Assembly (NCBI GenBank): GCA_006503475.1
Contig: RSEH01000143.1
Location: 1 to 64,000, forward strand
Direction: 5' to 3'
DNA from: Stentor roeselii
Taxonomy: Eukaryota; Ciliophora; Heterotrichea; Heterotrichida; Stentoridae
Length of the DNA: 64,000 bases
Part shown: piece by piece, positions 1 to 64,000 of the stretch
How positions within the stretch are numbered: position 1 is the stretch's first letter
How the letters are laid out: each line of letters begins with the position of its first letter
Position numbers and translations under genes: made by a program
The notes under the pieces: generated by a model
Seen by the model: only the letters and a program-made list of their open reading frames with translations
Database searches by the model: none
Told to the model about the DNA's origin: nothing

Positions 1-1196
1 GAATTCGACACAACCAAATCTTCAACTTCAACAGTTTCTCCAAGAGCTGAATAAAAAGCCCCTAAGTTCCTCGAAAGATAGTAAAACCCGTGATTATCAA
101 GTTGTCTCACAACAACCTTCTTCTTCACATTAACCAAAACCAATTTTTTCGCATCACAAAAAAAACAATTTTCATCATCTTTAAAAAACACAAAGTCTAT
201 CAAAATATCATTTTTTACAAGAGTATCAAGAAGCATTCCATTTTTAAAGTCAAAAACTTGAACATCATTCCTAAAAATCACGACTTCTGAGTAGTTGGGG
301 TGAAGGACAAAGTCAATTTTTCCCATTTCAAAAAACATGAAAATTTTTTGACGATTTAAAACATTCCAAATATTTATCCGATCATTGACGAACTTAGCGA
401 ACAAGTACTTTCCATTATTCGAGACTTTAAAGTAATCAACAGGATTCTGACAGTCAGTCCTAATCTTAAACTCTTTAACATAATTCCAGAAGTTAAAAAT
501 TACGAGATTAAATTTCGAGTTCTGGAAAACAATCATCTTGAACTTCGAGTTCAAAGCAACGACTCTACTTCGATTTCCAGTAATTTTCATCAAAAACCTT
601 TTAGAAGGCAGTTCGAACAAGAAAATCTTTGAATTATCAGAAATGACTAAAAATTTTCCGTCTTCCAAATAAGCTGATGAGTTCGGATTCAGTTTTGAGT
701 CCATTCGAACTGAAAACTCTTCAAAGTATCTGTGAGATTTGAAGTCTTTTGTCATTAAGCAGAGATCAGGCCTTGACAGGCCTGAGGATAAATAATTATC
801 GAAAGGGATTCTTTTGAAATAACTGAAAAAGATTAAAAGTAACTCAAGTTCTAAAAAGTCTTTAAAGTTAAGAGCCTTGTTTTTTAAAATCTCTTCTAAA
901 TTCAAGAGTTTTCTTTCAAGTTTTTGTATTAACTTTGAGCAATCTTGAGATAAATCAGATGATTTCTGGTGAAGGAATAAAAAGATCTTTAATTTTCTTG
1001 TCAGATATTCAATCAAGTCTAGACCTGAATGTGATTCTGAAGGAGAGAAGTGGAAATTAGAAGGAAAGAAAAAGTAGTTAAAATCGCAGTATTGAAAATG
1101 AGGCTTTAAGTACTTTTTCTTTTTGAAGAGGAAACAATCCATGCATTGGACTTGATTGTCCCAGGATTTTGTCAGATTGCTCAGGATGGCTTTCAT
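1..1196 (-). CDS. C2HC zinc-finger / propeller-like protein, copy A (3' end outside window)
   Basis: The reverse strand is open without a stop from an ATG at 1196 to the left edge, giving the first 398 residues of a longer protein. It is a clear paralogue of the gene at 15293-18352: the N-terminus has the same C18-x2-C21, H33, C37 spacing, followed by a helical stretch and then beta-rich repeats ending in short aromatic strands, as in degenerate WD40-type propellers. By comparison with the complete copies about 600 residues are missing beyond the edge. The function is unknown. The C2HC cluster probably binds zinc and the propeller probably binds proteins, but both are inferences. Nucleotide similarity to the 15293 copy is high over the whole overlap by eye, suggesting a fairly recent duplication. 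Confidence 0.85.
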   Translation of the reverse strand, partial: MKAILSNLTKSWDNQVQCMDCFLFKKKKYLKPHFQYCDFNYFFFPSNFHFSPSESHSGLDLIEYLTRKLKIFLFLHQKSSDLSQDCSKLIQKLERKLLNLEEILKNKALNFKDFLELELLLIFFSYFKRIPFDNYLSSGLSRPDLCLMTKDFKSHRYFEEFSVRMDSKLNPNSSAYLEDGKFLVISDNSKIFLFELPSKRFLMKITGNRSRVVALNSKFKMIVFQNSKFNLVIFNFWNYVKEFKIRTDCQNPVDYFKVSNNGKYLFAKFVNDRINIWNVLNRQKIFMFFEMGKIDFVLHPNYSEVVIFRNDVQVFDFKNGMLLDTLVKNDILIDFVFFKDDENCFFCDAKKLVLVNVKKKVVVRQLDNHGFYYLSRNLGAFYSALGETVEVEDLVVSN

Positions 1197-2978
1197 TTTT
1201 ATTATTGGCTGGAGATTGATTATGCCTTATCGAGTTAAAATTTTATTAGAGTAGCTGGTGATTAGACCAAATTTTTTTCGTAGGGAAAAGTTCTTTTAGA
1301 ATTTTTAATGACCAGTGGAATCTTTGAAGGATGTTCAGATTGTTTTCGAATGTTCAACACAAGCTTTACTGAAAGTGGCTTTCGAGGCAAAAACGACGAG
1401 AATGATTATTATTGATCTTAATTATATATCAATTTGGAAAAATTTAAGTAATCAATATTCAATTTTCTTTATATTTACAAATTTTCACTTTTGAGAGAGG
1501 TTGGGTGAATATCCTGTAGGTTTAAACCAAATAAAAAAGTCTATAAAGGAGTATGGGTAAAATTTCATATATCTAATCAGGGTAAAGATTTCGCGATATA
1601 TACTATTTTGGAAAATGATAAGCGTCATTCATAAAGACAGCTTATCTTACTTGTCTCGGTTTTCAATATATCACTTCTATAATCTCATGATTATTAAAGT
1701 AGCTCTTCAAGTATTCGATTATATTATAGTTATTGTGAGAGAGTATATGTACTATGAAAGAATTTCTGTTATTAAGGATGGATATTTAGGAATGATTTAT
1801 AAAAGATATTCAAGATTTAAAAGAACTTTTTAATATGATGCTCTGACGATTGTTGGTTCTCTTTTTTGTTCCTATTACTTTAAAAGTATTTTCTTTGAAG
1901 GCAATTTCAAAATAAGTCGCTTTAAATGATGCAAGAAAGTCTTTAAGTTAAATATACAATCAATAAAAGTAATAATAATAATATTTTAGAACATCAACAC
2001 ACAAAAAAAACACAACATCAGAAGAATATTGATTGATTTGGGTTTTGTATTAATTTTTACCATCGTTCAAATGCCTTTAAAGAAAAATTTTTGAATCTGA
2101 TAGTTTACTGATATTATAAGAAAATGATGAAGAATTCGAGGTAAATCAGGTTAAATCTTTCATGTTTAAAACATAGATAGGGTCGATTTCTTCTGAATCC
2201 TGAATTCATCGAGCTTGAGAGATTTTCATCATATTTCGAGATAATTTATACTCCTCTACATCGAACATTCTACTCAATATTAGTTCATATTAAAAGATTT
2301 TCATCCTCGAATATGTAAACTGTTAGAGTTGATTATTGGGAGGTTTTTGGAAGATGTAAAATTAAGATCATTATGAATTCTATGAATAATATATTCAAAA
2401 TCCTGTCAATTTAAAAATTTACTTAAGAATCTAAAAGAACACCCTGCAGAAACCTTTTTGATGATATCACTTACAATAATTACTTAAGACTATGAAGATA
2501 ACTGCAAAATTTTGGTAAATTATTTCATCATTGTTTTATCTCTGCTAGTTTTAATCTCAGATATTTTCAAATTTAAGGAATTTCTTGTAGATAAATAAAT
2601 CCATAAAATCTCTCTGTTGATATTTAAACTTTAGAATTTATGAGTAAATCTTTTATTTGAGAGATGATCATTTGATAACTGCATACACATATTTGTGAAA
2701 ATTTCCTTGAAATCACTAACTTGATAGATTTCTATAGTTAAAATCATTTAACTTAATCACAATTATTAGGCAGGAATATTTCAAGGTCCGGAAACTTAAG
2801 ATCCTCAATACAAAGTAGCATAGATAATTATTCAAAAATGTAAATATCAAGAATTTCAAATAAAATTTATTTCTAATTAAATATATCAAAGTTAATCAAC
2901 TCAACTTTATTCCTAAATAACTATTCTTTATATTCTTAAAACAAGAATTACGGCATCTCACATAGTTATTCTAATTAT
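1197..2978. other. Long AT-rich spacer without a supported gene
   Basis: This 1.8 kb gap lies between two reverse-strand paralogues and is very AT-rich. The only ATG-initiated frame of any size (1615-1833, forward, 72 codons) has a composition like random AT-rich sequence and no recognisable motif. A reverse-strand stretch near 2100-2260 reads vaguely like coding sequence but is full of stops. I see no RNA gene or mobile element. Confidence 0.5.
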
Positions 2979-5900
2979 CTAAACTAAACGACTATAAAAG
3001 CTCTTTTCATCTCTTTCATAAATGAAGAGTTCATCAAATTTCTCAGATGTTTGAATCTCATGATTACTTGTCTTGAAGTCAAATAAATCAAAGCCTTCCA
3101 GTGTATCTAAATTAATTTTCTTTATTTTCTTTTTTTCTAGTTCATATACCAAGTAATCAGAATTAAAGCAGAGAAAACTACAACAGTTCCTAAGATTAAT
3201 CATTAGTCTTCCTTGAATATCAAAGATTGAAAAGGAATCACCTCCAATAATACAAAAATTTTTAGAATTTCTCGAAATCTTCGCCTGAATTTTTCCAAGT
3301 GATTGTTCCTTGAGTTTAAATTTAGTTTCTTTGTTTGTATTATTCTCGATCCTAAGAAGGATAAATTTCATTTGTTTGGTGTAGAGTAAAAAGTACTGAT
3401 CGTCTAAAATAATACAAAATTTGTACTTTGAATTGCAGAATCTTTTCTCGTAAAGCAGTACTTGAGATGAAAACTCATAAATCCTTATAAAAAGTGACGT
3501 TGTCAAAATAAGATATCGAGAATTCTCTGAAAAATATTGGTGTTCTGAAGCACAGTCTGGAAAGGTATATAGTTTGAGGCTATCTTCAATGTCAACAATC
3601 ATCAAATCGCTATCTTTAACCAAGCAAACGTATTTATTAAGAAATACTCCATTTGTGATGCATCCTTCTGTTGAAAATGTTTGAGTTGCTTCAGTATTTG
3701 AATCATAAACTATTAAAGTTTGATTTGAGAAAAACACCAATAAATTATTTTGAATAAAAGGACTTATTTCTGGATCTAGTTTGAACCTTGTCACAACTCT
3801 TTTTTCAATAACGCTAAATAAAATCACTTCATAATAAAAATCAAGTCCTACCAAAACAACAATTCTCTCAGAACTTTTAATATAAAAAGCATTCTTAATA
3901 TTTCCAAAACATTCAATATCAAAATAATTAATCAAAAAGCTCTTAAAAACCGAGAAAACAGCGAGTTTCGATCCACAATTAAACAAAATCAATCGATCCT
4001 TAACAGCGAAATCAAAAAAGTCAAACTGTTCAACCCTCTTCACCTTTATTTTTCGAATCATAGTTCCAGTCCTAATATCAAAAGCCTTAACCTTCTTATT
4101 AAATAACAAGAAAAGATGCCCAAAACAAGTGAAAAACTTCTTCAATTCACCAAAAGATTTCAACTGAACTTCAAATTTGAGACTTTTGTCCTCCCTTCTT
4201 AGAACTTTTAAAGTATTTCCCTTTACTAATGTTATCATTTTTCCCTCTTCATCGATTGAAGGGGGCGAATCTGATTCAAAGACTTTTGGAAGGCTTGAAA
4301 ATTTTAATACCATAAAATTTTTAGCACTTTTGTTACTTTGGACTAGGAAGTTCTTAGTTGACGTTAATGCAAACCGAGATTTTTCAGGCAAATTGAAAAA
4401 TTCTTCACTTTCTTTCAGAGTTGGAATTATTTTTTCATAAGAGTTTGACGATAAGTTAAAAAATTTATAGATACTTTTTGATTTAATCACGAGAAAGTCG
4501 TTGTTGAATGATTTTAAGGAGTGGTTTTGTGGAAATTCAGTAGGTTTAAATTTATTTGAGTTGAAGAGGTCCCAGGTATGAAGAATGATTTGTTTGGGGT
4601 TGTAATAAACTTTATGGATTTTTCCTTTTTGAAAGATGTACATCTGTTTCATGTTTTTCTCTATAACTATTGATTTTTCCCTAGCAATCTTTTCGATCAT
4701 TTGTCTTTGCTTCTTTTTCATCAAATCTTCACGAATGAAGACATTATAAGAACTAAAATCAACAAAAGGAAATTGTTCCTTAATCAATTCCTCTTTTCCA
4801 TAATTAGACAAACAATTTTTTTTCAAATTCAAAAAATCTTCATTATCACTAAGTAAGTAATTTTCATCCTTGGTTAAAAAGACTATCTGCAGATTTTGCT
4901 TGATTGTAAGAATTATTCGACGACTCTCAACAAGTAAAATTCTCAAACTTCTTTCGTCACAAACAACGAGTTTTTTTCCATTTTCAATCAAAGCTAAAAA
5001 GTCGATAACCAAGTCATTTTCAGTGAGAATCGGAAGAGTTTCTTTCGTTTTTATATTGAACAACAGAATTTCCTTGAGGAATAAGAACAAATACTGAGAA
5101 TCATGAGAAAAAATGAAGTTGTAGTCTTCAAGTTTCTTTATCATGAATACTTCAGAATTGTTTTTCGTTTCAAAAACATGAATTTGTTTATTTTCATATT
5201 TAAAACCAAAGTATTCTGAATCAAAAGACACTTTGATAGTGATTAGGACAGTATCAGAGTGGAATTGATGAGAAAATAACTTTTTCTTAAAATCATAAAT
5301 AACAATTTTCAATCCCTTTCGCTGGTAAATAATTGAATTCAGCCTGCCAAGTAGCCCAAATACTTGGTTCAAACAGTCAAAAACACTACCCAAGCACTTA
5401 TTACTAGAAACTTTAAAAATTACCAGCTTTGAACGATCAGACAGCACTAAAATCCTCCCATCTTCAACAAACTTCGCACTTTTCAAATGAAGTGTTAAAT
5501 CCAGGCAAGTTTCAACATGAAATCTAATCAAATCCAAACGATTGTCGTGAAACTCACCTTTAGAGGCATATTTTAACTTAACAAATGGGCAGTTATAAAA
5601 TTTTTCAAAGGGAAGTATTGAAAAAATATTAGGGAAAAATAGAAATTTTTCCAGAATTTTCATTTCCTTCAAAGTAATTAATAAGGTTGATCGAATTTTT
5701 TTTAATATTTCGTAAATTAACTTTTTCTTGGTCTTTAGTTCATTTTTTTCTTCTGGGCTCAAAGAAACAGTGTTTGATTTCAGGTTGTACTTTAGGATTT
5801 TTAGCTTATTTAGCAAAAAATCAAGGGTTTTTGTGATGATATCTAGATTTTCTTCTGGGATCAAAAAGGTAGGATCGGTGAAAAAGAAATTTCCACAGAC

Positions 5901-6005
5901 TTGATAATGAGTCTCACAATCTTCCCTTTCCAATAAGCTGAAACAGGATCCGCATCTATTGGGTGTAAGGAGTTGTCTCTCATAGCTTAAAAATGAATGG
6001 ATCAT
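2979..6005 (-). CDS. C2HC zinc-finger / propeller-like protein, copy B
   Basis: This encodes 1,008 residues of the same family as the genes at 1-1196 and 15293-18352. I start it at the ATG at 6003-6005. The open frame extends further upstream but only to a TTG, and starting at 6005 places C18, C21, H33 and C37 at exactly the same positions as in both paralogues. Residues 1-40 form the C2HC cluster and about 45-150 look helical. From about 165 to the end there are many short beta-strand repeats with poorly conserved WD-like motifs, enough for two or more propellers. The sequence has diverged strongly from the other two copies, which resemble each other more. No catalytic motif is seen. Its role is unknown; scaffold or adaptor is a guess from the architecture. 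Confidence 0.82.
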   Translation of the reverse strand: MIHSFLSYERQLLTPNRCGSCFSLLEREDCETHYQVCGNFFFTDPTFLIPEENLDIITKTLDFLLNKLKILKYNLKSNTVSLSPEEKNELKTKKKLIYEILKKIRSTLLITLKEMKILEKFLFFPNIFSILPFEKFYNCPFVKLKYASKGEFHDNRLDLIRFHVETCLDLTLHLKSAKFVEDGRILVLSDRSKLVIFKVSSNKCLGSVFDCLNQVFGLLGRLNSIIYQRKGLKIVIYDFKKKLFSHQFHSDTVLITIKVSFDSEYFGFKYENKQIHVFETKNNSEVFMIKKLEDYNFIFSHDSQYLFLFLKEILLFNIKTKETLPILTENDLVIDFLALIENGKKLVVCDERSLRILLVESRRIILTIKQNLQIVFLTKDENYLLSDNEDFLNLKKNCLSNYGKEELIKEQFPFVDFSSYNVFIREDLMKKKQRQMIEKIAREKSIVIEKNMKQMYIFQKGKIHKVYYNPKQIILHTWDLFNSNKFKPTEFPQNHSLKSFNNDFLVIKSKSIYKFFNLSSNSYEKIIPTLKESEEFFNLPEKSRFALTSTKNFLVQSNKSAKNFMVLKFSSLPKVFESDSPPSIDEEGKMITLVKGNTLKVLRREDKSLKFEVQLKSFGELKKFFTCFGHLFLLFNKKVKAFDIRTGTMIRKIKVKRVEQFDFFDFAVKDRLILFNCGSKLAVFSVFKSFLINYFDIECFGNIKNAFYIKSSERIVVLVGLDFYYEVILFSVIEKRVVTRFKLDPEISPFIQNNLLVFFSNQTLIVYDSNTEATQTFSTEGCITNGVFLNKYVCLVKDSDLMIVDIEDSLKLYTFPDCASEHQYFSENSRYLILTTSLFIRIYEFSSQVLLYEKRFCNSKYKFCIILDDQYFLLYTKQMKFILLRIENNTNKETKFKLKEQSLGKIQAKISRNSKNFCIIGGDSFSIFDIQGRLMINLRNCCSFLCFNSDYLVYELEKKKIKKINLDTLEGFDLFDFKTSNHEIQTSEKFDELFIYERDEKSFYSRLV

Positions 6006-6410
6006 TATTATTAGAATGAATTTTGGAAACCAAATAAGTATAAAATTTTCCAAATAAAATAAGTATCGCTTATAATATATAACTGAAAATCTTAAGCCTT
6101 GATGACTTCTGGGTTCCAAATGAAATGTTAAACAAGATAAAAGCTTGATTTGACAAACATTTCTCAGTCTAAGGAATTATCTTTTTTTTCTTTCTGATTC
6201 TTTACTTATTTTAAATAGATTTATAATTGTATATAATGATGATAATAATCATGTTATTAGCATGAAGATTTCCAATTGACTGCTAGATTAGTAAGCTTTT
6301 CAACCAAGTTGAAAAACCGACCATATTTTAAATTCCCAAATTCAAAGAAAATCCAAAAACAACCCCAAAACAAAAACCCCTTAAAATTCCTTAAATCAAA
6401 GCTAAATTAT
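6006..6410. other. AT-rich intergenic spacer
   Basis: This 405 bp spacer lies upstream of copy B and downstream of the surface-protein gene. It contains homopolymer-rich AT sequence, including a purine/C-rich run near 6340-6380, and no open frame with an ATG worth reporting. Confidence 0.5.
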
Positions 6411-9400
6411 CTAGATTAATAAGTAAGCTGCCACAGCGAAGACCAGGGCGACAGCAGCACTGCTACTAGAGTCACTATAATCAAGAGTATAGTTAGAGAC
6501 CGACGAGCAAGTAGGAGTCAAAGGATAGTCATCACAAGAGACACAAGCAATATCATAAACTCCATACCCATCAGTAGTGAAATTGAAGGTGATCTGTTCG
6601 TTTTCTCCAGCAAGAGCTTCATCCCTGCTATCATCATCAGCATCGTCTCCATTTCTATCAAGTCCGAACCTAATATTATCACTGCTGTACTCCGAGATCA
6701 GAGTCGAGTTGATTTCAAGCACACAGTAAAGATACCCGTCGACAGATGTTGTGTAGTTGAAAGTAACGACACCGTCATCAACCTCATCCCAAACTGGGCC
6801 ATATTCCCATTCAGCAGAGTCACTTGCGGAAAGTTCTCCTAAGTCACTGACGGCGACTCCCAAGGTGCTTGCAATGTTGTCAACTCCAACATCGCTAACT
6901 TTTTGTCCGGCTGACTTCTGGTCACTTACTCCACTGATCAAGGTAACTGTTGCTTCTGCTAGTCTTCTTCTTGAACCATCATCGAAAATAATCTGTTGGG
7001 TGTTCATACTCAACAGTTGGCTGAGTTGAACAATCATCTTCGCTGAATCAAGATCTCCAGAAAGTCCCAATGCGTAGGGTTTCAAGGCTGCTGCGGTAGT
7101 CACGTCAACGTAGGCTGAGGGGACATCGCCACCGAAGTAGTTGTCGACGTAGGCGAAGACTGAGTATTCACTGTCGAAAGCGAGTAGTCCCGTGAAGTCG
7201 TAAAGGGTTTGATCATCAGTGTCTTCGATCAGGGATTGTCCGATGAAGAAGACTGATCTGGCAATTTTTAGAAGTTCGATGGAGACCTCTTCATAAGTTT
7301 CGTATTCTTCCCAAGCGTCATCTACTCTTGATTCGTAGTCATCGAGGTAGTCTTCAATGTCCCATTGTTCGTAATCTGATGAACCGAAGTTGTAGGTGTT
7401 GGAAATCAAATAGTCGTATGATACTAAGGTCTCGTTGTATAATTCAAGGGAAATCAAACACCAAGTCACAACTGCCCAGCTATCAGAGCTAATCACTGCT
7501 TCAAATCCTGAAGAAGCAATAGAATCTTCTGGCACTTCCAGTGTGAAAACAGCTGCAGCGTCATAAGCACTTCCAACAACGACTGTGAAGTCATCGAACA
7601 CGAAAGCTGCTGCATTGTCAGAGGCTTCAACAATGATATTGTAAGGTTCTCCATCGACACATCCTTCACATGAAGCATAAATAAATCCTTCAGTTTCGAA
7701 AGCATTCAAAACAAGTCCTTCTTCAGGGAAGAAAGTGATGGTCACGTTTTCTGACTCAGCATAGAAGTTGAAAGTCACAGTGTCATAAGGAGAAACACTT
7801 CTTGGGTCCTGTGAGATTGAGACTTGATAAGGAAGTGAAACTCCTGAGATCGGGATGAAGAAAGAGCTTCCATCAGGGATGTCAACGCTGATGTCATAAG
7901 TGTAGAAAGAGCTGACTTGAAGCTTAGTCTTCAGGTAAGTTCCGTAAACAGTGTCGAAGTCTTCATATGGTGTTTCGTCAATTGTCCAGACAATGTAGTA
8001 CATGCCTTCAGGGCAATCAGAAGGTGCTCCGATCCAGAACTCAGCAGTGGGGTTGAAGAAGTCCAGGGTGTAAACTCCATCATCACTTAACTCAATTGTT
8101 CCTTCCACCTCATAAGATCCGACTTCAGCAGTTAAAGTAACTGTATCAGTCAAAAGTGCATCAGAATCACTAACTTCACCATCTTCATAATTAAGAGGAA
8201 CAATCGAGAAGGTCCCGCTGTAAGTTCCAGGAGTGATAACAATAACTTCTCCATCATTAACAAGGAAAGTGTTCACATAAACGATTTCAAATCCGAAGTA
8301 AGCTCCATTCAAGTTATCAAAAGAAATCGATGAAACATCTTCATCTTTTTCTCCATAAGCAACACAGAATTTTCCAGTCCAATAAGAAGCGTCTTCATAT
8401 TCATAGTCAGTCAGATTCATTTCCAAGCTCCACTTAGGGGTAATCAAATCTTCAACAGTGAAGGTGGCCCAGCTGGCATCAGTGAACTCCTGAGCAGCAG
8501 ACAAGGTGAAAGTGACGATATTGTCACTCACAGGGCAACTGCTAGTTGAAAGGGTGACTTCAGCATCGCCAAGGCTAAGTGAGCAAGTGACTGAGTCAGA
8601 GTTGTCGAAGTCCAGGTTGTAAGGAGCTGGGAACATCAAGAGTAAAGTGCTTTCAGCTGTCGCGCTCACTGTCACGAAGGCCTCGACTGACAAGGAGTGG
8701 GTCTGAGAGTCGCTTGAGAACTCGGGGGTCGCGAAGTACACGTCGATGTCGTTTGAAACTGAAGAGTCGAAGGTCAAGTCAGATGATAAGGCTTGACTGC
8801 TGGTGAAGGTCATGTTCACGTCGGTCACGTACACACTCCAACTGCCTGATGCTGAAGGGTTGTTCAGCTCGACTTCGAAAACGATCTCGGTGTCTGCTTC
8901 GTAGTCTTCTGATACTGTGTATTCTAACACCCAGTGACTTACTGAGTAGAAGTAACCGTCTTCAGCCCATAAGAACATTTCGTCACCGTAGTCCTCGAAG
9001 TTGTAAACATCGCCTAGAGCTATGTTGTAGTCAGAGGAAGCATCGAACAACAGGCAAGAACCAGCGTCTAAGGCAGTGTCAAGTTTTACTGTGAAAGTGT
9101 GGACTGATGAGAATCCTGGCACTGAGTTGCTTGTAGAAACTGTGAATGATGTAACATCCACGGTTTGGGCAATGACTGAGTATTTAGTTGTGTCAGAAAC
9201 GAAATCTGTTGAGCCTCTGCTCACTGTCACAGTAACAGTTTGTTCACCTGAAGTGCTTGGAGTAAAGGCTAAGTCTTTAATAATAGTGATAACATCTCCT
9301 GCGGCCAGAGCTTGGTTAAGGGTTACAGTCAAGACACCTGAACTAATTGAAACTGAATCAAATCCTAAACTGCACCAAGTATTGGTTTCGACATCAAGAT

Positions 9401-12400
9401 CATCAGAGAAAGAGGCATCAATATCGATTTGATCTCCTGATTCAAGGTCAATTTTAGTACTGAATGAAATTCCAAAGTAAACATCAACACTTCCTTTCAA
9501 GTCTGGGTAAATCCAGGCTGAGTCATCACTGATAGTGTAAGCCGGATTATCTACTCCTGCGATTGTGGTCACCACCTTATTAGTTGTATCATCAGTACTC
9601 TGAGTCCATGTAATATCAGTACCTTGGTCATAATCAATAGTGACTGAAGTAAAGCCAATCCATTGATCATCAGCATCAGTTGAAGCCATCTCAGGAAGTT
9701 CAAGGCCTTCAACTTTGACAATAAGTGAAGGATTTTTTGATGACTCGAAGGTTATTGCTGAAGTTGTTGTCCATGTTCCTGAACTAGGAGAGCCACTTAA
9801 AGCAGTTCCTCCAAGAGTCACAGTCCAGGTTCCGTAATTTGTCCAAGATGATCCTAAGACAATAGAAATTGCAGCTCCTCTATAAACATATCCTGTGATT
9901 GGAAGAGTCAATGTTATATCAACAGTTTCTCTAGCAAATGTATAAGAGTTTGACTTTGATGGAGTATAAGTTGGTGTTCCAATTGTCGCAGCTGTTCCCG
10001 TTGCATAACTGTAAGTATTAGACTGGTAAGAGGCGCAAGTAGCTGATGAATAATCACTTCCACTAGCAGCTGCAAAGTAAACAACTTGAGAAACAGTGTT
10101 GTCATACCAAGGATTTGTCACTACGGCTGAAAAAGTAGACGTACCTGCTGTAGCTGTTGTTTTTCCTGTATAGATCTGGAAGTCACCAGCAGTCATAGTT
10201 GGGCTTGTAAATGTAAAATCGGTTCCTTCATAGAAGATAGCCCAGTTGTATGTGGCAGCTGAAGTCGTGAAACTGAACGAAACTGCTGTAGGATCTGTAT
10301 CTGTTGCTGTTAAAGTTTTAGCTGTATCACTAATAGCAACTTCTGCGGCTGCAGTTGTACCAGCCACTGCAGTTTCAGTGGTTAAGAGAGTCTCAACATC
10401 ATCTGCATCAACAACATAGACAGTCACCTCAACTGTTGGATCAGTAGCAGTAACTGCCGGAAGTGGGAATGTGATAGTCAATCCTGATGAGCTAATATCC
10501 GAAATAGTAAACTGAATATTAGTAGCATCAATAACATCAGCCTCATCATTATCAGCTCCCAATGCACTAATCGGATCAAGAGTCGCAATAGTCCCGAAAT
10601 TAGAAAAGTCCACATCAGTAAATTCTAAATTAATCATTAGTGTGTATCCACTGAAATCGAAATTATAAGAGGGAGTAATAGAAACCTTTGCTGGCATACC
10701 TGCTACATAGACATCTTGACAAAGTAAATTGAAAGCAACAGTTGTTAAATCAGCTGAATTAGTAATATACCAAGGAGCTGAGTAAGCATAAGTAAGGCCA
10801 GATGTTACTGCTAGAGTAACAACGACCTGAGGGGTGTTTTCCAGGAAGGTAACAAGGCCAGGAAGGAAAATAGGCTCAGCTCCTCCAGTACCTCCACTAA
10901 TATAGATAAAAACTTCATCGGCAGCAGTAGTTACAGCAAGAGCTGGATTTTTTATGGTAATTGATGTAGATGCAGTGAAACTCGTTACCAAAGTGATATC
11001 ATCTGTCAGTGAATCTGTTCCTACAGTAAAACCATTTTTTGTAGCAATTTGAGCCTTGAAATTTGCTGGGAAACCGATATTATTGGTTTGGAAAGTTGAA
11101 ACTGATTTAATAACTGGCGCATATATTGTGATAGTGTAACCTTCTGAAGCCAAGATAACTGGTGAAGTGAATAAAAGTCCGATTCCATGAGCACCAGTCG
11201 TTCCAACTGTATTTATTCCTAAACTACTACTCGCACTAGTGTAAATGCCGATATCATCAACCACAAATGCAGTTCCAGTCAAAGATATATCAGCGAATTC
11301 CGAATCCCAAGTATCAATATCGTTAGTTCCATCACTAGTTGTAATTGAAGTTATTCCAATAGTTCCAGCAGTAATTTCAACCAAGTTTATAATTTTGATA
11401 CTGGTTTTAGCTTTAATAGCAGCACTTCCGACAGTAAGAGTCAAAGTATTAGTCGTAGCTCCAGAAATAGCTGCAGTTGTAAAAGCGCTATCAACGACAA
11501 TTCCACATTCTCCAGCAGCAGTAATATCCTGATTAGCAGCAGACTCATATGTCTTCGAGCAAAGTTCAACTCCATTCACAACAATTACAACTTTACCGGC
11601 GGCTGGAATATCATGATCTGCTGAGAGAGTAAGAGTCATATAAGTGACCATTCCATCGTACATGTTAGTGGTTTTAATAGCAGTGTGCACAGGTGCCCAA
11701 GAACTAACTGAAACTGATCCAGCTACGACATCATCGCTAGGTCCAGTACCCGAAACCCATTTCAAGAGAGTAGGTGCTCCATATCTCCAAACCTTAAGAG
11801 ACCAATAATAGCCTGATCCAGAAGTAACAACACTTGGGTTAGAGAATCCACTAAGTGTAAAAGTGAAATTTGCATTATCATCTCCAGAAAGATCTTCAGT
11901 CAGTCCAATAAGATAAAGATCTCCATCATCACTAAGAGTAGCTCCATCATCAGGGAAAGCGACAGCGTTGGTACTTTCATTAAGAGCAATAGTAAGAGTG
12001 TCAAACGTGAAGTCTGCATCCAAACTAAGCACGAAGTAGTCTCCTCTATAAAGGTTTTCTCCAGTGGCCAAAGCGAATGAAAACGAGAGAGTCGCATCAG
12101 CAGAAACAACGAAATTACTTGTATCGAACTCAACAGTCAAAGTATTTTCATCTTCAGTTGGTTGAGCATCAATAAGGGCGAAGTGGGCAAAAGCAGTGTC
12201 TTCGGCTAAGACTTGTCCGCCATCTGATTCTCTTACGACAAAGTGAATAGGTCCGTAAGTACCAGCGGCGAAAGTATAGGTCGACACATCACAAGTGATT
12301 TGATAGTCAGTCACATCTCCGTTTCCATAGTAATCGATATCGCAGTCAAGAGAGTCATCATCAGCTGCGATGTAGGCTTCTACAAATCCTGATGATAAAT

Positions 12401-12587
12401 CGTATTTAGAGTTTACTCCGAAGTAAATGTAAAGCTCTGTGATGGTATCGAAATGGTTCGAGTCGCCTGCTACCATCGCCGGAGCCCATTGTTCAGGCCA
12501 TCCAACTGGGGTTGACCCGAGCATATCGTCGTATCCGATATCTGTGAATTCTGAAAACACACCTATCAAAATAAGTGGTAAAAACAT
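6411..12587 (-). CDS. Giant secreted, probably GPI-anchored surface protein
   Basis: This is an uninterrupted 2,058-codon frame starting at the ATG at 12587. Residues 1-12 form a short hydrophobic signal peptide. The body is acidic and rich in Ser, Thr, Asp, Val and Ala, with alternating hydrophobic residues typical of stacked beta-sandwich domains, N-glycosylation sequons and very few cysteines. Near the C-terminus is an RRR-L-A motif, possibly a processing site. The protein ends with a run of Ser, small residues and a final hydrophobic segment, the usual layout of a GPI-attachment signal. It is visibly GC-richer than its neighbours, most strongly between about 7000 and 9250. A TATA-like box lies 25 nt before the ATG. 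It is likely a cell-surface or secreted matrix protein. I cannot assign a named family; REJ/PKD-like folds are possible. Confidence 0.85.
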   Translation of the reverse strand: MFLPLILIGVFSEFTDIGYDDMLGSTPVGWPEQWAPAMVAGDSNHFDTITELYIYFGVNSKYDLSSGFVEAYIAADDDSLDCDIDYYGNGDVTDYQITCDVSTYTFAAGTYGPIHFVVRESDGGQVLAEDTAFAHFALIDAQPTEDENTLTVEFDTSNFVVSADATLSFSFALATGENLYRGDYFVLSLDADFTFDTLTIALNESTNAVAFPDDGATLSDDGDLYLIGLTEDLSGDDNANFTFTLSGFSNPSVVTSGSGYYWSLKVWRYGAPTLLKWVSGTGPSDDVVAGSVSVSSWAPVHTAIKTTNMYDGMVTYMTLTLSADHDIPAAGKVVIVVNGVELCSKTYESAANQDITAAGECGIVVDSAFTTAAISGATTNTLTLTVGSAAIKAKTSIKIINLVEITAGTIGITSITTSDGTNDIDTWDSEFADISLTGTAFVVDDIGIYTSASSSLGINTVGTTGAHGIGLLFTSPVILASEGYTITIYAPVIKSVSTFQTNNIGFPANFKAQIATKNGFTVGTDSLTDDITLVTSFTASTSITIKNPALAVTTAADEVFIYISGGTGGAEPIFLPGLVTFLENTPQVVVTLAVTSGLTYAYSAPWYITNSADLTTVAFNLLCQDVYVAGMPAKVSITPSYNFDFSGYTLMINLEFTDVDFSNFGTIATLDPISALGADNDEADVIDATNIQFTISDISSSGLTITFPLPAVTATDPTVEVTVYVVDADDVETLLTTETAVAGTTAAAEVAISDTAKTLTATDTDPTAVSFSFTTSAATYNWAIFYEGTDFTFTSPTMTAGDFQIYTGKTTATAGTSTFSAVVTNPWYDNTVSQVVYFAAASGSDYSSATCASYQSNTYSYATGTAATIGTPTYTPSKSNSYTFARETVDITLTLPITGYVYRGAAISIVLGSSWTNYGTWTVTLGGTALSGSPSSGTWTTTSAITFESSKNPSLIVKVEGLELPEMASTDADDQWIGFTSVTIDYDQGTDITWTQSTDDTTNKVVTTIAGVDNPAYTISDDSAWIYPDLKGSVDVYFGISFSTKIDLESGDQIDIDASFSDDLDVETNTWCSLGFDSVSISSGVLTVTLNQALAAGDVITIIKDLAFTPSTSGEQTVTVTVSRGSTDFVSDTTKYSVIAQTVDVTSFTVSTSNSVPGFSSVHTFTVKLDTALDAGSCLLFDASSDYNIALGDVYNFEDYGDEMFLWAEDGYFYSVSHWVLEYTVSEDYEADTEIVFEVELNNPSASGSWSVYVTDVNMTFTSSQALSSDLTFDSSVSNDIDVYFATPEFSSDSQTHSLSVEAFVTVSATAESTLLLMFPAPYNLDFDNSDSVTCSLSLGDAEVTLSTSSCPVSDNIVTFTLSAAQEFTDASWATFTVEDLITPKWSLEMNLTDYEYEDASYWTGKFCVAYGEKDEDVSSISFDNLNGAYFGFEIVYVNTFLVNDGEVIVITPGTYSGTFSIVPLNYEDGEVSDSDALLTDTVTLTAEVGSYEVEGTIELSDDGVYTLDFFNPTAEFWIGAPSDCPEGMYYIVWTIDETPYEDFDTVYGTYLKTKLQVSSFYTYDISVDIPDGSSFFIPISGVSLPYQVSISQDPRSVSPYDTVTFNFYAESENVTITFFPEEGLVLNAFETEGFIYASCEGCVDGEPYNIIVEASDNAAAFVFDDFTVVVGSAYDAAAVFTLEVPEDSIASSGFEAVISSDSWAVVTWCLISLELYNETLVSYDYLISNTYNFGSSDYEQWDIEDYLDDYESRVDDAWEEYETYEEVSIELLKIARSVFFIGQSLIEDTDDQTLYDFTGLLAFDSEYSVFAYVDNYFGGDVPSAYVDVTTAAALKPYALGLSGDLDSAKMIVQLSQLLSMNTQQIIFDDGSRRRLAEATVTLISGVSDQKSAGQKVSDVGVDNIASTLGVAVSDLGELSASDSAEWEYGPVWDEVDDGVVTFNYTTSVDGYLYCVLEINSTLISEYSSDNIRFGLDRNGDDADDDSRDEALAGENEQITFNFTTDGYGVYDIACVSCDDYPLTPTCSSVSNYTLDYSDSSSSAAVALVFAVAAYLLI

Positions 12588-12611
12588 GGTAATTTTTTTC
12601 TCTTTTTACGG

Positions 12612-12619
12612 TATTTATA
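12612..12619 (-). promoter_or_regulatory. TATA-like box before the surface-protein gene
   Basis: On the reverse strand the sequence reads TATAAATA, 25 nt upstream of the ATG at 12587 and just downstream of an unusual C-rich run. Heterotrich 5' leaders are generally very short, so the spacing suits a core promoter. The role is inferred from sequence and position only. Confidence 0.4.
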
Positions 12620-12722
12620 CGGGTGGGGGTCGGAAAATCTACACCTTGATAATAAAAAGTTGCAATCACAAACAAAAATGTCGAGTTTTGGTATAAATTA
12701 GGTACCTGATGTTTTCGCATTA

Positions 12723-12748
12723 CTTTTTTGCAGGGAATGCAAAAAAAG
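12723..12748. repeat. Perfect short hairpin with a 9-bp stem
   Basis: Arms TTTTTTGCA (12724-12732) and TGCAAAAAA (12738-12746) flank the 5-nt loop GGGAA. The hairpin lies about 140 bp upstream of the surface-protein start codon. It could be part of a small structured RNA, a transcription terminator-like element, or chance in AT-rich DNA. Confidence 0.4.
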
Positions 12749-12811
12749 GAAAGAAAAGTTTAGAGGGTCTAAATCCCTTGTTTCTTCGAAAGTGTTCATC
12801 ATAAGTAAAAA

Positions 12812-12860
12812 CCGTGAAAACTATGATAATGTCTTCCTGGGTAAGGCAGCCCTTTCACGG
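12812..12860. repeat. Inverted repeat with 8-bp arms
   Basis: CCGTGAAA (12812-12819) pairs with TTTCACGG (12853-12860). The intervening 33 nt are comparatively GC-rich and can form an inner pairing (GGG...CCC). With the hairpin at 12723 it makes a 140-bp block that is more structured and GC-richer than the surrounding spacer. On the reverse strand ATGATGA, a box-C-like heptamer, lies between the two, but I find no matching box D. Confidence 0.35.
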
Positions 12861-12941
12861 CCTTAGTCTTAAAGAAAAGTTGTAAAAATCAGACTTAAAA
12901 TCAAAGGAAAAGCGTTGTTAGTCAATTAAACCTTAAAAAAA

Positions 12942-13316
12942 CTAGAAAAATCTTTGATTTTCAAGAAAAAACTCAAAGGCTGTCTTTGAGATTTTCCCCT
13001 TTGATTCAAAAAGGCTGATTTTTTTTCGAGGATTAAGAATGGCTTGAAAGCAAGTCATCTGAGATTTTCCTAGCATAGGGTCTTTCTTTTGATTCAACTT
13101 TAAACCTGCTGCGAGTTGACAGTGAGGAGAAAGTTTTTGGTCCACAAGCACGAAATTTAAATTTTGGGCTTTCGATGAATGACTTTGAAAGACTTGATGC
13201 TGCCTTGTCGTAGATAATTCTAAGATCTTTTTGTTATTTTGGTCTAGGGGCTTGCTGCTTATGTTTCTTTGAGAAATCTTGAAAATTTTACTAAAAGAAA
13301 ATTCGAATTTGAGGAT
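12942..13316 (-). other. Open frame of 124 codons without an ATG, possible exon or gene remnant
   Basis: After an in-frame TAG at 13317-13319 the reverse strand stays open for 124 codons, which is long for chance in AT-rich DNA. The first part is polar and rich in Gln, Asn, Ser and Lys, like disordered ciliate protein. No ATG occurs near its 5' end, and I found no convincing 15-nt intron joining it to an upstream exon. It may be a decayed gene, a terminal exon of an unrecognised gene, or chance. Confidence 0.2.
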
Positions 13317-15292
13317 CTACTGCATGAAAGATGTTGAAAGATTGAACAGAATGATAGAGTGTTTCTAACGGGGTTGGATTTAGGTTGACTTGAAATTGAG
13401 ATTTACTCAAGAGCTTAATTGTTTAATTTTATAGTAAAAATGAGAAGTTTGGGTACGATTTTTGATGAAATGATATAAGAGAAGTGGAAGATTGTTAGTT
13501 TTTCAAGATGCTCACTCTAGTAAGATTCAAAAAACCTAAAATTTTGACGAAAAACACGGAAAAGTTGCAAATCATTTGAAACAGTTAAACTTAGTTTTCC
13601 TACTTTCCTCCAAACTCATCTCAGCTCGATAAAAACTCGCTCAAAAGTTTAAAAACAATCTCTGATTAAATATGAAAAAAAAAATTTTCAAATTTCTCAA
13701 TTTTCGAGACCTGTTTTCTCTCAAGCGATTCAGAGATTTTAAGTCATTCTTTCCCAGAAGACTCCTCTCGACCCCAGAAACCTTCAGAAAAAATTCATAA
13801 AATCCTAAAATTTTCAACCTTATGTACAAAAAAAATGAATTTTAATGAAAAAACAAAGGTCTTTTTACCAAAATCCAGGGGGTAGTTTTTTGATAATATT
13901 TATTTGTTAGGAAGGAAAAACAAGGGAAGAGGCCTGATTCAGTGAATTTGATGATTTGATGATAAAATTATGAGAAAGGAGACCTTCATGACGGGATATA
14001 ACTCAGTGAAAGTAAGTATGAGGATTTGATTGAAAAGTTTAGGTTTTAATGATTTGATGCTCGAATTGAAAAGCTATCGATTGGGTTTCATGAAAGGATT
14101 TATTGAAAGAATGATTTATTGAATAGCAGGAGTTTAAAACTGATATTTATGGTTCAAAGAATTGAAGGAGAGACTTTTTAATTTGGTTGGATTTTAGAAG
14201 GGTTTTATTTGAAATTTCAATTAGTTTGATTTAAATTCAGTTTTGTGTGTTGGAAGATTGAAAAGAAGCTATTTTTTAGGACTGTTTATAATTTAATTGA
14301 GTAATAAAAGATAATGGGATTTCTAATTAAGTAAATTTTATTATTTGAATTAATATTATCACTTTCAATCACTTAGTTGTGAAATACTAATCATAAATTC
14401 TTGACACATAATATGAGCAGTGTTGTTTTAAAGCCCACACTTAAAAGTGTTTTACACTATCCATGTAAAAATTAATTACCAACTACTTATTTATAACTAT
14501 CTAGGACTTCAAGAACAAAATATTAGCAGAATAGCAGAAGTTCTGTTATCTAAAGCATCAATAGAGATATCTAGAAATATAGCATGTATGATTAAGGGAC
14601 TATTCTATTCATTTCAGAGATATAAAATTAGTATTAAAATTTGAAAAATTAGTTACGCTATGAGTCTACATATAAACTAAAACACTTTTTATTGTTATCA
14701 TAAAGTAAATTGCCTATGGAAACAAAAATCTAATAGAATAATTTAAGATAACGTTAGAATCATCCAAAGTTTTATTTGAGTTACTAAAATTTTTATATAT
14801 ATTCCTTCAATATTCACTTTCATTAAACTTTTATTATGATATTGCTTTATTATTGAATTGATTTACTTTGAGAGAGATTATTAAATTGTTGTGGAAAGGA
14901 TCTACAATCAGAAGACACTTTAATATTCAAAAAAATTTAATTAGTAATTTTAAAGTATTGACTCAATGTTTTTAAGTAAATAATTGAAATAGAACTATAT
15001 AAAGACTATCTCTTTGTTTAAAAAATAATGATATTGATTTATTATCTTATTTAGCCTGAAGTAATTATAATAATAGTGAAGTTCTGGATTAATTTCTGAT
15101 AAGTTCAACACGATATTATTCTTATTTCGGAGTTCACATACCAAGATACAATATTCAATAATCCAAAAGACTTTAACACAAGAAAATTAAATAAACGGCA
15201 AAAAGAACCAAATCCTAAAGCTAATCCTTAATCCACTCCTAAAAGTTCATTCAAATTTCTTTCAAAGTTCTAAAATAATCTATTTAATCTAA

Positions 15293-18200
15293 CTAGGCAT
15301 AAATAGATGCCACTTTATTTACCTGGTCATAAATCCAAAAGTTGTTCAAGTTTCTCAAAACTCCTCCAATACAAAATGTCTTTAAATCCTTCGCAACTTT
15401 ATCACAAATCTTTTCTTCAGATTTAATGATTTTTAACATTCCATTAGTATCCTTATACAAAACAGCTTCAAGATTATCCAAAATCTGCAGATCTTGAAAA
15501 TCTTTAATTAACTTGAATTTTTGACTTTCTCCATAAAAAAAGAAACACTTTTTTCCATAAACTAAAAAATCTCCAGAATCAGAAGAAACGACTTTTAAAT
15601 GACTGATTTTTTCATTTTTCATTGAAAAACGCGTGACTTCTGCGAAGTCTTTCATCGCATCAAGTACTAAAAACTTAAGATTTTCACTAACCAAAACAAC
15701 GAGTCTGTTATTGACGATAAAAAAATGACAAGCTTCGAATTTTTTTAAGTCATAAGCAGAAATTTTTTTATTTTCAGAGTCAAACAAGACCAACTGGCGA
15801 TGATCCAAGATTCCAAAGCAAGTCTCTCCTTCAGAAATGTTCAAAGAACTTGAAGACTCAAAAAACAATTTCTCGATTTCCACATTTTCTGCAACTTTTA
15901 CTCGAAAAAGATCAGATTTTCCAGAGAGATAAAAAAATTTAGATGTTTTTTCATTAAAACAACAGTGATAATCACTGATGTCTACTTCAACTTTTTCATT
16001 TTGAGATCTCAGGTCAAGTGAAACTACTTTTTCTGCATGGAGAAAAAAAAGGAAGTCTTTTTTCATGAATGGAGTTGAAATCAAATTTTCAGAGATTTTG
16101 TTTCTAAGGGTTTTTGATGGAAGGTCGATGAGAAAAACGGTGAAGGGCTTGAATTTGGTTTCTTCATTCATTTGAGAGTTTTTTGTTCCTATTGCGATCA
16201 GCAGGTCGAGACTAGGTCTTAGGGCGATTTCTTGGATTTTTAGATTTTCAGTTAAAATAAACTCGGATTTACTAGGAATTTGTTTTAGACTTATTAGGAC
16301 CAAATTGGATTCATTGCAAAAGGCTATGGTCTCTGTTGAAACTTGGATTAGTAACTCGGAGATGACGCTTATCGGCTTTATTTTAGTTTTAAACACGAAA
16401 GAATGAGATTTAGTTGAAAAAAATTTCATTTTTTTGCTGAAGATTAGGCAGACGTGATGAAGGTCAATAAAGAAAAGACCTTTGAAGGTATTTTCCTCGT
16501 AATTGACAGGAATCGTTGAAATAAACTCATTACTCGCATATTTTAAAACCTTTACTTCGTTCATCCCAAACATGCCAATTAACCCTAAAGAGTCATTAAA
16601 AACTGGAGGAATCTTCGAGTGAAAAATTCCAGGCAAAGACGAAAATCTCAGCACTTTGAACAATTTTTTTTGTTGATTCTGAAAAACCACAAATTTCTTA
16701 TTTTTCGTAAAGGTAAAACTTTCTATTTCCAAATTTTCCTTAACAGCTAAATCCGAGTCGATTTTAATGAACCTATCAGACAAACGTGTTTTCAAATTGT
16801 AAAAATAATGAAAAGCCTTATCTTGCAGCATCAAATATTCACAACTTAAGTATTTAAAGGTGAATTTTCCAGTAAACTCTTCAATTTCCAGTTTTTTCTC
16901 AATATCCATCAAATCCCAAGCATAAACCATGAACCTTTTCCTATTCGAGTAAGCAACAAAGACCTTATCCACGTTAAAAACCATTTTTTCAATGAACCCG
17001 TCCTTACAAATAAACTTCAGGTCTTCCAAAATGAATTTTAATGGAAAATCTTCAGTTTTTCCATTAGCATTTTTAAACTTTCTACAAAAAATATTAGGAA
17101 GTGCAAAAGAAGCGAAAGCGAAGTAATTTTTCTTTAAAATTTCACTGAAACATTCAGAGTTCGAGATAATCGGACTGTCAACTTCAATATTTTCTCCGAG
17201 GACTGAATGAAAGACTTGCAGGTTTTTTGAAAGGTAAAAAAAACCGTTGTTAATAACACTTCTAAGCTTTTCTTTTGTTTTCACATTCACAAGAACGAGC
17301 TTTTTTACGTCAGAGTAAAAAAAATGTTCAAGGCTCTGAAAAAAGACCAGGTCGATCTGCTCTTGATTTTTTACAATCGTATCAAGATGCATTCCTGTTT
17401 TAAAGTCGTAACACCCTGCATCAGAACTGAAAATCACGATTTCTGAGCCGTTTGGATGAAGGACGAAGTCGATTTTTCCCATTCCATAAAACAAAAAAAC
17501 TCTTTTTTTATTCAAAATGTTCCAAACAACGATCTTGTCATTTACGAACTTGGCGAACAGGTACTTTCCACTGGTTGACACTTTGAAGTAATCAACAGGG
17601 ACTTGAAAGCCATTTTTTATCTTGAACTCTTTCACGCCATTCCAGAAATTATAAACGACCAGGTCGAATTTCGTGTCTTGGTAAACAATCATCTTGAACT
17701 TCGAGATTAAAGCAACTACTCCTGTTCTATTCCCTGTGATTTTCCTTATAAACCTCTTTGAAGGCAACTCGAATAAGAAAATTTTAGAATTATCAGAAAC
17801 CACTAAAAATTCACCGTCTTCTAAGAAATTTGAAGAGTTTAAATTCAGTGAAGAGTCTAAACGAACTGAAAAATTTTCAAAGAAATTCTGAGTTTTTTCA
17901 TCTTTTTGAAGGAGACAAGATTCGGGTCTTGATTGTCCTGAGGATAAATAAGTGTCGAAAGTTATGTCTTTGAAGTAACTGAAAAAGATTAAAAATAACT
18001 CGATATCTAGAAAATCTTTAAATTGAAGGACTTTTGTTGATAGTATTTGCTCGAAATTAGAAAGTTTTCTTTCGAGTTTTTGAATTATTTTTGTGGATAT
18101 TGGAAATGGTTCAGAGGGTCTTTGGCAGAAATTTAAGAAAATCTTTAGTTTTCTTGAAAGATAGTCTATCAAGTGAAAACCTGAATAAGACTCGAAAGAA

Positions 18201-18352
18201 TGGAAGTGAAAAGTTGAGGGAAGGAAGAAATAGTTAAAGTTGCAGTATTGGAAATGTGGTTTTAGGTACTTTTTCTTCTTGAATGATAAACAATCGCAGC
18301 ATTGGACTCGAGTGTCCCAGGATTTGTTTAGGGAGGCCAGAACTGATTTCAT
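15293..18352 (-). CDS. C2HC zinc-finger / propeller-like protein, copy C
   Basis: This encodes 1,019 residues in one frame, starting at an ATG at 18352. Residues 18-37 contain C18-x2-C21, H33, C37, a compact C2HC cluster followed by a basic loop. About 45-160 are helical. From about 170 onward the protein is made of repeated short beta-strands with weak WD-like endings, consistent with two or more degenerate propellers. It is the best full-length reference for the family and closely resembles the truncated copy at 1-1196, with the copy at 2979-6005 more diverged. No enzyme motif is visible. Three copies within 18 kb, interrupted only by the surface-protein gene, show local duplication. Confidence 0.87.
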   Translation of the reverse strand: MKSVLASLNKSWDTRVQCCDCLSFKKKKYLKPHFQYCNFNYFFLPSTFHFHSFESYSGFHLIDYLSRKLKIFLNFCQRPSEPFPISTKIIQKLERKLSNFEQILSTKVLQFKDFLDIELFLIFFSYFKDITFDTYLSSGQSRPESCLLQKDEKTQNFFENFSVRLDSSLNLNSSNFLEDGEFLVVSDNSKIFLFELPSKRFIRKITGNRTGVVALISKFKMIVYQDTKFDLVVYNFWNGVKEFKIKNGFQVPVDYFKVSTSGKYLFAKFVNDKIVVWNILNKKRVFLFYGMGKIDFVLHPNGSEIVIFSSDAGCYDFKTGMHLDTIVKNQEQIDLVFFQSLEHFFYSDVKKLVLVNVKTKEKLRSVINNGFFYLSKNLQVFHSVLGENIEVDSPIISNSECFSEILKKNYFAFASFALPNIFCRKFKNANGKTEDFPLKFILEDLKFICKDGFIEKMVFNVDKVFVAYSNRKRFMVYAWDLMDIEKKLEIEEFTGKFTFKYLSCEYLMLQDKAFHYFYNLKTRLSDRFIKIDSDLAVKENLEIESFTFTKNKKFVVFQNQQKKLFKVLRFSSLPGIFHSKIPPVFNDSLGLIGMFGMNEVKVLKYASNEFISTIPVNYEENTFKGLFFIDLHHVCLIFSKKMKFFSTKSHSFVFKTKIKPISVISELLIQVSTETIAFCNESNLVLISLKQIPSKSEFILTENLKIQEIALRPSLDLLIAIGTKNSQMNEETKFKPFTVFLIDLPSKTLRNKISENLISTPFMKKDFLFFLHAEKVVSLDLRSQNEKVEVDISDYHCCFNEKTSKFFYLSGKSDLFRVKVAENVEIEKLFFESSSSLNISEGETCFGILDHRQLVLFDSENKKISAYDLKKFEACHFFIVNNRLVVLVSENLKFLVLDAMKDFAEVTRFSMKNEKISHLKVVSSDSGDFLVYGKKCFFFYGESQKFKLIKDFQDLQILDNLEAVLYKDTNGMLKIIKSEEKICDKVAKDLKTFCIGGVLRNLNNFWIYDQVNKVASIYA

Positions 18353-20248
18353 TTATTAATGGTGGGATTTTATCATGGTCAATTGGGAAGTTTGATGAAC
18401 TTTATGAGGAATTAGTTTTCTTTAGCTTTAGAACTTAAGATAATTGAGAAAGTTTAAGAAATTATAGGTTTTTTTTTTAGTTGTTTGAGACTGAATTTTA
18501 TATTTAGAATATAAAATACAGTCTAACTAAAACTTTCTGTTATTTGAAAGGATGAAGTTTTCTGAATTACTTGATGAAAATAAATCTTATTTTATATTTC
18601 ATCAATCTTTGAGTAGATAATCGAACCACTTAATCGATATTTTTATTGATCTAAATACAGTATTTATAAGAAGATTAAATATTACGAATAGATCGATTCA
18701 ATTTTATACTGATTATTAGATAATTATGAAGCACCTAGAATTAAAATTTATCTTTAGTTAAAAACTTTATTTTTTAATCTGGATTTTCATATAAACAATT
18801 TCCTTAGAGATTTTGTTAAAATGTAAAAATTAGAATAATATAATAATAGGTATATGCTTTCTTATATAAAGGTTTTATATTTCTAAAAGTATTGGATGTT
18901 GGTAATAAAAATGATTTCCCTTTAATTTCATTACTCTAAATTTACTGCATATAAAATTTCATCGCTCTGGTCGATTGATTTTTTCATTTTGTTTTTCCTT
19001 GAATCTTCTCTAGTATCATTAGCAAATTTCTTGATAGTTCACAATGAAGACCTTGAAGAAAAGAATGAAAAACTCAGCTTTTTCTGATATTAAATGATTA
19101 GGATGATTAATTTTTTCGATTTCTCCAGTTTTCGGGTCTGAGTCGATAGTTGATACCATTCAAAACATTCAAATCGATGTTCATATTTTCATCATCGTAT
19201 ATGACGTAAAATTTTCCTTCAAAAGCAGGAATCACATGAGTTCTTGTGTCATGTTGTATATATCGATGAGAATTTTACTTTCAACTGATTGGCCAGTTTT
19301 TCCATTTCCTGGAAATTTACTTGCTAGTATCGATTTTGAGAAATACTCCATTAAGTAGATCTACCCTTGAAACATTTTCTTGGAACTTGAAGAATCTTCT
19401 GGCTCCAGGCCAGGCTGATGAAAGTCCTAATAATACAAAATGGCCAAATAAAAAATATACAACACTGTATAGATTTCATCGAACTTTCTTTGATTGAGTT
19501 TCACCTATCACTAGATGGCTATAAACATTTTTCTCATAATGTTCAAGAGTTTTAATGTATTCAACTTGACATCAAGATTTTTCTCAGAAATTTTTTTGTT
19601 TTGTGAGTTTTATTAAGTGTCCAATTTGTTTTGAATCAGGTTGAGAATTTGAATATTTAAGTTTATGGCTTTGTTCATCAAGTTCACTTGATTTTCAAAA
19701 GTTTTAGCTTCTGAATTAAACTTGAAGAATCCATTTATATTCAGATTATTTCAAATAATTTCAGGATTAGGTAAGTGTAAATGATTTTAATCAATTAGAT
19801 TCATTGAAATTTGGTATTTTAATTCTGAAATATTTTCTAATTAAGCTTAATAATAGCTCCTGATGCTGTCATAAAGCGAAGATGCTATCAATTGATTGAA
19901 TGATTATAAACTGATTACTTAGTAGTTAATAGATATTTTTGTAACTCAAAAGAGTTGGATTCTCGTCAAATTAATTTTTTATGAAATCATTTAGAACTAG
20001 AGAGGTTCTTAAAGTTAAGATTGCTAATTTTAAGTAAAATATATCGACTTTCAGAATATTTAATATTTTCAAGATTATTGATAACCTAAGATGTTTGAGA
20101 GAGTATTGGATACATAAATAGATTTATCTATATATATCACCTAATCAAAAGAATACCTTACATAAAAAATCACTTATATACAAATAACTAAAAGTAAAAC
20201 CAAATCACAACCATCACAAACTATAATCAATTTAAATATCTCAAAAAT
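18353..20248. other. 1.9 kb AT-rich spacer with a gene remnant
   Basis: This lies between copy C and the kelch gene. Apart from the decayed reverse-strand remnant at about 19108-19744, described separately, it contains only AT-rich sequence broken by stops in all frames. I see no RNA gene. Confidence 0.5.
19108..19744 (-). pseudogene. Decayed protein-coding remnant, family not identified
   Basis: Reverse-strand translation gives several coding-like blocks separated by stops and frame changes. The first is an amphipathic, Asn/Leu-rich 43-codon block that looks like coiled coil, ending near 19618. A second block (around 19340-19550) contains a hydrophobic stretch followed by SAWPGARRFFKF. The last (around 19110-19240) holds beta-like sequence. 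Coiled coil followed by beta repeats, next to a kelch gene, fits a dead member of a coiled-coil/kelch family, but this is a weak inference. At least three breaks are present. Confidence 0.35.
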
Positions 20249-21172
20249 CTAAAGACCATTTTCCTCAACTCCATCCAAAACTCCCCATTTCCTCTTAAGC
20301 CTTTCCAAGCAAAGCACCTGATACTGTTCATTAACAGCATAAACAAACTTCTCATCCGCCACAACACTAAAAGGAAAAAAGCAAGAAACCTCTGTATCAA
20401 CAGGACAAATTTCTTCAAAATTTCCTCTATCAACAATAAAGCTCATACACGAGCATTCCGAATCATTATCCACTCCTCCTAAAAGTAAAAAGCTTGCAGA
20501 GTCCTTCGCCACAGTAACAGCTCCATAAACCGCTTTCGGCAAATCAATCTTAACCAAATTCCACTCATTACTCCTAACATCAAAAACTTGTACAAAATCA
20601 ACAACGACCAAATCCATTCCATTCACGACACATCCTCCAACAACGAAAACCTTTTCAGCAAAAAAGTGACAAGCAGGGTACTCGACTCCATAAGGAACAT
20701 CAGGAAGACTTGTCCACTTCTTTCCATTCAAGCATTGAAAATTATCAGAATAGTCTAAAATAATCTCTTGTCCTTTTACTTCTCTGACGCCTCCCACTGC
20801 GAATATTAAGTCGTTTCCCTTTAAAAGCCTCAGACGGCGGGTAGGTCGAGGAAGGGAGTTGAAGGGAAGGACGGTTTGGTCTGAAACAATGAAACATTCG
20901 CTGGAGTCTTCGAGTTTTTCTGTGTTGTACCCTCCGGCTACTAGGAATTTTGAAAGGTCGACTTGAAGATAAGCGCTTTCTCGGGTTGGAAGAGAAATTG
21001 ATGACTTAAATAGCTTGTTGTTGGAAATACGAAGATAGTACTTGTCTGTAAGAAGTAATGTTGGAGGATGTTCTGATGGGTTTGATGGAAGGTCAAGTGA
21101 TATTTGGTCTTCTTTCCATTTTGGCTCGTTGGCTGTTGGGAGGATCACCTTTTGTATTGAACCGCAACCCAT
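20249..21172 (-). CDS. N-myristoylated kelch-repeat protein
   Basis: This encodes 307 residues starting MGCGS, a good N-myristoylation site with a palmitoylatable Cys3. Residues from about 70 to 290 contain kelch-type repeats: Gly-Gly doublets preceded by hydrophobic strands (FLVAGGY, IFAVGGV, VFVVGGC, FLLLGGV), with a downstream tryptophan at the usual spacing in some repeats (KKWTSLP, NEWNLV). Four to five blades are recognisable, so it may form one small propeller. Kelch propellers bind proteins; with the lipidated N-terminus this suggests a membrane-bound adaptor. It is divergent to the hydroxylase gene on its right, across a 438-bp spacer. Confidence 0.85.
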   Translation of the reverse strand: MGCGSIQKVILPTANEPKWKEDQISLDLPSNPSEHPPTLLLTDKYYLRISNNKLFKSSISLPTRESAYLQVDLSKFLVAGGYNTEKLEDSSECFIVSDQTVLPFNSLPRPTRRLRLLKGNDLIFAVGGVREVKGQEIILDYSDNFQCLNGKKWTSLPDVPYGVEYPACHFFAEKVFVVGGCVVNGMDLVVVDFVQVFDVRSNEWNLVKIDLPKAVYGAVTVAKDSASFLLLGGVDNDSECSCMSFIVDRGNFEEICPVDTEVSCFFPFSVVADEKFVYAVNEQYQVLCLERLKRKWGVLDGVEENGL

Positions 21173-21610
21173 TTAATTTAGATGATGAAATGTTTTAGAG
21201 TTAGACTTGAGGATTGCTTTAACTGGCTTGATTTAGGGAAATGGAGGAAAACCAGTAGTAAAAAGGTTTTGGATATAGAGAAGAGATTGAAACTTGGATT
21301 GATTTAAGATTTTTACTTTTTGATATAAAAATATTGAGATGTTCTTAGTTAAGAGCTCATCCTTGATAACTAGGCCAGGTCATCATTAAAAAATGAAAGT
21401 TTCTAGAATCTTCAACAAACACACCCAAGACTAAACAAAATCAAATCATTACTTCAAATATACATAATTTATCAGTTTTTTCCAAAAAAAAACTCATTTC
21501 TTTACAATCCTCTTTTCCCTTCATAAATTTAAAACCTGTTGAATAATTTCATCAGTAACGCCCATTACTGTGGAAAATATTCAGTAAGTCCATTAGAAGA
21601 TAATAGAAGG
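21173..21610. other. Divergent intergenic region, probable shared promoter region
   Basis: The kelch gene (reverse) and the hydroxylase gene (forward) point away from each other here. The sequence is AT-rich. A forward frame continues 24 codons upstream of the chosen ATG at 21611, but reaches only a TTG, so I treat it as leader. Confidence 0.45.
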
Positions 21611-22711
21611 ATGGCAAGATTCTTTTCGTCTCTAAAAAGCGTCTTAAGTACTTCAACAAGTCTTCCACAGCAAAGCGTATCCGGAATGATTAGTCCGATG
21701 AACCTGCCATCCAATAACCCGTTTCCCCAAGGTCATTCCCCCTCCAGTCCCACCCCATCATGCCCTCAAAGTAACCCTTCAGAAAAATGGTTCCCAAAGT
21801 GTTTATCAGACCTAAACCAAGTCCCTAAATCAATATTCGAGCCAGGCAAAGACCTGATAAGTGACCACCCCGGTTTTTCAGACCCATCATACATAAAACG
21901 TAGAAGACAAATCTCAGAAATCGCTGAAAATTTTTCAATTCTTTCTGAAGAAATTCCAATAGTTGACTATACAAAATCAGAAAAAGCGACATGGTCAGCA
22001 ATTTACGATATTTTAACAAACCTGCACAAAAGCCATGCATGTGAAGAGTACCTTGTGAACTTCGAAAAACTTTCAAAGAACTACGGACTGAGTCGTGATA
22101 GAATCCCTCAACTTCAAGAGGTAAGTGAGTATCTTCAAAGTACTTCTGGATTTCGAGTTATTCCTATAAGTGGAATGTTAACTCAAAGAGACTTTCTAAG
22201 CTTTCTGGCGTTTAAAGTCTTTACTTCGACTCAATTCATTCGACATGGTTCAGACCCGCTTTACTCTCCTGAGCCTGACTTGGTTCATGAGATTTTAGGA
22301 CATATTCCAATGTTAGCTACTCCAGAATTCGCTGAATTTTCACAGATCATCGGCCTGGCTTCACTTGGAGCTAGTGATGAAGATATTGAAAAACTTGGAA
22401 AATGTTATCTTTTTTCAGTTGAATTTGGACTTATTCGTCGTGAAGACTTTAAAATTTATGGAGCTGGAATCCTCAGCTCGGCAAAGGAAATGATTAACAC
22501 TGTTCAAGGAAAACCGAATTTTCACTTTTTTCAACCTGAAGAGACTTGCAAGTTTCATTGTCCTTTAAGTGACCTCCAGACTGATTTATTCTGGAGTCAC
22601 TCTTTGACAGAAGCAAAGGAAAAAATGATTCAATTCGTTCGAAAGTTCGAGAAAGGCTTCGAAACACGTTTCGACCCTGTGAAAAAAGAAGTATTGGTGA
22701 AAAGTTTGTAG
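21611..22711 (+). CDS. Aromatic amino acid hydroxylase, phenylalanine-4-hydroxylase-like
   Basis: This encodes 366 residues. The catalytic domain runs from about 60 (WFPK) to the end and has the family iron ligands: H226 and H231 in PDLVHEILGH, and E271 in FSVEFGL. The RHGSDPLYSPEPD segment and the IGLASLGASDE segment are also family signatures. The RHGS spelling resembles phenylalanine hydroxylase more than tyrosine hydroxylase. The enzyme would use tetrahydropterin, O2 and Fe(II) to hydroxylate Phe, giving Tyr. I see no N-terminal ACT regulatory domain. Instead residues 1-55 are Ser/Pro-rich and begin with a basic, amphipathic-looking stretch (MARFFSSLKSVLS) that could be a mitochondrial presequence. 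I use the first ATG of the frame; upstream there is only TTG. The CLEC16A-like gene starts 73 bp downstream. Confidence 0.93.
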   Translation: MARFFSSLKSVLSTSTSLPQQSVSGMISPMNLPSNNPFPQGHSPSSPTPSCPQSNPSEKWFPKCLSDLNQVPKSIFEPGKDLISDHPGFSDPSYIKRRRQISEIAENFSILSEEIPIVDYTKSEKATWSAIYDILTNLHKSHACEEYLVNFEKLSKNYGLSRDRIPQLQEVSEYLQSTSGFRVIPISGMLTQRDFLSFLAFKVFTSTQFIRHGSDPLYSPEPDLVHEILGHIPMLATPEFAEFSQIIGLASLGASDEDIEKLGKCYLFSVEFGLIRREDFKIYGAGILSSAKEMINTVQGKPNFHFFQPEETCKFHCPLSDLQTDLFWSHSLTEAKEKMIQFVRKFEKGFETRFDPVKKEVLVKSL

Positions 22712-22784
22712 TAATTAAATAACTGTAGTAAAAGTCTTTTAGAAATATTGCCCCGGTGACATTCATTCAAATCTTTTATTAATA

Positions 22785-24869
22785 ATGGATCAAGACTTGA
22801 AGTTCACGCAAGATAAATTCATGTGAAAGTCAAACAGCAAACACTTGGCACGACTTGAGTATTTCACTTACATGACATCGTCTAACAAGTCCGCCTTGTC
22901 AGAGTGCATTCAGTACATCTCAGAAGCTTTAGTGTGGAGTGAGCAGAACCACCACAACTACTTCAAGTAACTAAAAAACAGTCAGTTCAAATTCAACAAC
23001 ACCCAACTTCTCATGACTAAACTTCTAAAAGACTCGAAATCGAAAGACTTGTCAATTCAGTTAATGCAAAGTGCAAATATTTTCATTCATAATCTTGTCA
23101 CTACCGAGCATAAAAGTAAAAAATATTCAGCCTTTCTTCTTGCTTCTGACTTCTTCGCTGCACTTGTTTCAACTGAATTCGACTTTTCTGATGACGAGAT
23201 AATGGAAAATTTTATCAGTTTCTTGAAAGGACTTGCAGCGAATTTATCATCAGAGCTGTTGATGACTTATGTGGTTCATACGAAATTTCAAGTTTTTACT
23301 CAGTCTTTCAAGTTCTTCTTTCACCAAGACGCGATGATCCGAAATGCATCAAGAACAGCGATATTGACGATAATAAAATGTAAGACTTACTCAGTGAAAG
23401 ACTCAAGAATTTTTAGTTTTTTATCAAATTTCGAATTCACTTCGAAGATTTTAAAGAAAATCATGGAAAATTGGCAGAAACTTTACATTGACCTTACCTG
23501 TGGAGATAAGTTGTTGATTGAAAATTCATTGTCAGCAATTAGTGATGATTTGATGTATTTGAATGATTTGATGGAACATGTGGAAGAACTGGTCAGTGAG
23601 ATTTCAAATAAGTTTTTAAGTCTTGCTGTGCCTTGGATTATTAAGAGGATTGCGGAAGTGCTGGAGAATGGTGATAGCTTTGTTCCTGTTGGGTGGGTGC
23701 TTAATTGTGTGCTTGATAATATCAGGGTCGCTTGTGTTTTAGATGTTCTTGTTACTAGCTTGTTTTCGGGGAAGATATCGGAAAAGGTTAAGGGGTATAT
23801 GATTGAGGATACTCTGCATAATAATCAGTTTGATTACTTTATTGAGGAGAATGAAGATGTGGAAAATACTGTTAAACATCAGGTTATTTCACTTTTAAAT
23901 GAACCTTATTCAGCTACTGCACTTTTGCTGATTATTAATAAAATTGTTACCAGCTCTGGGATTAGTAAGAGGACTCTTTATGAATGTGCCTTGCTACCTA
24001 AGGATGAGATTAAGACACAGATGCTGATTCGAAAGGTTTTACAGGATAAAGTTGAATATATGACTGACCCTCTTCTCTCCGAATTCCTAATGCAAATCTT
24101 CCTGGGAGAGCAAAGTACATTCAACACAATCCTATCAGGTCGAATTTTAACTCTCTGCAGACTACACCCAGAAGAAAAGTACATGCAAGTATTCCAAAAC
24201 AACACGAACACCCAAATAATAATAATCCTATCAACGCTTCTCGACCTATTAACCAGTGAAAAGTTCCAAGAAATCGTTTTAGAAGCCTTCGAAATCGAGT
24301 CAGAATCTTTAAAATCCCTAAAACTCGACTCCCGAGTGGAGTACCCAGTAGAAATCCTAAACAACATCGAATCACTGATTCCTCTCAACTACCGTCTTCC
24401 AATCAGCAGGAAAGAAGTCTATCACTGGAATTTTTCCAAGCTTTTCACTTTAAACCTCTTCGAAAACCTCATCTTTGGAGTGGAAAAGTTTAAAAACATC
24501 GAAGAACTGATAATGGAAGCGACAAGTAAGAATGGTGTAGTCAACATCGAGTGTGAACAAGGAGAAGGTATCAAAATCGACGACTTTAACTTAACAGTTT
24601 TCATTAAAACAGGAGTAAAAGCTGTTAAATTGAGAAACGTTGAAGTCATGTTGGATAATAAATCAGCAAATTCCTTTGAAATCATCGCAAATGAAGGAAA
24701 AACAACTTTGCACTCGAAAATGAAGTTCTTAGATGAAGAGCTCTGCAAGAACAGCAAGAAAATCATCGAGGTGAAGAGAAAAGAAAGCAAAAGTAAAGAA
24801 ATGACTCTGATTAAAGAGTTTTTAGTAAAAGAAAAAGCCAAAAGAACGGCTTTCAGCAATTCTTTTTAA
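22785..24869 (+). CDS. CLEC16A: CLEC16A/Ema-like FPL-domain protein (three exons)
   Basis: The spliced product is 684 residues. Without splicing the frame begins at 23013. Removing two 15-nt introns (22823-22837, 22967-22981) extends it to an ATG at 22785 and restores the conserved start of the FPL domain: KHLARLEY, then ISEALVWSEQN, matching the animal pattern of an initial helix followed by a [IL][LV]WxxQN motif. The FPL domain covers about residues 15-200, including the EFDFSDDEIMENFISFLKGL segment core FDFSDDEI and FFFHQDAMIRNASRTA. The remainder is helical, and the C-terminus is Lys-rich. Animal and plant homologues act on endosomes and lysosomes in autophagy and mitophagy. The gene is convergent with TRAPPC2, with only 24 bp between stops. 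Confidence 0.9.
22823..22837 (+). other. 15-nt intron 1 of the CLEC16A-like gene
   Basis: The sequence GTGAAAGTCAAACAG has GT and AG ends and A at position 10. Read through, it gives TGA at once. Removal joins ...DKFI to KHLARLEY, restoring conserved sequence. Confidence 0.85.
22967..22981 (+). other. 15-nt intron 2 of the CLEC16A-like gene
   Basis: The sequence GTAACTAAAAAACAG has A at position 10 and produces an in-frame TAA if retained. Removal joins NHHNYF to NQFKFNN in the FPL domain. Confidence 0.87.
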
Positions 24870-24893
24870 TTAAGAGTAAATAGTGACCTGATT

Positions 24894-25280
24894 TTAGATT
24901 AAGAATCTTCTTGCAGATTGTTTTACTTTCGCGTCAAAAGCTGCGGGGAAGCTTCGAAAGACGTCAAAAAGAGGATTCATCATCGCTTTTACTATGTTTT
25001 CGTGGACTTCTATAAAGAAATTCTTGATACCGTCGTCGTTTTTCGTGTCGTGCACAAGCATCAGTCGAATATTCGCAGCAGTCACATAGGCTGAGACGTA
25101 TAAATCGTTGAACTTGTCAATGGTCTTCAAGTACATGTTCGGGGAAAGAGGAGCTTCTTCGTCTACGATGTCCAGAGCAGCGTGGATTATGAACTGGTTC
25201 AAATGGCCGATGTCTTTTTTCACTGTTCCAAGACTTGCTTCATATAGAGGCACATCATTTTTTCCGATAATTAAAAACAT
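24894..25280 (-). CDS. TRAPPC2: TRAPPC2 / sedlin, TRAPP complex subunit
   Basis: This encodes 128 residues, slightly shorter than the roughly 140-residue animal protein. It matches the sedlin family along its whole length: HLNQFIIHAALDIVDE, MYLKTIDKFNDLYVSAYVT, and DDGIKNFF are characteristic blocks. Sedlin has a longin-like fold and is a core subunit of TRAPP, the guanine nucleotide exchange complex for Rab1/Ypt1 in ER-Golgi and autophagic traffic. The start is the first ATG, at 25280, and fits the family. It is convergent with the CLEC16A-like gene and divergent from the next gene, with only 54 bp between start codons, so the two probably share a short bidirectional promoter. Confidence 0.95.
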   Translation of the reverse strand: MFLIIGKNDVPLYEASLGTVKKDIGHLNQFIIHAALDIVDEEAPLSPNMYLKTIDKFNDLYVSAYVTAANIRLMLVHDTKNDDGIKNFFIEVHENIVKAMMNPLFDVFRSFPAAFDAKVKQSARRFLI

Positions 25281-25334
25281 TATATTTAATTGTCAAGCCA
25301 AAAATTTATACTCAAAATTGTAGACACCTTGTAA

Positions 25335-26078
25335 ATGGTAAAGACCTCAGATCTCTCAGACGTATGTTCTGAAAGTCAAGACCAGGACATACTGAATTAC
25401 CATCTCAACATGTTTGACTCAACCCATCCTTGTCTCGACTCAATCGAGCCTCTAGACCCGAAGCCATTAGGAGCAAAAGCAGGAGTTTCAACGAATTTAA
25501 AGAAAACTCGAAGTTGTTCTGCCTTTGAAAAAAAAACACTTTCCATGTTCATAGATAAAAACAACAGATCTCCTAAAAAAGAGTACATAAGATGTCAGAT
25601 AATCCGAGGAGTCAAAAGGGCCATGAGGGATTCTCGAAGTCTTTCAAGACTTCCAGTTAAAAAATTACATTCAGTCGATTCTCAATGCTTTGAATCAGTT
25701 GAAGCCTGGAGAGACTTCACTGAAACAGTCAAAATAAACCAAAATTTCGTCTCAATGTTCTCATCAACAGAGTCAGGTCCTTTAACTGATGGAAAGTCAT
25801 CTCGAAAGTACCAGTCAAATGAAAAGTCTTACAATGATCGATTTTGCTTCAGATTTTTCACTGAAATCATGAAAACTGACATTTACTCTCATTTCTTGCT
25901 ACTAATTTTCACCCCTTTCACATGCAAGTCGCTTTGTCTTAAGTTTAACTTTCGCCCAGTGGGTCATTCAACGAAAGCCTGTAGCCCTGACTGTCGTTCC
26001 AAGTGGGAAGCCTTCAGAGATTACGTCTCAAGCAAGATGATTGAAGACCTGAGACCTCGGGAAAGAGAAGTTCCATGA
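25335..26078 (+). CDS. Hypothetical protein with a C-terminal Cys/His cluster
   Basis: This encodes 247 residues that I do not recognise. Residues 1-60 are acidic. About 60-110 form a basic segment (KKEYIRCQIIRGVKRAMR). About 165-240 contain an aromatic-rich helix followed by a Cys/His group (FTCKSLC, GHSTKACSPDC) that could bind a metal. It ends in TGA, one of only two clear TGA stops in the window. It is divergent from TRAPPC2 and its stop is 16 bp from the stop of the convergent WD40 gene. Codon use and the clean frame support a real gene. Confidence 0.75.
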   Translation: MVKTSDLSDVCSESQDQDILNYHLNMFDSTHPCLDSIEPLDPKPLGAKAGVSTNLKKTRSCSAFEKKTLSMFIDKNNRSPKKEYIRCQIIRGVKRAMRDSRSLSRLPVKKLHSVDSQCFESVEAWRDFTETVKINQNFVSMFSSTESGPLTDGKSSRKYQSNEKSYNDRFCFRFFTEIMKTDIYSHFLLLIFTPFTCKSLCLKFNFRPVGHSTKACSPDCRSKWEAFRDYVSSKMIEDLRPREREVP

Positions 26079-26094
26079 TTTTCATATTTATTAA

Positions 26095-27510
26095 CTATCT
26101 GAGTTTAAGTCCTCTGTTCGCCATCAGGAGAAAATCAAGTCTCGTTGACCGTTTCACCCACTTTTTTTCCCCTCTAACAGAATACGCTGCGTAATATCCA
26201 TCTTCAAGTGTGAAAAGCACTCCAGTTCCATCAGAATTAAGTTCCAAGTCTGTAAAAGCAGGAAGTTGGTTAATGACTTTTTCCTGGTCACCCGTGAAAA
26301 GGTTCCAAATCTGAATAGTCTTGTCATTTCCTACTTTTCCAATAGAACCTGTTAAAAAGTAATGAGAATTCGGGTTGATTTTCAGTAATTGGATCTCACC
26401 ATGATGACCTGGAAGTCCAGATTCAAGTTTCAAGCCCTGGTCAAACATTTTGACTGAACACATACATCCTGCTAGAATTGTTGAATTTTGAACGGCTAGT
26501 GAATATATCGTTGAAAGTTTCTGTTCAGTGAACATCCACTTGTTCTTCAAGTCCCAGACCTTTAAAGTAGAATCCGAACTTCCTGAATAAAGAAAATCTT
26601 CTGCTTTAGAAAGTGCGAGACAGTTAACTGAAGAAGTATGTCCTCTGAAAATATGAACTTTTTGCAAGGAAAATGTGAAAACGTAGATTGTACAGTCCTT
26701 ACACCCAGTTATCACTTGTTTCAGTGAGTTGCTGATACAGACCGTATTTACAAAGCTGTTAAACTCTGAATAGCTGTTAATTGGTTGCACCTTTTTCACA
26801 TCCCAGAATAAAACCGAGTTGTCTGTTACTGTCGTGTACTGCCCTCCAGAGCAAGAAGCGAAAAACTTGTAGTCGTTTGTAAAAGCGATTTGATTCGCTG
26901 CTGCTCGATGACCTTCGTAAGTTCGCAGCTCTTCACCGGTTTCTATGTTCAGCACTCTTATCGGGCAAGTGTCTTGTTGAGGAAGGTAACCTCCTCCGAT
27001 GAAAAGCTCTTTTCCGTTGTCTGATACTTGGATACTCCCGATTTGATAGGGAAAGTTGTCGAATTTTGAATGAAGTAAACGGCTTGGAAGGCTCCAAATT
27101 GCAATTTCTGAATTTGATGAAAGACTTATCAACTTTGTATTGTTTTTTAGAAGGACTACTTGGTTTACTTCTTTTGAGTGAAGGATCTCACCGATTTGCT
27201 TTCTTTTTGATGGACTCCAGAAACGGATTGAACAGTCTTTTGAGGAAGTTACTATGAAGGAATCGTCTGGCGATGTCGAGATACTTGTTACTTCTTTTGA
27301 ATGACGGCGGAGGTAAAAGGAGTAGGATGTTTGAAGGTGGGATAGTTTTGAGGAAAGGGGTAGCGAAGGGTCTGATAGAAGTGAATGGGTATTTTTGTAA
27401 TTCTCTGACGCAAGAAACGATGACAGACTCTGAGTCTTTTCAGAGTTTTCATTAAAGCTCGGACTGCTCTGAACAGTTTTAACATCTGCTTTACTTCCAC
27501 AAGTTCCCAT
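26095..27510 (-). CDS. N-myristoylated WD40-repeat protein
   Basis: This encodes 471 residues. I start at the ATG at 27510, which gives MGTCGSKA, a near-ideal N-myristoylation site with Ser6 and Lys7 and a nearby Cys. The open frame goes 13 codons further but only to a TTG. Residues from about 75 on hold seven or so WD40 repeats with the usual GH...D..WD pattern: HSKEVTSISTSPDDSF with CSIRFWSP, YEGHRAAANQIAF with SVLFWDVK, FRGHTSSVNCLAL with TLKVWDLK, and KTIQIWNL. One propeller is expected, acting as a binding platform at a membrane. Its stop nearly abuts that of the convergent gene at 25335-26078. Confidence 0.9.
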   Translation of the reverse strand: MGTCGSKADVKTVQSSPSFNENSEKTQSLSSFLASENYKNTHSLLSDPSLPLSSKLSHLQTSYSFYLRRHSKEVTSISTSPDDSFIVTSSKDCSIRFWSPSKRKQIGEILHSKEVNQVVLLKNNTKLISLSSNSEIAIWSLPSRLLHSKFDNFPYQIGSIQVSDNGKELFIGGGYLPQQDTCPIRVLNIETGEELRTYEGHRAAANQIAFTNDYKFFASCSGGQYTTVTDNSVLFWDVKKVQPINSYSEFNSFVNTVCISNSLKQVITGCKDCTIYVFTFSLQKVHIFRGHTSSVNCLALSKAEDFLYSGSSDSTLKVWDLKNKWMFTEQKLSTIYSLAVQNSTILAGCMCSVKMFDQGLKLESGLPGHHGEIQLLKINPNSHYFLTGSIGKVGNDKTIQIWNLFTGDQEKVINQLPAFTDLELNSDGTGVLFTLEDGYYAAYSVRGEKKWVKRSTRLDFLLMANRGLKLR

Positions 27511-27557
27511 TATCCAAAATTTCGAAGATATAAAAATGAAGATCTTCAAACATTCAA

Positions 27558-29633
27558 TTAAATTATAGGAAAATTTTCACAAATCTCAAAGATTTTTTCT
27601 TTAACCTTGCAAAGACTCCATCTTTTCATAACAATTTTCTGAGTACATCCAACGACAAGTTCTTCAAGTCCTCTAAACTCTCGAAAGACCTTGAATGACA
27701 TTTCCTCTTCAGAACTTTCCTCATCTTCCTGGTGCATGACCTGAAAGGCTACTTCAAAAATATGCAAAATCACTTTTCCCAAACAAAAAACAATAGAAAA
27801 CCGATGACTTCTTCCAAAAGCCACTTCAGGAGCTACAAACTGACTCCGAACCTCTTCAGTCGCCCATAGTTCAACCATCATTTTCCCATCAAAACCAAAT
27901 CCAAGTCCATCAGGGTCAAAACAAGTGACACCAGCGCCTTTAACCATGAAAAATTCAACAATTTCTAAAACTTGTTTCAAAAAATTCTTCAAAAATGTAA
28001 AAATTTCATTTTTTTCTTCAAAATCTTGAAAAAGTTTCTCTTCAAGTCCAACTTCAAAACCTGGAGAACAGACTAAAAACTTTTGATGACCGACAAAAGC
28101 AAAGGCTTGATTTTTTCGAACAAAGGGAAAATTGTTGGATTGAAACAAGGCGAGTCTAGTTTTCGCTTTTTTTTCTGAAAAGTCTTCGTTGATTGGGATG
28201 AACTCTGAAGATTCAAAGAAAAATTCGCATTCTTCTTGGGAAATATCTGGACTTTGCAAGTCATTTTGGAGAAAAATCAAGGACTTGAAAAAATTTTCTT
28301 TTGTTTTTAAAATTGAATCGTTTTTCTCAAAGTTGACTTTTCGGGTTGGTTTTTCAAAAGGTTGTAGAAAGGAACTTAAAGGATGGTTGTATAAAAAGAC
28401 TGGCTTTTCTTCGTGCCAGGCGAATTCGCTTAGAGGAAAATGATTGTTTTTGAAATTTAAATTGACTTCTGAAAGTCTTTCGATGAGTTGAAAGATTGAC
28501 TTTAGAACTTCTCCTGGATGTTCTTCGGAAAATTCTTGAAAAGTAGAGAAATTTAGGTTTTTGTAGTAAATGACTGAAAAATCAGCTAAAAATGTGATTC
28601 GGTTGTTGAGGAACCTGTTGTTGAAAAAACTGTCTTTTGACTGGTCCATTAGCTTTTTGATGGTTTTTTCTTTTTGGAAATCTTCTGAAGAAAGAGATTT
28701 TTTTACTTGAGTCAAGCCAAGTTGAGTAATTTTTTCATGCATTTGATGAATTTTTTCGATTTCTGAGATTTTTCTGTAATGAAAGACGAAAACTTTCATG
28801 TGAGTTTTGATCGTTTGAAAGATGTTCATGTTTTCTTGGGTGGTTTCAAAGGCTGTAAATGAAGAGGTGAAAAAGAACTTCTCGCCAAGGCGGAATTTCC
28901 CTGAGATGGAAGTTTCATTTATTTGGTTCAGGTAAGTTTGGACTGAATTTTCGATTTTTTTATTGTTTTTTTCAAGAGAAACTTCGAAAATGATTGAATT
29001 TCTCTGAACCCAGACCTCAACTTCAACTTTCTGCCCTTCTTCAGGGAATTCCTCGTAAAGATACCCTCCTCTTGGACCTTTCATCCATAAAACCCTTTGA
29101 CGGTCGAGTTCTATCTTGAGAGCCTTAAGTAAAAACTTTTCTTGATGATGAAAAAGGCTCAAAGTGCTTTCAAGGTCAGTGTAAAACCTTTGTAAGTTGA
29201 AATTATTGAAGATTTCTGATTTGCTGCATAAAAGGACTTGATTTTCAATGCGAAAAGAAATATTTTGACTGGTCATTTCAAACCCAGATAAGGACTGACT
29301 CACTTGAAGCCCAGTCAAATCTACTGTTAATTCTCCTTTTTCATATAAAACCTCAATTTTTTCACTTTCTGAGTCATTTCGAGTCGTTTCAAAGCCTTTT
29401 TCAGTGCAAAAACTATTTAATATCGAAGATTGCGAGTCTTTTGTAAGTCGATAAACCAAAAAAGACCCGATTTGTAAAGTTTTAGTAAATTGTCCTTCTC
29501 CAATGTCTGAAGTGAAGGAAAATAGTGAAAAGTTTGAAGAAAAAATCAGCTGATCAGGAGTTGAAACCCTTGAAATGATTTTTTTGCCTGTGAATTGTTG
29601 TCGTGGAATTGAAAGATGTGAAAACTTATGCAT
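27558..29633 (-). CDS. Hypothetical protein with a possible C-terminal pseudokinase domain
   Basis: This encodes 691 residues starting at the ATG at 29633; upstream the frame reaches only a TTG. The N-terminal half is beta-rich and then helical, with no family I know. The C-terminal 150 residues follow the order of a protein kinase C-lobe: a helix like the one before HRD (VLEIVEFFMVKGAG), a degenerate catalytic loop (FDPDGLGF in place of HRDLKPEN), no DFG, then VAPEVAFG resembling the APE motif and a following helix like the DxWSxG helix. Catalytic residues are therefore absent. A second similar stretch near residue 420 (PLSEFAWHEEKPVFLY) may be another degenerate copy. The call is tentative. 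The gene lies 47 bp upstream of the start of the WD40 gene, on the same strand. Confidence 0.7.
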   Translation of the reverse strand: MHKFSHLSIPRQQFTGKKIISRVSTPDQLIFSSNFSLFSFTSDIGEGQFTKTLQIGSFLVYRLTKDSQSSILNSFCTEKGFETTRNDSESEKIEVLYEKGELTVDLTGLQVSQSLSGFEMTSQNISFRIENQVLLCSKSEIFNNFNLQRFYTDLESTLSLFHHQEKFLLKALKIELDRQRVLWMKGPRGGYLYEEFPEEGQKVEVEVWVQRNSIIFEVSLEKNNKKIENSVQTYLNQINETSISGKFRLGEKFFFTSSFTAFETTQENMNIFQTIKTHMKVFVFHYRKISEIEKIHQMHEKITQLGLTQVKKSLSSEDFQKEKTIKKLMDQSKDSFFNNRFLNNRITFLADFSVIYYKNLNFSTFQEFSEEHPGEVLKSIFQLIERLSEVNLNFKNNHFPLSEFAWHEEKPVFLYNHPLSSFLQPFEKPTRKVNFEKNDSILKTKENFFKSLIFLQNDLQSPDISQEECEFFFESSEFIPINEDFSEKKAKTRLALFQSNNFPFVRKNQAFAFVGHQKFLVCSPGFEVGLEEKLFQDFEEKNEIFTFLKNFLKQVLEIVEFFMVKGAGVTCFDPDGLGFGFDGKMMVELWATEEVRSQFVAPEVAFGRSHRFSIVFCLGKVILHIFEVAFQVMHQEDEESSEEEMSFKVFREFRGLEELVVGCTQKIVMKRWSLCKVKEKIFEICENFPII

Positions 29634-29757
29634 TTTGTAGGATTTATTATAAGTAAATGCATGAAATGTTCTAGTCGAAATTAATTTCAAGATATTTTTA
29701 AAGGATTTTTTAAATTTCTTTGAATAGGTTGAAGAGGAAGAAAAGGAGAAAATTTAA

Positions 29758-31860
29758 TTATTTCTTATTATTTTTAGTCTTCGTGCAAACTTTGCAGAAT
29801 TTTTCTTGAGATATGAGAAAAACATTGCAAGACTGGCATTTTGACAGAGAATGATCAGGGATTTTTATCTCTCCACATAATGTGCAAATAGAACCTTTGT
29901 TATTGGAATAGTGAATCTGGTGATATTGGATGAACTTCGCTGGATTTTCTGAAATTTCTAAGATTTTTATTGGAACCTTGTCACTTGCAAGTGGATGTGG
30001 GGTCAGTTTTTGACATACAATACAAATAACTTTATTTCCTTGTATTTTAAATTCATTTTTAGGGTCTGTCGAGCATTCAAGTTTGCAGAACTTCGCTGAA
30101 CAGTGTTCGCATTGGACCAGATCAAACTTTTTTCCACATTTACAACAAAATTGATTGAATTTAGTATAAAATTTTAAAATCATTTTTTTTTCTGAAGTAT
30201 TCATTGATTTCTTATGCATTCGGCAAGGTTGATTTATTTTTTCTTTCAGGTCAGGAAAGTTAAGATCGAAATTCTGTAAATAATTGACTTTACATCCACA
30301 GCATAAATAAATAAAATAACTTGAATTCAGTTCTTCACATTTTTCAGAAAAATTTTTTTCTAGGTTTTTTATTTCTTGATTGTTTTCAATTGAATGATCT
30401 TTAGATTCTTTAATGTAAATCATCATTTTCTTAGGTTGGGATAAAGAGATGCAGAGAAAAACGTCGTTGTTTAAAGATTTTCCGAAGATGAACTGACTGG
30501 ATTCGGAGAAAATTTTTAGTCTTGAATTTAAGATGAAGAGCTGGTAAAACAACTGAATATTTATAAGGTTTTGGATTTTTGATAGGATGATTAAGTTCAC
30601 CATGCTTTTTTTGTTTATTATTAAGTCGATTTTTTTGTTCATTTTGATGATGAGACTGGAAACGTTTTGATTTTTCTTTTTTATTAGAAGATTATTGCTT
30701 TCCCAGAATTTTAATGTTAATGTAGATAGAGTTGTCTTTAAGTTTTCGTCAAAAATAGTAAAATCTTTAGAATTTAATAAATTGTTTGCAGATGTGGCAG
30801 GATTTAACGAGTAACTTGCGGAAGGTGCCGGAATAATCAATATAGGAGCAACTTTGCTAGTTTTATGTGAAATTGGTTGATTAAGTAAATCTAAATCAGA
30901 ATTTTTTGAATTGAATGAAGTCCTGATGATAGCATCTGGGGATTTAGTGGATTTAGAATCGAATTTATAATTATTCACTTTTTTTCCCTCATAATCCAAG
31001 ATACCATTATTATTCGAATTGATCAAATAAATATCATTAGGCGAAATCCGATTCAAATTTCCCATTGCAGAAGATTTATTTCCAGAACATTCCCAACAGT
31101 TTCCATTTTTATGACTACCACAAAAATCTAACTTGCATTCCTGGCATTTTCTTTTAGATTTATTGTCACATTCATAGCAATTATCATAAATTTTTAAATT
31201 TTTATATAATTGTTGTCTTTCTTTCTCAAAAAGTTCATTTTTACATATGGGACAGTTTTGCAATTGAGACTTGTAAAAATTTTTCTGACCATTAGGGACA
31301 ATAAAAGTTGTAAAAGAGTCTCCACAATGAAGGATTTTTTTAGATTCTGATTTTAACTCAAAGCTAAGATCTATTGAATCATTATATGTAATTGGGAATA
31401 GCAAGTAATATTTAAGTCCTGATGATCTTAAGTACAGGGTAAAAGATTGAAGAGTCTTATTTCCATATATATTTAAATTATTCTCTGAAAGGACTGAAAA
31501 AATTACCCCAAAGAGCGAAGCCACTCTAATAAAGATTTTTTGAGTGAAAATTTTAAGATTTGGACTTGAGGATAAAAATTCTGAATCGATTTTTTGAGAT
31601 AGTTGAGATGAAATTGAATGAAGTTGTGACTTGTCGAGGGTCTGAGGATTCCAGTAAAGGGTGTAGAGGGTGATAAGGTCTTGGCAATAGGGGGAGTTTT
31701 TCAATATTTTGTCATTAAAGACTTTTGGAATGTTATAAGTGACTATGTAGTCAACTATTCCTAGGATTAATGATTTTGTTAGATCTGTTTGACTAAATTC
31801 GGCTTCATGTGAAAAAATGTAAAAGGTTTGAAGGGGTAAACTTAAAGGTTTTTTATCCAT
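29758..31860 (-). CDS. Zinc-cluster / OTU-like-module family, array copy 1 (long form)
   Basis: This encodes 700 residues. The N-module (about 10-190) ends in a beta-alpha-beta pattern with a YG turn (SENNLNIYG) and LLFP. It is followed by HCG...CPIC and then an AN1-like finger, C-x2-C-x7-C-x2-C-x4-C-x2-H-x5-C-x2-C (CYEC...CQEC...FCGSH...CWEC). After a polar linker comes a second, diverged copy of the module (about 370-480), then a C-terminal zinc region: CGC, C-x2-C, CEHCSAKFC with a following C (MYND-like half), CIVC, CTLC, CQSC and CKVC. No catalytic Cys-His pair is seen in either module. The family is unknown to me; a ubiquitin-related binding role is inferred from the zinc fingers and OTU-like pattern. 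It lies 220 bp from copy 2. Confidence 0.8.
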   Translation of the reverse strand: MDKKPLSLPLQTFYIFSHEAEFSQTDLTKSLILGIVDYIVTYNIPKVFNDKILKNSPYCQDLITLYTLYWNPQTLDKSQLHSISSQLSQKIDSEFLSSSPNLKIFTQKIFIRVASLFGVIFSVLSENNLNIYGNKTLQSFTLYLRSSGLKYYLLFPITYNDSIDLSFELKSESKKILHCGDSFTTFIVPNGQKNFYKSQLQNCPICKNELFEKERQQLYKNLKIYDNCYECDNKSKRKCQECKLDFCGSHKNGNCWECSGNKSSAMGNLNRISPNDIYLINSNNNGILDYEGKKVNNYKFDSKSTKSPDAIIRTSFNSKNSDLDLLNQPISHKTSKVAPILIIPAPSASYSLNPATSANNLLNSKDFTIFDENLKTTLSTLTLKFWESNNLLIKKKNQNVSSLIIKMNKKIDLIINKKSMVNLIILSKIQNLINIQLFYQLFILNSRLKIFSESSQFIFGKSLNNDVFLCISLSQPKKMMIYIKESKDHSIENNQEIKNLEKNFSEKCEELNSSYFIYLCCGCKVNYLQNFDLNFPDLKEKINQPCRMHKKSMNTSEKKMILKFYTKFNQFCCKCGKKFDLVQCEHCSAKFCKLECSTDPKNEFKIQGNKVICIVCQKLTPHPLASDKVPIKILEISENPAKFIQYHQIHYSNNKGSICTLCGEIKIPDHSLSKCQSCNVFLISQEKFCKVCTKTKNNKK

Positions 31861-32080
31861 TTACTATAAAATCAAGAGATTCTTGCATGAGATTAAGTAG
31901 ATTATTTCCTGGGAAAGTTAGTATTTTTACTTTAATTAAAACATTTATTATGATGAAATTTGTAGACTTTATGATATTATGGGTTTTTTATTAAATAATT
32001 CAAGTTTTCCTGATTTCTTAGGATTAAGGTAAGATGATAGTGATATTAGGTCTTAATATCTGCATAATAATTTAACTAAT

Positions 32081-33991
32081 CTATTTTTTCTGACAAATCC
32101 TACAAACCCCTTTGATGTTTGAGCTAAATATTCCACATATTATGCAGAGCTTTTCTCTTGGACTTTTGCTGACATCCAGAGAAGTATTTAAAAAGCTTTT
32201 ACTTTGAAATAAGCTAGAATCTGCATATATATGAGTTTCCACTTCTATTTTTCGTATTTCAATTGAATCTCGCAGTTTTTCACCCAACTTATTCTTACAA
32301 AAGGCACAAATATTTGTACTCACTTCTCGATCTTGCATTAAATTAGAGTAATCCTCACAGATATCGCTGCAGTGAGTGTTTTTACATGATTGGCATATTA
32401 TAAAGTCGGAATTTTTTGAATTGCAAGCTGAACAACCTTCATGAAAGTTCGGAAAACACTTTAAAACAATGTCAAGTTCTAATTTATTCGGATTTTTTTT
32501 ATGTGTTTCGCATTTTAAGGAGAATTTTGCATATAAATCTTGGTATTTCATTAATTTTAATTCATTGAAATCGAAAAGACATCCACAACAAAGCCTGAGG
32601 AAATCTTTTTTCTTTTTTATTAGTCTTCGCTCGATTTTTTTAATACGTTTATCATCTTTTGTGAATTTATCAGGTGTGATTAATTTGAGCTGTTGTTTTA
32701 GATTCAAAAGCACCATGAAAACTCTGAAGTTTCCTTGAAATCCGTACTTGGAAACAGAATTTTCACTCTCTATTACAAATTGTATTGAAAAAGTATAAGC
32801 AAATGAAAGAAAGTTAATTAGACTTGGATTTGATTTAAATGGAGAGCTTTTATTTAACTCGATTACTGATGTGTTGAGGGATGATGCCATGATTTTTGAC
32901 TCTGATTTGAGGCTTTTTGAGGTTTGATAGGTTTTTAGTGATTTGTTTAGTTTTAGCATTGAAGGATCTGTTGAGTTTCTTTGACTTTTTAGTATATTTG
33001 AAATAATATCTGATGACAAGAAAAGTGTTATTGATTTTTGAATTGATTCCTTTTGAAGGAGTTGGTCTAAGATATAACTTAGATCGTTTCTTATTAAAGG
33101 GTTTTGTGAAGATAATTTTACTAACATGTCCTCATTTTTTACTTTTTCAGAACCCTTTGTTGGCTTATCTTCTCCCAAACTCTTTTTTTCCCCTTCATTA
33201 TCATTTTTATCCTTATTCACTTCTTTAGATTTCTTACATAAAATGCAAGAAATCTTCGGTTGATGATCCAAGCAGAAATATTCATTGCAAAATTGACATT
33301 TGAAATCTTTAGCCTTATTACAATAAGTACAAGGATGAGCATTTCCTTGATGTTTCATTTTTTTCGCTTTATGACCAGGAATTTCTAAGAAATAAGCTGA
33401 TTTATAGCAAATTTTACATTTCTCTGAATAGTTTTTATCTGATAATTCATGCCCACAATGTCTTAATTTTACTAGATTCGTTTGCATGTTCATAAGCAAG
33501 TCATCTGAAATATGATAATAATTTTTAGGAATAAGTATATAAAAGTTTGATGAATTGTTGTAAAGCCAAATAATTATCATATGTTTAGAACCTTTTCCAA
33601 AAGTTTTTATTTGTTTTTTTGATATTTCTTTGAAAACAACTCCGAAAATGTTCGCTATATTAACAAGGACCTTTAAATTGTAGACTATTGGATTATTTTT
33701 AAAGTTTTTAAGAGTATTAGAGATTTCTGTTGAAATGTTGTTGAAGACTGCATCGTTTAGAATATTTGGGTATCTGTGAAAGCTTCCTGAGGTTGATTGA
33801 AGAAAGGAATAAATTAGATTTTTGAACGGGGTAAAATGAGTTATGTTGAAAGTAAGGGCGATTTGGTATCTATCAAGGTATATGGCGATTGAAGATAATA
33901 AGCCTTGGATAAGAGAGTCTTGGGGTATTTTTAGTTCTTCTTCAAAGTATTGATCTAAGGGAGGATGGCTTTTTATGATTTTATGACTCAT
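32081..33991 (-). CDS. Zinc-cluster / OTU-like-module family, array copy 2 (long form)
   Basis: This encodes 636 residues. An upstream in-frame ATG (34042) would add 17 residues. I prefer 33991 because it places the conserved [QN]YF motif at the same distance from the start as in copy 3. The order is N-module (KVLVNIANIFGVVF, then TFG and FYILIP), RHCGH with C-x2-C, an AN1-like finger (CTYC...CQFC...FCLDH...CILC), a charged linker, a second module ending in a YG turn (SVSKYGFQG), and a C-terminal zinc region with CCGC, CSACNS, CQSC, CAFC, CIICG and CRIC. It is arranged head-to-tail with copies 1 and 3. The linker (about 250-330) is Lys/Glu/Asp-rich and probably disordered. Confidence 0.8.
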   Translation of the reverse strand: MSHKIIKSHPPLDQYFEEELKIPQDSLIQGLLSSIAIYLDRYQIALTFNITHFTPFKNLIYSFLQSTSGSFHRYPNILNDAVFNNISTEISNTLKNFKNNPIVYNLKVLVNIANIFGVVFKEISKKQIKTFGKGSKHMIIIWLYNNSSNFYILIPKNYYHISDDLLMNMQTNLVKLRHCGHELSDKNYSEKCKICYKSAYFLEIPGHKAKKMKHQGNAHPCTYCNKAKDFKCQFCNEYFCLDHQPKISCILCKKSKEVNKDKNDNEGEKKSLGEDKPTKGSEKVKNEDMLVKLSSQNPLIRNDLSYILDQLLQKESIQKSITLFLSSDIISNILKSQRNSTDPSMLKLNKSLKTYQTSKSLKSESKIMASSLNTSVIELNKSSPFKSNPSLINFLSFAYTFSIQFVIESENSVSKYGFQGNFRVFMVLLNLKQQLKLITPDKFTKDDKRIKKIERRLIKKKKDFLRLCCGCLFDFNELKLMKYQDLYAKFSLKCETHKKNPNKLELDIVLKCFPNFHEGCSACNSKNSDFIICQSCKNTHCSDICEDYSNLMQDREVSTNICAFCKNKLGEKLRDSIEIRKIEVETHIYADSSLFQSKSFLNTSLDVSKSPREKLCIICGIFSSNIKGVCRICQKK

Positions 33992-34119
33992 TTTGATTGA
34001 AAAATTATAACAATTTTTCCATATGATAAGACATGAAATCATTGACCATGCTGCTAATCGTTTTTTTAATAGCTTTCATTTTAGTTTAAACAGTAATCAA
34101 CTTTTATGAATTAAATTAA

Positions 34120-36321
34120 CTACTTGCTGTTAAGTCCTTGATACTTGCAAATTTTGCATTTTCCTTCAATTTTGGCTTCGAATTTTTTGCATACAAGGCA
34201 TTTAATATCTCTTGTTTCAGTCGATATTATTCCATTATCACCTCTTCCGGTCAAGGCTTCTTCATTCATATCCAGAATTTTAATTTCAATACTATTGATA
34301 ACGCCACTGATGTTCAGTTTACTTTTGCAGACAATGCATTTTATGATTCCATTTTTATCTGGATTGAATTTGTCTTGAATATCATCAGAGCATTCTTCAT
34401 CACAAAATGAAAATTTACAAACAGAACATCTGATAAAACTTTTATTAACAAAATTACACTTACAACAGCCAGCATGATACATATGATAATTTTCAATAAT
34501 AAATTTTTCCTCAAACTTTGAAAGTTTCTTATTATGATCATTGCATTGAATTTTCTTAATTTCAATGAAAGTTTTATTGAAAATAACCTCTCTACTAATT
34601 TTACATCCACAAATAAAGTAAACATTATTTTTTCCTTTATTTTCTTCATCAATTTTTTTTAAATGATTCTCAATTTTCCGATCAATAATTTTTTTAAATT
34701 CAATTTCTTCTTTCCTTTCACTTTTTATACAAGTTGTAGCATTCGTTGATTTTTCTTCAATAAAAACATGCCACCATCTATTATTTTTAAAACTCTTTCC
34801 AAATTTTATCAAACTTCCTTGATGTAAAACAACGACTTTAATCGATAATAAATAAACCAAGTCCAAAAACTGCAAATATTTCGGTTGTGCATTTTTCCCC
34901 GAATACTTCTTATCAATCTCCGTCATTATTTCCTGAGAAATCGGGTCTAACTTCGTCTTATTCTGATTATTTATAACATTTTGAATAACCTGAATAATTC
35001 TTCTATTTTTTCTTTGAATTTTTTGTGAAACCAGTTCATTTCTATTAGAAGGGTTCGACAAGAAAGCTCTTAAAATTTTATTAACAGAGATATCCATGAA
35101 AAGTTTCGGTTGAAATTTTTTTAAGAACTTCGAACTCGACCTGCTTGAAAAGCTGATAAAATCCGGATCATTATTCACCAGGCCCTGCTGAATAGTCCCA
35201 GGTGGTTGAGAAGGTGAAGCGGATACTGCATGATGAGTTGTTCCTTTAGGAGGGTCAAACGGCAGAGGATTCAGTCCATTCGGGTTGAAAGGGTCTTGGT
35301 CAAGGAGAATGTCTGGATTTCCACCACAGATCAAGCAAAGGTCGACTTGCTTGTGATTATCACAAAAAAAAGTATGGCAAGAAGAGCATTTATTTTTCCT
35401 TGATTTTTTACAGTCAGAACAATTTTTAGAATTTTTGTTGTTTGCCTTAGGCGGCGCATGGACTGGGTTCAGGTCTTGAAATGCCTCTGGGCTCTTTATT
35501 ATAGCCTGGTTCAATGATGGCTTCTGAGGTTTGTGATTAGGTGCCGGGTTTTTTATATTAGGAGAAGGCTGGTTCAATGCTGGAATATTAGGGATTTTAT
35601 TAGGTATTGCTGCAGGGTTCATCAAAGCAGGGGGTTGATTCACTGCTGGATTTTTAGGAATTTTATTACCAGCTGAAGGGTTATTTAAGTTGATTATTTT
35701 TTTTTCTAATTGATAAGGAACCTGGGAGCAGTCTGCACATTTTCCTGAGTTTAAGTTGAGTTTACTTAGATCATGTCCACAGTGAATAACCTTTTTGGCA
35801 TTAACTTGGATATAATGAAGAAAATTCGGATCCATGTTATAGTAGTCTAAAGGAAATACCATGTATTCTCCATAGTGACATGTGTAGATATAGATGTAAA
35901 TCGAGGTATTTGAAATACTTCCATAAACTTGTGAAGAATTTTCTGAAAAAACTTTAAAAACTGCTCCAAAGATATTTGCTATTGTTATAAAAATTTTATG
36001 CCTGAACATCTGAGACTTTTTGCTGAATCTAGCTAATTCTTTTTCGATATTTCGAGCTAGGTTCATTGTGGCAGGCTCGTCTATAATATAGGCGATTCGG
36101 TCTTTGCTGTTTATGAAGCCTTGGCCGAAAGGAATAAGATTTTGACACATTTCATGAGATGCGATCTTTTTTTGATTGTAATTTTTATTCAGTTGATACC
36201 TGTCAGTGTATAAAGCGACTGAGGCAAGAAGACCTGCTGTGAGTTTGTCTTTTGGTATCAAAAATTCGTAGTCGAAGTATTGACTAAGAAATTGACTGCT
36301 TTGTATCAGTTGATTTGTCAT
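34120..36321 (-). CDS. Zinc-cluster / OTU-like-module family, array copy 3 (long form)
   Basis: This is the longest member, with 733 residues. The N-module (about 10-190) has KIFITIANIFGAVFKVF, a VYG turn and YMVFP, then IHCGHD with C-x2-C. A Pro/Asn-rich linker of roughly 110 residues contains repeats of the type P-x-x-N-Q-P. Next come the AN1-like finger (CSDC...CSSC...FCDNH...CLIC), a second Pro-rich stretch, the second module (KFGKSF turn) and the C-terminal zinc region: CGC, C-x-x-H, then CCKC-x8-CSVC-x4-C-x3-C (MYND-like half), CIVC, CLVC and CKIC. It is the clearest copy for viewing the architecture. The repeat linker sets it apart from its neighbours. Confidence 0.82.
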   Translation of the reverse strand: MTNQLIQSSQFLSQYFDYEFLIPKDKLTAGLLASVALYTDRYQLNKNYNQKKIASHEMCQNLIPFGQGFINSKDRIAYIIDEPATMNLARNIEKELARFSKKSQMFRHKIFITIANIFGAVFKVFSENSSQVYGSISNTSIYIYIYTCHYGEYMVFPLDYYNMDPNFLHYIQVNAKKVIHCGHDLSKLNLNSGKCADCSQVPYQLEKKIINLNNPSAGNKIPKNPAVNQPPALMNPAAIPNKIPNIPALNQPSPNIKNPAPNHKPQKPSLNQAIIKSPEAFQDLNPVHAPPKANNKNSKNCSDCKKSRKNKCSSCHTFFCDNHKQVDLCLICGGNPDILLDQDPFNPNGLNPLPFDPPKGTTHHAVSASPSQPPGTIQQGLVNNDPDFISFSSRSSSKFLKKFQPKLFMDISVNKILRAFLSNPSNRNELVSQKIQRKNRRIIQVIQNVINNQNKTKLDPISQEIMTEIDKKYSGKNAQPKYLQFLDLVYLLSIKVVVLHQGSLIKFGKSFKNNRWWHVFIEEKSTNATTCIKSERKEEIEFKKIIDRKIENHLKKIDEENKGKNNVYFICGCKISREVIFNKTFIEIKKIQCNDHNKKLSKFEEKFIIENYHMYHAGCCKCNFVNKSFIRCSVCKFSFCDEECSDDIQDKFNPDKNGIIKCIVCKSKLNISGVINSIEIKILDMNEEALTGRGDNGIISTETRDIKCLVCKKFEAKIEGKCKICKYQGLNSK

Positions 36322-36398
36322 TAAATTATATAGATTTTTTAGTTATCTTATGAGTAATTTTATAGGATTAATTGAAATTTAGATTTAAATTTTTAGGT

Positions 36399-38296
36399 TT
36401 ATTTGGAAACTGAACAGATCTTGCAGAATTCTTCATTTGTGACGGAAATATTTGGCATTTTGAACTAACTTGGTTGAAGAGGGTTTTTCTACTAGAAGAT
36501 TGAGTAAAGAACAGTCATTTACGCTCTGCATTTTCTTGTGAATGTAAACTGCTGGATTAGAAGAATCAATAAATTCTCGAACCTTATTAAAGATATTTGG
36601 ACGTGATCTTTATCTATTTTTTTTTTCTTATTACAGATCAGACAAAGTTAGTGATTTTCGATTTGTATTAGGATTGATTGCTGATTATTCTCGTATTCTT
36701 CACAGTACTTAGCTTTGCAATTTTCACAATTGATGAAATGAGTGTTTATCGCATTGTATATGCAACAACCTTCATGATGTTTGATGTTATCTTCCTTAAA
36801 TAATTCAAATTTAAGAACTTGAAGAGTTTTATTATGTTTGCAAGGTTTTTTAAAGATATCCAGAAGACCAGGGAATTCCTTCTCTCGAAGAAATTCAGGT
36901 GAATATCGACACCCACATCTAAAAACGATTTCTGTGAATTTTCTATTTGACTTCATATCATTCTTATGTTTTATTTTGCTTAGTTCTCTGCAATCATTTT
37001 CTAAATCTTGAAATTTATTTTTTTAACATCAACAAAATAATTCTCTTTTTGGCTTTCTTCACTATAAACCTCGTAAAGTTTACTTGAACTGAATTTTGGA
37101 CCAACAATGATTGTCCTGCTTGAATAAACTTTTCTGATTCTAAAGCTGAGATAAAAGCAAAGATATGCACTTTTTTTATTGAAATCGCCAGATATTAGAG
37201 AAATTTCTTCAGTTAAAGCTTTAGAAATGCCTCCAAGATTACAAACTTTAGCATGTTTGGCAAGGTTTTCAAGTAAGTTAAAAATTCTGTCGTGTTTTGA
37301 TTTGTAAGACGAGTTTGAAAGGAGCTCTCGATGATGCTGAATTGAGGTGAAAGCTTTTATTATCATTTGGATTTTTATTTTTATCATAGAAAAATTGAAG
37401 TTTTTGGATAAGTTGTCGAAATTTGCATTTTTTTTAAATAAAATACTTGTTGGACTGTTTTTTTTAACGTTTTGTATATCTGAATTTTCATCTTTATTTG
37501 AGCTTATTTTTGATAAGTCAGTTTTTAGAAATAGTTGATCAGAATAATTGCAATTTAGGTACCTTTGAACGTCTTCTGAACGTTAAGGACCTTTATGCTG
37601 TCCTATGCACTTTGGGCAAGTATTACCTTCAGTTTCAGAACTCAATTTCTCCTTACAATAATATCAAATTTTTTCAGGTACTGAGAAACTCTTTTTTGAT
37701 CATCTCTAACTGAATTGGTAGGATAACATGAAGGACATTCAAAGTATGAGAATTTCGTTGTTCCTATTGAAATAATGTTCTGACTATGTAATAGTGGATG
37801 CCCACAATGATACACATTTTTTCTCTGATAGTTAAAATAGTTTAATATATAATCAAGGTCTTGAATGATTATTTTTGGATATTGAACAAAACATCGACTT
37901 CCTTTCTGATATAATATTATAAAATACGATGGATCTTTGCAGCTTCCATATGTTTTTGTACTATCTTTAGAAATTATGATTAGATTTATAGCCATGAAAC
38001 TTGAGATAGTTATAAAAAGATTTGAATTGTAAAGTTTCTAATTGTTTTATATTTTTGTATATGGCTTCTTACTTGAGCACACAAGGCTTCAAGAATTGCA
38101 TGATTAGTGTAATCTTTTTAATAGTTTGATAACTCTTGGCCGAAGGGATGATTTTTTAATACCATTTCCATGGAACCATAACAAGATGATACTTAACCTT
38201 GTAAATTGATATTTGAATTATTAAGTCATTTATTTCAACTTGATATTCAAATAAACTTTCAAAGTAAGTGTTAAGCTCTGCTACTTGAGTATTCAT
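36399..38296 (-). pseudogene. Broken array member of the zinc-cluster family
   Basis: Reverse-strand fragments follow copy 4 along nearly its whole length. An ATG at 38296 opens MNTQVAELNTYFESLFEYQVEI, core NTYF...FEYQVEI, like the start of copy 4, and then the frame is lost. The middle N-module is readable in different frames until 37995. From 37995 to 37642 an intact frame gives the SKDSTKTYG turn, HCGH and CPSC. From 37387 to 37001 the second module is intact (GPKFSSSKLYEV). From 36956 to 36648 the zinc region CGC...CENCKAKYC is present. The end, EEFCKIC and a stop at 36399, is in yet another frame. I count at least five breaks, none explained by 15-nt introns. It is closest to copy 4, next to it, so it likely died after a local duplication. 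Confidence 0.85.
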
Positions 38297-39114
38297 ATTT
38301 TATAATTATATCGATTTTTGGATTATCTAATATGATATATCCAACAAATGGAATATTTGAGATTATTTTTGCTGATTTTAAGCTGTATTGCTTGATAGAG
38401 TAGTTAGAATTGAGGAAAGATTCAATTCTTTATAATGAGTAATAATATATAATCATGCTATAAAAGAATTGAAATAATTTTTAAGATTCTTAGTTTGTGC
38501 TAATCGTTAAGCACGCCAGATAGTCTCTGCATTATATTGCCTTGATCAAAGGAATAAACTTTGAACTTATTTATAATTATATTCCTAATTATATATTAAT
38601 CACCGACACATAAAGCTTCGAGGCAAGGGGATATATGAGAATTTTTTATGCGGTACCAATAAATTTAATTAAGTTACTCACAAAGAAATCTTGTATATTT
38701 CATTACTAAATAGAATCATCTAGATTTAATACAATTTTCTTCTTTATTTTATATAGGAAAAATTAGAATAAACTACTTTTAGATGAATTTGGAATAACTA
38801 GATACCTGAAAATTGTGTACCAAGATCGATAATTCTGAGATTTTCTGATTTGGAAGGAACTTTTACATTTGCTCAAACTGGTTTATGAGATTCATCTCCT
38901 AATTGAATTCCCAAAAAAGTCATAAATTTAAATTTATGTTGATGCTAAGTTGAGGTACTCAGATAGCACTTTTCTACACTAAGCAAAACCATTATTATCT
39001 TTTATAATGTATCAGCCAGAAGCCCAGTAAAGCTGAAATCAATCAATTTAATTATACTCATCAATCAAGAAATAAAAATCTCTCAAAGTATTATTCAGAA
39101 TCTAACTATTTCAA
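38297..39114. other. AT-rich spacer, perhaps with very old gene debris
   Basis: This 818 bp stretch lies between the pseudogene and copy 4. Short coding-like scraps appear on the reverse strand around 38790-38930, broken by stops, and cannot be assigned. Otherwise it is AT-rich and featureless. Confidence 0.4.
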
Positions 39115-41100
39115 CTATTTCCTAAAATTCCACAGATTCTGGTAATCATCAACATCCAGCCCTTGTCGATGAAAAAAATTCACAGACTGATCAAATCGAA
39201 CATCATCATAACCTTCAATAGAAATTTCCAAACTATTCTCATTATTCCCCCTGACTTTATTTCCACAAATCATACAAAAATTATCTTCAAAATTCTGAAT
39301 ATTAAAAATTTCACTTACCAAGCATTCATCAGCGCAGAACTTAGCCTTACATTTGCTGCACTGATTAAAAATCCCATTTTTTTTATTGCATTTACAGCAT
39401 CCTTCATGATATTTCGGATAAAAGTCTCTAAGCATCCTAACCTCAACTTGTTTAATTTTTTCAAAATGTTTACAATTTTCTGAAAACTTTTTTTTTATTT
39501 CAGAAAATTCGAGTTGAAAAAGATCTTCAAGTAAATATCGACAACCACAGGAAAAAACGATTTCAGGCTTTTTTTCTATTGGGTGGAATGAATTTTTTAT
39601 TTGATTTACTTGCTTGGTTTCATATGGAAAAGCGTTCAAAGGAGGGTCTATCCAAGGGTCACGGGTGACGTTAACGAAGTAAGCCTTGTTGCTTTCGTGA
39701 TTAAAAACCTCAAAAAACTTACTTGAACTGAACTTCGGCCCACAGATGATTGTTTGGTTTGAAGTGACTTTAAGTATCCTAAAACTCAAGTAAAAGGCGA
39801 GGTAGACACTATTTTCCAGGTAGTTTTCAGATATTAAAGTTATTTCTTCAACTAAAATTCGACGGATATCGACAAGTTTCACTATTTTTAGTTGTCTTAC
39901 TAGATCTTGAAGTAATGAAAAAATTAGGTCTTTCCGTGGGTTTATAGGAAAAGTGTTCAGGATTTTGAAGTGGTCTCCGATTGAAAGAAAAGATTTTATT
40001 ATCATCTGGATTTTAGGCTGAATCATTGGAAAGTTAAATACTCGGGATAAGTGGTTGAAGTTTGGATGAGTTTTCATTGAAATTTTGGTTTGGGTGCGAG
40101 GACTGTTGTTGTGAATTGGAGTTTCTTGAGTTTTTAAGAGATCATTTATATCGAGATTTTTCTTATCGAAAATGTCATCGGAAAATATTATTTCTTCAGG
40201 ATTTAGGTCAAAAGAGTTATCGCTCTCAATTGTGTCTTGTTTCTCTTTTAAACCTTCAGCCACAAAGTGGATTTCAGCGGGCTCTTTTGATAATTCTGAG
40301 CATATCTTGCATAGGTCACTTAAAGGGTTTTCAACTTCTAAAAGCAAACATTTTACGCACTTATTTTCGTTCTTTTTGTAGTTCTTTCTTGCTTCTTCCT
40401 GTGATCTTAAACACTTTGAACAGTTTTCAGATTTGGATTCCGATTTAAATATTTTTTTGCAAGTTATGCAAGTCTGCTCAAATAAATCAGCTTTAGGTTT
40501 AGGATGCTTTGATCTATGTTTTTTTTTTTTACATAAATTACATGGAATATAAGAAATTTTATTTACTGGATTTGGATTTTTTTCTGATATGAGATGTCCA
40601 CAACTATTGACATGTTTAAATTCAAACTTTATATCATCGATTATTTGATCCGGATTTTGAATAAGTCTATTTGGATACAAAATAAAATATTGATTCACTT
40701 TTTTATATATAAATGCAGCTAATGATGGATCTGTTTGACAACCATAGGTTTTCGTGCTGCCCTGAGAAATAATAATAATTCTTAAATCCAAGATATTTGA
40801 AATCATTATGAAAAACTTTGACTGATAAAGAATTTTGTTCTTTTTATATGCTGAAAGCGATTTTCTGATTTTTTTTGATAAATTTTCAATAGATTCTTTA
40901 TCTTTCAGTAAAAAATACTCATAAATCTGTTTTTTAAAGGGATGTCTGTCAATCATTTTCTTAGAGTATTCTTTATCTAACTTGTAATTGATTTTGTAAG
41001 CTGTTACAGCATAAATCAAGTTAGTGACAAAACCTGTGCGTGGTATTTCAACATGGTACGAAAAATAATTCGCTAAACCTTGATCTAAGTTCAAATCCAT
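39115..41100 (-). CDS. Zinc-cluster / OTU-like-module family, array copy 4 (long form)
   Basis: This encodes 661 residues. The N-module (about 8-185) runs NYFSYHVEIP, NLIYAVTAY, FFIMISNILDLRIIII, a TYG turn and YFILYP. It is followed by SCGH and C-x2-C, then a group of Cys pairs (CITCKK, CSKC, CVKC, CKIC) in place of the tidy AN1-like finger. The second module (about 355-475) repeats the pattern: YLAFYLSFRILKV, an ICG turn, FFEVF and AYFVNV. The C-terminal zinc region has CGC, C-x-H, CCKC-x8-CSKC-x4-C-x3-C and CMIC. The two modules align well enough by eye to argue for internal duplication. It is the nearest intact relative of the adjacent pseudogene. Confidence 0.82.
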   Translation of the reverse strand: MDLNLDQGLANYFSYHVEIPRTGFVTNLIYAVTAYKINYKLDKEYSKKMIDRHPFKKQIYEYFLLKDKESIENLSKKIRKSLSAYKKNKILYQSKFFIMISNILDLRIIIISQGSTKTYGCQTDPSLAAFIYKKVNQYFILYPNRLIQNPDQIIDDIKFEFKHVNSCGHLISEKNPNPVNKISYIPCNLCKKKKHRSKHPKPKADLFEQTCITCKKIFKSESKSENCSKCLRSQEEARKNYKKNENKCVKCLLLEVENPLSDLCKICSELSKEPAEIHFVAEGLKEKQDTIESDNSFDLNPEEIIFSDDIFDKKNLDINDLLKTQETPIHNNSPRTQTKISMKTHPNFNHLSRVFNFPMIQPKIQMIIKSFLSIGDHFKILNTFPINPRKDLIFSLLQDLVRQLKIVKLVDIRRILVEEITLISENYLENSVYLAFYLSFRILKVTSNQTIICGPKFSSSKFFEVFNHESNKAYFVNVTRDPWIDPPLNAFPYETKQVNQIKNSFHPIEKKPEIVFSCGCRYLLEDLFQLEFSEIKKKFSENCKHFEKIKQVEVRMLRDFYPKYHEGCCKCNKKNGIFNQCSKCKAKFCADECLVSEIFNIQNFEDNFCMICGNKVRGNNENSLEISIEGYDDVRFDQSVNFFHRQGLDVDDYQNLWNFRK

Positions 41101-41376
41101 TGAGATTTTATTTATAAATGGTGGTTTTCTTAGTATTTCTTATTTTACTTTAAAGTTATAAAGAGTATCTTGCATATATGTGTTATGATAATAATTGAAT
41201 CGAATAGATATTCTAATATATAAATTTAACATAAATCAAGAAGTAAGCAGATCAACAGTTTAATACAAGTTCTTAAATATCAATACTTGACTATAAAACT
41301 AATAATCAAAGCATGCTATTTTCCATTATATATTTTCTTTTCAACCTACTATATACCAATTATATCTAAATAATCT

Positions 41377-42282
41377 TCAATATATTAAGCAACAACATCT
41401 CTTTCTACATTCCGGGCATTTTATCTCATTTTGTCCTTTTGCCTTACTATTTGTCTCAAAATCAGTCAATTCCTGTTTCCTATCATCTTTTTTATTAGCA
41501 GATCTAATTGATAAATACTTAGGAAAGTTTTTTTTGCATTTGCTACAAGTTAATAAAAACTCTGGAATTGTTAGATTTTGATTGCTCAAATTACTAACAT
41601 TTCCTTTTAAACTTTGATTCTCATTTGAACCACTTTTAAAAGACCCCAAATTTGTTTCTTGTGAAAAATTGCTATTTTCATATTACCTCTTAGGAAGCCT
41701 TCCTTCACAACTCGAGCATTCTTTATACTCTGAAGGCTTGGCTATTAAAATCTCTTGTTGAACCAAAGGAGCCCCGCAGTGATGAACCAACTTCTGGTTA
41801 AACTGAATCTGATTCAAGACAACTGAAGCATCCTTGATAAACTGACGAGGATAAATAAAAAAGTACTGGTTTTGCATGTAAAACAAAAAGACTGGAAATG
41901 AATTCTTTGTAGATGTTCCGAAAGACTTCACCATGTCGTTTGAAATGACGATGAGAGTGACTGAAAAAATATTGCAAATCATGATGAAAAACTTTGTGAT
42001 TTGCAGGGTCTGGCTTTTAAACTGGCTTAATGGACTGCACATTGCTTGATAAAGGTTCGAGATAGTAAATTCGTTTGGCTTGTTAAAATAATCAAGCAAC
42101 TGCTGCGAGAATTGATGATTTTTTAATATAGCCATCGAAGGAATGAGGGAAAGTTTCAGTTGTTGCTTGTAGTCGGTTATCGCGTATATTAAATATGCTT
42201 CAAATCCCTGCTGGGGAAGATCAGCTTGTGACACGAAGAACTGAGAAAGGAAAGAATTTAACACAAAAGGTTGCTTGTTCAT
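41377..42282 (-). CDS. Zinc-cluster / OTU-like-module family, array copy 5 (short form, one intron)
   Basis: The two frames 42282-41687 and 41671-41377 join across a 15-nt intron (41672-41686) to give 296 residues. Only the N-module is present (YLIYAITDY, FFIMICNIFSVTLIVI, SFG turn, YFFIYP), followed by HHCGAP and C-x2-C, a Ser/Asn linker, and two further Cys pairs (CSKC, CPEC). The protein ends RKRCCCLIY before a TGA. CLIY has CaaX form and is preceded by basic residues and two more cysteines, so lipid modification is possible. The neighbours are head-to-tail members of the same family. Confidence 0.8.
41672..41686 (-). other. 15-nt intron of array copy 5
   Basis: On the reverse strand the sequence is GTAATATGAAAATAG, with A at position 10. 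If retained it stops the frame at once with TAA after RLPKR. Removal continues the protein as PKSNFSQE. Confidence 0.82.
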
Positions 42283-42385
42283 CGTCTATATTTATAGAAC
42301 ATGGCGATTTTATTTATTTCATCTTCTGTGACTTGAAATATTTAATCGATTCTAGCAATAAGATTATATTCTAAAACTAGTTCAG

Positions 42386-44194
42386 TTATTTTTTAATGCA
42401 AATCCTGCATATCCTTCCGTCAGTTACTCTAAAAATATTACATTTCGGGCATATTACTCTTGTTTGGGTCTCAAGTACCTTCAATAGCGGGCTTTTCGTT
42501 CGGTTCCTGGAAGGAGCTTCGACAGGTGGCGTAGTTTTGAAGTCTGAAGAAATTTTAAGGAATTTTTCATGATTTTTCCAGATTTTTTCATCACAAACAA
42601 AACATTTTTGATTATTTTTCTCTGATGGGGTACTTTCACTGCATCCATCACTGCAAAACTTCGCATTACATTTGTTGCATTGAATCTTGGAGAAGTTAAT
42701 CGCGAGACACTTGCAACAAGAGTTAATATTTGAATAGTAAAACTTTTTGAATAAGTTTAACTCGATTTGACTCGCCTTTTTACTGTGTTTTGGACATGAT
42801 GACAGGATTTTGTTGATTTCTGTCCAGGGTTTATCGTGAAAGAAGCTTTTTTTGAATTTGCATCCGCAGAGAAATACGAAAAAACTCTGAGAGTGATTTA
42901 AATTTGCTTGTTTTTTTATATTTTCTGCTTTGGCATGTTCTTCGAGAAGTTCTGCGCCTGGGTTTTGAAGGAGATTTGGGGTGAGTGATAAAAAACAGCC
43001 ATTTTCGAGAAGGATTAGGTGAAATTGATTCCTTGCATTGAAGTTTAGACCAATACGAATGAGTTGGTTATTTTGGATTTTTTTTAAATTTAAACTGAGA
43101 TAGAATAGCAAGTTAATCACTTTAGGACTAGTTCCTGATATTTGGTCTATGGTTTTAATCACTTGTTGACTCACATCAGCTAATGAAAAATCTTTCTTTT
43201 TATTCTCTGCTCCTTGTAAAGACATCAAAAGAGGGTCAAGATTTCCGAAATTTCTTATTTCATTCAAAATTTCCTTGTAGTTCAAAAGAAAACCTTTTAA
43301 AATAATATCAAGTTTTCCGGTAATCAAAGAAAAATCGAAAATATCTGGAAAAGTTTCACAGATTTTTATTTGATTCAAAGAATTTATTGTAAAACTTGAC
43401 TTAGTCTGAGGAGAGGAAAGTTGATTATCTGGTGAATCTTGTTTTTCATCTGAAATAATCTTGAAATTTTTTTCTTTTTTCGAAGTTTTAGATGTTGAAA
43501 TATTTCTTGACTGTCCTTTTTCATTATTATTCCCAGAAAGGACTAAATTACTAAAAGAGTCGTGAAATGGCTGATTGTTTAGATTAACTAGTGAAGGTTT
43601 TAACAATGATGCACAATATAAGCAGTCATTTAAAAAGTTCAGCTGGACATTCAAAATCTCTGATTCACCTGGAACTGAACTTCCACAAAAATGTGACTGT
43701 TTCAAGCCCAGATACTGCAAATAAAAGGAAAGATTTGGGGTGTAAGTTTCAGGAAATAACATGTAAAAATCTTGCAGGTTTTCTGAGTAGAGAAATATTA
43801 AAATTGAGTCTTGGTTAATCTTTCCGTAGATTTCTATATTTGCACCTGTTATTAGATTGAGAGAAACATTTAAACTGTTGCAAAGAGTAATCAAAAGTCT
43901 TGAGAAGTAGGTTTGGTTGTTTGAGGAATTTTTTAGTTTTTTTTGAACTTCTTGGGAAAAGATTTGCAAGTTTTCGATACTTGGGTTGGTTAGAAATGAT
44001 TTTAAAATCTGATTAAATCGTCCTGGAGTGCTTGGTTCTCTTGGATATACCAGACCGTAGTAGTTCTTGAAGTATTGGATAGAGTAAATAAGATTCTGCT
44101 CAAAGTAAGGATGCTCTATTAGAACTTGATATGGAAAGTATTGAGAAAACCATAATTTACCTGCTATAGGCTGTTGGAAATTTCTATTGTACAT
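42386..44194 (-). CDS. Zinc-cluster / OTU-like-module family, array copy 6 (long form)
   Basis: This encodes 602 residues. The N-module (about 10-165) has WFSQYFPYQVLI, NLIYSIQYF, LLITLCNSLNVSLNLI, an IYG turn and YMLFP, then HFCG and C-x2-C. A Ser/Asn/Lys linker follows without an AN1-like finger. The second module (about 285-400) has VINLLFYLSLNLKKI, an IGLNF turn and CFLSLTP. The C-terminal zinc region has CGC, C-x2-H, CCKC, CNKCNAKFC with a later C, CFVC, CPKC and CRIC. The last two pairs (CPKCNIFRVTDGRICRIC) close the protein as in copies 1-3. Confidence 0.82.
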   Translation of the reverse strand: MYNRNFQQPIAGKLWFSQYFPYQVLIEHPYFEQNLIYSIQYFKNYYGLVYPREPSTPGRFNQILKSFLTNPSIENLQIFSQEVQKKLKNSSNNQTYFSRLLITLCNSLNVSLNLITGANIEIYGKINQDSILIFLYSENLQDFYMLFPETYTPNLSFYLQYLGLKQSHFCGSSVPGESEILNVQLNFLNDCLYCASLLKPSLVNLNNQPFHDSFSNLVLSGNNNEKGQSRNISTSKTSKKEKNFKIISDEKQDSPDNQLSSPQTKSSFTINSLNQIKICETFPDIFDFSLITGKLDIILKGFLLNYKEILNEIRNFGNLDPLLMSLQGAENKKKDFSLADVSQQVIKTIDQISGTSPKVINLLFYLSLNLKKIQNNQLIRIGLNFNARNQFHLILLENGCFLSLTPNLLQNPGAELLEEHAKAENIKKQANLNHSQSFFVFLCGCKFKKSFFHDKPWTEINKILSSCPKHSKKASQIELNLFKKFYYSNINSCCKCLAINFSKIQCNKCNAKFCSDGCSESTPSEKNNQKCFVCDEKIWKNHEKFLKISSDFKTTPPVEAPSRNRTKSPLLKVLETQTRVICPKCNIFRVTDGRICRICIKK

Positions 44195-44291
44195 TTTATT
44201 ATGATTATAGAATGGGATTTATATGGACTTGAAAAATCAGGGTTTCTTGTTTTTAAACCAAAAATACTCTATTTCATTTATTCTTAAACTA

Positions 44292-45158
44292 TTAGAAAAT
44301 TTCACATTCACATTCTCTTGAGAAAGATTTTTTCATATCTTTATCATTTTTCTTACCCTCATCATATTCATTTAAATTTTTCTCATTCTTTTTCTTCTTG
44401 TTTTTCTTGTTTTTCTTTTTCTTCTTATTGTTTTTCCCACTCTCAAAATTTTTCCCTTGACTAATAGGAAGACCATAGATTTCATTAGCTTTACTTGTAG
44501 AGTCATAAGAAAAACCTTGATAATTTTGCATTCTAATCCTATAGCTTTGCGCTAAATAATTAGAAATCGGTTTAATTTCATATATAGAGTCTGATTGATT
44601 ACTTTTAGTAATTTCAGCTGTTAAAACAAAGTGATTTTGAGTGTAACCATTTGTATTTTGACTCATAACTCTTGCATTAAGTAAGTTCAACACGATTGAG
44701 GCATCTTGAATGTGATTCTGAGGATAAATAACGAAATAACGATTTTCCACGTTGTAGATGAAAAGTAAAAAGGAATTTTGACTACTAGCGCCATAAAACT
44801 TGGCCTTATTATTTGAGAGGACTACAAGGTTGACACTTAGAATGTTACTCAGAATTACTAAAAGCTTTGACAGGTAAAGGCTTCCTGATGTTCGATACTC
44901 GAATATTGATTCACTGATCCGTTGTGATAAGTTTTGACAACTTTGATAGTTTGGGTTGGTAAAGTAATCGTAAAGTTCTTGCTGATATGAATTTCTTTTC
45001 AGGGTATTGAAAGAAATATTCTGATTGATGTTGTAGAGTTGTTTGTATTCTGATATCAAAAACAATAATTCTGGAATTATGTTGAGTGGGTTCAGCTCGA
45101 CTTGATAAGTAAATAATTGGCAAAGGACTTGATCGATATTAAAAGGTTGTCTGTCCAT
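44292..45158 (-). CDS. Zinc-cluster family, array copy 7 (short form, polybasic C-terminus with CaaX-like end)
   Basis: This encodes 288 residues. The N-module (about 8-165) is well preserved: LLFLISEYKQLY, LLVILSNILSVNLVVL, an FYG turn and YFVIYP. The HCG and Cys-pair region that follows in the other copies is missing. It is replaced by a Tyr/Asn/Ser segment and then a strongly basic run, KKKKKNKKNKKKK. The last residues are CECEIF. CEIF has CaaX form, and a polylysine stretch before a prenylated cysteine is the classic plasma-membrane targeting pair known from K-Ras. Prenylation is inferred, not shown. This is the only array member with no zinc region. Confidence 0.78.
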   Translation of the reverse strand: MDRQPFNIDQVLCQLFTYQVELNPLNIIPELLFLISEYKQLYNINQNISFNTLKRNSYQQELYDYFTNPNYQSCQNLSQRISESIFEYRTSGSLYLSKLLVILSNILSVNLVVLSNNKAKFYGASSQNSFLLFIYNVENRYFVIYPQNHIQDASIVLNLLNARVMSQNTNGYTQNHFVLTAEITKSNQSDSIYEIKPISNYLAQSYRIRMQNYQGFSYDSTSKANEIYGLPISQGKNFESGKNNKKKKKNKKNKKKKNEKNLNEYDEGKKNDKDMKKSFSRECECEIF

Positions 45159-45478
45159 TTAGGTTTATTGGGATTTAGAATTCTGTAGGGGTGAATTTGC
45201 ACAATAGAGTTGCTAATGATTAGTGATTTATACTTTTGATCGAAATTATATTGATTAATACGACGCACTAATCATATTAAGAAGCTATTAATAGTTAGTC
45301 ATTTCTGACTTTTATAGAAATTATATCGTTGCTATCACAGAATAATTAATTAGTGATAATAATTCTTCATAGAATAAATTTCTATTGTTCTCAAAGAATA
45401 AAATTCATTGAAAGCATAACGGTGAAGAAAATCCTCAATTAAATGACTAAACAAATGAAATTAAAGAATTTAACTAAA
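45159..45478. other. Intergenic spacer with a degenerate direct repeat
   Basis: Two units of about 71 bp, beginning near 45213 and 45284, share GCTA...TTAGT.ATTT, ACTTTT, GAAATTATAT and AATCAT/AATTAAT-like blocks in the same order. They lie upstream of copy 7. No open frame is present. The repeat could be promoter-related or an old slippage product. Confidence 0.35.
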
Positions 45479-46321
45479 TTAATAAGACTTTTGCTTATTA
45501 AATAATCTTTCTGTTTCTAAACATCCTTTACATAACATGCTATTTCGATCGATAACTTCATTCAATCTGCACAATTTGCACTTTTTTAATCTTTCACTCT
45601 GATTAATCGTTGATTCTAAGAAATGTTGGCATTCATAACAAACAATCTCATGGTTATTCGCTGTGAAGATAACCGAACAAACCACACAATTTTCTTGATT
45701 TTTACTCTCAAACAACAAAGAATCTTGAGATGGAGGAAGACTACTCCGACAAAAATTGCATTCTTTATAAGGAACCATCCCAGTCCCTGAAAAATTAATG
45801 TCTATAGTCAAAGGTTTACCACAATGATGAATTAATTTGAAATCTCTTTGAATTTGGTTCAGAATTTCTAAAGGATTTTGCACATGGCCGTGAAGAGCAA
45901 GCATAAAAAACTGTCCTGTCGGGGACTTATAAAGAAAAATCGTGTTGTTTTTCAGTATACCGTAAAAGTTATAGTTTTCAGAAGTGATTAAACAAAAACT
46001 TATCCCGAGCATGTTGCTCAACATTATGAAAAGTTTTGAAATGTAAAGCTTTGGATTCATCTCGAATGGGTGTAATAAATTTTTTATCGTGATTGATAAG
46101 TCGTTGATTGTGAAATCGTTTGGATTATTGAAGAAATTTTCGAGTATTGCTTGATGTGGATGGTTTTTTATGTGATTTGTTGGAGGATATCTTTTGATTG
46201 AGTTGAAATGATGTAGATTTATTGCATGGAGTAAATTGTATTCGAAAGATATTGGGTTGATTTCAGAGACTGGTGAGAAAAGCTGAGATAGGAATTGACT
46301 GTAAGGATCTTCTGAGATCAT
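45479..46321 (-). CDS. Zinc-cluster / OTU-like-module family, array copy 8 (short form)
   Basis: This encodes 280 residues. A single N-module (about 8-165) has NLLHAINLH, LFIMLSNMLGISFCLI, an FYG turn and FFMLAL, followed by HHCGKP and C-x2-C. The C-terminal 80 residues carry further Cys pairs (CVVC, CYEC, CKLC, then C-x2-C in MLCKGC) resembling the middle zinc region of the long copies. There is no second module. Its start codon is 60 bp from that of the divergent copy 9, so both probably share one small bidirectional promoter. Confidence 0.8.
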   Translation of the reverse strand: MISEDPYSQFLSQLFSPVSEINPISFEYNLLHAINLHHFNSIKRYPPTNHIKNHPHQAILENFFNNPNDFTINDLSITIKNLLHPFEMNPKLYISKLFIMLSNMLGISFCLITSENYNFYGILKNNTIFLYKSPTGQFFMLALHGHVQNPLEILNQIQRDFKLIHHCGKPLTIDINFSGTGMVPYKECNFCRSSLPPSQDSLLFESKNQENCVVCSVIFTANNHEIVCYECQHFLESTINQSERLKKCKLCRLNEVIDRNSMLCKGCLETERLFNKQKSY

Positions 46322-46381
46322 TTTATTAATAAAGTTATCTCTGTTTCACTTAATCTAATCAGGTAATAATATATAGACAAT

Positions 46382-47386
46382 ATGGCAAGTTACAAACAAG
46401 AGACCTGGTATGACGATTTTGATGAGATTTCATTAGATTATCATCGTTTACCTGAAACAATTTATGATATTATTAAAAAATATATCATAAAATATAAATT
46501 CAGCGATCTTTCTGATTCACTCGGTAAACTAAAGAAAATGCATATCCAGATCTTTAAAAATACTAAAATTGATGAAAAATCATCAATAATAGAATTATTT
46601 TTGAATTATCAGAGATCATCTCCATTCAGAGACCCTTTAAAAGACCAGATTTTCAAATGTTGCAATTTTTTTGACATCAGGATAATCCTTATCCAAAACA
46701 ATAAAATTTTTTCATCAGGAGATAAGAGAAAAAAAACAATTTATATATTTGACAATCATCCAAACGCTCACTGCATTTATCCAATTTTAACTTCAAGGAT
46801 TTCTTACTTTTACGAGCCTCATCACCTTGTGCAGGCTCAAAGTGACTTTCTATTAAACTGCGGAAATCGCTTAAAAATGACTCAAATACTTGGTAACACT
46901 TTTTTTGAACACGAACAAAAGATAAAATCAATAAATTGTCATCAAGACTGCAAAAAAAATCGATTTGATAAAATATTTCTGATAAAGATATTTAAAAAAG
47001 ATTTTCAAGATCGATGCATCGTCTGTGTCTCCCAAGTAACCAGATCAAATTCAGTCACTTGTAAAAATTGCCAAATAAGTTACTGCAAAGGACAAAGTTG
47101 CTTATTTTCCCAAAGTATGAGAAATCAAAATCGATTTGATTGCTATTCATGTTCACAACCAATTCAAGAAAACAAGCAAAAAACCTTAAAAAAATGCGAA
47201 GAATTCAAAATAATTCAAGATAAATGCTCCTCTTGCACATCAAGTCAAGACCCGGTCAGTTTCTGTCCAACCTGCGGAAACTTCAACGTGAACCCAGGGA
47301 ACTTACTTAACTCTACCTGCAAGCAATGCAGATTTTACTTATCAGAAAGCAACGGCTTTTGTTTATCTTGCTTTCAAAATAGTTAA
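46382..47386 (+). CDS. Zinc-cluster / OTU-like-module family, array copy 9 (divergent orientation)
   Basis: This encodes 334 residues and is the only array member on the forward strand. It has one module (about 20-155): an initial helix pair, DQIFKCCNFFDIRIILI, an SSG turn, IYIFDNH and HCIYP, then LNCGN. The remaining 170 residues are packed with cysteine pairs: CIVC, CKNC-x4-C-x5-C (MYND-like half), CYSC, CSSC, CPTC, CKQC and CLSC. The order matches the second half of the long copies better than the first, so it may derive from the C-terminal part of a long member. It closes the array on the right; the next gene follows after 39 bp. Confidence 0.77.
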   Translation: MASYKQETWYDDFDEISLDYHRLPETIYDIIKKYIIKYKFSDLSDSLGKLKKMHIQIFKNTKIDEKSSIIELFLNYQRSSPFRDPLKDQIFKCCNFFDIRIILIQNNKIFSSGDKRKKTIYIFDNHPNAHCIYPILTSRISYFYEPHHLVQAQSDFLLNCGNRLKMTQILGNTFFEHEQKIKSINCHQDCKKNRFDKIFLIKIFKKDFQDRCIVCVSQVTRSNSVTCKNCQISYCKGQSCLFSQSMRNQNRFDCYSCSQPIQENKQKTLKKCEEFKIIQDKCSSCTSSQDPVSFCPTCGNFNVNPGNLLNSTCKQCRFYLSESNGFCLSCFQNS

Positions 47387-47425
47387 TCTAAAAATCCATC
47401 TTCTTCTTCTCTAACTTTTCCATAA

Positions 47426-48562
47426 ATGTCGAGAATGCAAAACTGCAGATCATCCAACACGTCACCCCTTCCAAAGGCCGACATATTCATGAGCTTTTTA
47501 GACCCGACCCCCCGTCCAAACCCATCACCTTTGAACACTTTTTCAACAAGAACAGAATCTCCTTTAAACAAGTCAAACAAATCACTTCGAACTTCAGCTT
47601 CTCCTCAACTTGCCTCAAAGCTCGAGCTTTCCGAGAAGCAAAACCAAATGCTTCAAGAGCGAAACAAAGTCCTCATCAAAGAAAAACAACAACTTAAAAA
47701 AAAACTATCCAGAGAAAAGACTTCTCCTTTCAACACCTTCAAAAATCATGCGAAAGTCCTTACTCAAAAGACCTTCATGGAAAAATTAGTGAAAGGTGAA
47801 GAAGGTTTCAATGATTTATGTAAAAAAATCACGGGAAGTTTGAAAGTTATCAGTTGGGTTAAAGAACAACCGCAGGAATGCAGACTTGCTTTTGTCAAAC
47901 CTGCACTTGATGAGGTTTTCGCTAATTTGAATGGAATTGATGTGGAATTCGAAGCTCGGGTGTTAGCCGCACAGGAGAAGAACAGAGAAAAAATATCCAA
48001 GTTAGAAGAAATCGTTTTTAAATTAGAAAATCGTGAAGAAAGAGAACATCAAGAAGCCATTTCTGCTTTAGTTAAAAAGAACAGTGAGTTGGTGATAGAA
48101 AATTGTTTATTACTTGTGAGAAACATTTAGAAAAATATTGAAAGTCTCAAGTTTGAAGTGGAAAAACTTAAAAATCCTGAAATTCAGGAAGAATTTCGAG
48201 TGAAAATCGTGGAAGATTTCAAAAATCAACTCTTTTTGGATAAACGAAAGGAAGACCTGGAAGTCACCAGGAGCTTGATTGAACTTGAGGAAAGGTTTGA
48301 AGGGATCAAAAAATATGCTGAAGGACTTGCGAAGGAAGTTGATTTGAAAAACATTCAGATTGGAAAGTTGTATCGAGAAATCGCTGAAGGTAAACTTAGA
48401 AGTATTAAAGATAGGGTCAAAGATGAAAACCAACCGATTAAAAGAAGCTTGTCTGGAGAAAAGACTTTGAGAAATAAACCGCCTAAGCATCCAGAGGCTG
48501 GAGGTGACTTGATTTCTTATACTTGTTGCTTGGCTGCTGCTTTGGAAGATTTCTTGTTGTAA
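47426..48562 (+). CDS. Coiled-coil protein, unknown function (two exons)
   Basis: Two frames join across a 15-nt intron at 48116-48130 to give 373 residues. Residues 1-60 are Ser/Pro/Thr-rich and likely disordered. About 65-100, 185-235 and 240-320 are charged heptad-rich helices predicted to form coiled coils. Between them (about 110-185) lies a helical segment with a conserved-looking GSLKVISWVKEQPQECRLAF core. The C-terminus is short and hydrophobic. No family recognised; a cytoskeletal or basal-body role would fit the architecture but is a guess. Both halves look coiled-coil in the same phase across the splice, which supports the join. Confidence 0.82.
48116..48130 (+). other. 15-nt intron of the coiled-coil gene
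   Basis: The sequence GTGAGAAACATTTAG has A at position 10 and ends in an in-frame TAG if retained. Removal keeps the frame and joins ENCLLL to KNIESLKFE. Confidence 0.87.
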
Positions 48563-48969
48563 GTTTTAACTTAATAATTTCATTCATTTTACTAATCCGA
48601 GTTTCTTTAAACTACTGTTTGGTAAATATTAAAGGAATAGGGTTGATTACTTGAAAATTTAAATAAGGTTCAACAACACTAAAAGCATTTTTAAACCAAG
48701 GATGATTTTCACAACTCCCTAGAATATTCTCCATTCTTTTTCTTCAAAAATCTTTAAAAGAACTCTATTTAGATAAACTTTCAATTAAAATCATCCAACT
48801 CTAAAAAATATTTTAATCTCATTCAAATAAATAAACTCTCAACAAAGCACATCAAATCAACAATAACTAAAATACCATAAAAAAATCACCTATTCTAAAT
48901 TTTCATATTCAATAATCCAACGACTTGAGCAAGTCCAAACCATCTCATTAAAATCCCTAAACATTCAAA
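48563..48969. other. AT-rich spacer
   Basis: This 407 bp stretch lies between two forward-strand genes. It is AT-rich with no open frame, hairpin or repeat that stands out. Confidence 0.5.
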
Positions 48970-49731
48970 ATGAAAATAATAAATTTCTCAATGGAGACTT
49001 TCGAAGAAGTAATAAAAGACCCAATCATAACAAAATTCCTTAGTCGCTTTCCAAGAGACGACTGGAATTCAGTCTTAAAGCAGACGTTAAAACTTGGGAT
49101 CCATTCAATGAAAACAGTTCAAACTTTATCAGAAATAAACTCTTCACCTAAAAAACCTTTCAAAAACCTGGAAATTGAGATCAGCAACGAAGATGACAGT
49201 ACTGATTTCTTAGCTGAAAGTCTTGTCAAAGCTGAAGAAACTACTCCTTCTGTCAGAATTGAAGAAAAAATCATTAGAAACGACTCGAAAACTAATCAAA
49301 AAAGGAAAAAAACTCTGAGTCAAGTTGGAAAAGGTTGTGTATCGAGAGTCACTCCTAAAGGAAAAAGGGCGAAGGTCGAGTTTTTTAAGGATAAAAATTC
49401 AGCTCCTAGGGTACACTCGTTGAAAAGCAAAAAAAGACAAACTCTTAGGAATGCAAAGGAAGAGAAAAAAGAAAGTCATTTGGATGGAGCTTGTGTCAAA
49501 AGTTTTAAAAATTTGAAAACTAAAAATACTGATATTCTTTCATCACCAAAAGCTGCCAAACTCGGTATAGGAAATTCTAAAAGATCTTTAGGAATAAACG
49601 ACTTCAAAGACTTTTACAAGTACAACATGTCCTGCAGGAACTACAAAGTTGATTTTCCATTGAAAGTAAAAGAAAACACTGAAAACGACCCATATGTATA
49701 TGTGACATCCAGTGAGGAAGAAAATGCATAA
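48970..49731 (+). CDS. Basic hypothetical protein, possibly nuclear
   Basis: This encodes 253 residues, or 246 if the second Met (48991) is used. The first 55 residues look like a small helical domain (FEEVIKDPIITKFLSRFP, WNSVLKQTLKLGI). The rest is Lys/Ser-rich and likely disordered, with basic clusters such as KRKK, PKGKRAK and KSKKRQ that resemble nuclear localisation signals. The C-terminus is acidic (SSEEEN). I recognise no family. It is convergent with UPF1, 144 bp apart. Confidence 0.7.
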   Translation: MKIINFSMETFEEVIKDPIITKFLSRFPRDDWNSVLKQTLKLGIHSMKTVQTLSEINSSPKKPFKNLEIEISNEDDSTDFLAESLVKAEETTPSVRIEEKIIRNDSKTNQKRKKTLSQVGKGCVSRVTPKGKRAKVEFFKDKNSAPRVHSLKSKKRQTLRNAKEEKKESHLDGACVKSFKNLKTKNTDILSSPKAAKLGIGNSKRSLGINDFKDFYKYNMSCRNYKVDFPLKVKENTENDPYVYVTSSEEENA

Positions 49732-49875
49732 TTTTAATAATTGAATAGAGTCTAGCCTAAAAACTTTAAAATTACTCCAAATTCCAAATCTTCCATCAAC
49801 CCTCCTAAACTCTCAACCACTTCATCCATTCAAGGCAAATCTAAATATCTAAGTTATCCCTTCCCAGTTGACTCC

Positions 49876-52434
49876 CTACAAGTCATCCAAGAACTCTTGC
49901 TGAGTACTCAAAATAAAAGTTCCCAAATTATTCGTTTCCTCAACATAAGGCACTTCACTATTAAAAACTAGTCTCTGAGGTGCATTCAACTTAATAACAC
50001 ATTGTTTCAAGTTATTCAAAGCACCTTCCACCAAGACTCCCTTTTCATTATAATGATTAAGTAAATTGTTCCAAAGTTGCTGTTTTGCAAGAACTTTCGC
50101 ATTTCCACAAATAATCAGTCCAAACTTGGCCCTTGTGAGTGCAACATTGAGTCTTCTATTATCCTGCAAGAATCCAATTCCAAGGTTTTCATTAGACCTA
50201 ACACAAGAAAGTATAATAAAGTCTTTTTCCCTTCCTTGAAAGCTATCAACTGAAGAGATCTCAATTTCGCGATAATGAACAGGTCCAAGTGTTCCAAAGT
50301 TAAGCAGATAAGCAGTGATGAACACCCTTTGCCCTTCATAAGGCGTGATGATTCCGATTTGGTTCCCAGCGACTCCCGACTTCATCAATTGCGTGACGAT
50401 TTTTTCCACATTAGCCGCTTCTGTCCTGTTAACGTAAGAAGTTCCTGAAGCTGAAAGTTCTTCAGGTCCAATCGTGTTATAAAAAAGAAGAGGATTGTTA
50501 GGGACTGGCCAGGGGAAGTCAAGGCCTTTGTAGATTCTTTGGCTTATTGACACCCCGTTTTGAAGAGAGCCTTCGTAAAAAGTGATACTTGAGAACTCAG
50601 CGATGCTTGGGTGCATCCGGTATTGGATGTGAAGACGATAAGGAACGTTCCCCAGGTAGACAAGCCGCTCGAATAAAGAACGGTTGTACCCTGCACCTGC
50701 GGCTTTCTTGCACATCACCACAGGACCTAGTTGACAGTGATCACCTACTAGAATCACTTGACTCGCACCTGTTAAAATCGGTAAAAGACATTCAGGCTCT
50801 GTCGCTTGGGTAGCCTCATCAATCAACACCTGTCGAAATAAAAAATCTTTCAGTCTTGGGTCGAAACTTCCAGAACATGTACAACTTATCACTTCAGCTT
50901 TACTTAAAATCAAAGTTTCTGCTTTATTTCTTAATTTTTTAAAAAGTTCTTCTTCATCTGAAGTTAAAATTCCAACTTTTTCTTTTTTTTCTAAAAGTTT
51001 TTTCAGGTCTGAAAAATCAGGAATGTCTAAATCTTTGACTTGTTGATGAAGGGTGAGGAAGTCGATTGAGGAACTGACTGCTTCTCTTGATTTTGCACAA
51101 ACTCGAACTACTTTTAACCCGCATTGATGAAGCTTCTCGGTCAGTTGGTCCACTGCGATGTTTGACGGTGCACAGATTAGAACTTGGCCTTTTTTCTGTT
51201 GGACCATGTGATAGACTATTGTGGCGGATGTGACTGTTTTGCCTGTGCCTGGAGGACCTTGGATCAACATCAGTCTTGCTTGAAGAGCTTTTTTTACACC
51301 TTCGACTTGATAATGGTTTAATGGCGGCAAGTTCGGTGCGGAAAGGTTTTTGGGAAGAATGATTTTTAAAGAGTTATTTTCGGTGTGCTTGCCGAGGATC
51401 TTGTTTAGAATGAAGGCATCTACTTGTCGGGCGGCGAAGAGGTTTAAACCTTTTTGCATTCTTTGGAATGTTGTTGGCTTCCAGACGAATTCTACTGAAT
51501 ATCCTGTGTTTTGGTTTGGAACTGGACCTTTCATTGTAGTGATTTGAAGCTCGACTTCTTCTGAATCACTTATTTTGGTTATTGTTCCGATTCCTTCCCA
51601 TCTTCCACCGTCTAAGGTTAGTTTCATTTCATCGCCTACTACTAGTCTTACGTCTGAATCGTCTCGGTTAAATATAAAGATTGCTAAGGTTTTTTTCTCG
51701 AGTTTTTCCCATCGTAAGTTAATATCATTTTTTTTCTGACTCTGTTTAACCTCTCTATCATACTCAGCATCAAGTCTAACAAGTTTATCATAAATTTCTT
51801 TATACTCTCTCGGATTTGCATATCTAAGTTTAATCCTTCTGATATTTTCATTAACCTCCGAAGGTCTAACCGGAGTTTTCCCAGCTCTAATCTCTTCTTC
51901 AATTTTACTAATTTCCTTAATCGAAATTTTCCTAGCTTTTCTATCTTCATCCTCAGTAGGGACTCTAACAATCCAAGGTAAAAATCTTTTTTCTTCAATC
52001 AAGGGTGTCCAAGCGCCAAGGTCCCATTCCCTATCACTGATCATATTCCTCAAGGCGCAAGGTTCTCGACATAAGAAGATGAGAGTGTTTTCAGATCTCG
52101 AAAGGACGAAGCCTAATAAAAAGACAGTCTTCGAGCTGCACACGTAACACTCGATGTTCGTCTCGCCTAATAATGTCTCGCTGTGCATCATCACTGACTT
52201 GTGACGGGATTTCACCAGGTGAGCGATTATGTGCGAACCGGCCTTGTTGCCCCCGTATGAGTTGCAGAACCAACGATTGCAGTTCTCTGTTGTGCACTTC
52301 ACAACACTTAATGGGTTGTTGTTACCGCAGTAGGAACATGCGTGCTCCGGAAGGCAGGACCAGTCGTATTCTTCTTCGATTTCTACATCGTCTGATGCTT
52401 CTGGGAACTCGTTGATGATCCTTGAATGGTTCAT
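49876..52434 (-). CDS. UPF1: UPF1 RNA helicase, nonsense-mediated decay
   Basis: This encodes 852 residues in one frame. Residues 28-130 form the Cys/His-rich CH domain that binds UPF2 (CSYCGNNN, CNRWFC, CYVCSS, LCREPC). The SF1 helicase core carries motif I GPPGTGKT (393-400), CAPSNIAVDQL, DEATQATEPE (539-548), VGDHCQLGPVV, QYRMHP (604-609), SVDSFQGREKDFIILSCVRSN and RRLNVALTRAK. The C-terminal extension rich in SQ motifs seen in animals is absent. UPF1 is the ATP-dependent helicase at the centre of nonsense-mediated decay. That pathway matters here because every intron found in this window makes a premature stop if unspliced. Confidence 0.97.
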   Translation of the reverse strand: MNHSRIINEFPEASDDVEIEEEYDWSCLPEHACSYCGNNNPLSVVKCTTENCNRWFCNSYGGNKAGSHIIAHLVKSRHKSVMMHSETLLGETNIECYVCSSKTVFLLGFVLSRSENTLIFLCREPCALRNMISDREWDLGAWTPLIEEKRFLPWIVRVPTEDEDRKARKISIKEISKIEEEIRAGKTPVRPSEVNENIRRIKLRYANPREYKEIYDKLVRLDAEYDREVKQSQKKNDINLRWEKLEKKTLAIFIFNRDDSDVRLVVGDEMKLTLDGGRWEGIGTITKISDSEEVELQITTMKGPVPNQNTGYSVEFVWKPTTFQRMQKGLNLFAARQVDAFILNKILGKHTENNSLKIILPKNLSAPNLPPLNHYQVEGVKKALQARLMLIQGPPGTGKTVTSATIVYHMVQQKKGQVLICAPSNIAVDQLTEKLHQCGLKVVRVCAKSREAVSSSIDFLTLHQQVKDLDIPDFSDLKKLLEKKEKVGILTSDEEELFKKLRNKAETLILSKAEVISCTCSGSFDPRLKDFLFRQVLIDEATQATEPECLLPILTGASQVILVGDHCQLGPVVMCKKAAGAGYNRSLFERLVYLGNVPYRLHIQYRMHPSIAEFSSITFYEGSLQNGVSISQRIYKGLDFPWPVPNNPLLFYNTIGPEELSASGTSYVNRTEAANVEKIVTQLMKSGVAGNQIGIITPYEGQRVFITAYLLNFGTLGPVHYREIEISSVDSFQGREKDFIILSCVRSNENLGIGFLQDNRRLNVALTRAKFGLIICGNAKVLAKQQLWNNLLNHYNEKGVLVEGALNNLKQCVIKLNAPQRLVFNSEVPYVEETNNLGTFILSTQQEFLDDL

Positions 52435-52560
52435 TTATCAGTTATTTCGATTGGAGTTGGGTTTGATTTTAGGGATTTTTTTGAGCGGAGGATTTAGAGG
52501 TGGGGAGGATGGAGGTGGAATATCTTTCACATACTTACTATTATTAAAAATTGTTATCTC

Positions 52561-53751
52561 CTAAGGCTCATACATATATGGAGCCGGAAAGAGTGGTAAA
52601 GGTCTCTGAGGAGTCTGAGTATTATAAAACCCTTTATGAATCCTTTTCCCAGTAAGCCTATAAGGTCGACTAGCCAAAGCAAACTTGATTTTATGATTCT
52701 TCAAAAAAATCTCTTTCTTCTGAGCACACTTCAAAGCTGCTTTTTCAGTCTGAAACAAAACCAAGCTTTCCATTCCTTCACAATAAATATTCAATTCCGC
52801 GACAGGTCCAAACATTTCAGCCAAGACCCTTAAAAACTCTTTTGGATTGATGGCATTAGTATACCCAGTCGTGACAATCTGGTACTTCTGATACAAGTTC
52901 TCAACAGGTGTCCGGTCAGCACAAGGCAAGACCAAAACCGCTTTGCCATCAAAGGCCATGCATCTTTTAACAAGCAACTTGACGCTAAGGCTCTGAGCGA
53001 ATTCAAGTCTTAAAATACTTTTCCCTTCAATTGGATTCTGAATGACCTGCAACGGGTACTCTTTGCAATGTGAGTAAATTTCTCGTTTAATCGCTTCAAT
53101 TCTCATACCTTTCGGAATCGACGCCAAATAACAAAGCAAATCAGGCCGATAGTCAACCGGGTCTTGTCCTACAAAGAAAAAGCCTTGTAAGAAGCTTCGA
53201 CTTGTCTGATGTTTAGACCAGATATGTTCACCTCTGGGACCTGGAATTACTTTAATTAAAGGAATTTCAGGAATTTTCAGGTCTTTTTCACTGGTGATGA
53301 AATTTTTGCATTGTTCTGTCTCGCGAAAGGTGACTCCGATTATAACACCTGGGTAACTTATGGTGAAGTCAGATGAAACATCTGTGTGTTTTATTGGGCG
53401 AACTATGTGAAAGCATTTTAAGTGCTCTGGTTTGAAAAAGGAATGAAGAAGACTTGTCAGGCGAAGGATGTATTCCCCTGGCTTGCTGATGTAAAGGAAA
53501 AAATGACAGTCGACTGAAGAGATCTCTGTCATGTTTACGAAGTTGATGAGTGGAGGGTCTTGTTCCTCTGAAGACTCTTCGTCTTCTGATAAGTTGTACA
53601 TGTCGCACATCGCTGCCACTGGGAAAGCCTCGTCGTTTTCTTCGTTCATCGGCGCTTTGAAGTTCTCTAATAAGAAGTCAGTCTGTTGGTTAAGGAAAAA
53701 CAACGACACTGTCATCTCGTCGTTGAATTTCACAGATTTTCGAGTGGACAT
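52561..53751 (-). CDS. Protein with two divergent RRM-like domains
   Basis: This encodes 396 residues. Residues 1-70 include a KSVKFNDE motif and an acidic Ser/Glu patch. About 75-185 are beta-rich with no known match. About 190-285 read like an RNA-recognition motif (GFFFVGQDP, LRLEFAQSLSVKLLVKRC, FDGKAVLVLP). About 292-370 read like a second (YQIVTTGY, PKEFLRVLAEMFGPVAELNIY, SLVLFQTEKAALKCAQ, KIKFALASRP), with the beta-alpha-beta-beta-alpha-beta order but weak RNP aromatic residues. An RNA-binding or protein-binding role is inferred. The family is not recognised. It is divergent from the next gene, 121 bp between starts. Confidence 0.75.
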   Translation of the reverse strand: MSTRKSVKFNDEMTVSLFFLNQQTDFLLENFKAPMNEENDEAFPVAAMCDMYNLSEDEESSEEQDPPLINFVNMTEISSVDCHFFLYISKPGEYILRLTSLLHSFFKPEHLKCFHIVRPIKHTDVSSDFTISYPGVIIGVTFRETEQCKNFITSEKDLKIPEIPLIKVIPGPRGEHIWSKHQTSRSFLQGFFFVGQDPVDYRPDLLCYLASIPKGMRIEAIKREIYSHCKEYPLQVIQNPIEGKSILRLEFAQSLSVKLLVKRCMAFDGKAVLVLPCADRTPVENLYQKYQIVTTGYTNAINPKEFLRVLAEMFGPVAELNIYCEGMESLVLFQTEKAALKCAQKKEIFLKNHKIKFALASRPYRLTGKRIHKGFYNTQTPQRPLPLFPAPYMYEP

Positions 53752-53872
53752 TTTTATTTCCTCGTCAACTGGGGGCCTTTTGGAATATTTAAAAATCAGA
53801 AGGCTTAAATCAAGTGACTCATAAAAAAATCACTTTTCGAATTATAATTTCTTACTTCACATCTTAATTAAT

Positions 53873-55918
53873 ATGAAAATTTACATAAAATGCGAGTTCT
53901 TCCGCACAATCGAAGTGAAAATCAGCACTGCTGCAACTGTTAAAAGCTTGAAAGTCCAAATTGAGTCGATCACAGGGATTCCGCTTGAGGAGCAAGTGAT
54001 TTGTAAGGAAAAATCTTTCATTCTTAATAACGACCAGGTACTTTCAGAAGCACTTATTAAGCCGCTTTCTTGTTTGACGTTGAAACATAATCTTCCGCCT
54101 AGAAGTTCTAGTTTAACGGTTCAGGTTTGTCAGACTATCTCTAATCTTAGACGTTTTTCTACTGATAATCAACCCAGAACTGATCATTTTGAAAATTTTT
54201 TTAGGAAGTGTCGAGAAGGCGACTTTGATTTTGTTTTGAGAACTCTTGAAGAAAGTCCTGAAATTGTTAAAATTTTTAGTAATGAAGGATGGACTTGTCT
54301 TCATTTTGCTGCTTTTACTGGAAATTGTGAATTGATTAAACTTTTTCTAGATGAGGATGCGGATGTTAATCAATTGACGAGGGATAAGAAGTGGACTGCT
54401 CTTCATTTAATTTGCATTCAAGGGCATATCAAAGCTTTGGATGTACTTTTACAGAATTCTCATATCATAATTGATATGGAAGTTGATGAAAATGCAACTG
54501 CACTTCATTGTGCATGTTTAAATGGAAGCCTAGAAATAGTAGAAATGCTATTGACTGCGAAAGCGAACTGCACTATTGAAAATCAGTTAGGTCAACTCCC
54601 TATAGACATTGCAACAGTTCGGGAAATTAAAGATTTACTTTCAAAATATATGGGAAAACTAGAAGAAATTCCTGAATTTTTTGAAGGCCCTTTGAACTTT
54701 AGGAAAACATTGAAAGATCTTAAAGGCTGGGGCGTACTTAGGCCAGCTGAAGGAACACTAATGTTATATAAAAGCCAAAAATCTTTCAATTCAAAAGGCA
54801 TTCCAGAAAAAACCTTCAACGTAAAAGAAATGAATGAAATCCGAAGATGTAAGCCTCCAGGTATTTCAAGTTTATCAAGTGGGTGTTATTTTTTCATGCA
54901 ATCCTCAAGTTCAGGTCAAAAGTTTTATTTTTATTCAGATTTCGAAGAAATTGCGAACCACTGGGTAAAGACCTTGTTTACAAGTCTTCTTTACCGTCAG
55001 TCCAAAAGCAAAAAATTGGAAGTGACTGAAAATTTATTGCTTGATTTTCCTTGTACTCCAGAAATCTCGATCTATTCATTTGAAGTACTTGATCAAATCG
55101 GAAATGGAAGCTTTTCATTGGTTCATCTTGCTCGGAAAAAAGATACTGATGAACTTTTTGCTTTGAAGTCCATGTCGAAACAGTTTCTGATTCAGAAGAA
55201 TTTTTTGAAGAATGCGATTTCTGAGTGCAGAGTTTTGTCAATACTTAACTTTCCTTTTATTATTCGACTTCATTTTTGTTTTAAGACTGCTCGGACTCTT
55301 TATATGGTTTTGGAAAATTGTAAGTTTGGGTCTCTTGCAACTTTACTTCAGAGGACAGTGACAATTCCAAACAAGCTAGCCCAGCTATACACAGCGGAAA
55401 TAGTCCTAGCAATAGAATATCTTCACAGTCTAAACATCCTCTACCGTGACCTAAAGCCTGAGAACCTCTTAATCTGCAGCACAGGTCACTTAAAACTAGC
55501 AGATTTCGGTATGGTAAAAGAAAACTTCAACGACGATTCACTGAGCAAGAGTTTCTGCGGTACCCCAGCCTACCTCTCTCCAGAAATGCTAAACCGTCAG
55601 GGTGTTACCAAAAAAGCCGACATTTACGCAATCGGCTGCGTGATGTACGAGTTGCTCTCAGGTTACCCTCCTCACTACAGCGAAAAAATCAACATCGTTT
55701 TCGAGCGAATCTCTTCCGCAAAGGTAAAATTTCACGAAAATTTCGACCCAATCGCGAAAGACCTGCTTGAAAAACTTTTAAATAAAAGTCCAACAAGTCG
55801 ACCTGGATTCACTGAAATAAAAAATCACGGATTTTTCGAAGGGGTCAACTGGGAAGCGTTGATGAGAGGAGAAGGTGAAGAAATAGACATTGAAGCGATT
55901 TTAATTAAAAATGAATAA
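53873..55918 (+). CDS. Ubiquitin-like / ankyrin / PH / AGC-type kinase fusion
   Basis: This encodes 681 residues. Residues 1-74 resemble a ubiquitin-like fold. Residues 105-260 hold about four ankyrin repeats (GWTCLHFAAFTGN, KWTALHLICIQGH, NATALHCACLNGS). About 275-375 fit a PH domain closing with a Trp helix (EEIANHWVKTLF). Residues 402-655 are a protein kinase with Gly loop GNGSFSLV, Lys432, YRDLKPEN (524-531), DFG (544-546) and GTPAYLSPE (563-571); all catalytic residues are present, so it should be active. The LAxLY-type helix and post-kinase sequence resemble AGC kinases. PH and ankyrin parts suggest recruitment to membrane lipid and protein partners. Its stop codon overlaps the start of the next gene. 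Confidence 0.93.
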   Translation: MKIYIKCEFFRTIEVKISTAATVKSLKVQIESITGIPLEEQVICKEKSFILNNDQVLSEALIKPLSCLTLKHNLPPRSSSLTVQVCQTISNLRRFSTDNQPRTDHFENFFRKCREGDFDFVLRTLEESPEIVKIFSNEGWTCLHFAAFTGNCELIKLFLDEDADVNQLTRDKKWTALHLICIQGHIKALDVLLQNSHIIIDMEVDENATALHCACLNGSLEIVEMLLTAKANCTIENQLGQLPIDIATVREIKDLLSKYMGKLEEIPEFFEGPLNFRKTLKDLKGWGVLRPAEGTLMLYKSQKSFNSKGIPEKTFNVKEMNEIRRCKPPGISSLSSGCYFFMQSSSSGQKFYFYSDFEEIANHWVKTLFTSLLYRQSKSKKLEVTENLLLDFPCTPEISIYSFEVLDQIGNGSFSLVHLARKKDTDELFALKSMSKQFLIQKNFLKNAISECRVLSILNFPFIIRLHFCFKTARTLYMVLENCKFGSLATLLQRTVTIPNKLAQLYTAEIVLAIEYLHSLNILYRDLKPENLLICSTGHLKLADFGMVKENFNDDSLSKSFCGTPAYLSPEMLNRQGVTKKADIYAIGCVMYELLSGYPPHYSEKINIVFERISSAKVKFHENFDPIAKDLLEKLLNKSPTSRPGFTEIKNHGFFEGVNWEALMRGEGEEIDIEAILIKNE

Positions 55919-58058
55919 AACTTTCAACATCTCTTTCCAAAAACTCGATCAACTCATTGGACTTCCCCCGCCGTTGATCTACTCGAAGCATGGTCTTCAT
56001 GGACCGAAGACTTCTTTGACGAACCTCCAGAGTTCTTTCACGATTCAAAAAAGAAGTCATTTAAAGACTTCGAGTTCTCATTCAAAATTGACGCCGAATA
56101 CATCTTTTACCAGGTTTCAAGTAGTTAAAATTCCACCTGATTTAAAAAGAAACTCGCCATTGACTCAGTCTCAGAAAAGGCAGATTTTTTTAGCGAAATG
56201 TGAAGACTTGGGAATCGCTCCTGTTCCTCAAATGGAAAAAAGGTTTTATGAGTATATTGAAAGGGTTATTAAGGACAGGGTGTTTATGTTGAATGAAAAT
56301 CATCTGGGAAAGGTCTCAGCTAAGGTCATTGGGAAGATTTTAAAGACAAGTTCCTCCTTTTCACAGCTTTTAATGGCGAAAAACAGCCTGGGCGATGCAG
56401 GTCTTTCTATTTTAATCAAGTATTTAAAACTAAATCGAAGTCTGATTCATGTAGACTTCTCCAGCAATGACTTAAAACCTGAAGGCGCTCATTCTTTTTT
56501 TAAGTTCTTGAAAAACAATGAAAATATCATCAGTGTTGACCTCGGGTCGAAAGACGGTCTCAACAAAAACAAATTAGGAACTTTTGGAGCTGCTCCTTTA
56601 CGAGAAGTGCTTCAATTTAACAAGTTTTTAATGTTTTTAGTGCTTCCAGACTGCCAGATCGGCAGTGAAGGACTTTCTTTTATAGGAGAAGGTTTGATTT
56701 CAAATAAAACTCTTCAACATTTAAACCTTGCAAATAACCTTCTCCGCGGCAGGTCAATGCGAAATTTTTTTTACAGTTTAAAAGACTCGAACCTGGTGGA
56801 GTTGGTCTTGTCCAACAACAAACTGGGAAACGAAGGCGCTGAAGCCATTGGAGACTTTTTTTTACTTTTTTATCGTTACTCGAAGATCAGGTCTTTGAGT
56901 CTCGACAGTAATGAAATAGGTCAAATCGGTTCAAATAAACTTTTGTCAGGCCTGGTGCACAACTCAACAATGAACTATTTAAACCTAAAACACAACCCTT
57001 TAGGAGAAACGGCGAATACAGGACTTTTTTACTATATTGATGAAAATATCGCTGTCGGGTACTTGAACCTGTCAAATTGTGGACTTCGAGAAAGCGGATG
57101 TGAAAAAGTAGCAGAAGGGTTACATAAAAACCATACACTTAAAACACTTGTACTCAAAAATAACCATTTTAAAGATGAAGGAATTGGTTTTTTATCAGAA
57201 GCTCTTATTATCAACACTGCTCTTCTTAATTTAGACCTGGCAAAAAATCAGATCACGTCGAAAGGAGCGATGGTTTTGTTTACAGCTCTGAAAAAAAATG
57301 AATGGCTTTATAGTTTGAACTTGATGGACAATGGGATTAAAGATGATGCTGCAGAGTTTATCATTGAATTCACCCGGAATAAAGGAAATCTGCAGATTTT
57401 AAAGCTAGAAGAAAATCTTATCACAAATCGATTTCTTGATAAAATTTCGAAAAATCTTGAAAAAAACAGGAATAATTACAGAAAAAACGCCTCGAGTAAC
57501 TTAAGAAGAGCTGTCAGGAATTTAAGTAAAAAAGACTACTCGACTAAGAAGATTTTCACCCAAATCACTATCAGAGAACAGGAAAAGGTCAGCATTGCCT
57601 CGAGACTTGCTTATCATCGAAACAACGTGGAAGAGATCAAGAGAAACTTGAAGAGCAAGTACGATGAAATACTTGCTGAAGCTCGACAAGTCAACCAGTT
57701 GTATTTAAAAGTTTCTAATGAATTCGCTGGACTTGAATATGAAATTACTCTTGAAAAAAGAAGATATGAGAATAGGGTCAATAAACTTGAACTTGATTTA
57801 AGGAAAATTGATGGAGAAATTGAACATTTCGAGATTTTGTGTAAGGGGTAAATAGATGCGCAGCTTCTTGGAGCTAATAAAAGACTGAAAAATACTTCAC
57901 TTGTTGAGTTTAATCAGTTGAAAGATATGAAGTCTATGGCGGATAAGTGTTATAAATATGCTTATGGGAATTTTAAAATGCAGAAAAAAAAACTTATTGA
58001 TATGAAGATTGAAAGGGAGAAGTTAAGGTCTTTGGATTGCTGTAATGGTCAAAAATAG
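55911..58058 (+). CDS. Leucine-rich-repeat protein, ribonuclease-inhibitor type, with C-terminal coiled coil (two exons)
   Basis: The spliced product is 710 residues. The unspliced frame ends at 57851; a 15-nt intron at 57841-57855 adds 64 codons. About 130-510 contain a dozen LRRs of the RI type (pattern LxLxxNxIGxxGxxxLxxxL, for example LDLAKNQITSKGA). About 560-700 are charged and helical, forming a long coiled coil that continues smoothly across the intron. The N-terminal 90 residues are Ser/Thr/Lys-rich. The start ATG lies 8 nt inside the end of the kinase gene; the next in-frame ATG is about 106 codons later. Similar proteins in protists serve as scaffolds in cilia or signalling, but no specific role is evident. 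Confidence 0.88.
57841..57855 (+). other. 15-nt intron of the LRR gene
   Basis: The sequence GTAAGGGGTAAATAG has A at position 10 and contains an in-frame TAA. Removal joins HFEIL to YAQLLGANKRL and keeps the coiled-coil phase. Confidence 0.88.
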
Positions 58059-58233
58059 GAAATTGGGGAAATTATTTAAGACATGCTTTATGATAGGTTG
58101 ATAATTATAAATAAGGTAGAATTTTAGTGGTTGTTGACTTTTGGATGTTTATTAATTTTATATCTGATCATACATTTTTTGAACTTTTTGAATTATTAAT
58201 ATCTTAAAATAACCTAACTTCATATGTATAAAT

Positions 58234-60222
58234 ATGAGCAGTTCCTCAAGTGACAGCATGGGAGACTTCGACATGGACATGGGGGACACAGGAGAAGGAG
58301 TAGAAATAAAAGTAGCATCATCAATCCAACAAAGTTTATTCAAAACTCAAGCAATAATCGAAGAAGAATCCGACCCAGAGATGGGAATAGAAGAAGAAAA
58401 CATGGACGACTGGGAAGACGATTCAAAAGCTCCTTCAATATACAAAAAATCATCTTCGATCCACTCATCAAAACCTGCCCCAGTCCCAAAGTACTTCAGC
58501 TTATTCGACGAGAAGCCAAAACCAAAGCGTCGTCTTTGCGACGTCAAAGAAAGATTTTACAAACACCAAGAAAAAATCAAAGAAAAAGTCGAAAAACTCT
58601 CAAAAGAAGTCCAAGAACGAGAAGTCGAAGAATGCACTTTCAAACCAACGACTCTCAACAAAAATCAAACAAAAGGCGTGCAAGAGTTTTTGAAACAGGT
58701 CCAGAAATACGAAGACTGTAAAAAAGACAAGTTAAATCAAAAAATCGCTGAAAAAGAAGCAATGATTAAAACGATGAAAAAGACTTCAAAACCTAATCTT
58801 TGCAGCAAGTCGTTAAAAATTGCAGCGAAAGTTGAAAGGAATGGAATTGAAAAACTTGCTAAGGCGAAAACTCAGCAAAAACCACCTCCGGACCCTCATC
58901 CTTATAAACCGACAGTGAATCAACGTTCGAAAGACTTGTTTCGTGGTCAGCGGGTGGAACAGTTGCTTTATGAAGATGCACTGAGGCGGTCTTCACGTTC
59001 TTTAACTTCGACTCCTGTGATGCAGGAAAAGTTTATTTCTGCTCGTTCTGAACAGGTTCTTTTGGATAAGTTTAAGAAAGACTTTGAGGATCATTTTGCT
59101 TATCTTGATACGAGTGAAAGTTCGGCGATTAATTACACGAAATTCACCACTCTTCTGGCGAATATGAACTTTATTTCTAGGTCTTCTGTGAAAATTCATA
59201 AACAAAAACTACTTGCTATTGAACTTTGGAATTTGGTTGGAGGGGATGAGTCAGGATCAGTGAATTTTTTTAATTTGCAAAGCGTCTTGACCTGCGTAAT
59301 GAACTTCAAAGACCCAACAATTCCAGCTCATTCCAGTCAAATCGGTCTAGGTCAGATGATCGACGAGGTATTTTGCGTGAGACCAGAAGAAATAATAAAA
59401 ATTCACCAAAAGTTCTCTCTTTTATTCGAAGAACGAACTCAATCACGAAAGGCATCAATTCCGGAAGAAAGCGTGATAGAGACTCGAAAAAAATCCGACA
59501 CTCAACACGAGGATCGTCTAATCTTCGAAAAAACAAGACTTCAAGAAAAATGGGACCAAATCCGACAACAGAAGATTTTTGATGAAATAAACGAATGCAC
59601 TTTTCAACCCCAGATAAAAAGAGGGCCAAGAACAATAGCGAGCAGTTCTGATCTAAACGAATCAAACATTAGCTCCTACAGTTTTTTCTCAGAAGCGAAA
59701 TCGACAGGCCAGCGGCGAAATGACGTCCTTTTCGAGTATTCCAAACTTTTTAACCAGCAGAGGCTAAACACTTCAAAACTGATTTTAGACCATGAGTCTC
59801 AAAATGAGGTAAAATCCTGCACTTTTAAACCGACTATTAAAAAAACTCCGAAATTTGAAGAAGTTCCTGAGGCTAAAGGCGTGAAAGACATGATTTCTCG
59901 ACTTAGAAATTCAAGAAAAAATGAGAAAATCGTTCAGGAAAAGCCGTTTTTATTTGGCTTGGAGAAGAAAAAACAGAGGATTAAGATTGACTTGAACTCG
60001 TCTTGTTCTTCTGTAGAGTCTCTTAAGAGTGAAGTGAATAAATCGTTCACCTCGGATGTTGATGAGGTCAGTGTAAGGGTCGACTTGCCTGGCGGGAAGA
60101 AATCTTGGCTTAGGTTCAACTCGGGCGACGACAAGTCGAAAGTCGTTTCGACCTTTTTGAGGACTCAGAGCTTTAATGGCAGTCCTCAGGTTAAAAAGCA
60201 GTTAAAGAAGATATTTTCATAG
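58234..60222 (+). CDS. Protein with CTFxP repeats and EF-hand-like region
   Basis: This encodes 662 residues. The N-terminus is acidic (1-65). Short repeats of the type CTF[KQ]P occur near residues 135, 455 and 528, each at the start of a basic, helical segment; a related PYKPT lies near 223. Repeats like these occur in many protist proteins of undefined role. About 275-360 look like a degenerate EF-hand pair, with loop-like segments DTSESSAINYTKF and GGDESGSVNFFNL that lack some calcium ligands. Long charged helices link these parts. A cytoskeletal or ciliary role is plausible but not shown. Its TAG is immediately followed by the stop codon of the convergent gene. Confidence 0.85.
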   Translation: MSSSSSDSMGDFDMDMGDTGEGVEIKVASSIQQSLFKTQAIIEEESDPEMGIEEENMDDWEDDSKAPSIYKKSSSIHSSKPAPVPKYFSLFDEKPKPKRRLCDVKERFYKHQEKIKEKVEKLSKEVQEREVEECTFKPTTLNKNQTKGVQEFLKQVQKYEDCKKDKLNQKIAEKEAMIKTMKKTSKPNLCSKSLKIAAKVERNGIEKLAKAKTQQKPPPDPHPYKPTVNQRSKDLFRGQRVEQLLYEDALRRSSRSLTSTPVMQEKFISARSEQVLLDKFKKDFEDHFAYLDTSESSAINYTKFTTLLANMNFISRSSVKIHKQKLLAIELWNLVGGDESGSVNFFNLQSVLTCVMNFKDPTIPAHSSQIGLGQMIDEVFCVRPEEIIKIHQKFSLLFEERTQSRKASIPEESVIETRKKSDTQHEDRLIFEKTRLQEKWDQIRQQKIFDEINECTFQPQIKRGPRTIASSSDLNESNISSYSFFSEAKSTGQRRNDVLFEYSKLFNQQRLNTSKLILDHESQNEVKSCTFKPTIKKTPKFEEVPEAKGVKDMISRLRNSRKNEKIVQEKPFLFGLEKKKQRIKIDLNSSCSSVESLKSEVNKSFTSDVDEVSVRVDLPGGKKSWLRFNSGDDKSKVVSTFLRTQSFNGSPQVKKQLKKIFS

Positions 60223-61428
60223 TTAATCATTTGACTTGTATTGACTGTTCTTAAAAGTGTCGCCTAAGAGGTGCTCTCGGTTGAATGCGTTGTTGGCTAA
60301 CTCGCTTCTATCTACTTTTCTTGCGTTTGTTGCTCGGATTTCGTCGCTTTTCTTTATTTTTTGCTGGGTTTGAAGAGCTTTTTCACCTCCACAGCCCCAG
60401 ATTTCGATGAGGATTATTGTTATGGGTACTTCGTGTCCTGATGTTTCTACGAGTTTACCGTTCTCATAAGTTCCACACGAGTCACTCACATACGATCCTC
60501 TATCAAGGTCAAAATCAAGCCAAATCCTAGCATCTTCTTTACCCCCTCCAAATCCAAGTCCCTTGGGAAACTTAGCCGATTTACTAATTTTCGAGTTCAA
60601 ATAAACATACTTCCCCTGCATATTTCCATATTCCGGTTTAAAAGTTTTAAACCCTCCAACCAAACTAAACAAAAAAGTATCCATAGACCCTGAAATCGAA
60701 GCATTATCCCGAATATCTTCTCCAATATGAGCTCCAATAATCCTTTCATTATCCAATTTGATAACAAGAATCATGCTTCCCATGTATCCAGAAATGGCCT
60801 GAGCCATTTTCGTAAAGCTGAAGCCGTCCTGGTCCGATAGAAACAACGGGTGCAATTCTGAAGCCGACGACTGCAGGTTAAACGTCGAGTAAAACAAAAG
60901 GTCAAGCACCTGGTGAATCGACCGGCCTGCAAAGGGCACCAAAGGCGGACCCCCTAGTTCCAGGTTCAGCACTCGGGACTTGACGAAGCGGGAAAAGGAA
61001 GAACCGAGTAATGGAAAGTGATGCTCGAAGTAATCACTTATTCGCTTCGCGTCGCAGGATGGAAGGTTGATGAAGGGCAATAAGGAGGATGGACCTGATA
61101 CCATTGAAAGAAGGTGGATTGGAAGTGAGGAGGAAAGGTCTGATTCTTTTAAAATTTCGATTAGGATCAGTAAGGATGATGTGTTTAGAACGTCTAGGTT
61201 CATACTTTTGCCGTAGATTATTAACTCTAAAGCACCTATGAATCCGGAGAAGTCTTTACGATTTTTCATGTGGCTTTTCAGGTAATTTTTTACTTTTTCG
61301 TCGAAATCTGGGATTGATGATAGTGCGAACAAGGGGGATTCGAGGATTTGAAAGGTTTGTTTTAGGGTTTCTAGTTCTGAGGGCTTAAAGAATGATTTGG
61401 ATACATTGGAACTACTTTGACCTCCCAT
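60223..61428 (-). CDS. N-myristoylated TLDc-domain protein, MEAK7-like
   Basis: This encodes 401 residues. It begins MGGQSSS, a typical N-myristoylation site. Residues about 20-170 are helical. Residues about 180-350 form a TLDc domain: a start with LLFYSTF and LHPLFLSDQDGFSF, then GSMILVIKL, IIGAHIGEDI, FLFSL and FKTFKP, and the glycine-rich LGFGGGKEDARIWLDFDLDRGS segment core GFGGG...IWLDFDLD. The last 50 residues are basic. A myristoylated N-terminus, helical middle and TLDc domain is the layout of MEAK7 (TLDC1), a lysosomal protein linked to mTOR and V-ATPase; the assignment rests on architecture. It is convergent with the preceding gene with no gap between the stop codons. Confidence 0.88.
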   Translation of the reverse strand: MGGQSSSNVSKSFFKPSELETLKQTFQILESPLFALSSIPDFDEKVKNYLKSHMKNRKDFSGFIGALELIIYGKSMNLDVLNTSSLLILIEILKESDLSSSLPIHLLSMVSGPSSLLPFINLPSCDAKRISDYFEHHFPLLGSSFSRFVKSRVLNLELGGPPLVPFAGRSIHQVLDLLFYSTFNLQSSASELHPLFLSDQDGFSFTKMAQAISGYMGSMILVIKLDNERIIGAHIGEDIRDNASISGSMDTFLFSLVGGFKTFKPEYGNMQGKYVYLNSKISKSAKFPKGLGFGGGKEDARIWLDFDLDRGSYVSDSCGTYENGKLVETSGHEVPITIILIEIWGCGGEKALQTQQKIKKSDEIRATNARKVDRSELANNAFNREHLLGDTFKNSQYKSND

Positions 61429-61553
61429 GTTTACAACTTTGTGATGAGATTACACAGATGGGTTAATGAATTTGATGTTTTGGGTTTAATGATTGATGAG
61501 GTTTGTGAGACTTTAAAAAGATTCAATTTTAGTTTATGTTAAGTAGTGAAGAG

Positions 61554-61751
61554 CTAAAATATTAATTTGACCTCAGTGATTTCGAAGAGTAATCGGGACT
61601 CAACATCTAAAAGCTCGAAATTCCCAAAATTCAACCCTTTATTCAACCTGAGAAATTTTACGCCATCCACAGTCAAATCCCTAAAAAACTTATTAACTTC
61701 AGATTTAAAAAGCTCGTTTGACTGATCATGAGTCACACAAGTAAAAATCAT
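61554..61751 (-). CDS. Small hypothetical protein
   Basis: This encodes 65 residues from the ATG at 61751; an in-frame GTG directly before it is unlikely to be used. The sequence has balanced charge and alternating hydrophobic residues (VNKFFRDLTVDGVKFLRL, ESRLLFEITEVKL) that look like a small alpha/beta protein rather than random AT-rich translation. I do not recognise it. It sits 125 bp from the TLDc start and 94 bp from the CDPK stop, on the same strand. It might instead be a fragment of a longer spliced gene, though I find no 15-nt intron that would extend it. Confidence 0.5.
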   Translation of the reverse strand: MIFTCVTHDQSNELFKSEVNKFFRDLTVDGVKFLRLNKGLNFGNFELLDVESRLLFEITEVKLIF

Positions 61752-61845
61752 CACAAAAACAAATTATAAATCAGTAAATCAATTTTTCATAAATTTTCAA
61801 AGTGAGCTGAGAAAATCATCATAAAATTATTCCATTTATATCCGA

Positions 61846-63300
61846 CTAAATTTTAGTCAATATCATATTTTCAAACTCATCAAAGTCAATGACTCCATTC
61901 ATATTCTGATCAACTTCCCTGACCAGTTGATTCCAAACTTCATCTTCACAAAGGTTTCCTCCAGCCAGTACCTTTTTAAGTTCAGCAGCTGAGATACTTC
62001 CACTTTGGTCCTTATCAAACAAATCAAAAGCCCTTTTCAAATTCTGCTTATTATTGAGAGCTTTTCCATCAAGTGAGGCTTTCAAAAACTCAGAAAAATC
62101 AACAAATCCATTATTATCCGAATCAATCTCCGCGAAAATCTTGACGACTTCTTCATTTGCAGCATCAGGTCCCATTTCTCGACTGAAATAAACGACGAGT
62201 TCATCTTTGCTGATTTTTCCATCTCCATTGATATCCATTTCTTTGAACACCCTACTCAAGTCTTTGGTTTCAGCGACTGACAAGCATTGAGTAGCGATGA
62301 AAGTATTGACAGCTTCTCTTAATTTCGAGCTTTTATGAAATTGCATTAAATTTGTTATTGTGTGATGAACGACTTCTTTTTGAAGAGATTTTTCTTTGAT
62401 TCGGTTGTTGAACCATTTGTGTTTTAAAGCTTCTGATGCTGAAAGTCTGTTTGTTGCAGGAGTGAGAAGTTTTTTGACGATGTCTTGAGCGTCTGAAGAG
62501 ATTTCTTGCCATACATCGTTTGAGAAGTTCGGAGTTAATTTCTTGATTTTTTCAAGAATTTCCTCGTCGTTATGTCCGTCGAAGGGGGGGTACCCTGCGA
62601 GTAAAATAAACAAAATAACCCCTGAGGACCACAGGTCACATTTTTCATTGTAACTTCCTTTAATCACTTCAGGAGCGATGTAATAAGCAGTGCCAATCGG
62701 CCCTTTAATGAAATTTCCTGGATGGACTTTAACAGCAGCTCCGAAGTCGATAAGTTTAATATCCATGACGTCACCTTTTTCCTCAAGTAAGATATTTTCA
62801 GGTTTTAAGTCACGATGCACGATTTTCTTGCTGTGCATGTAAGCCACTGCAGAGATCAACTGATAAATAATCGTCGCTGCAACACTTTCACTGAAAGACT
62901 GTTTATTTAAAATCTCATCGAAAAGCTCTCCGCCATTGCAAAGTTCCATCACAATGTAAAAACGTTTCGCATCTTCAAAGAACTCGTAAAGTCTGATAAT
63001 GTTAGGATGATCTAAAACTTTAAGCAACTGGATTTCTTCCATTAGTTTTTCTATTGTTAAGTTAGAAACTGCCAGGTCTTTTCGAAAGATTTTCACTGCT
63101 CGGATCTCGTTGGTTTCTTTGTGAATCACTTTTCGAACCTCTCCGAAAGAGCCACTTCCGAGAACTTTCCCGATTTTATAAACTTCTTGGAAAGATCGAG
63201 GGTTGGCTTGGACAAAGTGACTTGGTTCGATGATTAAATTTTGAGTATTTAAAACTTTTGGCTTTTTTGGTTTTATTAGTTTTGCAGTGCCACAGCCCAT
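61846..63300 (-). CDS. Calcium-dependent protein kinase (CDPK)
   Basis: This encodes 484 residues. MGCGTAK at the start suggests myristoylation plus palmitoylation of Cys3. The kinase domain spans 41-297: GSGSFGEV Gly loop, catalytic Lys70, HRDLKPEN from 162, DFG at 185-187, TAYYIAPE. Residues 300-340 form the autoinhibitory junction. Four EF-hand loops follow at 356-367, 393-404, 429-440 and 464-475, all with acidic residues at positions 1 and 12 and Gly at 6. All catalytic and calcium-binding residues are present, so it should be an active calcium-regulated Ser/Thr kinase at membranes. CDPKs are typical of ciliates, apicomplexans and plants. Start and length fit the family. Confidence 0.97.
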   Translation of the reverse strand: MGCGTAKLIKPKKPKVLNTQNLIIEPSHFVQANPRSFQEVYKIGKVLGSGSFGEVRKVIHKETNEIRAVKIFRKDLAVSNLTIEKLMEEIQLLKVLDHPNIIRLYEFFEDAKRFYIVMELCNGGELFDEILNKQSFSESVAATIIYQLISAVAYMHSKKIVHRDLKPENILLEEKGDVMDIKLIDFGAAVKVHPGNFIKGPIGTAYYIAPEVIKGSYNEKCDLWSSGVILFILLAGYPPFDGHNDEEILEKIKKLTPNFSNDVWQEISSDAQDIVKKLLTPATNRLSASEALKHKWFNNRIKEKSLQKEVVHHTITNLMQFHKSSKLREAVNTFIATQCLSVAETKDLSRVFKEMDINGDGKISKDELVVYFSREMGPDAANEEVVKIFAEIDSDNNGFVDFSEFLKASLDGKALNNKQNLKRAFDLFDKDQSGSISAAELKKVLAGGNLCEDEVWNQLVREVDQNMNGVIDFDEFENMILTKI

Positions 63301-63456
63301 GTATTATAAACGAACATTTAAATGAAGATTTAAATTAACATTAATTTATTGAAGTAAAAGATTTGTATTTAGGGATTTTAGTATAAGGGTGAATTAGCTA
63401 CAAGTTTATTATTAATGTTTTAAAATTCAGTCCTGAGCTGATTCATTCACAGTGAC

Positions 63457-64000
63457 CTAAGTATTTATTACCATGACTTCTAGAACTTCTTGCTCGTTAA
63501 AGTTGTAGACTTTAGATATCTCTTGGAAAAGAGTTGAAATCACGTCTTCATGGACTTTAAAGCTCATCATGATGTTCCCAAAGCTAACCATCTGGCAAAA
63601 AACAAGACTTTTCAAGTGTTCACTGTTCAAGTCATCTTTTCTCTGATTTTTAATCTCATCTGCAATTGCACTTCGAACAACTTTTTCCCAAAATTCCGAT
63701 TTTTCCCAGAGAGTATGACTTAAAATCGCGTTTTGAAGGTAGTTTTTTCCAGATTCCGCCAGTTGATAGAAGGTCTGCGATAAAATAATGCAGTTTTTAG
63801 CGATGGTGATATCCTGGCACCGTTCACATTCATTTAAAACAGCGACCATAAGTTCAGAAACAAGAGAAAATCCTTTATTTTCAAGTTTAAAAATACCTTG
63901 AGTCCTTTTTTGATTCATAGTCCAAGACCAGGCCTTTCTTCCCAGATGTTCTTTGATGATTGCGTTGAATTGAAGGTACTCTTGAGGGTTTAGGTCGTTT
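63457..64000 (-). CDS. SBF2/KIAA0513-like domain protein (5' end outside window)
   Basis: The frame is open from the right edge to a TAG at 63457, giving the last 180 residues of a larger protein; the internal Met at 63918 is not the start because coding-like sequence continues upstream. The visible part matches the helical SBF2-type domain shared by KIAA0513 and MTMR13: a W-x-x-x-N-x-x-R motif (WTMNQKRTQG), GFSLVSELMVAVLNECERC, D-x-x-x-AK then ILSQTFY, YLQNAILSH-x-LW-x-x-x-x-FW and a following acidic helix. The domain is poorly understood. In KIAA0513 and relatives it has been linked to trafficking and signalling complexes. The assignment is from pattern memory. Confidence 0.7.
   Translation of the reverse strand, partial: NDLNPQEYLQFNAIIKEHLGRKAWSWTMNQKRTQGIFKLENKGFSLVSELMVAVLNECERCQDITIAKNCIILSQTFYQLAESGKNYLQNAILSHTLWEKSEFWEKVVRSAIADEIKNQRKDDLNSEHLKSLVFCQMVSFGNIMMSFKVHEDVISTLFQEISKVYNFNEQEVLEVMVINT

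Follow-up and report, generated by a model that had tools for sequence, protein, structure and literature searches.

Tandemly arrayed cysteine-cluster proteins of Stentor roeselii with a predicted OTU-like fold and without the OTU catalytic residues

The window analysed here, a stretch of 64,000 nucleotides that forms the start of its contig in Stentor roeselii, holds a run of related open reading frames (ORFs) at 29758-47386. The question raised by this locus is which kind of protein it encodes and what such a set of proteins might do.

Layout and relationships of the array

In the ORF list of the window, nine ATG-started frames were found in this interval, all open under the standard code, as are the long genes of the window in general, and the gaps between them contain no further ORF of at least 150 aa. 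Combined with BLAST, this list bears out the initial annotation, which had described nine genes and one pseudogene of a single family without an intervening gene (Table 1). The array is richer in A+T than its surroundings, with a GC content of 0.303 compared with 0.35 and 0.377 in the flanks.

Table 1. Coordinates and layout of the array members, all numbered along the window.
Feature	Position	Strand	Description
Copy 1	29758-31860	-	700 aa; N-module, putative middle zinc finger, C-half module and Cys clusters
Copy 2	32081-34042	-	653 aa; layout as copy 1; middle finger AN1-like, below cut-off
Copy 3	34120-36321	-	733 aa; layout as copies 1 and 2
Pseudogene	36570-38296 (about)	-	nearest to copy 4; broken up over several frames, with in-frame stops
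Copy 4	39115-41100	-	661 aa; N-module, double CxxC region and C-half, without the final CxxC..CxxC ribbon
Copy 5	41377-42282	-	predicted 296 aa; exons 41687-42282 and 41377-41671; N-module and Cys pairs, no C-half
Predicted intron of copy 5	41672-41686	-	15 nt, GT..AG, GTAATATGAAAATAG; length and A at position 10 as in the Stentor introns described in PMC9505925
Copy 6	42386-44194	-	602 aa; N-module and C-half, middle finger absent
Copy 7	44292-45158	-	288 aa; N-module only, all CxxC lost
Copy 8	45479-46321	-	280 aa; N-module and the same double CxxC region as copy 4
Copy 9	46382-47386	+	334 aa; opposite strand; one module and Cys clusters; distant member

Among copies 1-8, 27 of the 28 pairs matched each other in BLAST at E 0.01 or better, the exception being copies 2 and 8, with identities of about 21-37%. 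Copy 9 found copy 6 as its sole partner (E 4e-4 and 8e-4), and its score of 28.8 against the N-module profile was reached by none of 100 shuffled sequences. Judged by bit scores, four of the nine members (copies 1, 2, 3 and 4) have a directly adjacent copy as best partner, and the others have one nearby. A tree of the eight N-modules separates copies 1-3 from copies 4-8 (support 92/91); its end branches are long (median 1.36 changes per site) and none of the five inner branches is starred. These identities and branch lengths indicate that the copies diverged long ago and that the array holds no recent duplicates. This bears directly on the earlier proposal of a diversifying recognition or self/non-self system, which the tandem arrangement, the modular loss and the dead copy would suit, but for which old divergence is a poor match; we consider such a system highly improbable. 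Copies 8 and 9 run in opposite directions away from each other, their start codons being separated by only 60 bases (46322-46381).

The pseudogene consists of minus-strand pieces in frames 2, 1, 3, 2 and 1, an in-frame stop interrupting two of these pieces, and resembles copy 4 most closely (46% over 37019-37546). Candidate introns of 15 or 16 nt occur in a single linker (37726-37546) and at other places within the pieces, and none of them spans either stop or the other three frame changes. The dead copy recognised initially is therefore upheld, as three of its frame changes and both stops are not accounted for by candidate introns.

Short introns also affect the gene models. According to PMC9505925, 92.8% of the annotated introns of Stentor coeruleus are 15 nt long, and 90.9% of all its introns are 15-nt introns with a branch A at position 10. 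Three of the 19 window genes checked gain a 3' extension through a 15-nt GT..AG intron, each with A at position 10. In copy 5, such an intron adds a predicted exon, so that the product would grow from 199 to 296 aa; membership of the family still holds for this copy, while its 199-aa ORF gives way to the longer predicted product. Exon 2 alone scored 26.2 bits against the other copies, which is not significant beside the shuffled 95th percentile of 26.9, and it stays a prediction for this reason. Two flanking genes carry predicted 15-nt introns as well, at 48116-48130 and 57841-57855, which would extend them to 373 and 710 aa.

For relatives elsewhere, the genome (44.4 Mb, 522 contigs) was searched with single proteins as queries, copies 3 and 4 to E 0.05 and copies 8 and 9 to E 0.5. 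These searches yielded no further loci besides two weak matches of copy 9 (L062 and L063, E 0.03 and 0.10), which were rejected, as the proteins there lack the module; the copy 9 search recovered none of the other array copies. As far as four single-protein searches reach, the array is one locus. In a Pfam scan of the nine proteins, with copy 5 represented by its first exon, nothing rose above cut-off, in agreement with the initial view of an unrecognised family. Sequence searches of the PDB gave seven weak matches for the whole-family profile (best E 0.17, RNF4), none up to E 10 for the N-module profile, and best E-values of 0.075 and 0.061 for the Cys regions. Among the literature matches listed, no description of such a family was found.

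Predicted fold of the N-module and its active site

Structure prediction, which the initial annotation had proposed as a check, was run on the N-module of copy 4 (residues 1-201) together with seven relatives, and gave a confident core with an OTU-like predicted fold. In this model, 143 of the 201 residues have a pLDDT of at least 70, and the core blocks mostly reach 85-94. The chain runs through a strand, a Cys-less helix, further helices and four strands, the second of which is followed by the [YF]G turn, and by eye this order fits the OTU1-like genes of the same genome.

When the model was compared with the PDB by Foldseek, OTU-fold chains made up 29 of the best 30 matches (ranks 1-27, 29 and 30) and 42 of the best 50. 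Some of these chains, among them 3von, Ceg23 and the protease of turnip yellow mosaic virus, are ones we take to be OTU. Individually, the OTU matches are weak (best E 0.032, E from 0.03 to 0.6, TM at most 0.43 among the matches listed), and they are not independent of each other, because a single chance resemblance to this fold would pull in all of them. In a library of viral structures, the best match, an uncharacterised giant-virus protein, reached E 1.7e-4 with a probability of 1.00. Four of the best 50 viral matches are named OTU or ubiquitinyl hydrolase, and some other viral polyproteins in the list presumably hold OTU domains; plainly different names occur too, among them that of a capsid protein (rank 15).

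The sequence comparisons were also carried out at the profile level. The OTU profiles PF02338 and PF10275 left the array members unmatched in the Pfam scan and in genome scans with both families. With hhalign, the N-module against the OTU genes of its own genome gave probabilities below 1%, which is not significant, and its scores against OTU profiles were equalled by 1, 17, 17 and 8 of 60 shuffles, and in a second run by 1, 6, 7 and 20 of 80. In most of the best local alignments, the segment around the [YF]G turn nevertheless pairs with its counterpart in the OTU genes, in profile matches that are not significant. Sequence profiles alone thus do not establish OTU homology.

An unrelated alpha/beta fold, with the OTU likeness being a convergence of small folds and the proteins serving as zinc-dependent structural or nucleic-acid-binding proteins, would agree with the weak Foldseek E-values and the insignificant OTU profiles. 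However, it would have to accommodate a PDB list in which the top 27 chains are all OTU-fold, as well as the strength of the giant-virus match, and we regard it as unlikely. The model suggests that the N-module probably adopts the OTU fold; membership of the array proteins in the OTU superfamily is not proven by it.

The N-modules lack the catalytic Cys and His of OTU enzymes. In all eight, the stretch that begins with the first strand and ends with helix 1 is free of Cys; copy 7 has a single Cys three columns ahead of it. The last strand contains no His in any of the eight; copy 3 has one immediately in front of this strand and copy 8 two immediately behind it. The motif D[GN][NS]C is present at the matched place in 21 of 21 Pfam-recognised OTU genes of the same genome, namely 17 of the otubain type (peptidase C65) and four others; these genes were chosen by profiles that favour an intact motif, and counts from the genome searches are lower bounds. 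A further candidate OTU gene, L054, was dropped, being below cut-off, with a stop and no motif. Taken with the predicted fold, the array proteins are best read as putative pseudo-deubiquitinases, that is, proteins with a deubiquitinase (DUB) fold but without its catalytic residues.

Among known enzymes, the OTU1/YOD1 type (PDB 4boz, 4boq and 4bos; genes of the same genome at C10 and C141) resembles the array by eye in the order of helices and strands and in the [YF]G turn, and it was matched by the N-module model at Foldseek ranks 3, 7, 18 and 19. In contrast to this type, the array proteins have neither catalytic Cys nor His, no significant sequence match and no ubiquitin-like start that could be seen; their Cys clusters are differently spaced, and a second module is often present. 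Otubains (OTUB1, OTUB2) were matched at ranks 2, 5 and 6 and are numerous in the same genome, but the array members differ from them in being unmatched by PF10275 and without catalytic residues.

Cysteine clusters and the second module

Behind the N-module, which spans about 160 residues, seven of copies 1-8 have an [HSF]CG motif and a CxxC. The common architecture described initially, a module with a [YF]G turn and then [HS]CG and Cys pairs, is thereby retained for these seven, with the motif widened to [HSF]CG, but not for copy 7, which has lost both elements. Copies 1-3 share one middle finger, C-x2-C-x7-C-x2-C-x4-C-x2-H-x4/5-C-x2-C, which the AN1 model (PF01428) matches at 20.6 bits in copy 2 (E 4.9e-4) and at 13.3 bits in copy 1, both under the cut-off of 27.9. 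Copies 4 and 8 have in common a double CxxC region that is unlike this finger.

In five members (copies 1-4 and 6), the C-half contains a second, diverged module, so that these proteins carry an internal repeat. The N-module scored 31.3 against the C-half profile when copy 9 was included in the C-half set, and 24.4 when it was left out; in neither case was the score reached by any of 100 shuffles (maximum 17.1 and 20.4, respectively), and the corresponding hhalign probabilities are modest (40% and 8%). As the C-half was predicted poorly (pLDDT 42.5), its module is known by profile only. The differing layouts of the copies agree with the modular gain and loss noted at the outset.

The C-half has Cys in nine of its 11 invariant columns, the invariant residues being Cys and G, and in the Cys cluster behind its module nine of the ten columns invariant over six sequences are Cys. 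The invariant columns of the N-module are M, F, L, G and G. The invariant residues of the array are thus not catalytic ones. Because of these Cys patterns, we infer zinc binding and treat the clusters as putative zinc modules. The long intact frames and the retained clusters argue against an array in decay.

If the zinc parts were RING-like, the proteins could be ubiquitin ligases. The RNF4 match of the whole-family profile points that way, as do the Cys region of copy 8, with a sub-cut-off match to a RING-like model (E 0.0021), and the presence of an otubain-RING-IBR fusion in the same genome. On the other hand, no RING model came up to its cut-off in the array proteins, and the C-terminal cluster is rather FYVE- or PHD-like, weakly so (E 0.075 and 0.27). 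A ligase function is therefore judged improbable.

Possible roles in the ubiquitin system

The reading that we prefer, and to which we give an even chance, is that the array encodes non-catalytic adaptors of the ubiquitin system, in which catalytically dead OTU domains are carried by zinc scaffolds. An OTU-type alpha/beta fold would have lost its catalytic Cys and His and been joined to Cys clusters resembling zinc modules. Internal duplication would have produced two units in copies 1-4 and 6, while copies 5, 7 and 8 would have the first unit only and copy 9 a single one. Ubiquitin itself, a ubiquitin-like protein or an enzyme of the ubiquitin system may bind to the dead OTU surface, and the zinc modules may hold partners, so that the proteins would work as adaptors or scaffolds without catalysis. 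The ubiquitin-related role suggested initially gains a structural basis from the OTU-like predicted fold, whereas the ubiquitin binding and the adaptor role are steps that we infer.

OTUB1 acts without catalysis by occupying its partners. In a special form of the adaptor reading, the dead OTU copies would likewise regulate the cell's own active otubains or E2s, by taking up the partners of these enzymes. The intact Cys motif in the 17 otubain-type and four other OTU genes of the genome would provide such targets, but the array indicates no particular partner, and we hold this version to be rather unlikely. PMC10919355 classes about 13% of DUBs as pseudo-DUBs, with roles as (allosteric) activators of other DUBs or as scaffold parts. 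The same source describes A20 as an OTU domain with seven zinc fingers that has non-catalytic roles and whose OTU domain is an active DUB. A20 is like the array in placing zinc-type modules behind an OTU-like domain, a comparison of working mode only, and differs from it in that its OTU domain is active and single.

A more far-reaching version of the adaptor reading, which we put forward tentatively and think unlikely, is a family confined to one locus, with dead OTU domains in tandem on zinc scaffolds, that reads a ubiquitin or ubiquitin-like signal, the copies being specialised by the Cys units they have retained or lost, in the manner of pseudo-enzyme receptors. We know of no described ciliate counterpart for such a receptor set. 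If the adaptor reading is right, a family missed by sequence searches would have reused the deubiquitinase fold without catalysis and multiplied it at one locus, in a genome with at least 21 OTU genes that carry the Cys motif. It would also offer natural dead OTU modules for studying roles of the OTU fold besides ubiquitin cleavage.

The ubiquitin system of this genome is large, with 104 ubiquitin-domain matches and at least 17 otubain-type genes. At L037 (C6:123953-127573), one open frame combines an otubain domain (PF10275, E 1.9e-23), a RING (PF13639, E 1.1e-6) and an IBR (PF01485, E 7.3e-7), and deubiquitinase and ubiquitin-ligase parts are thus found within a single protein.

Elsewhere in the window, three genes for paralogous large proteins with a Cys/His start lie on the minus strand at 1-1196, 2979-6119 and 15293-18352, one of them cut by the contig start. 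Compared with the third, the other two are 65% and 23% identical, and the sole match of the set is to WD40, far below cut-off. By eye, the frame at 53873-55918 joins a ubiquitin-like start, ankyrin-like repeats and a protein kinase.
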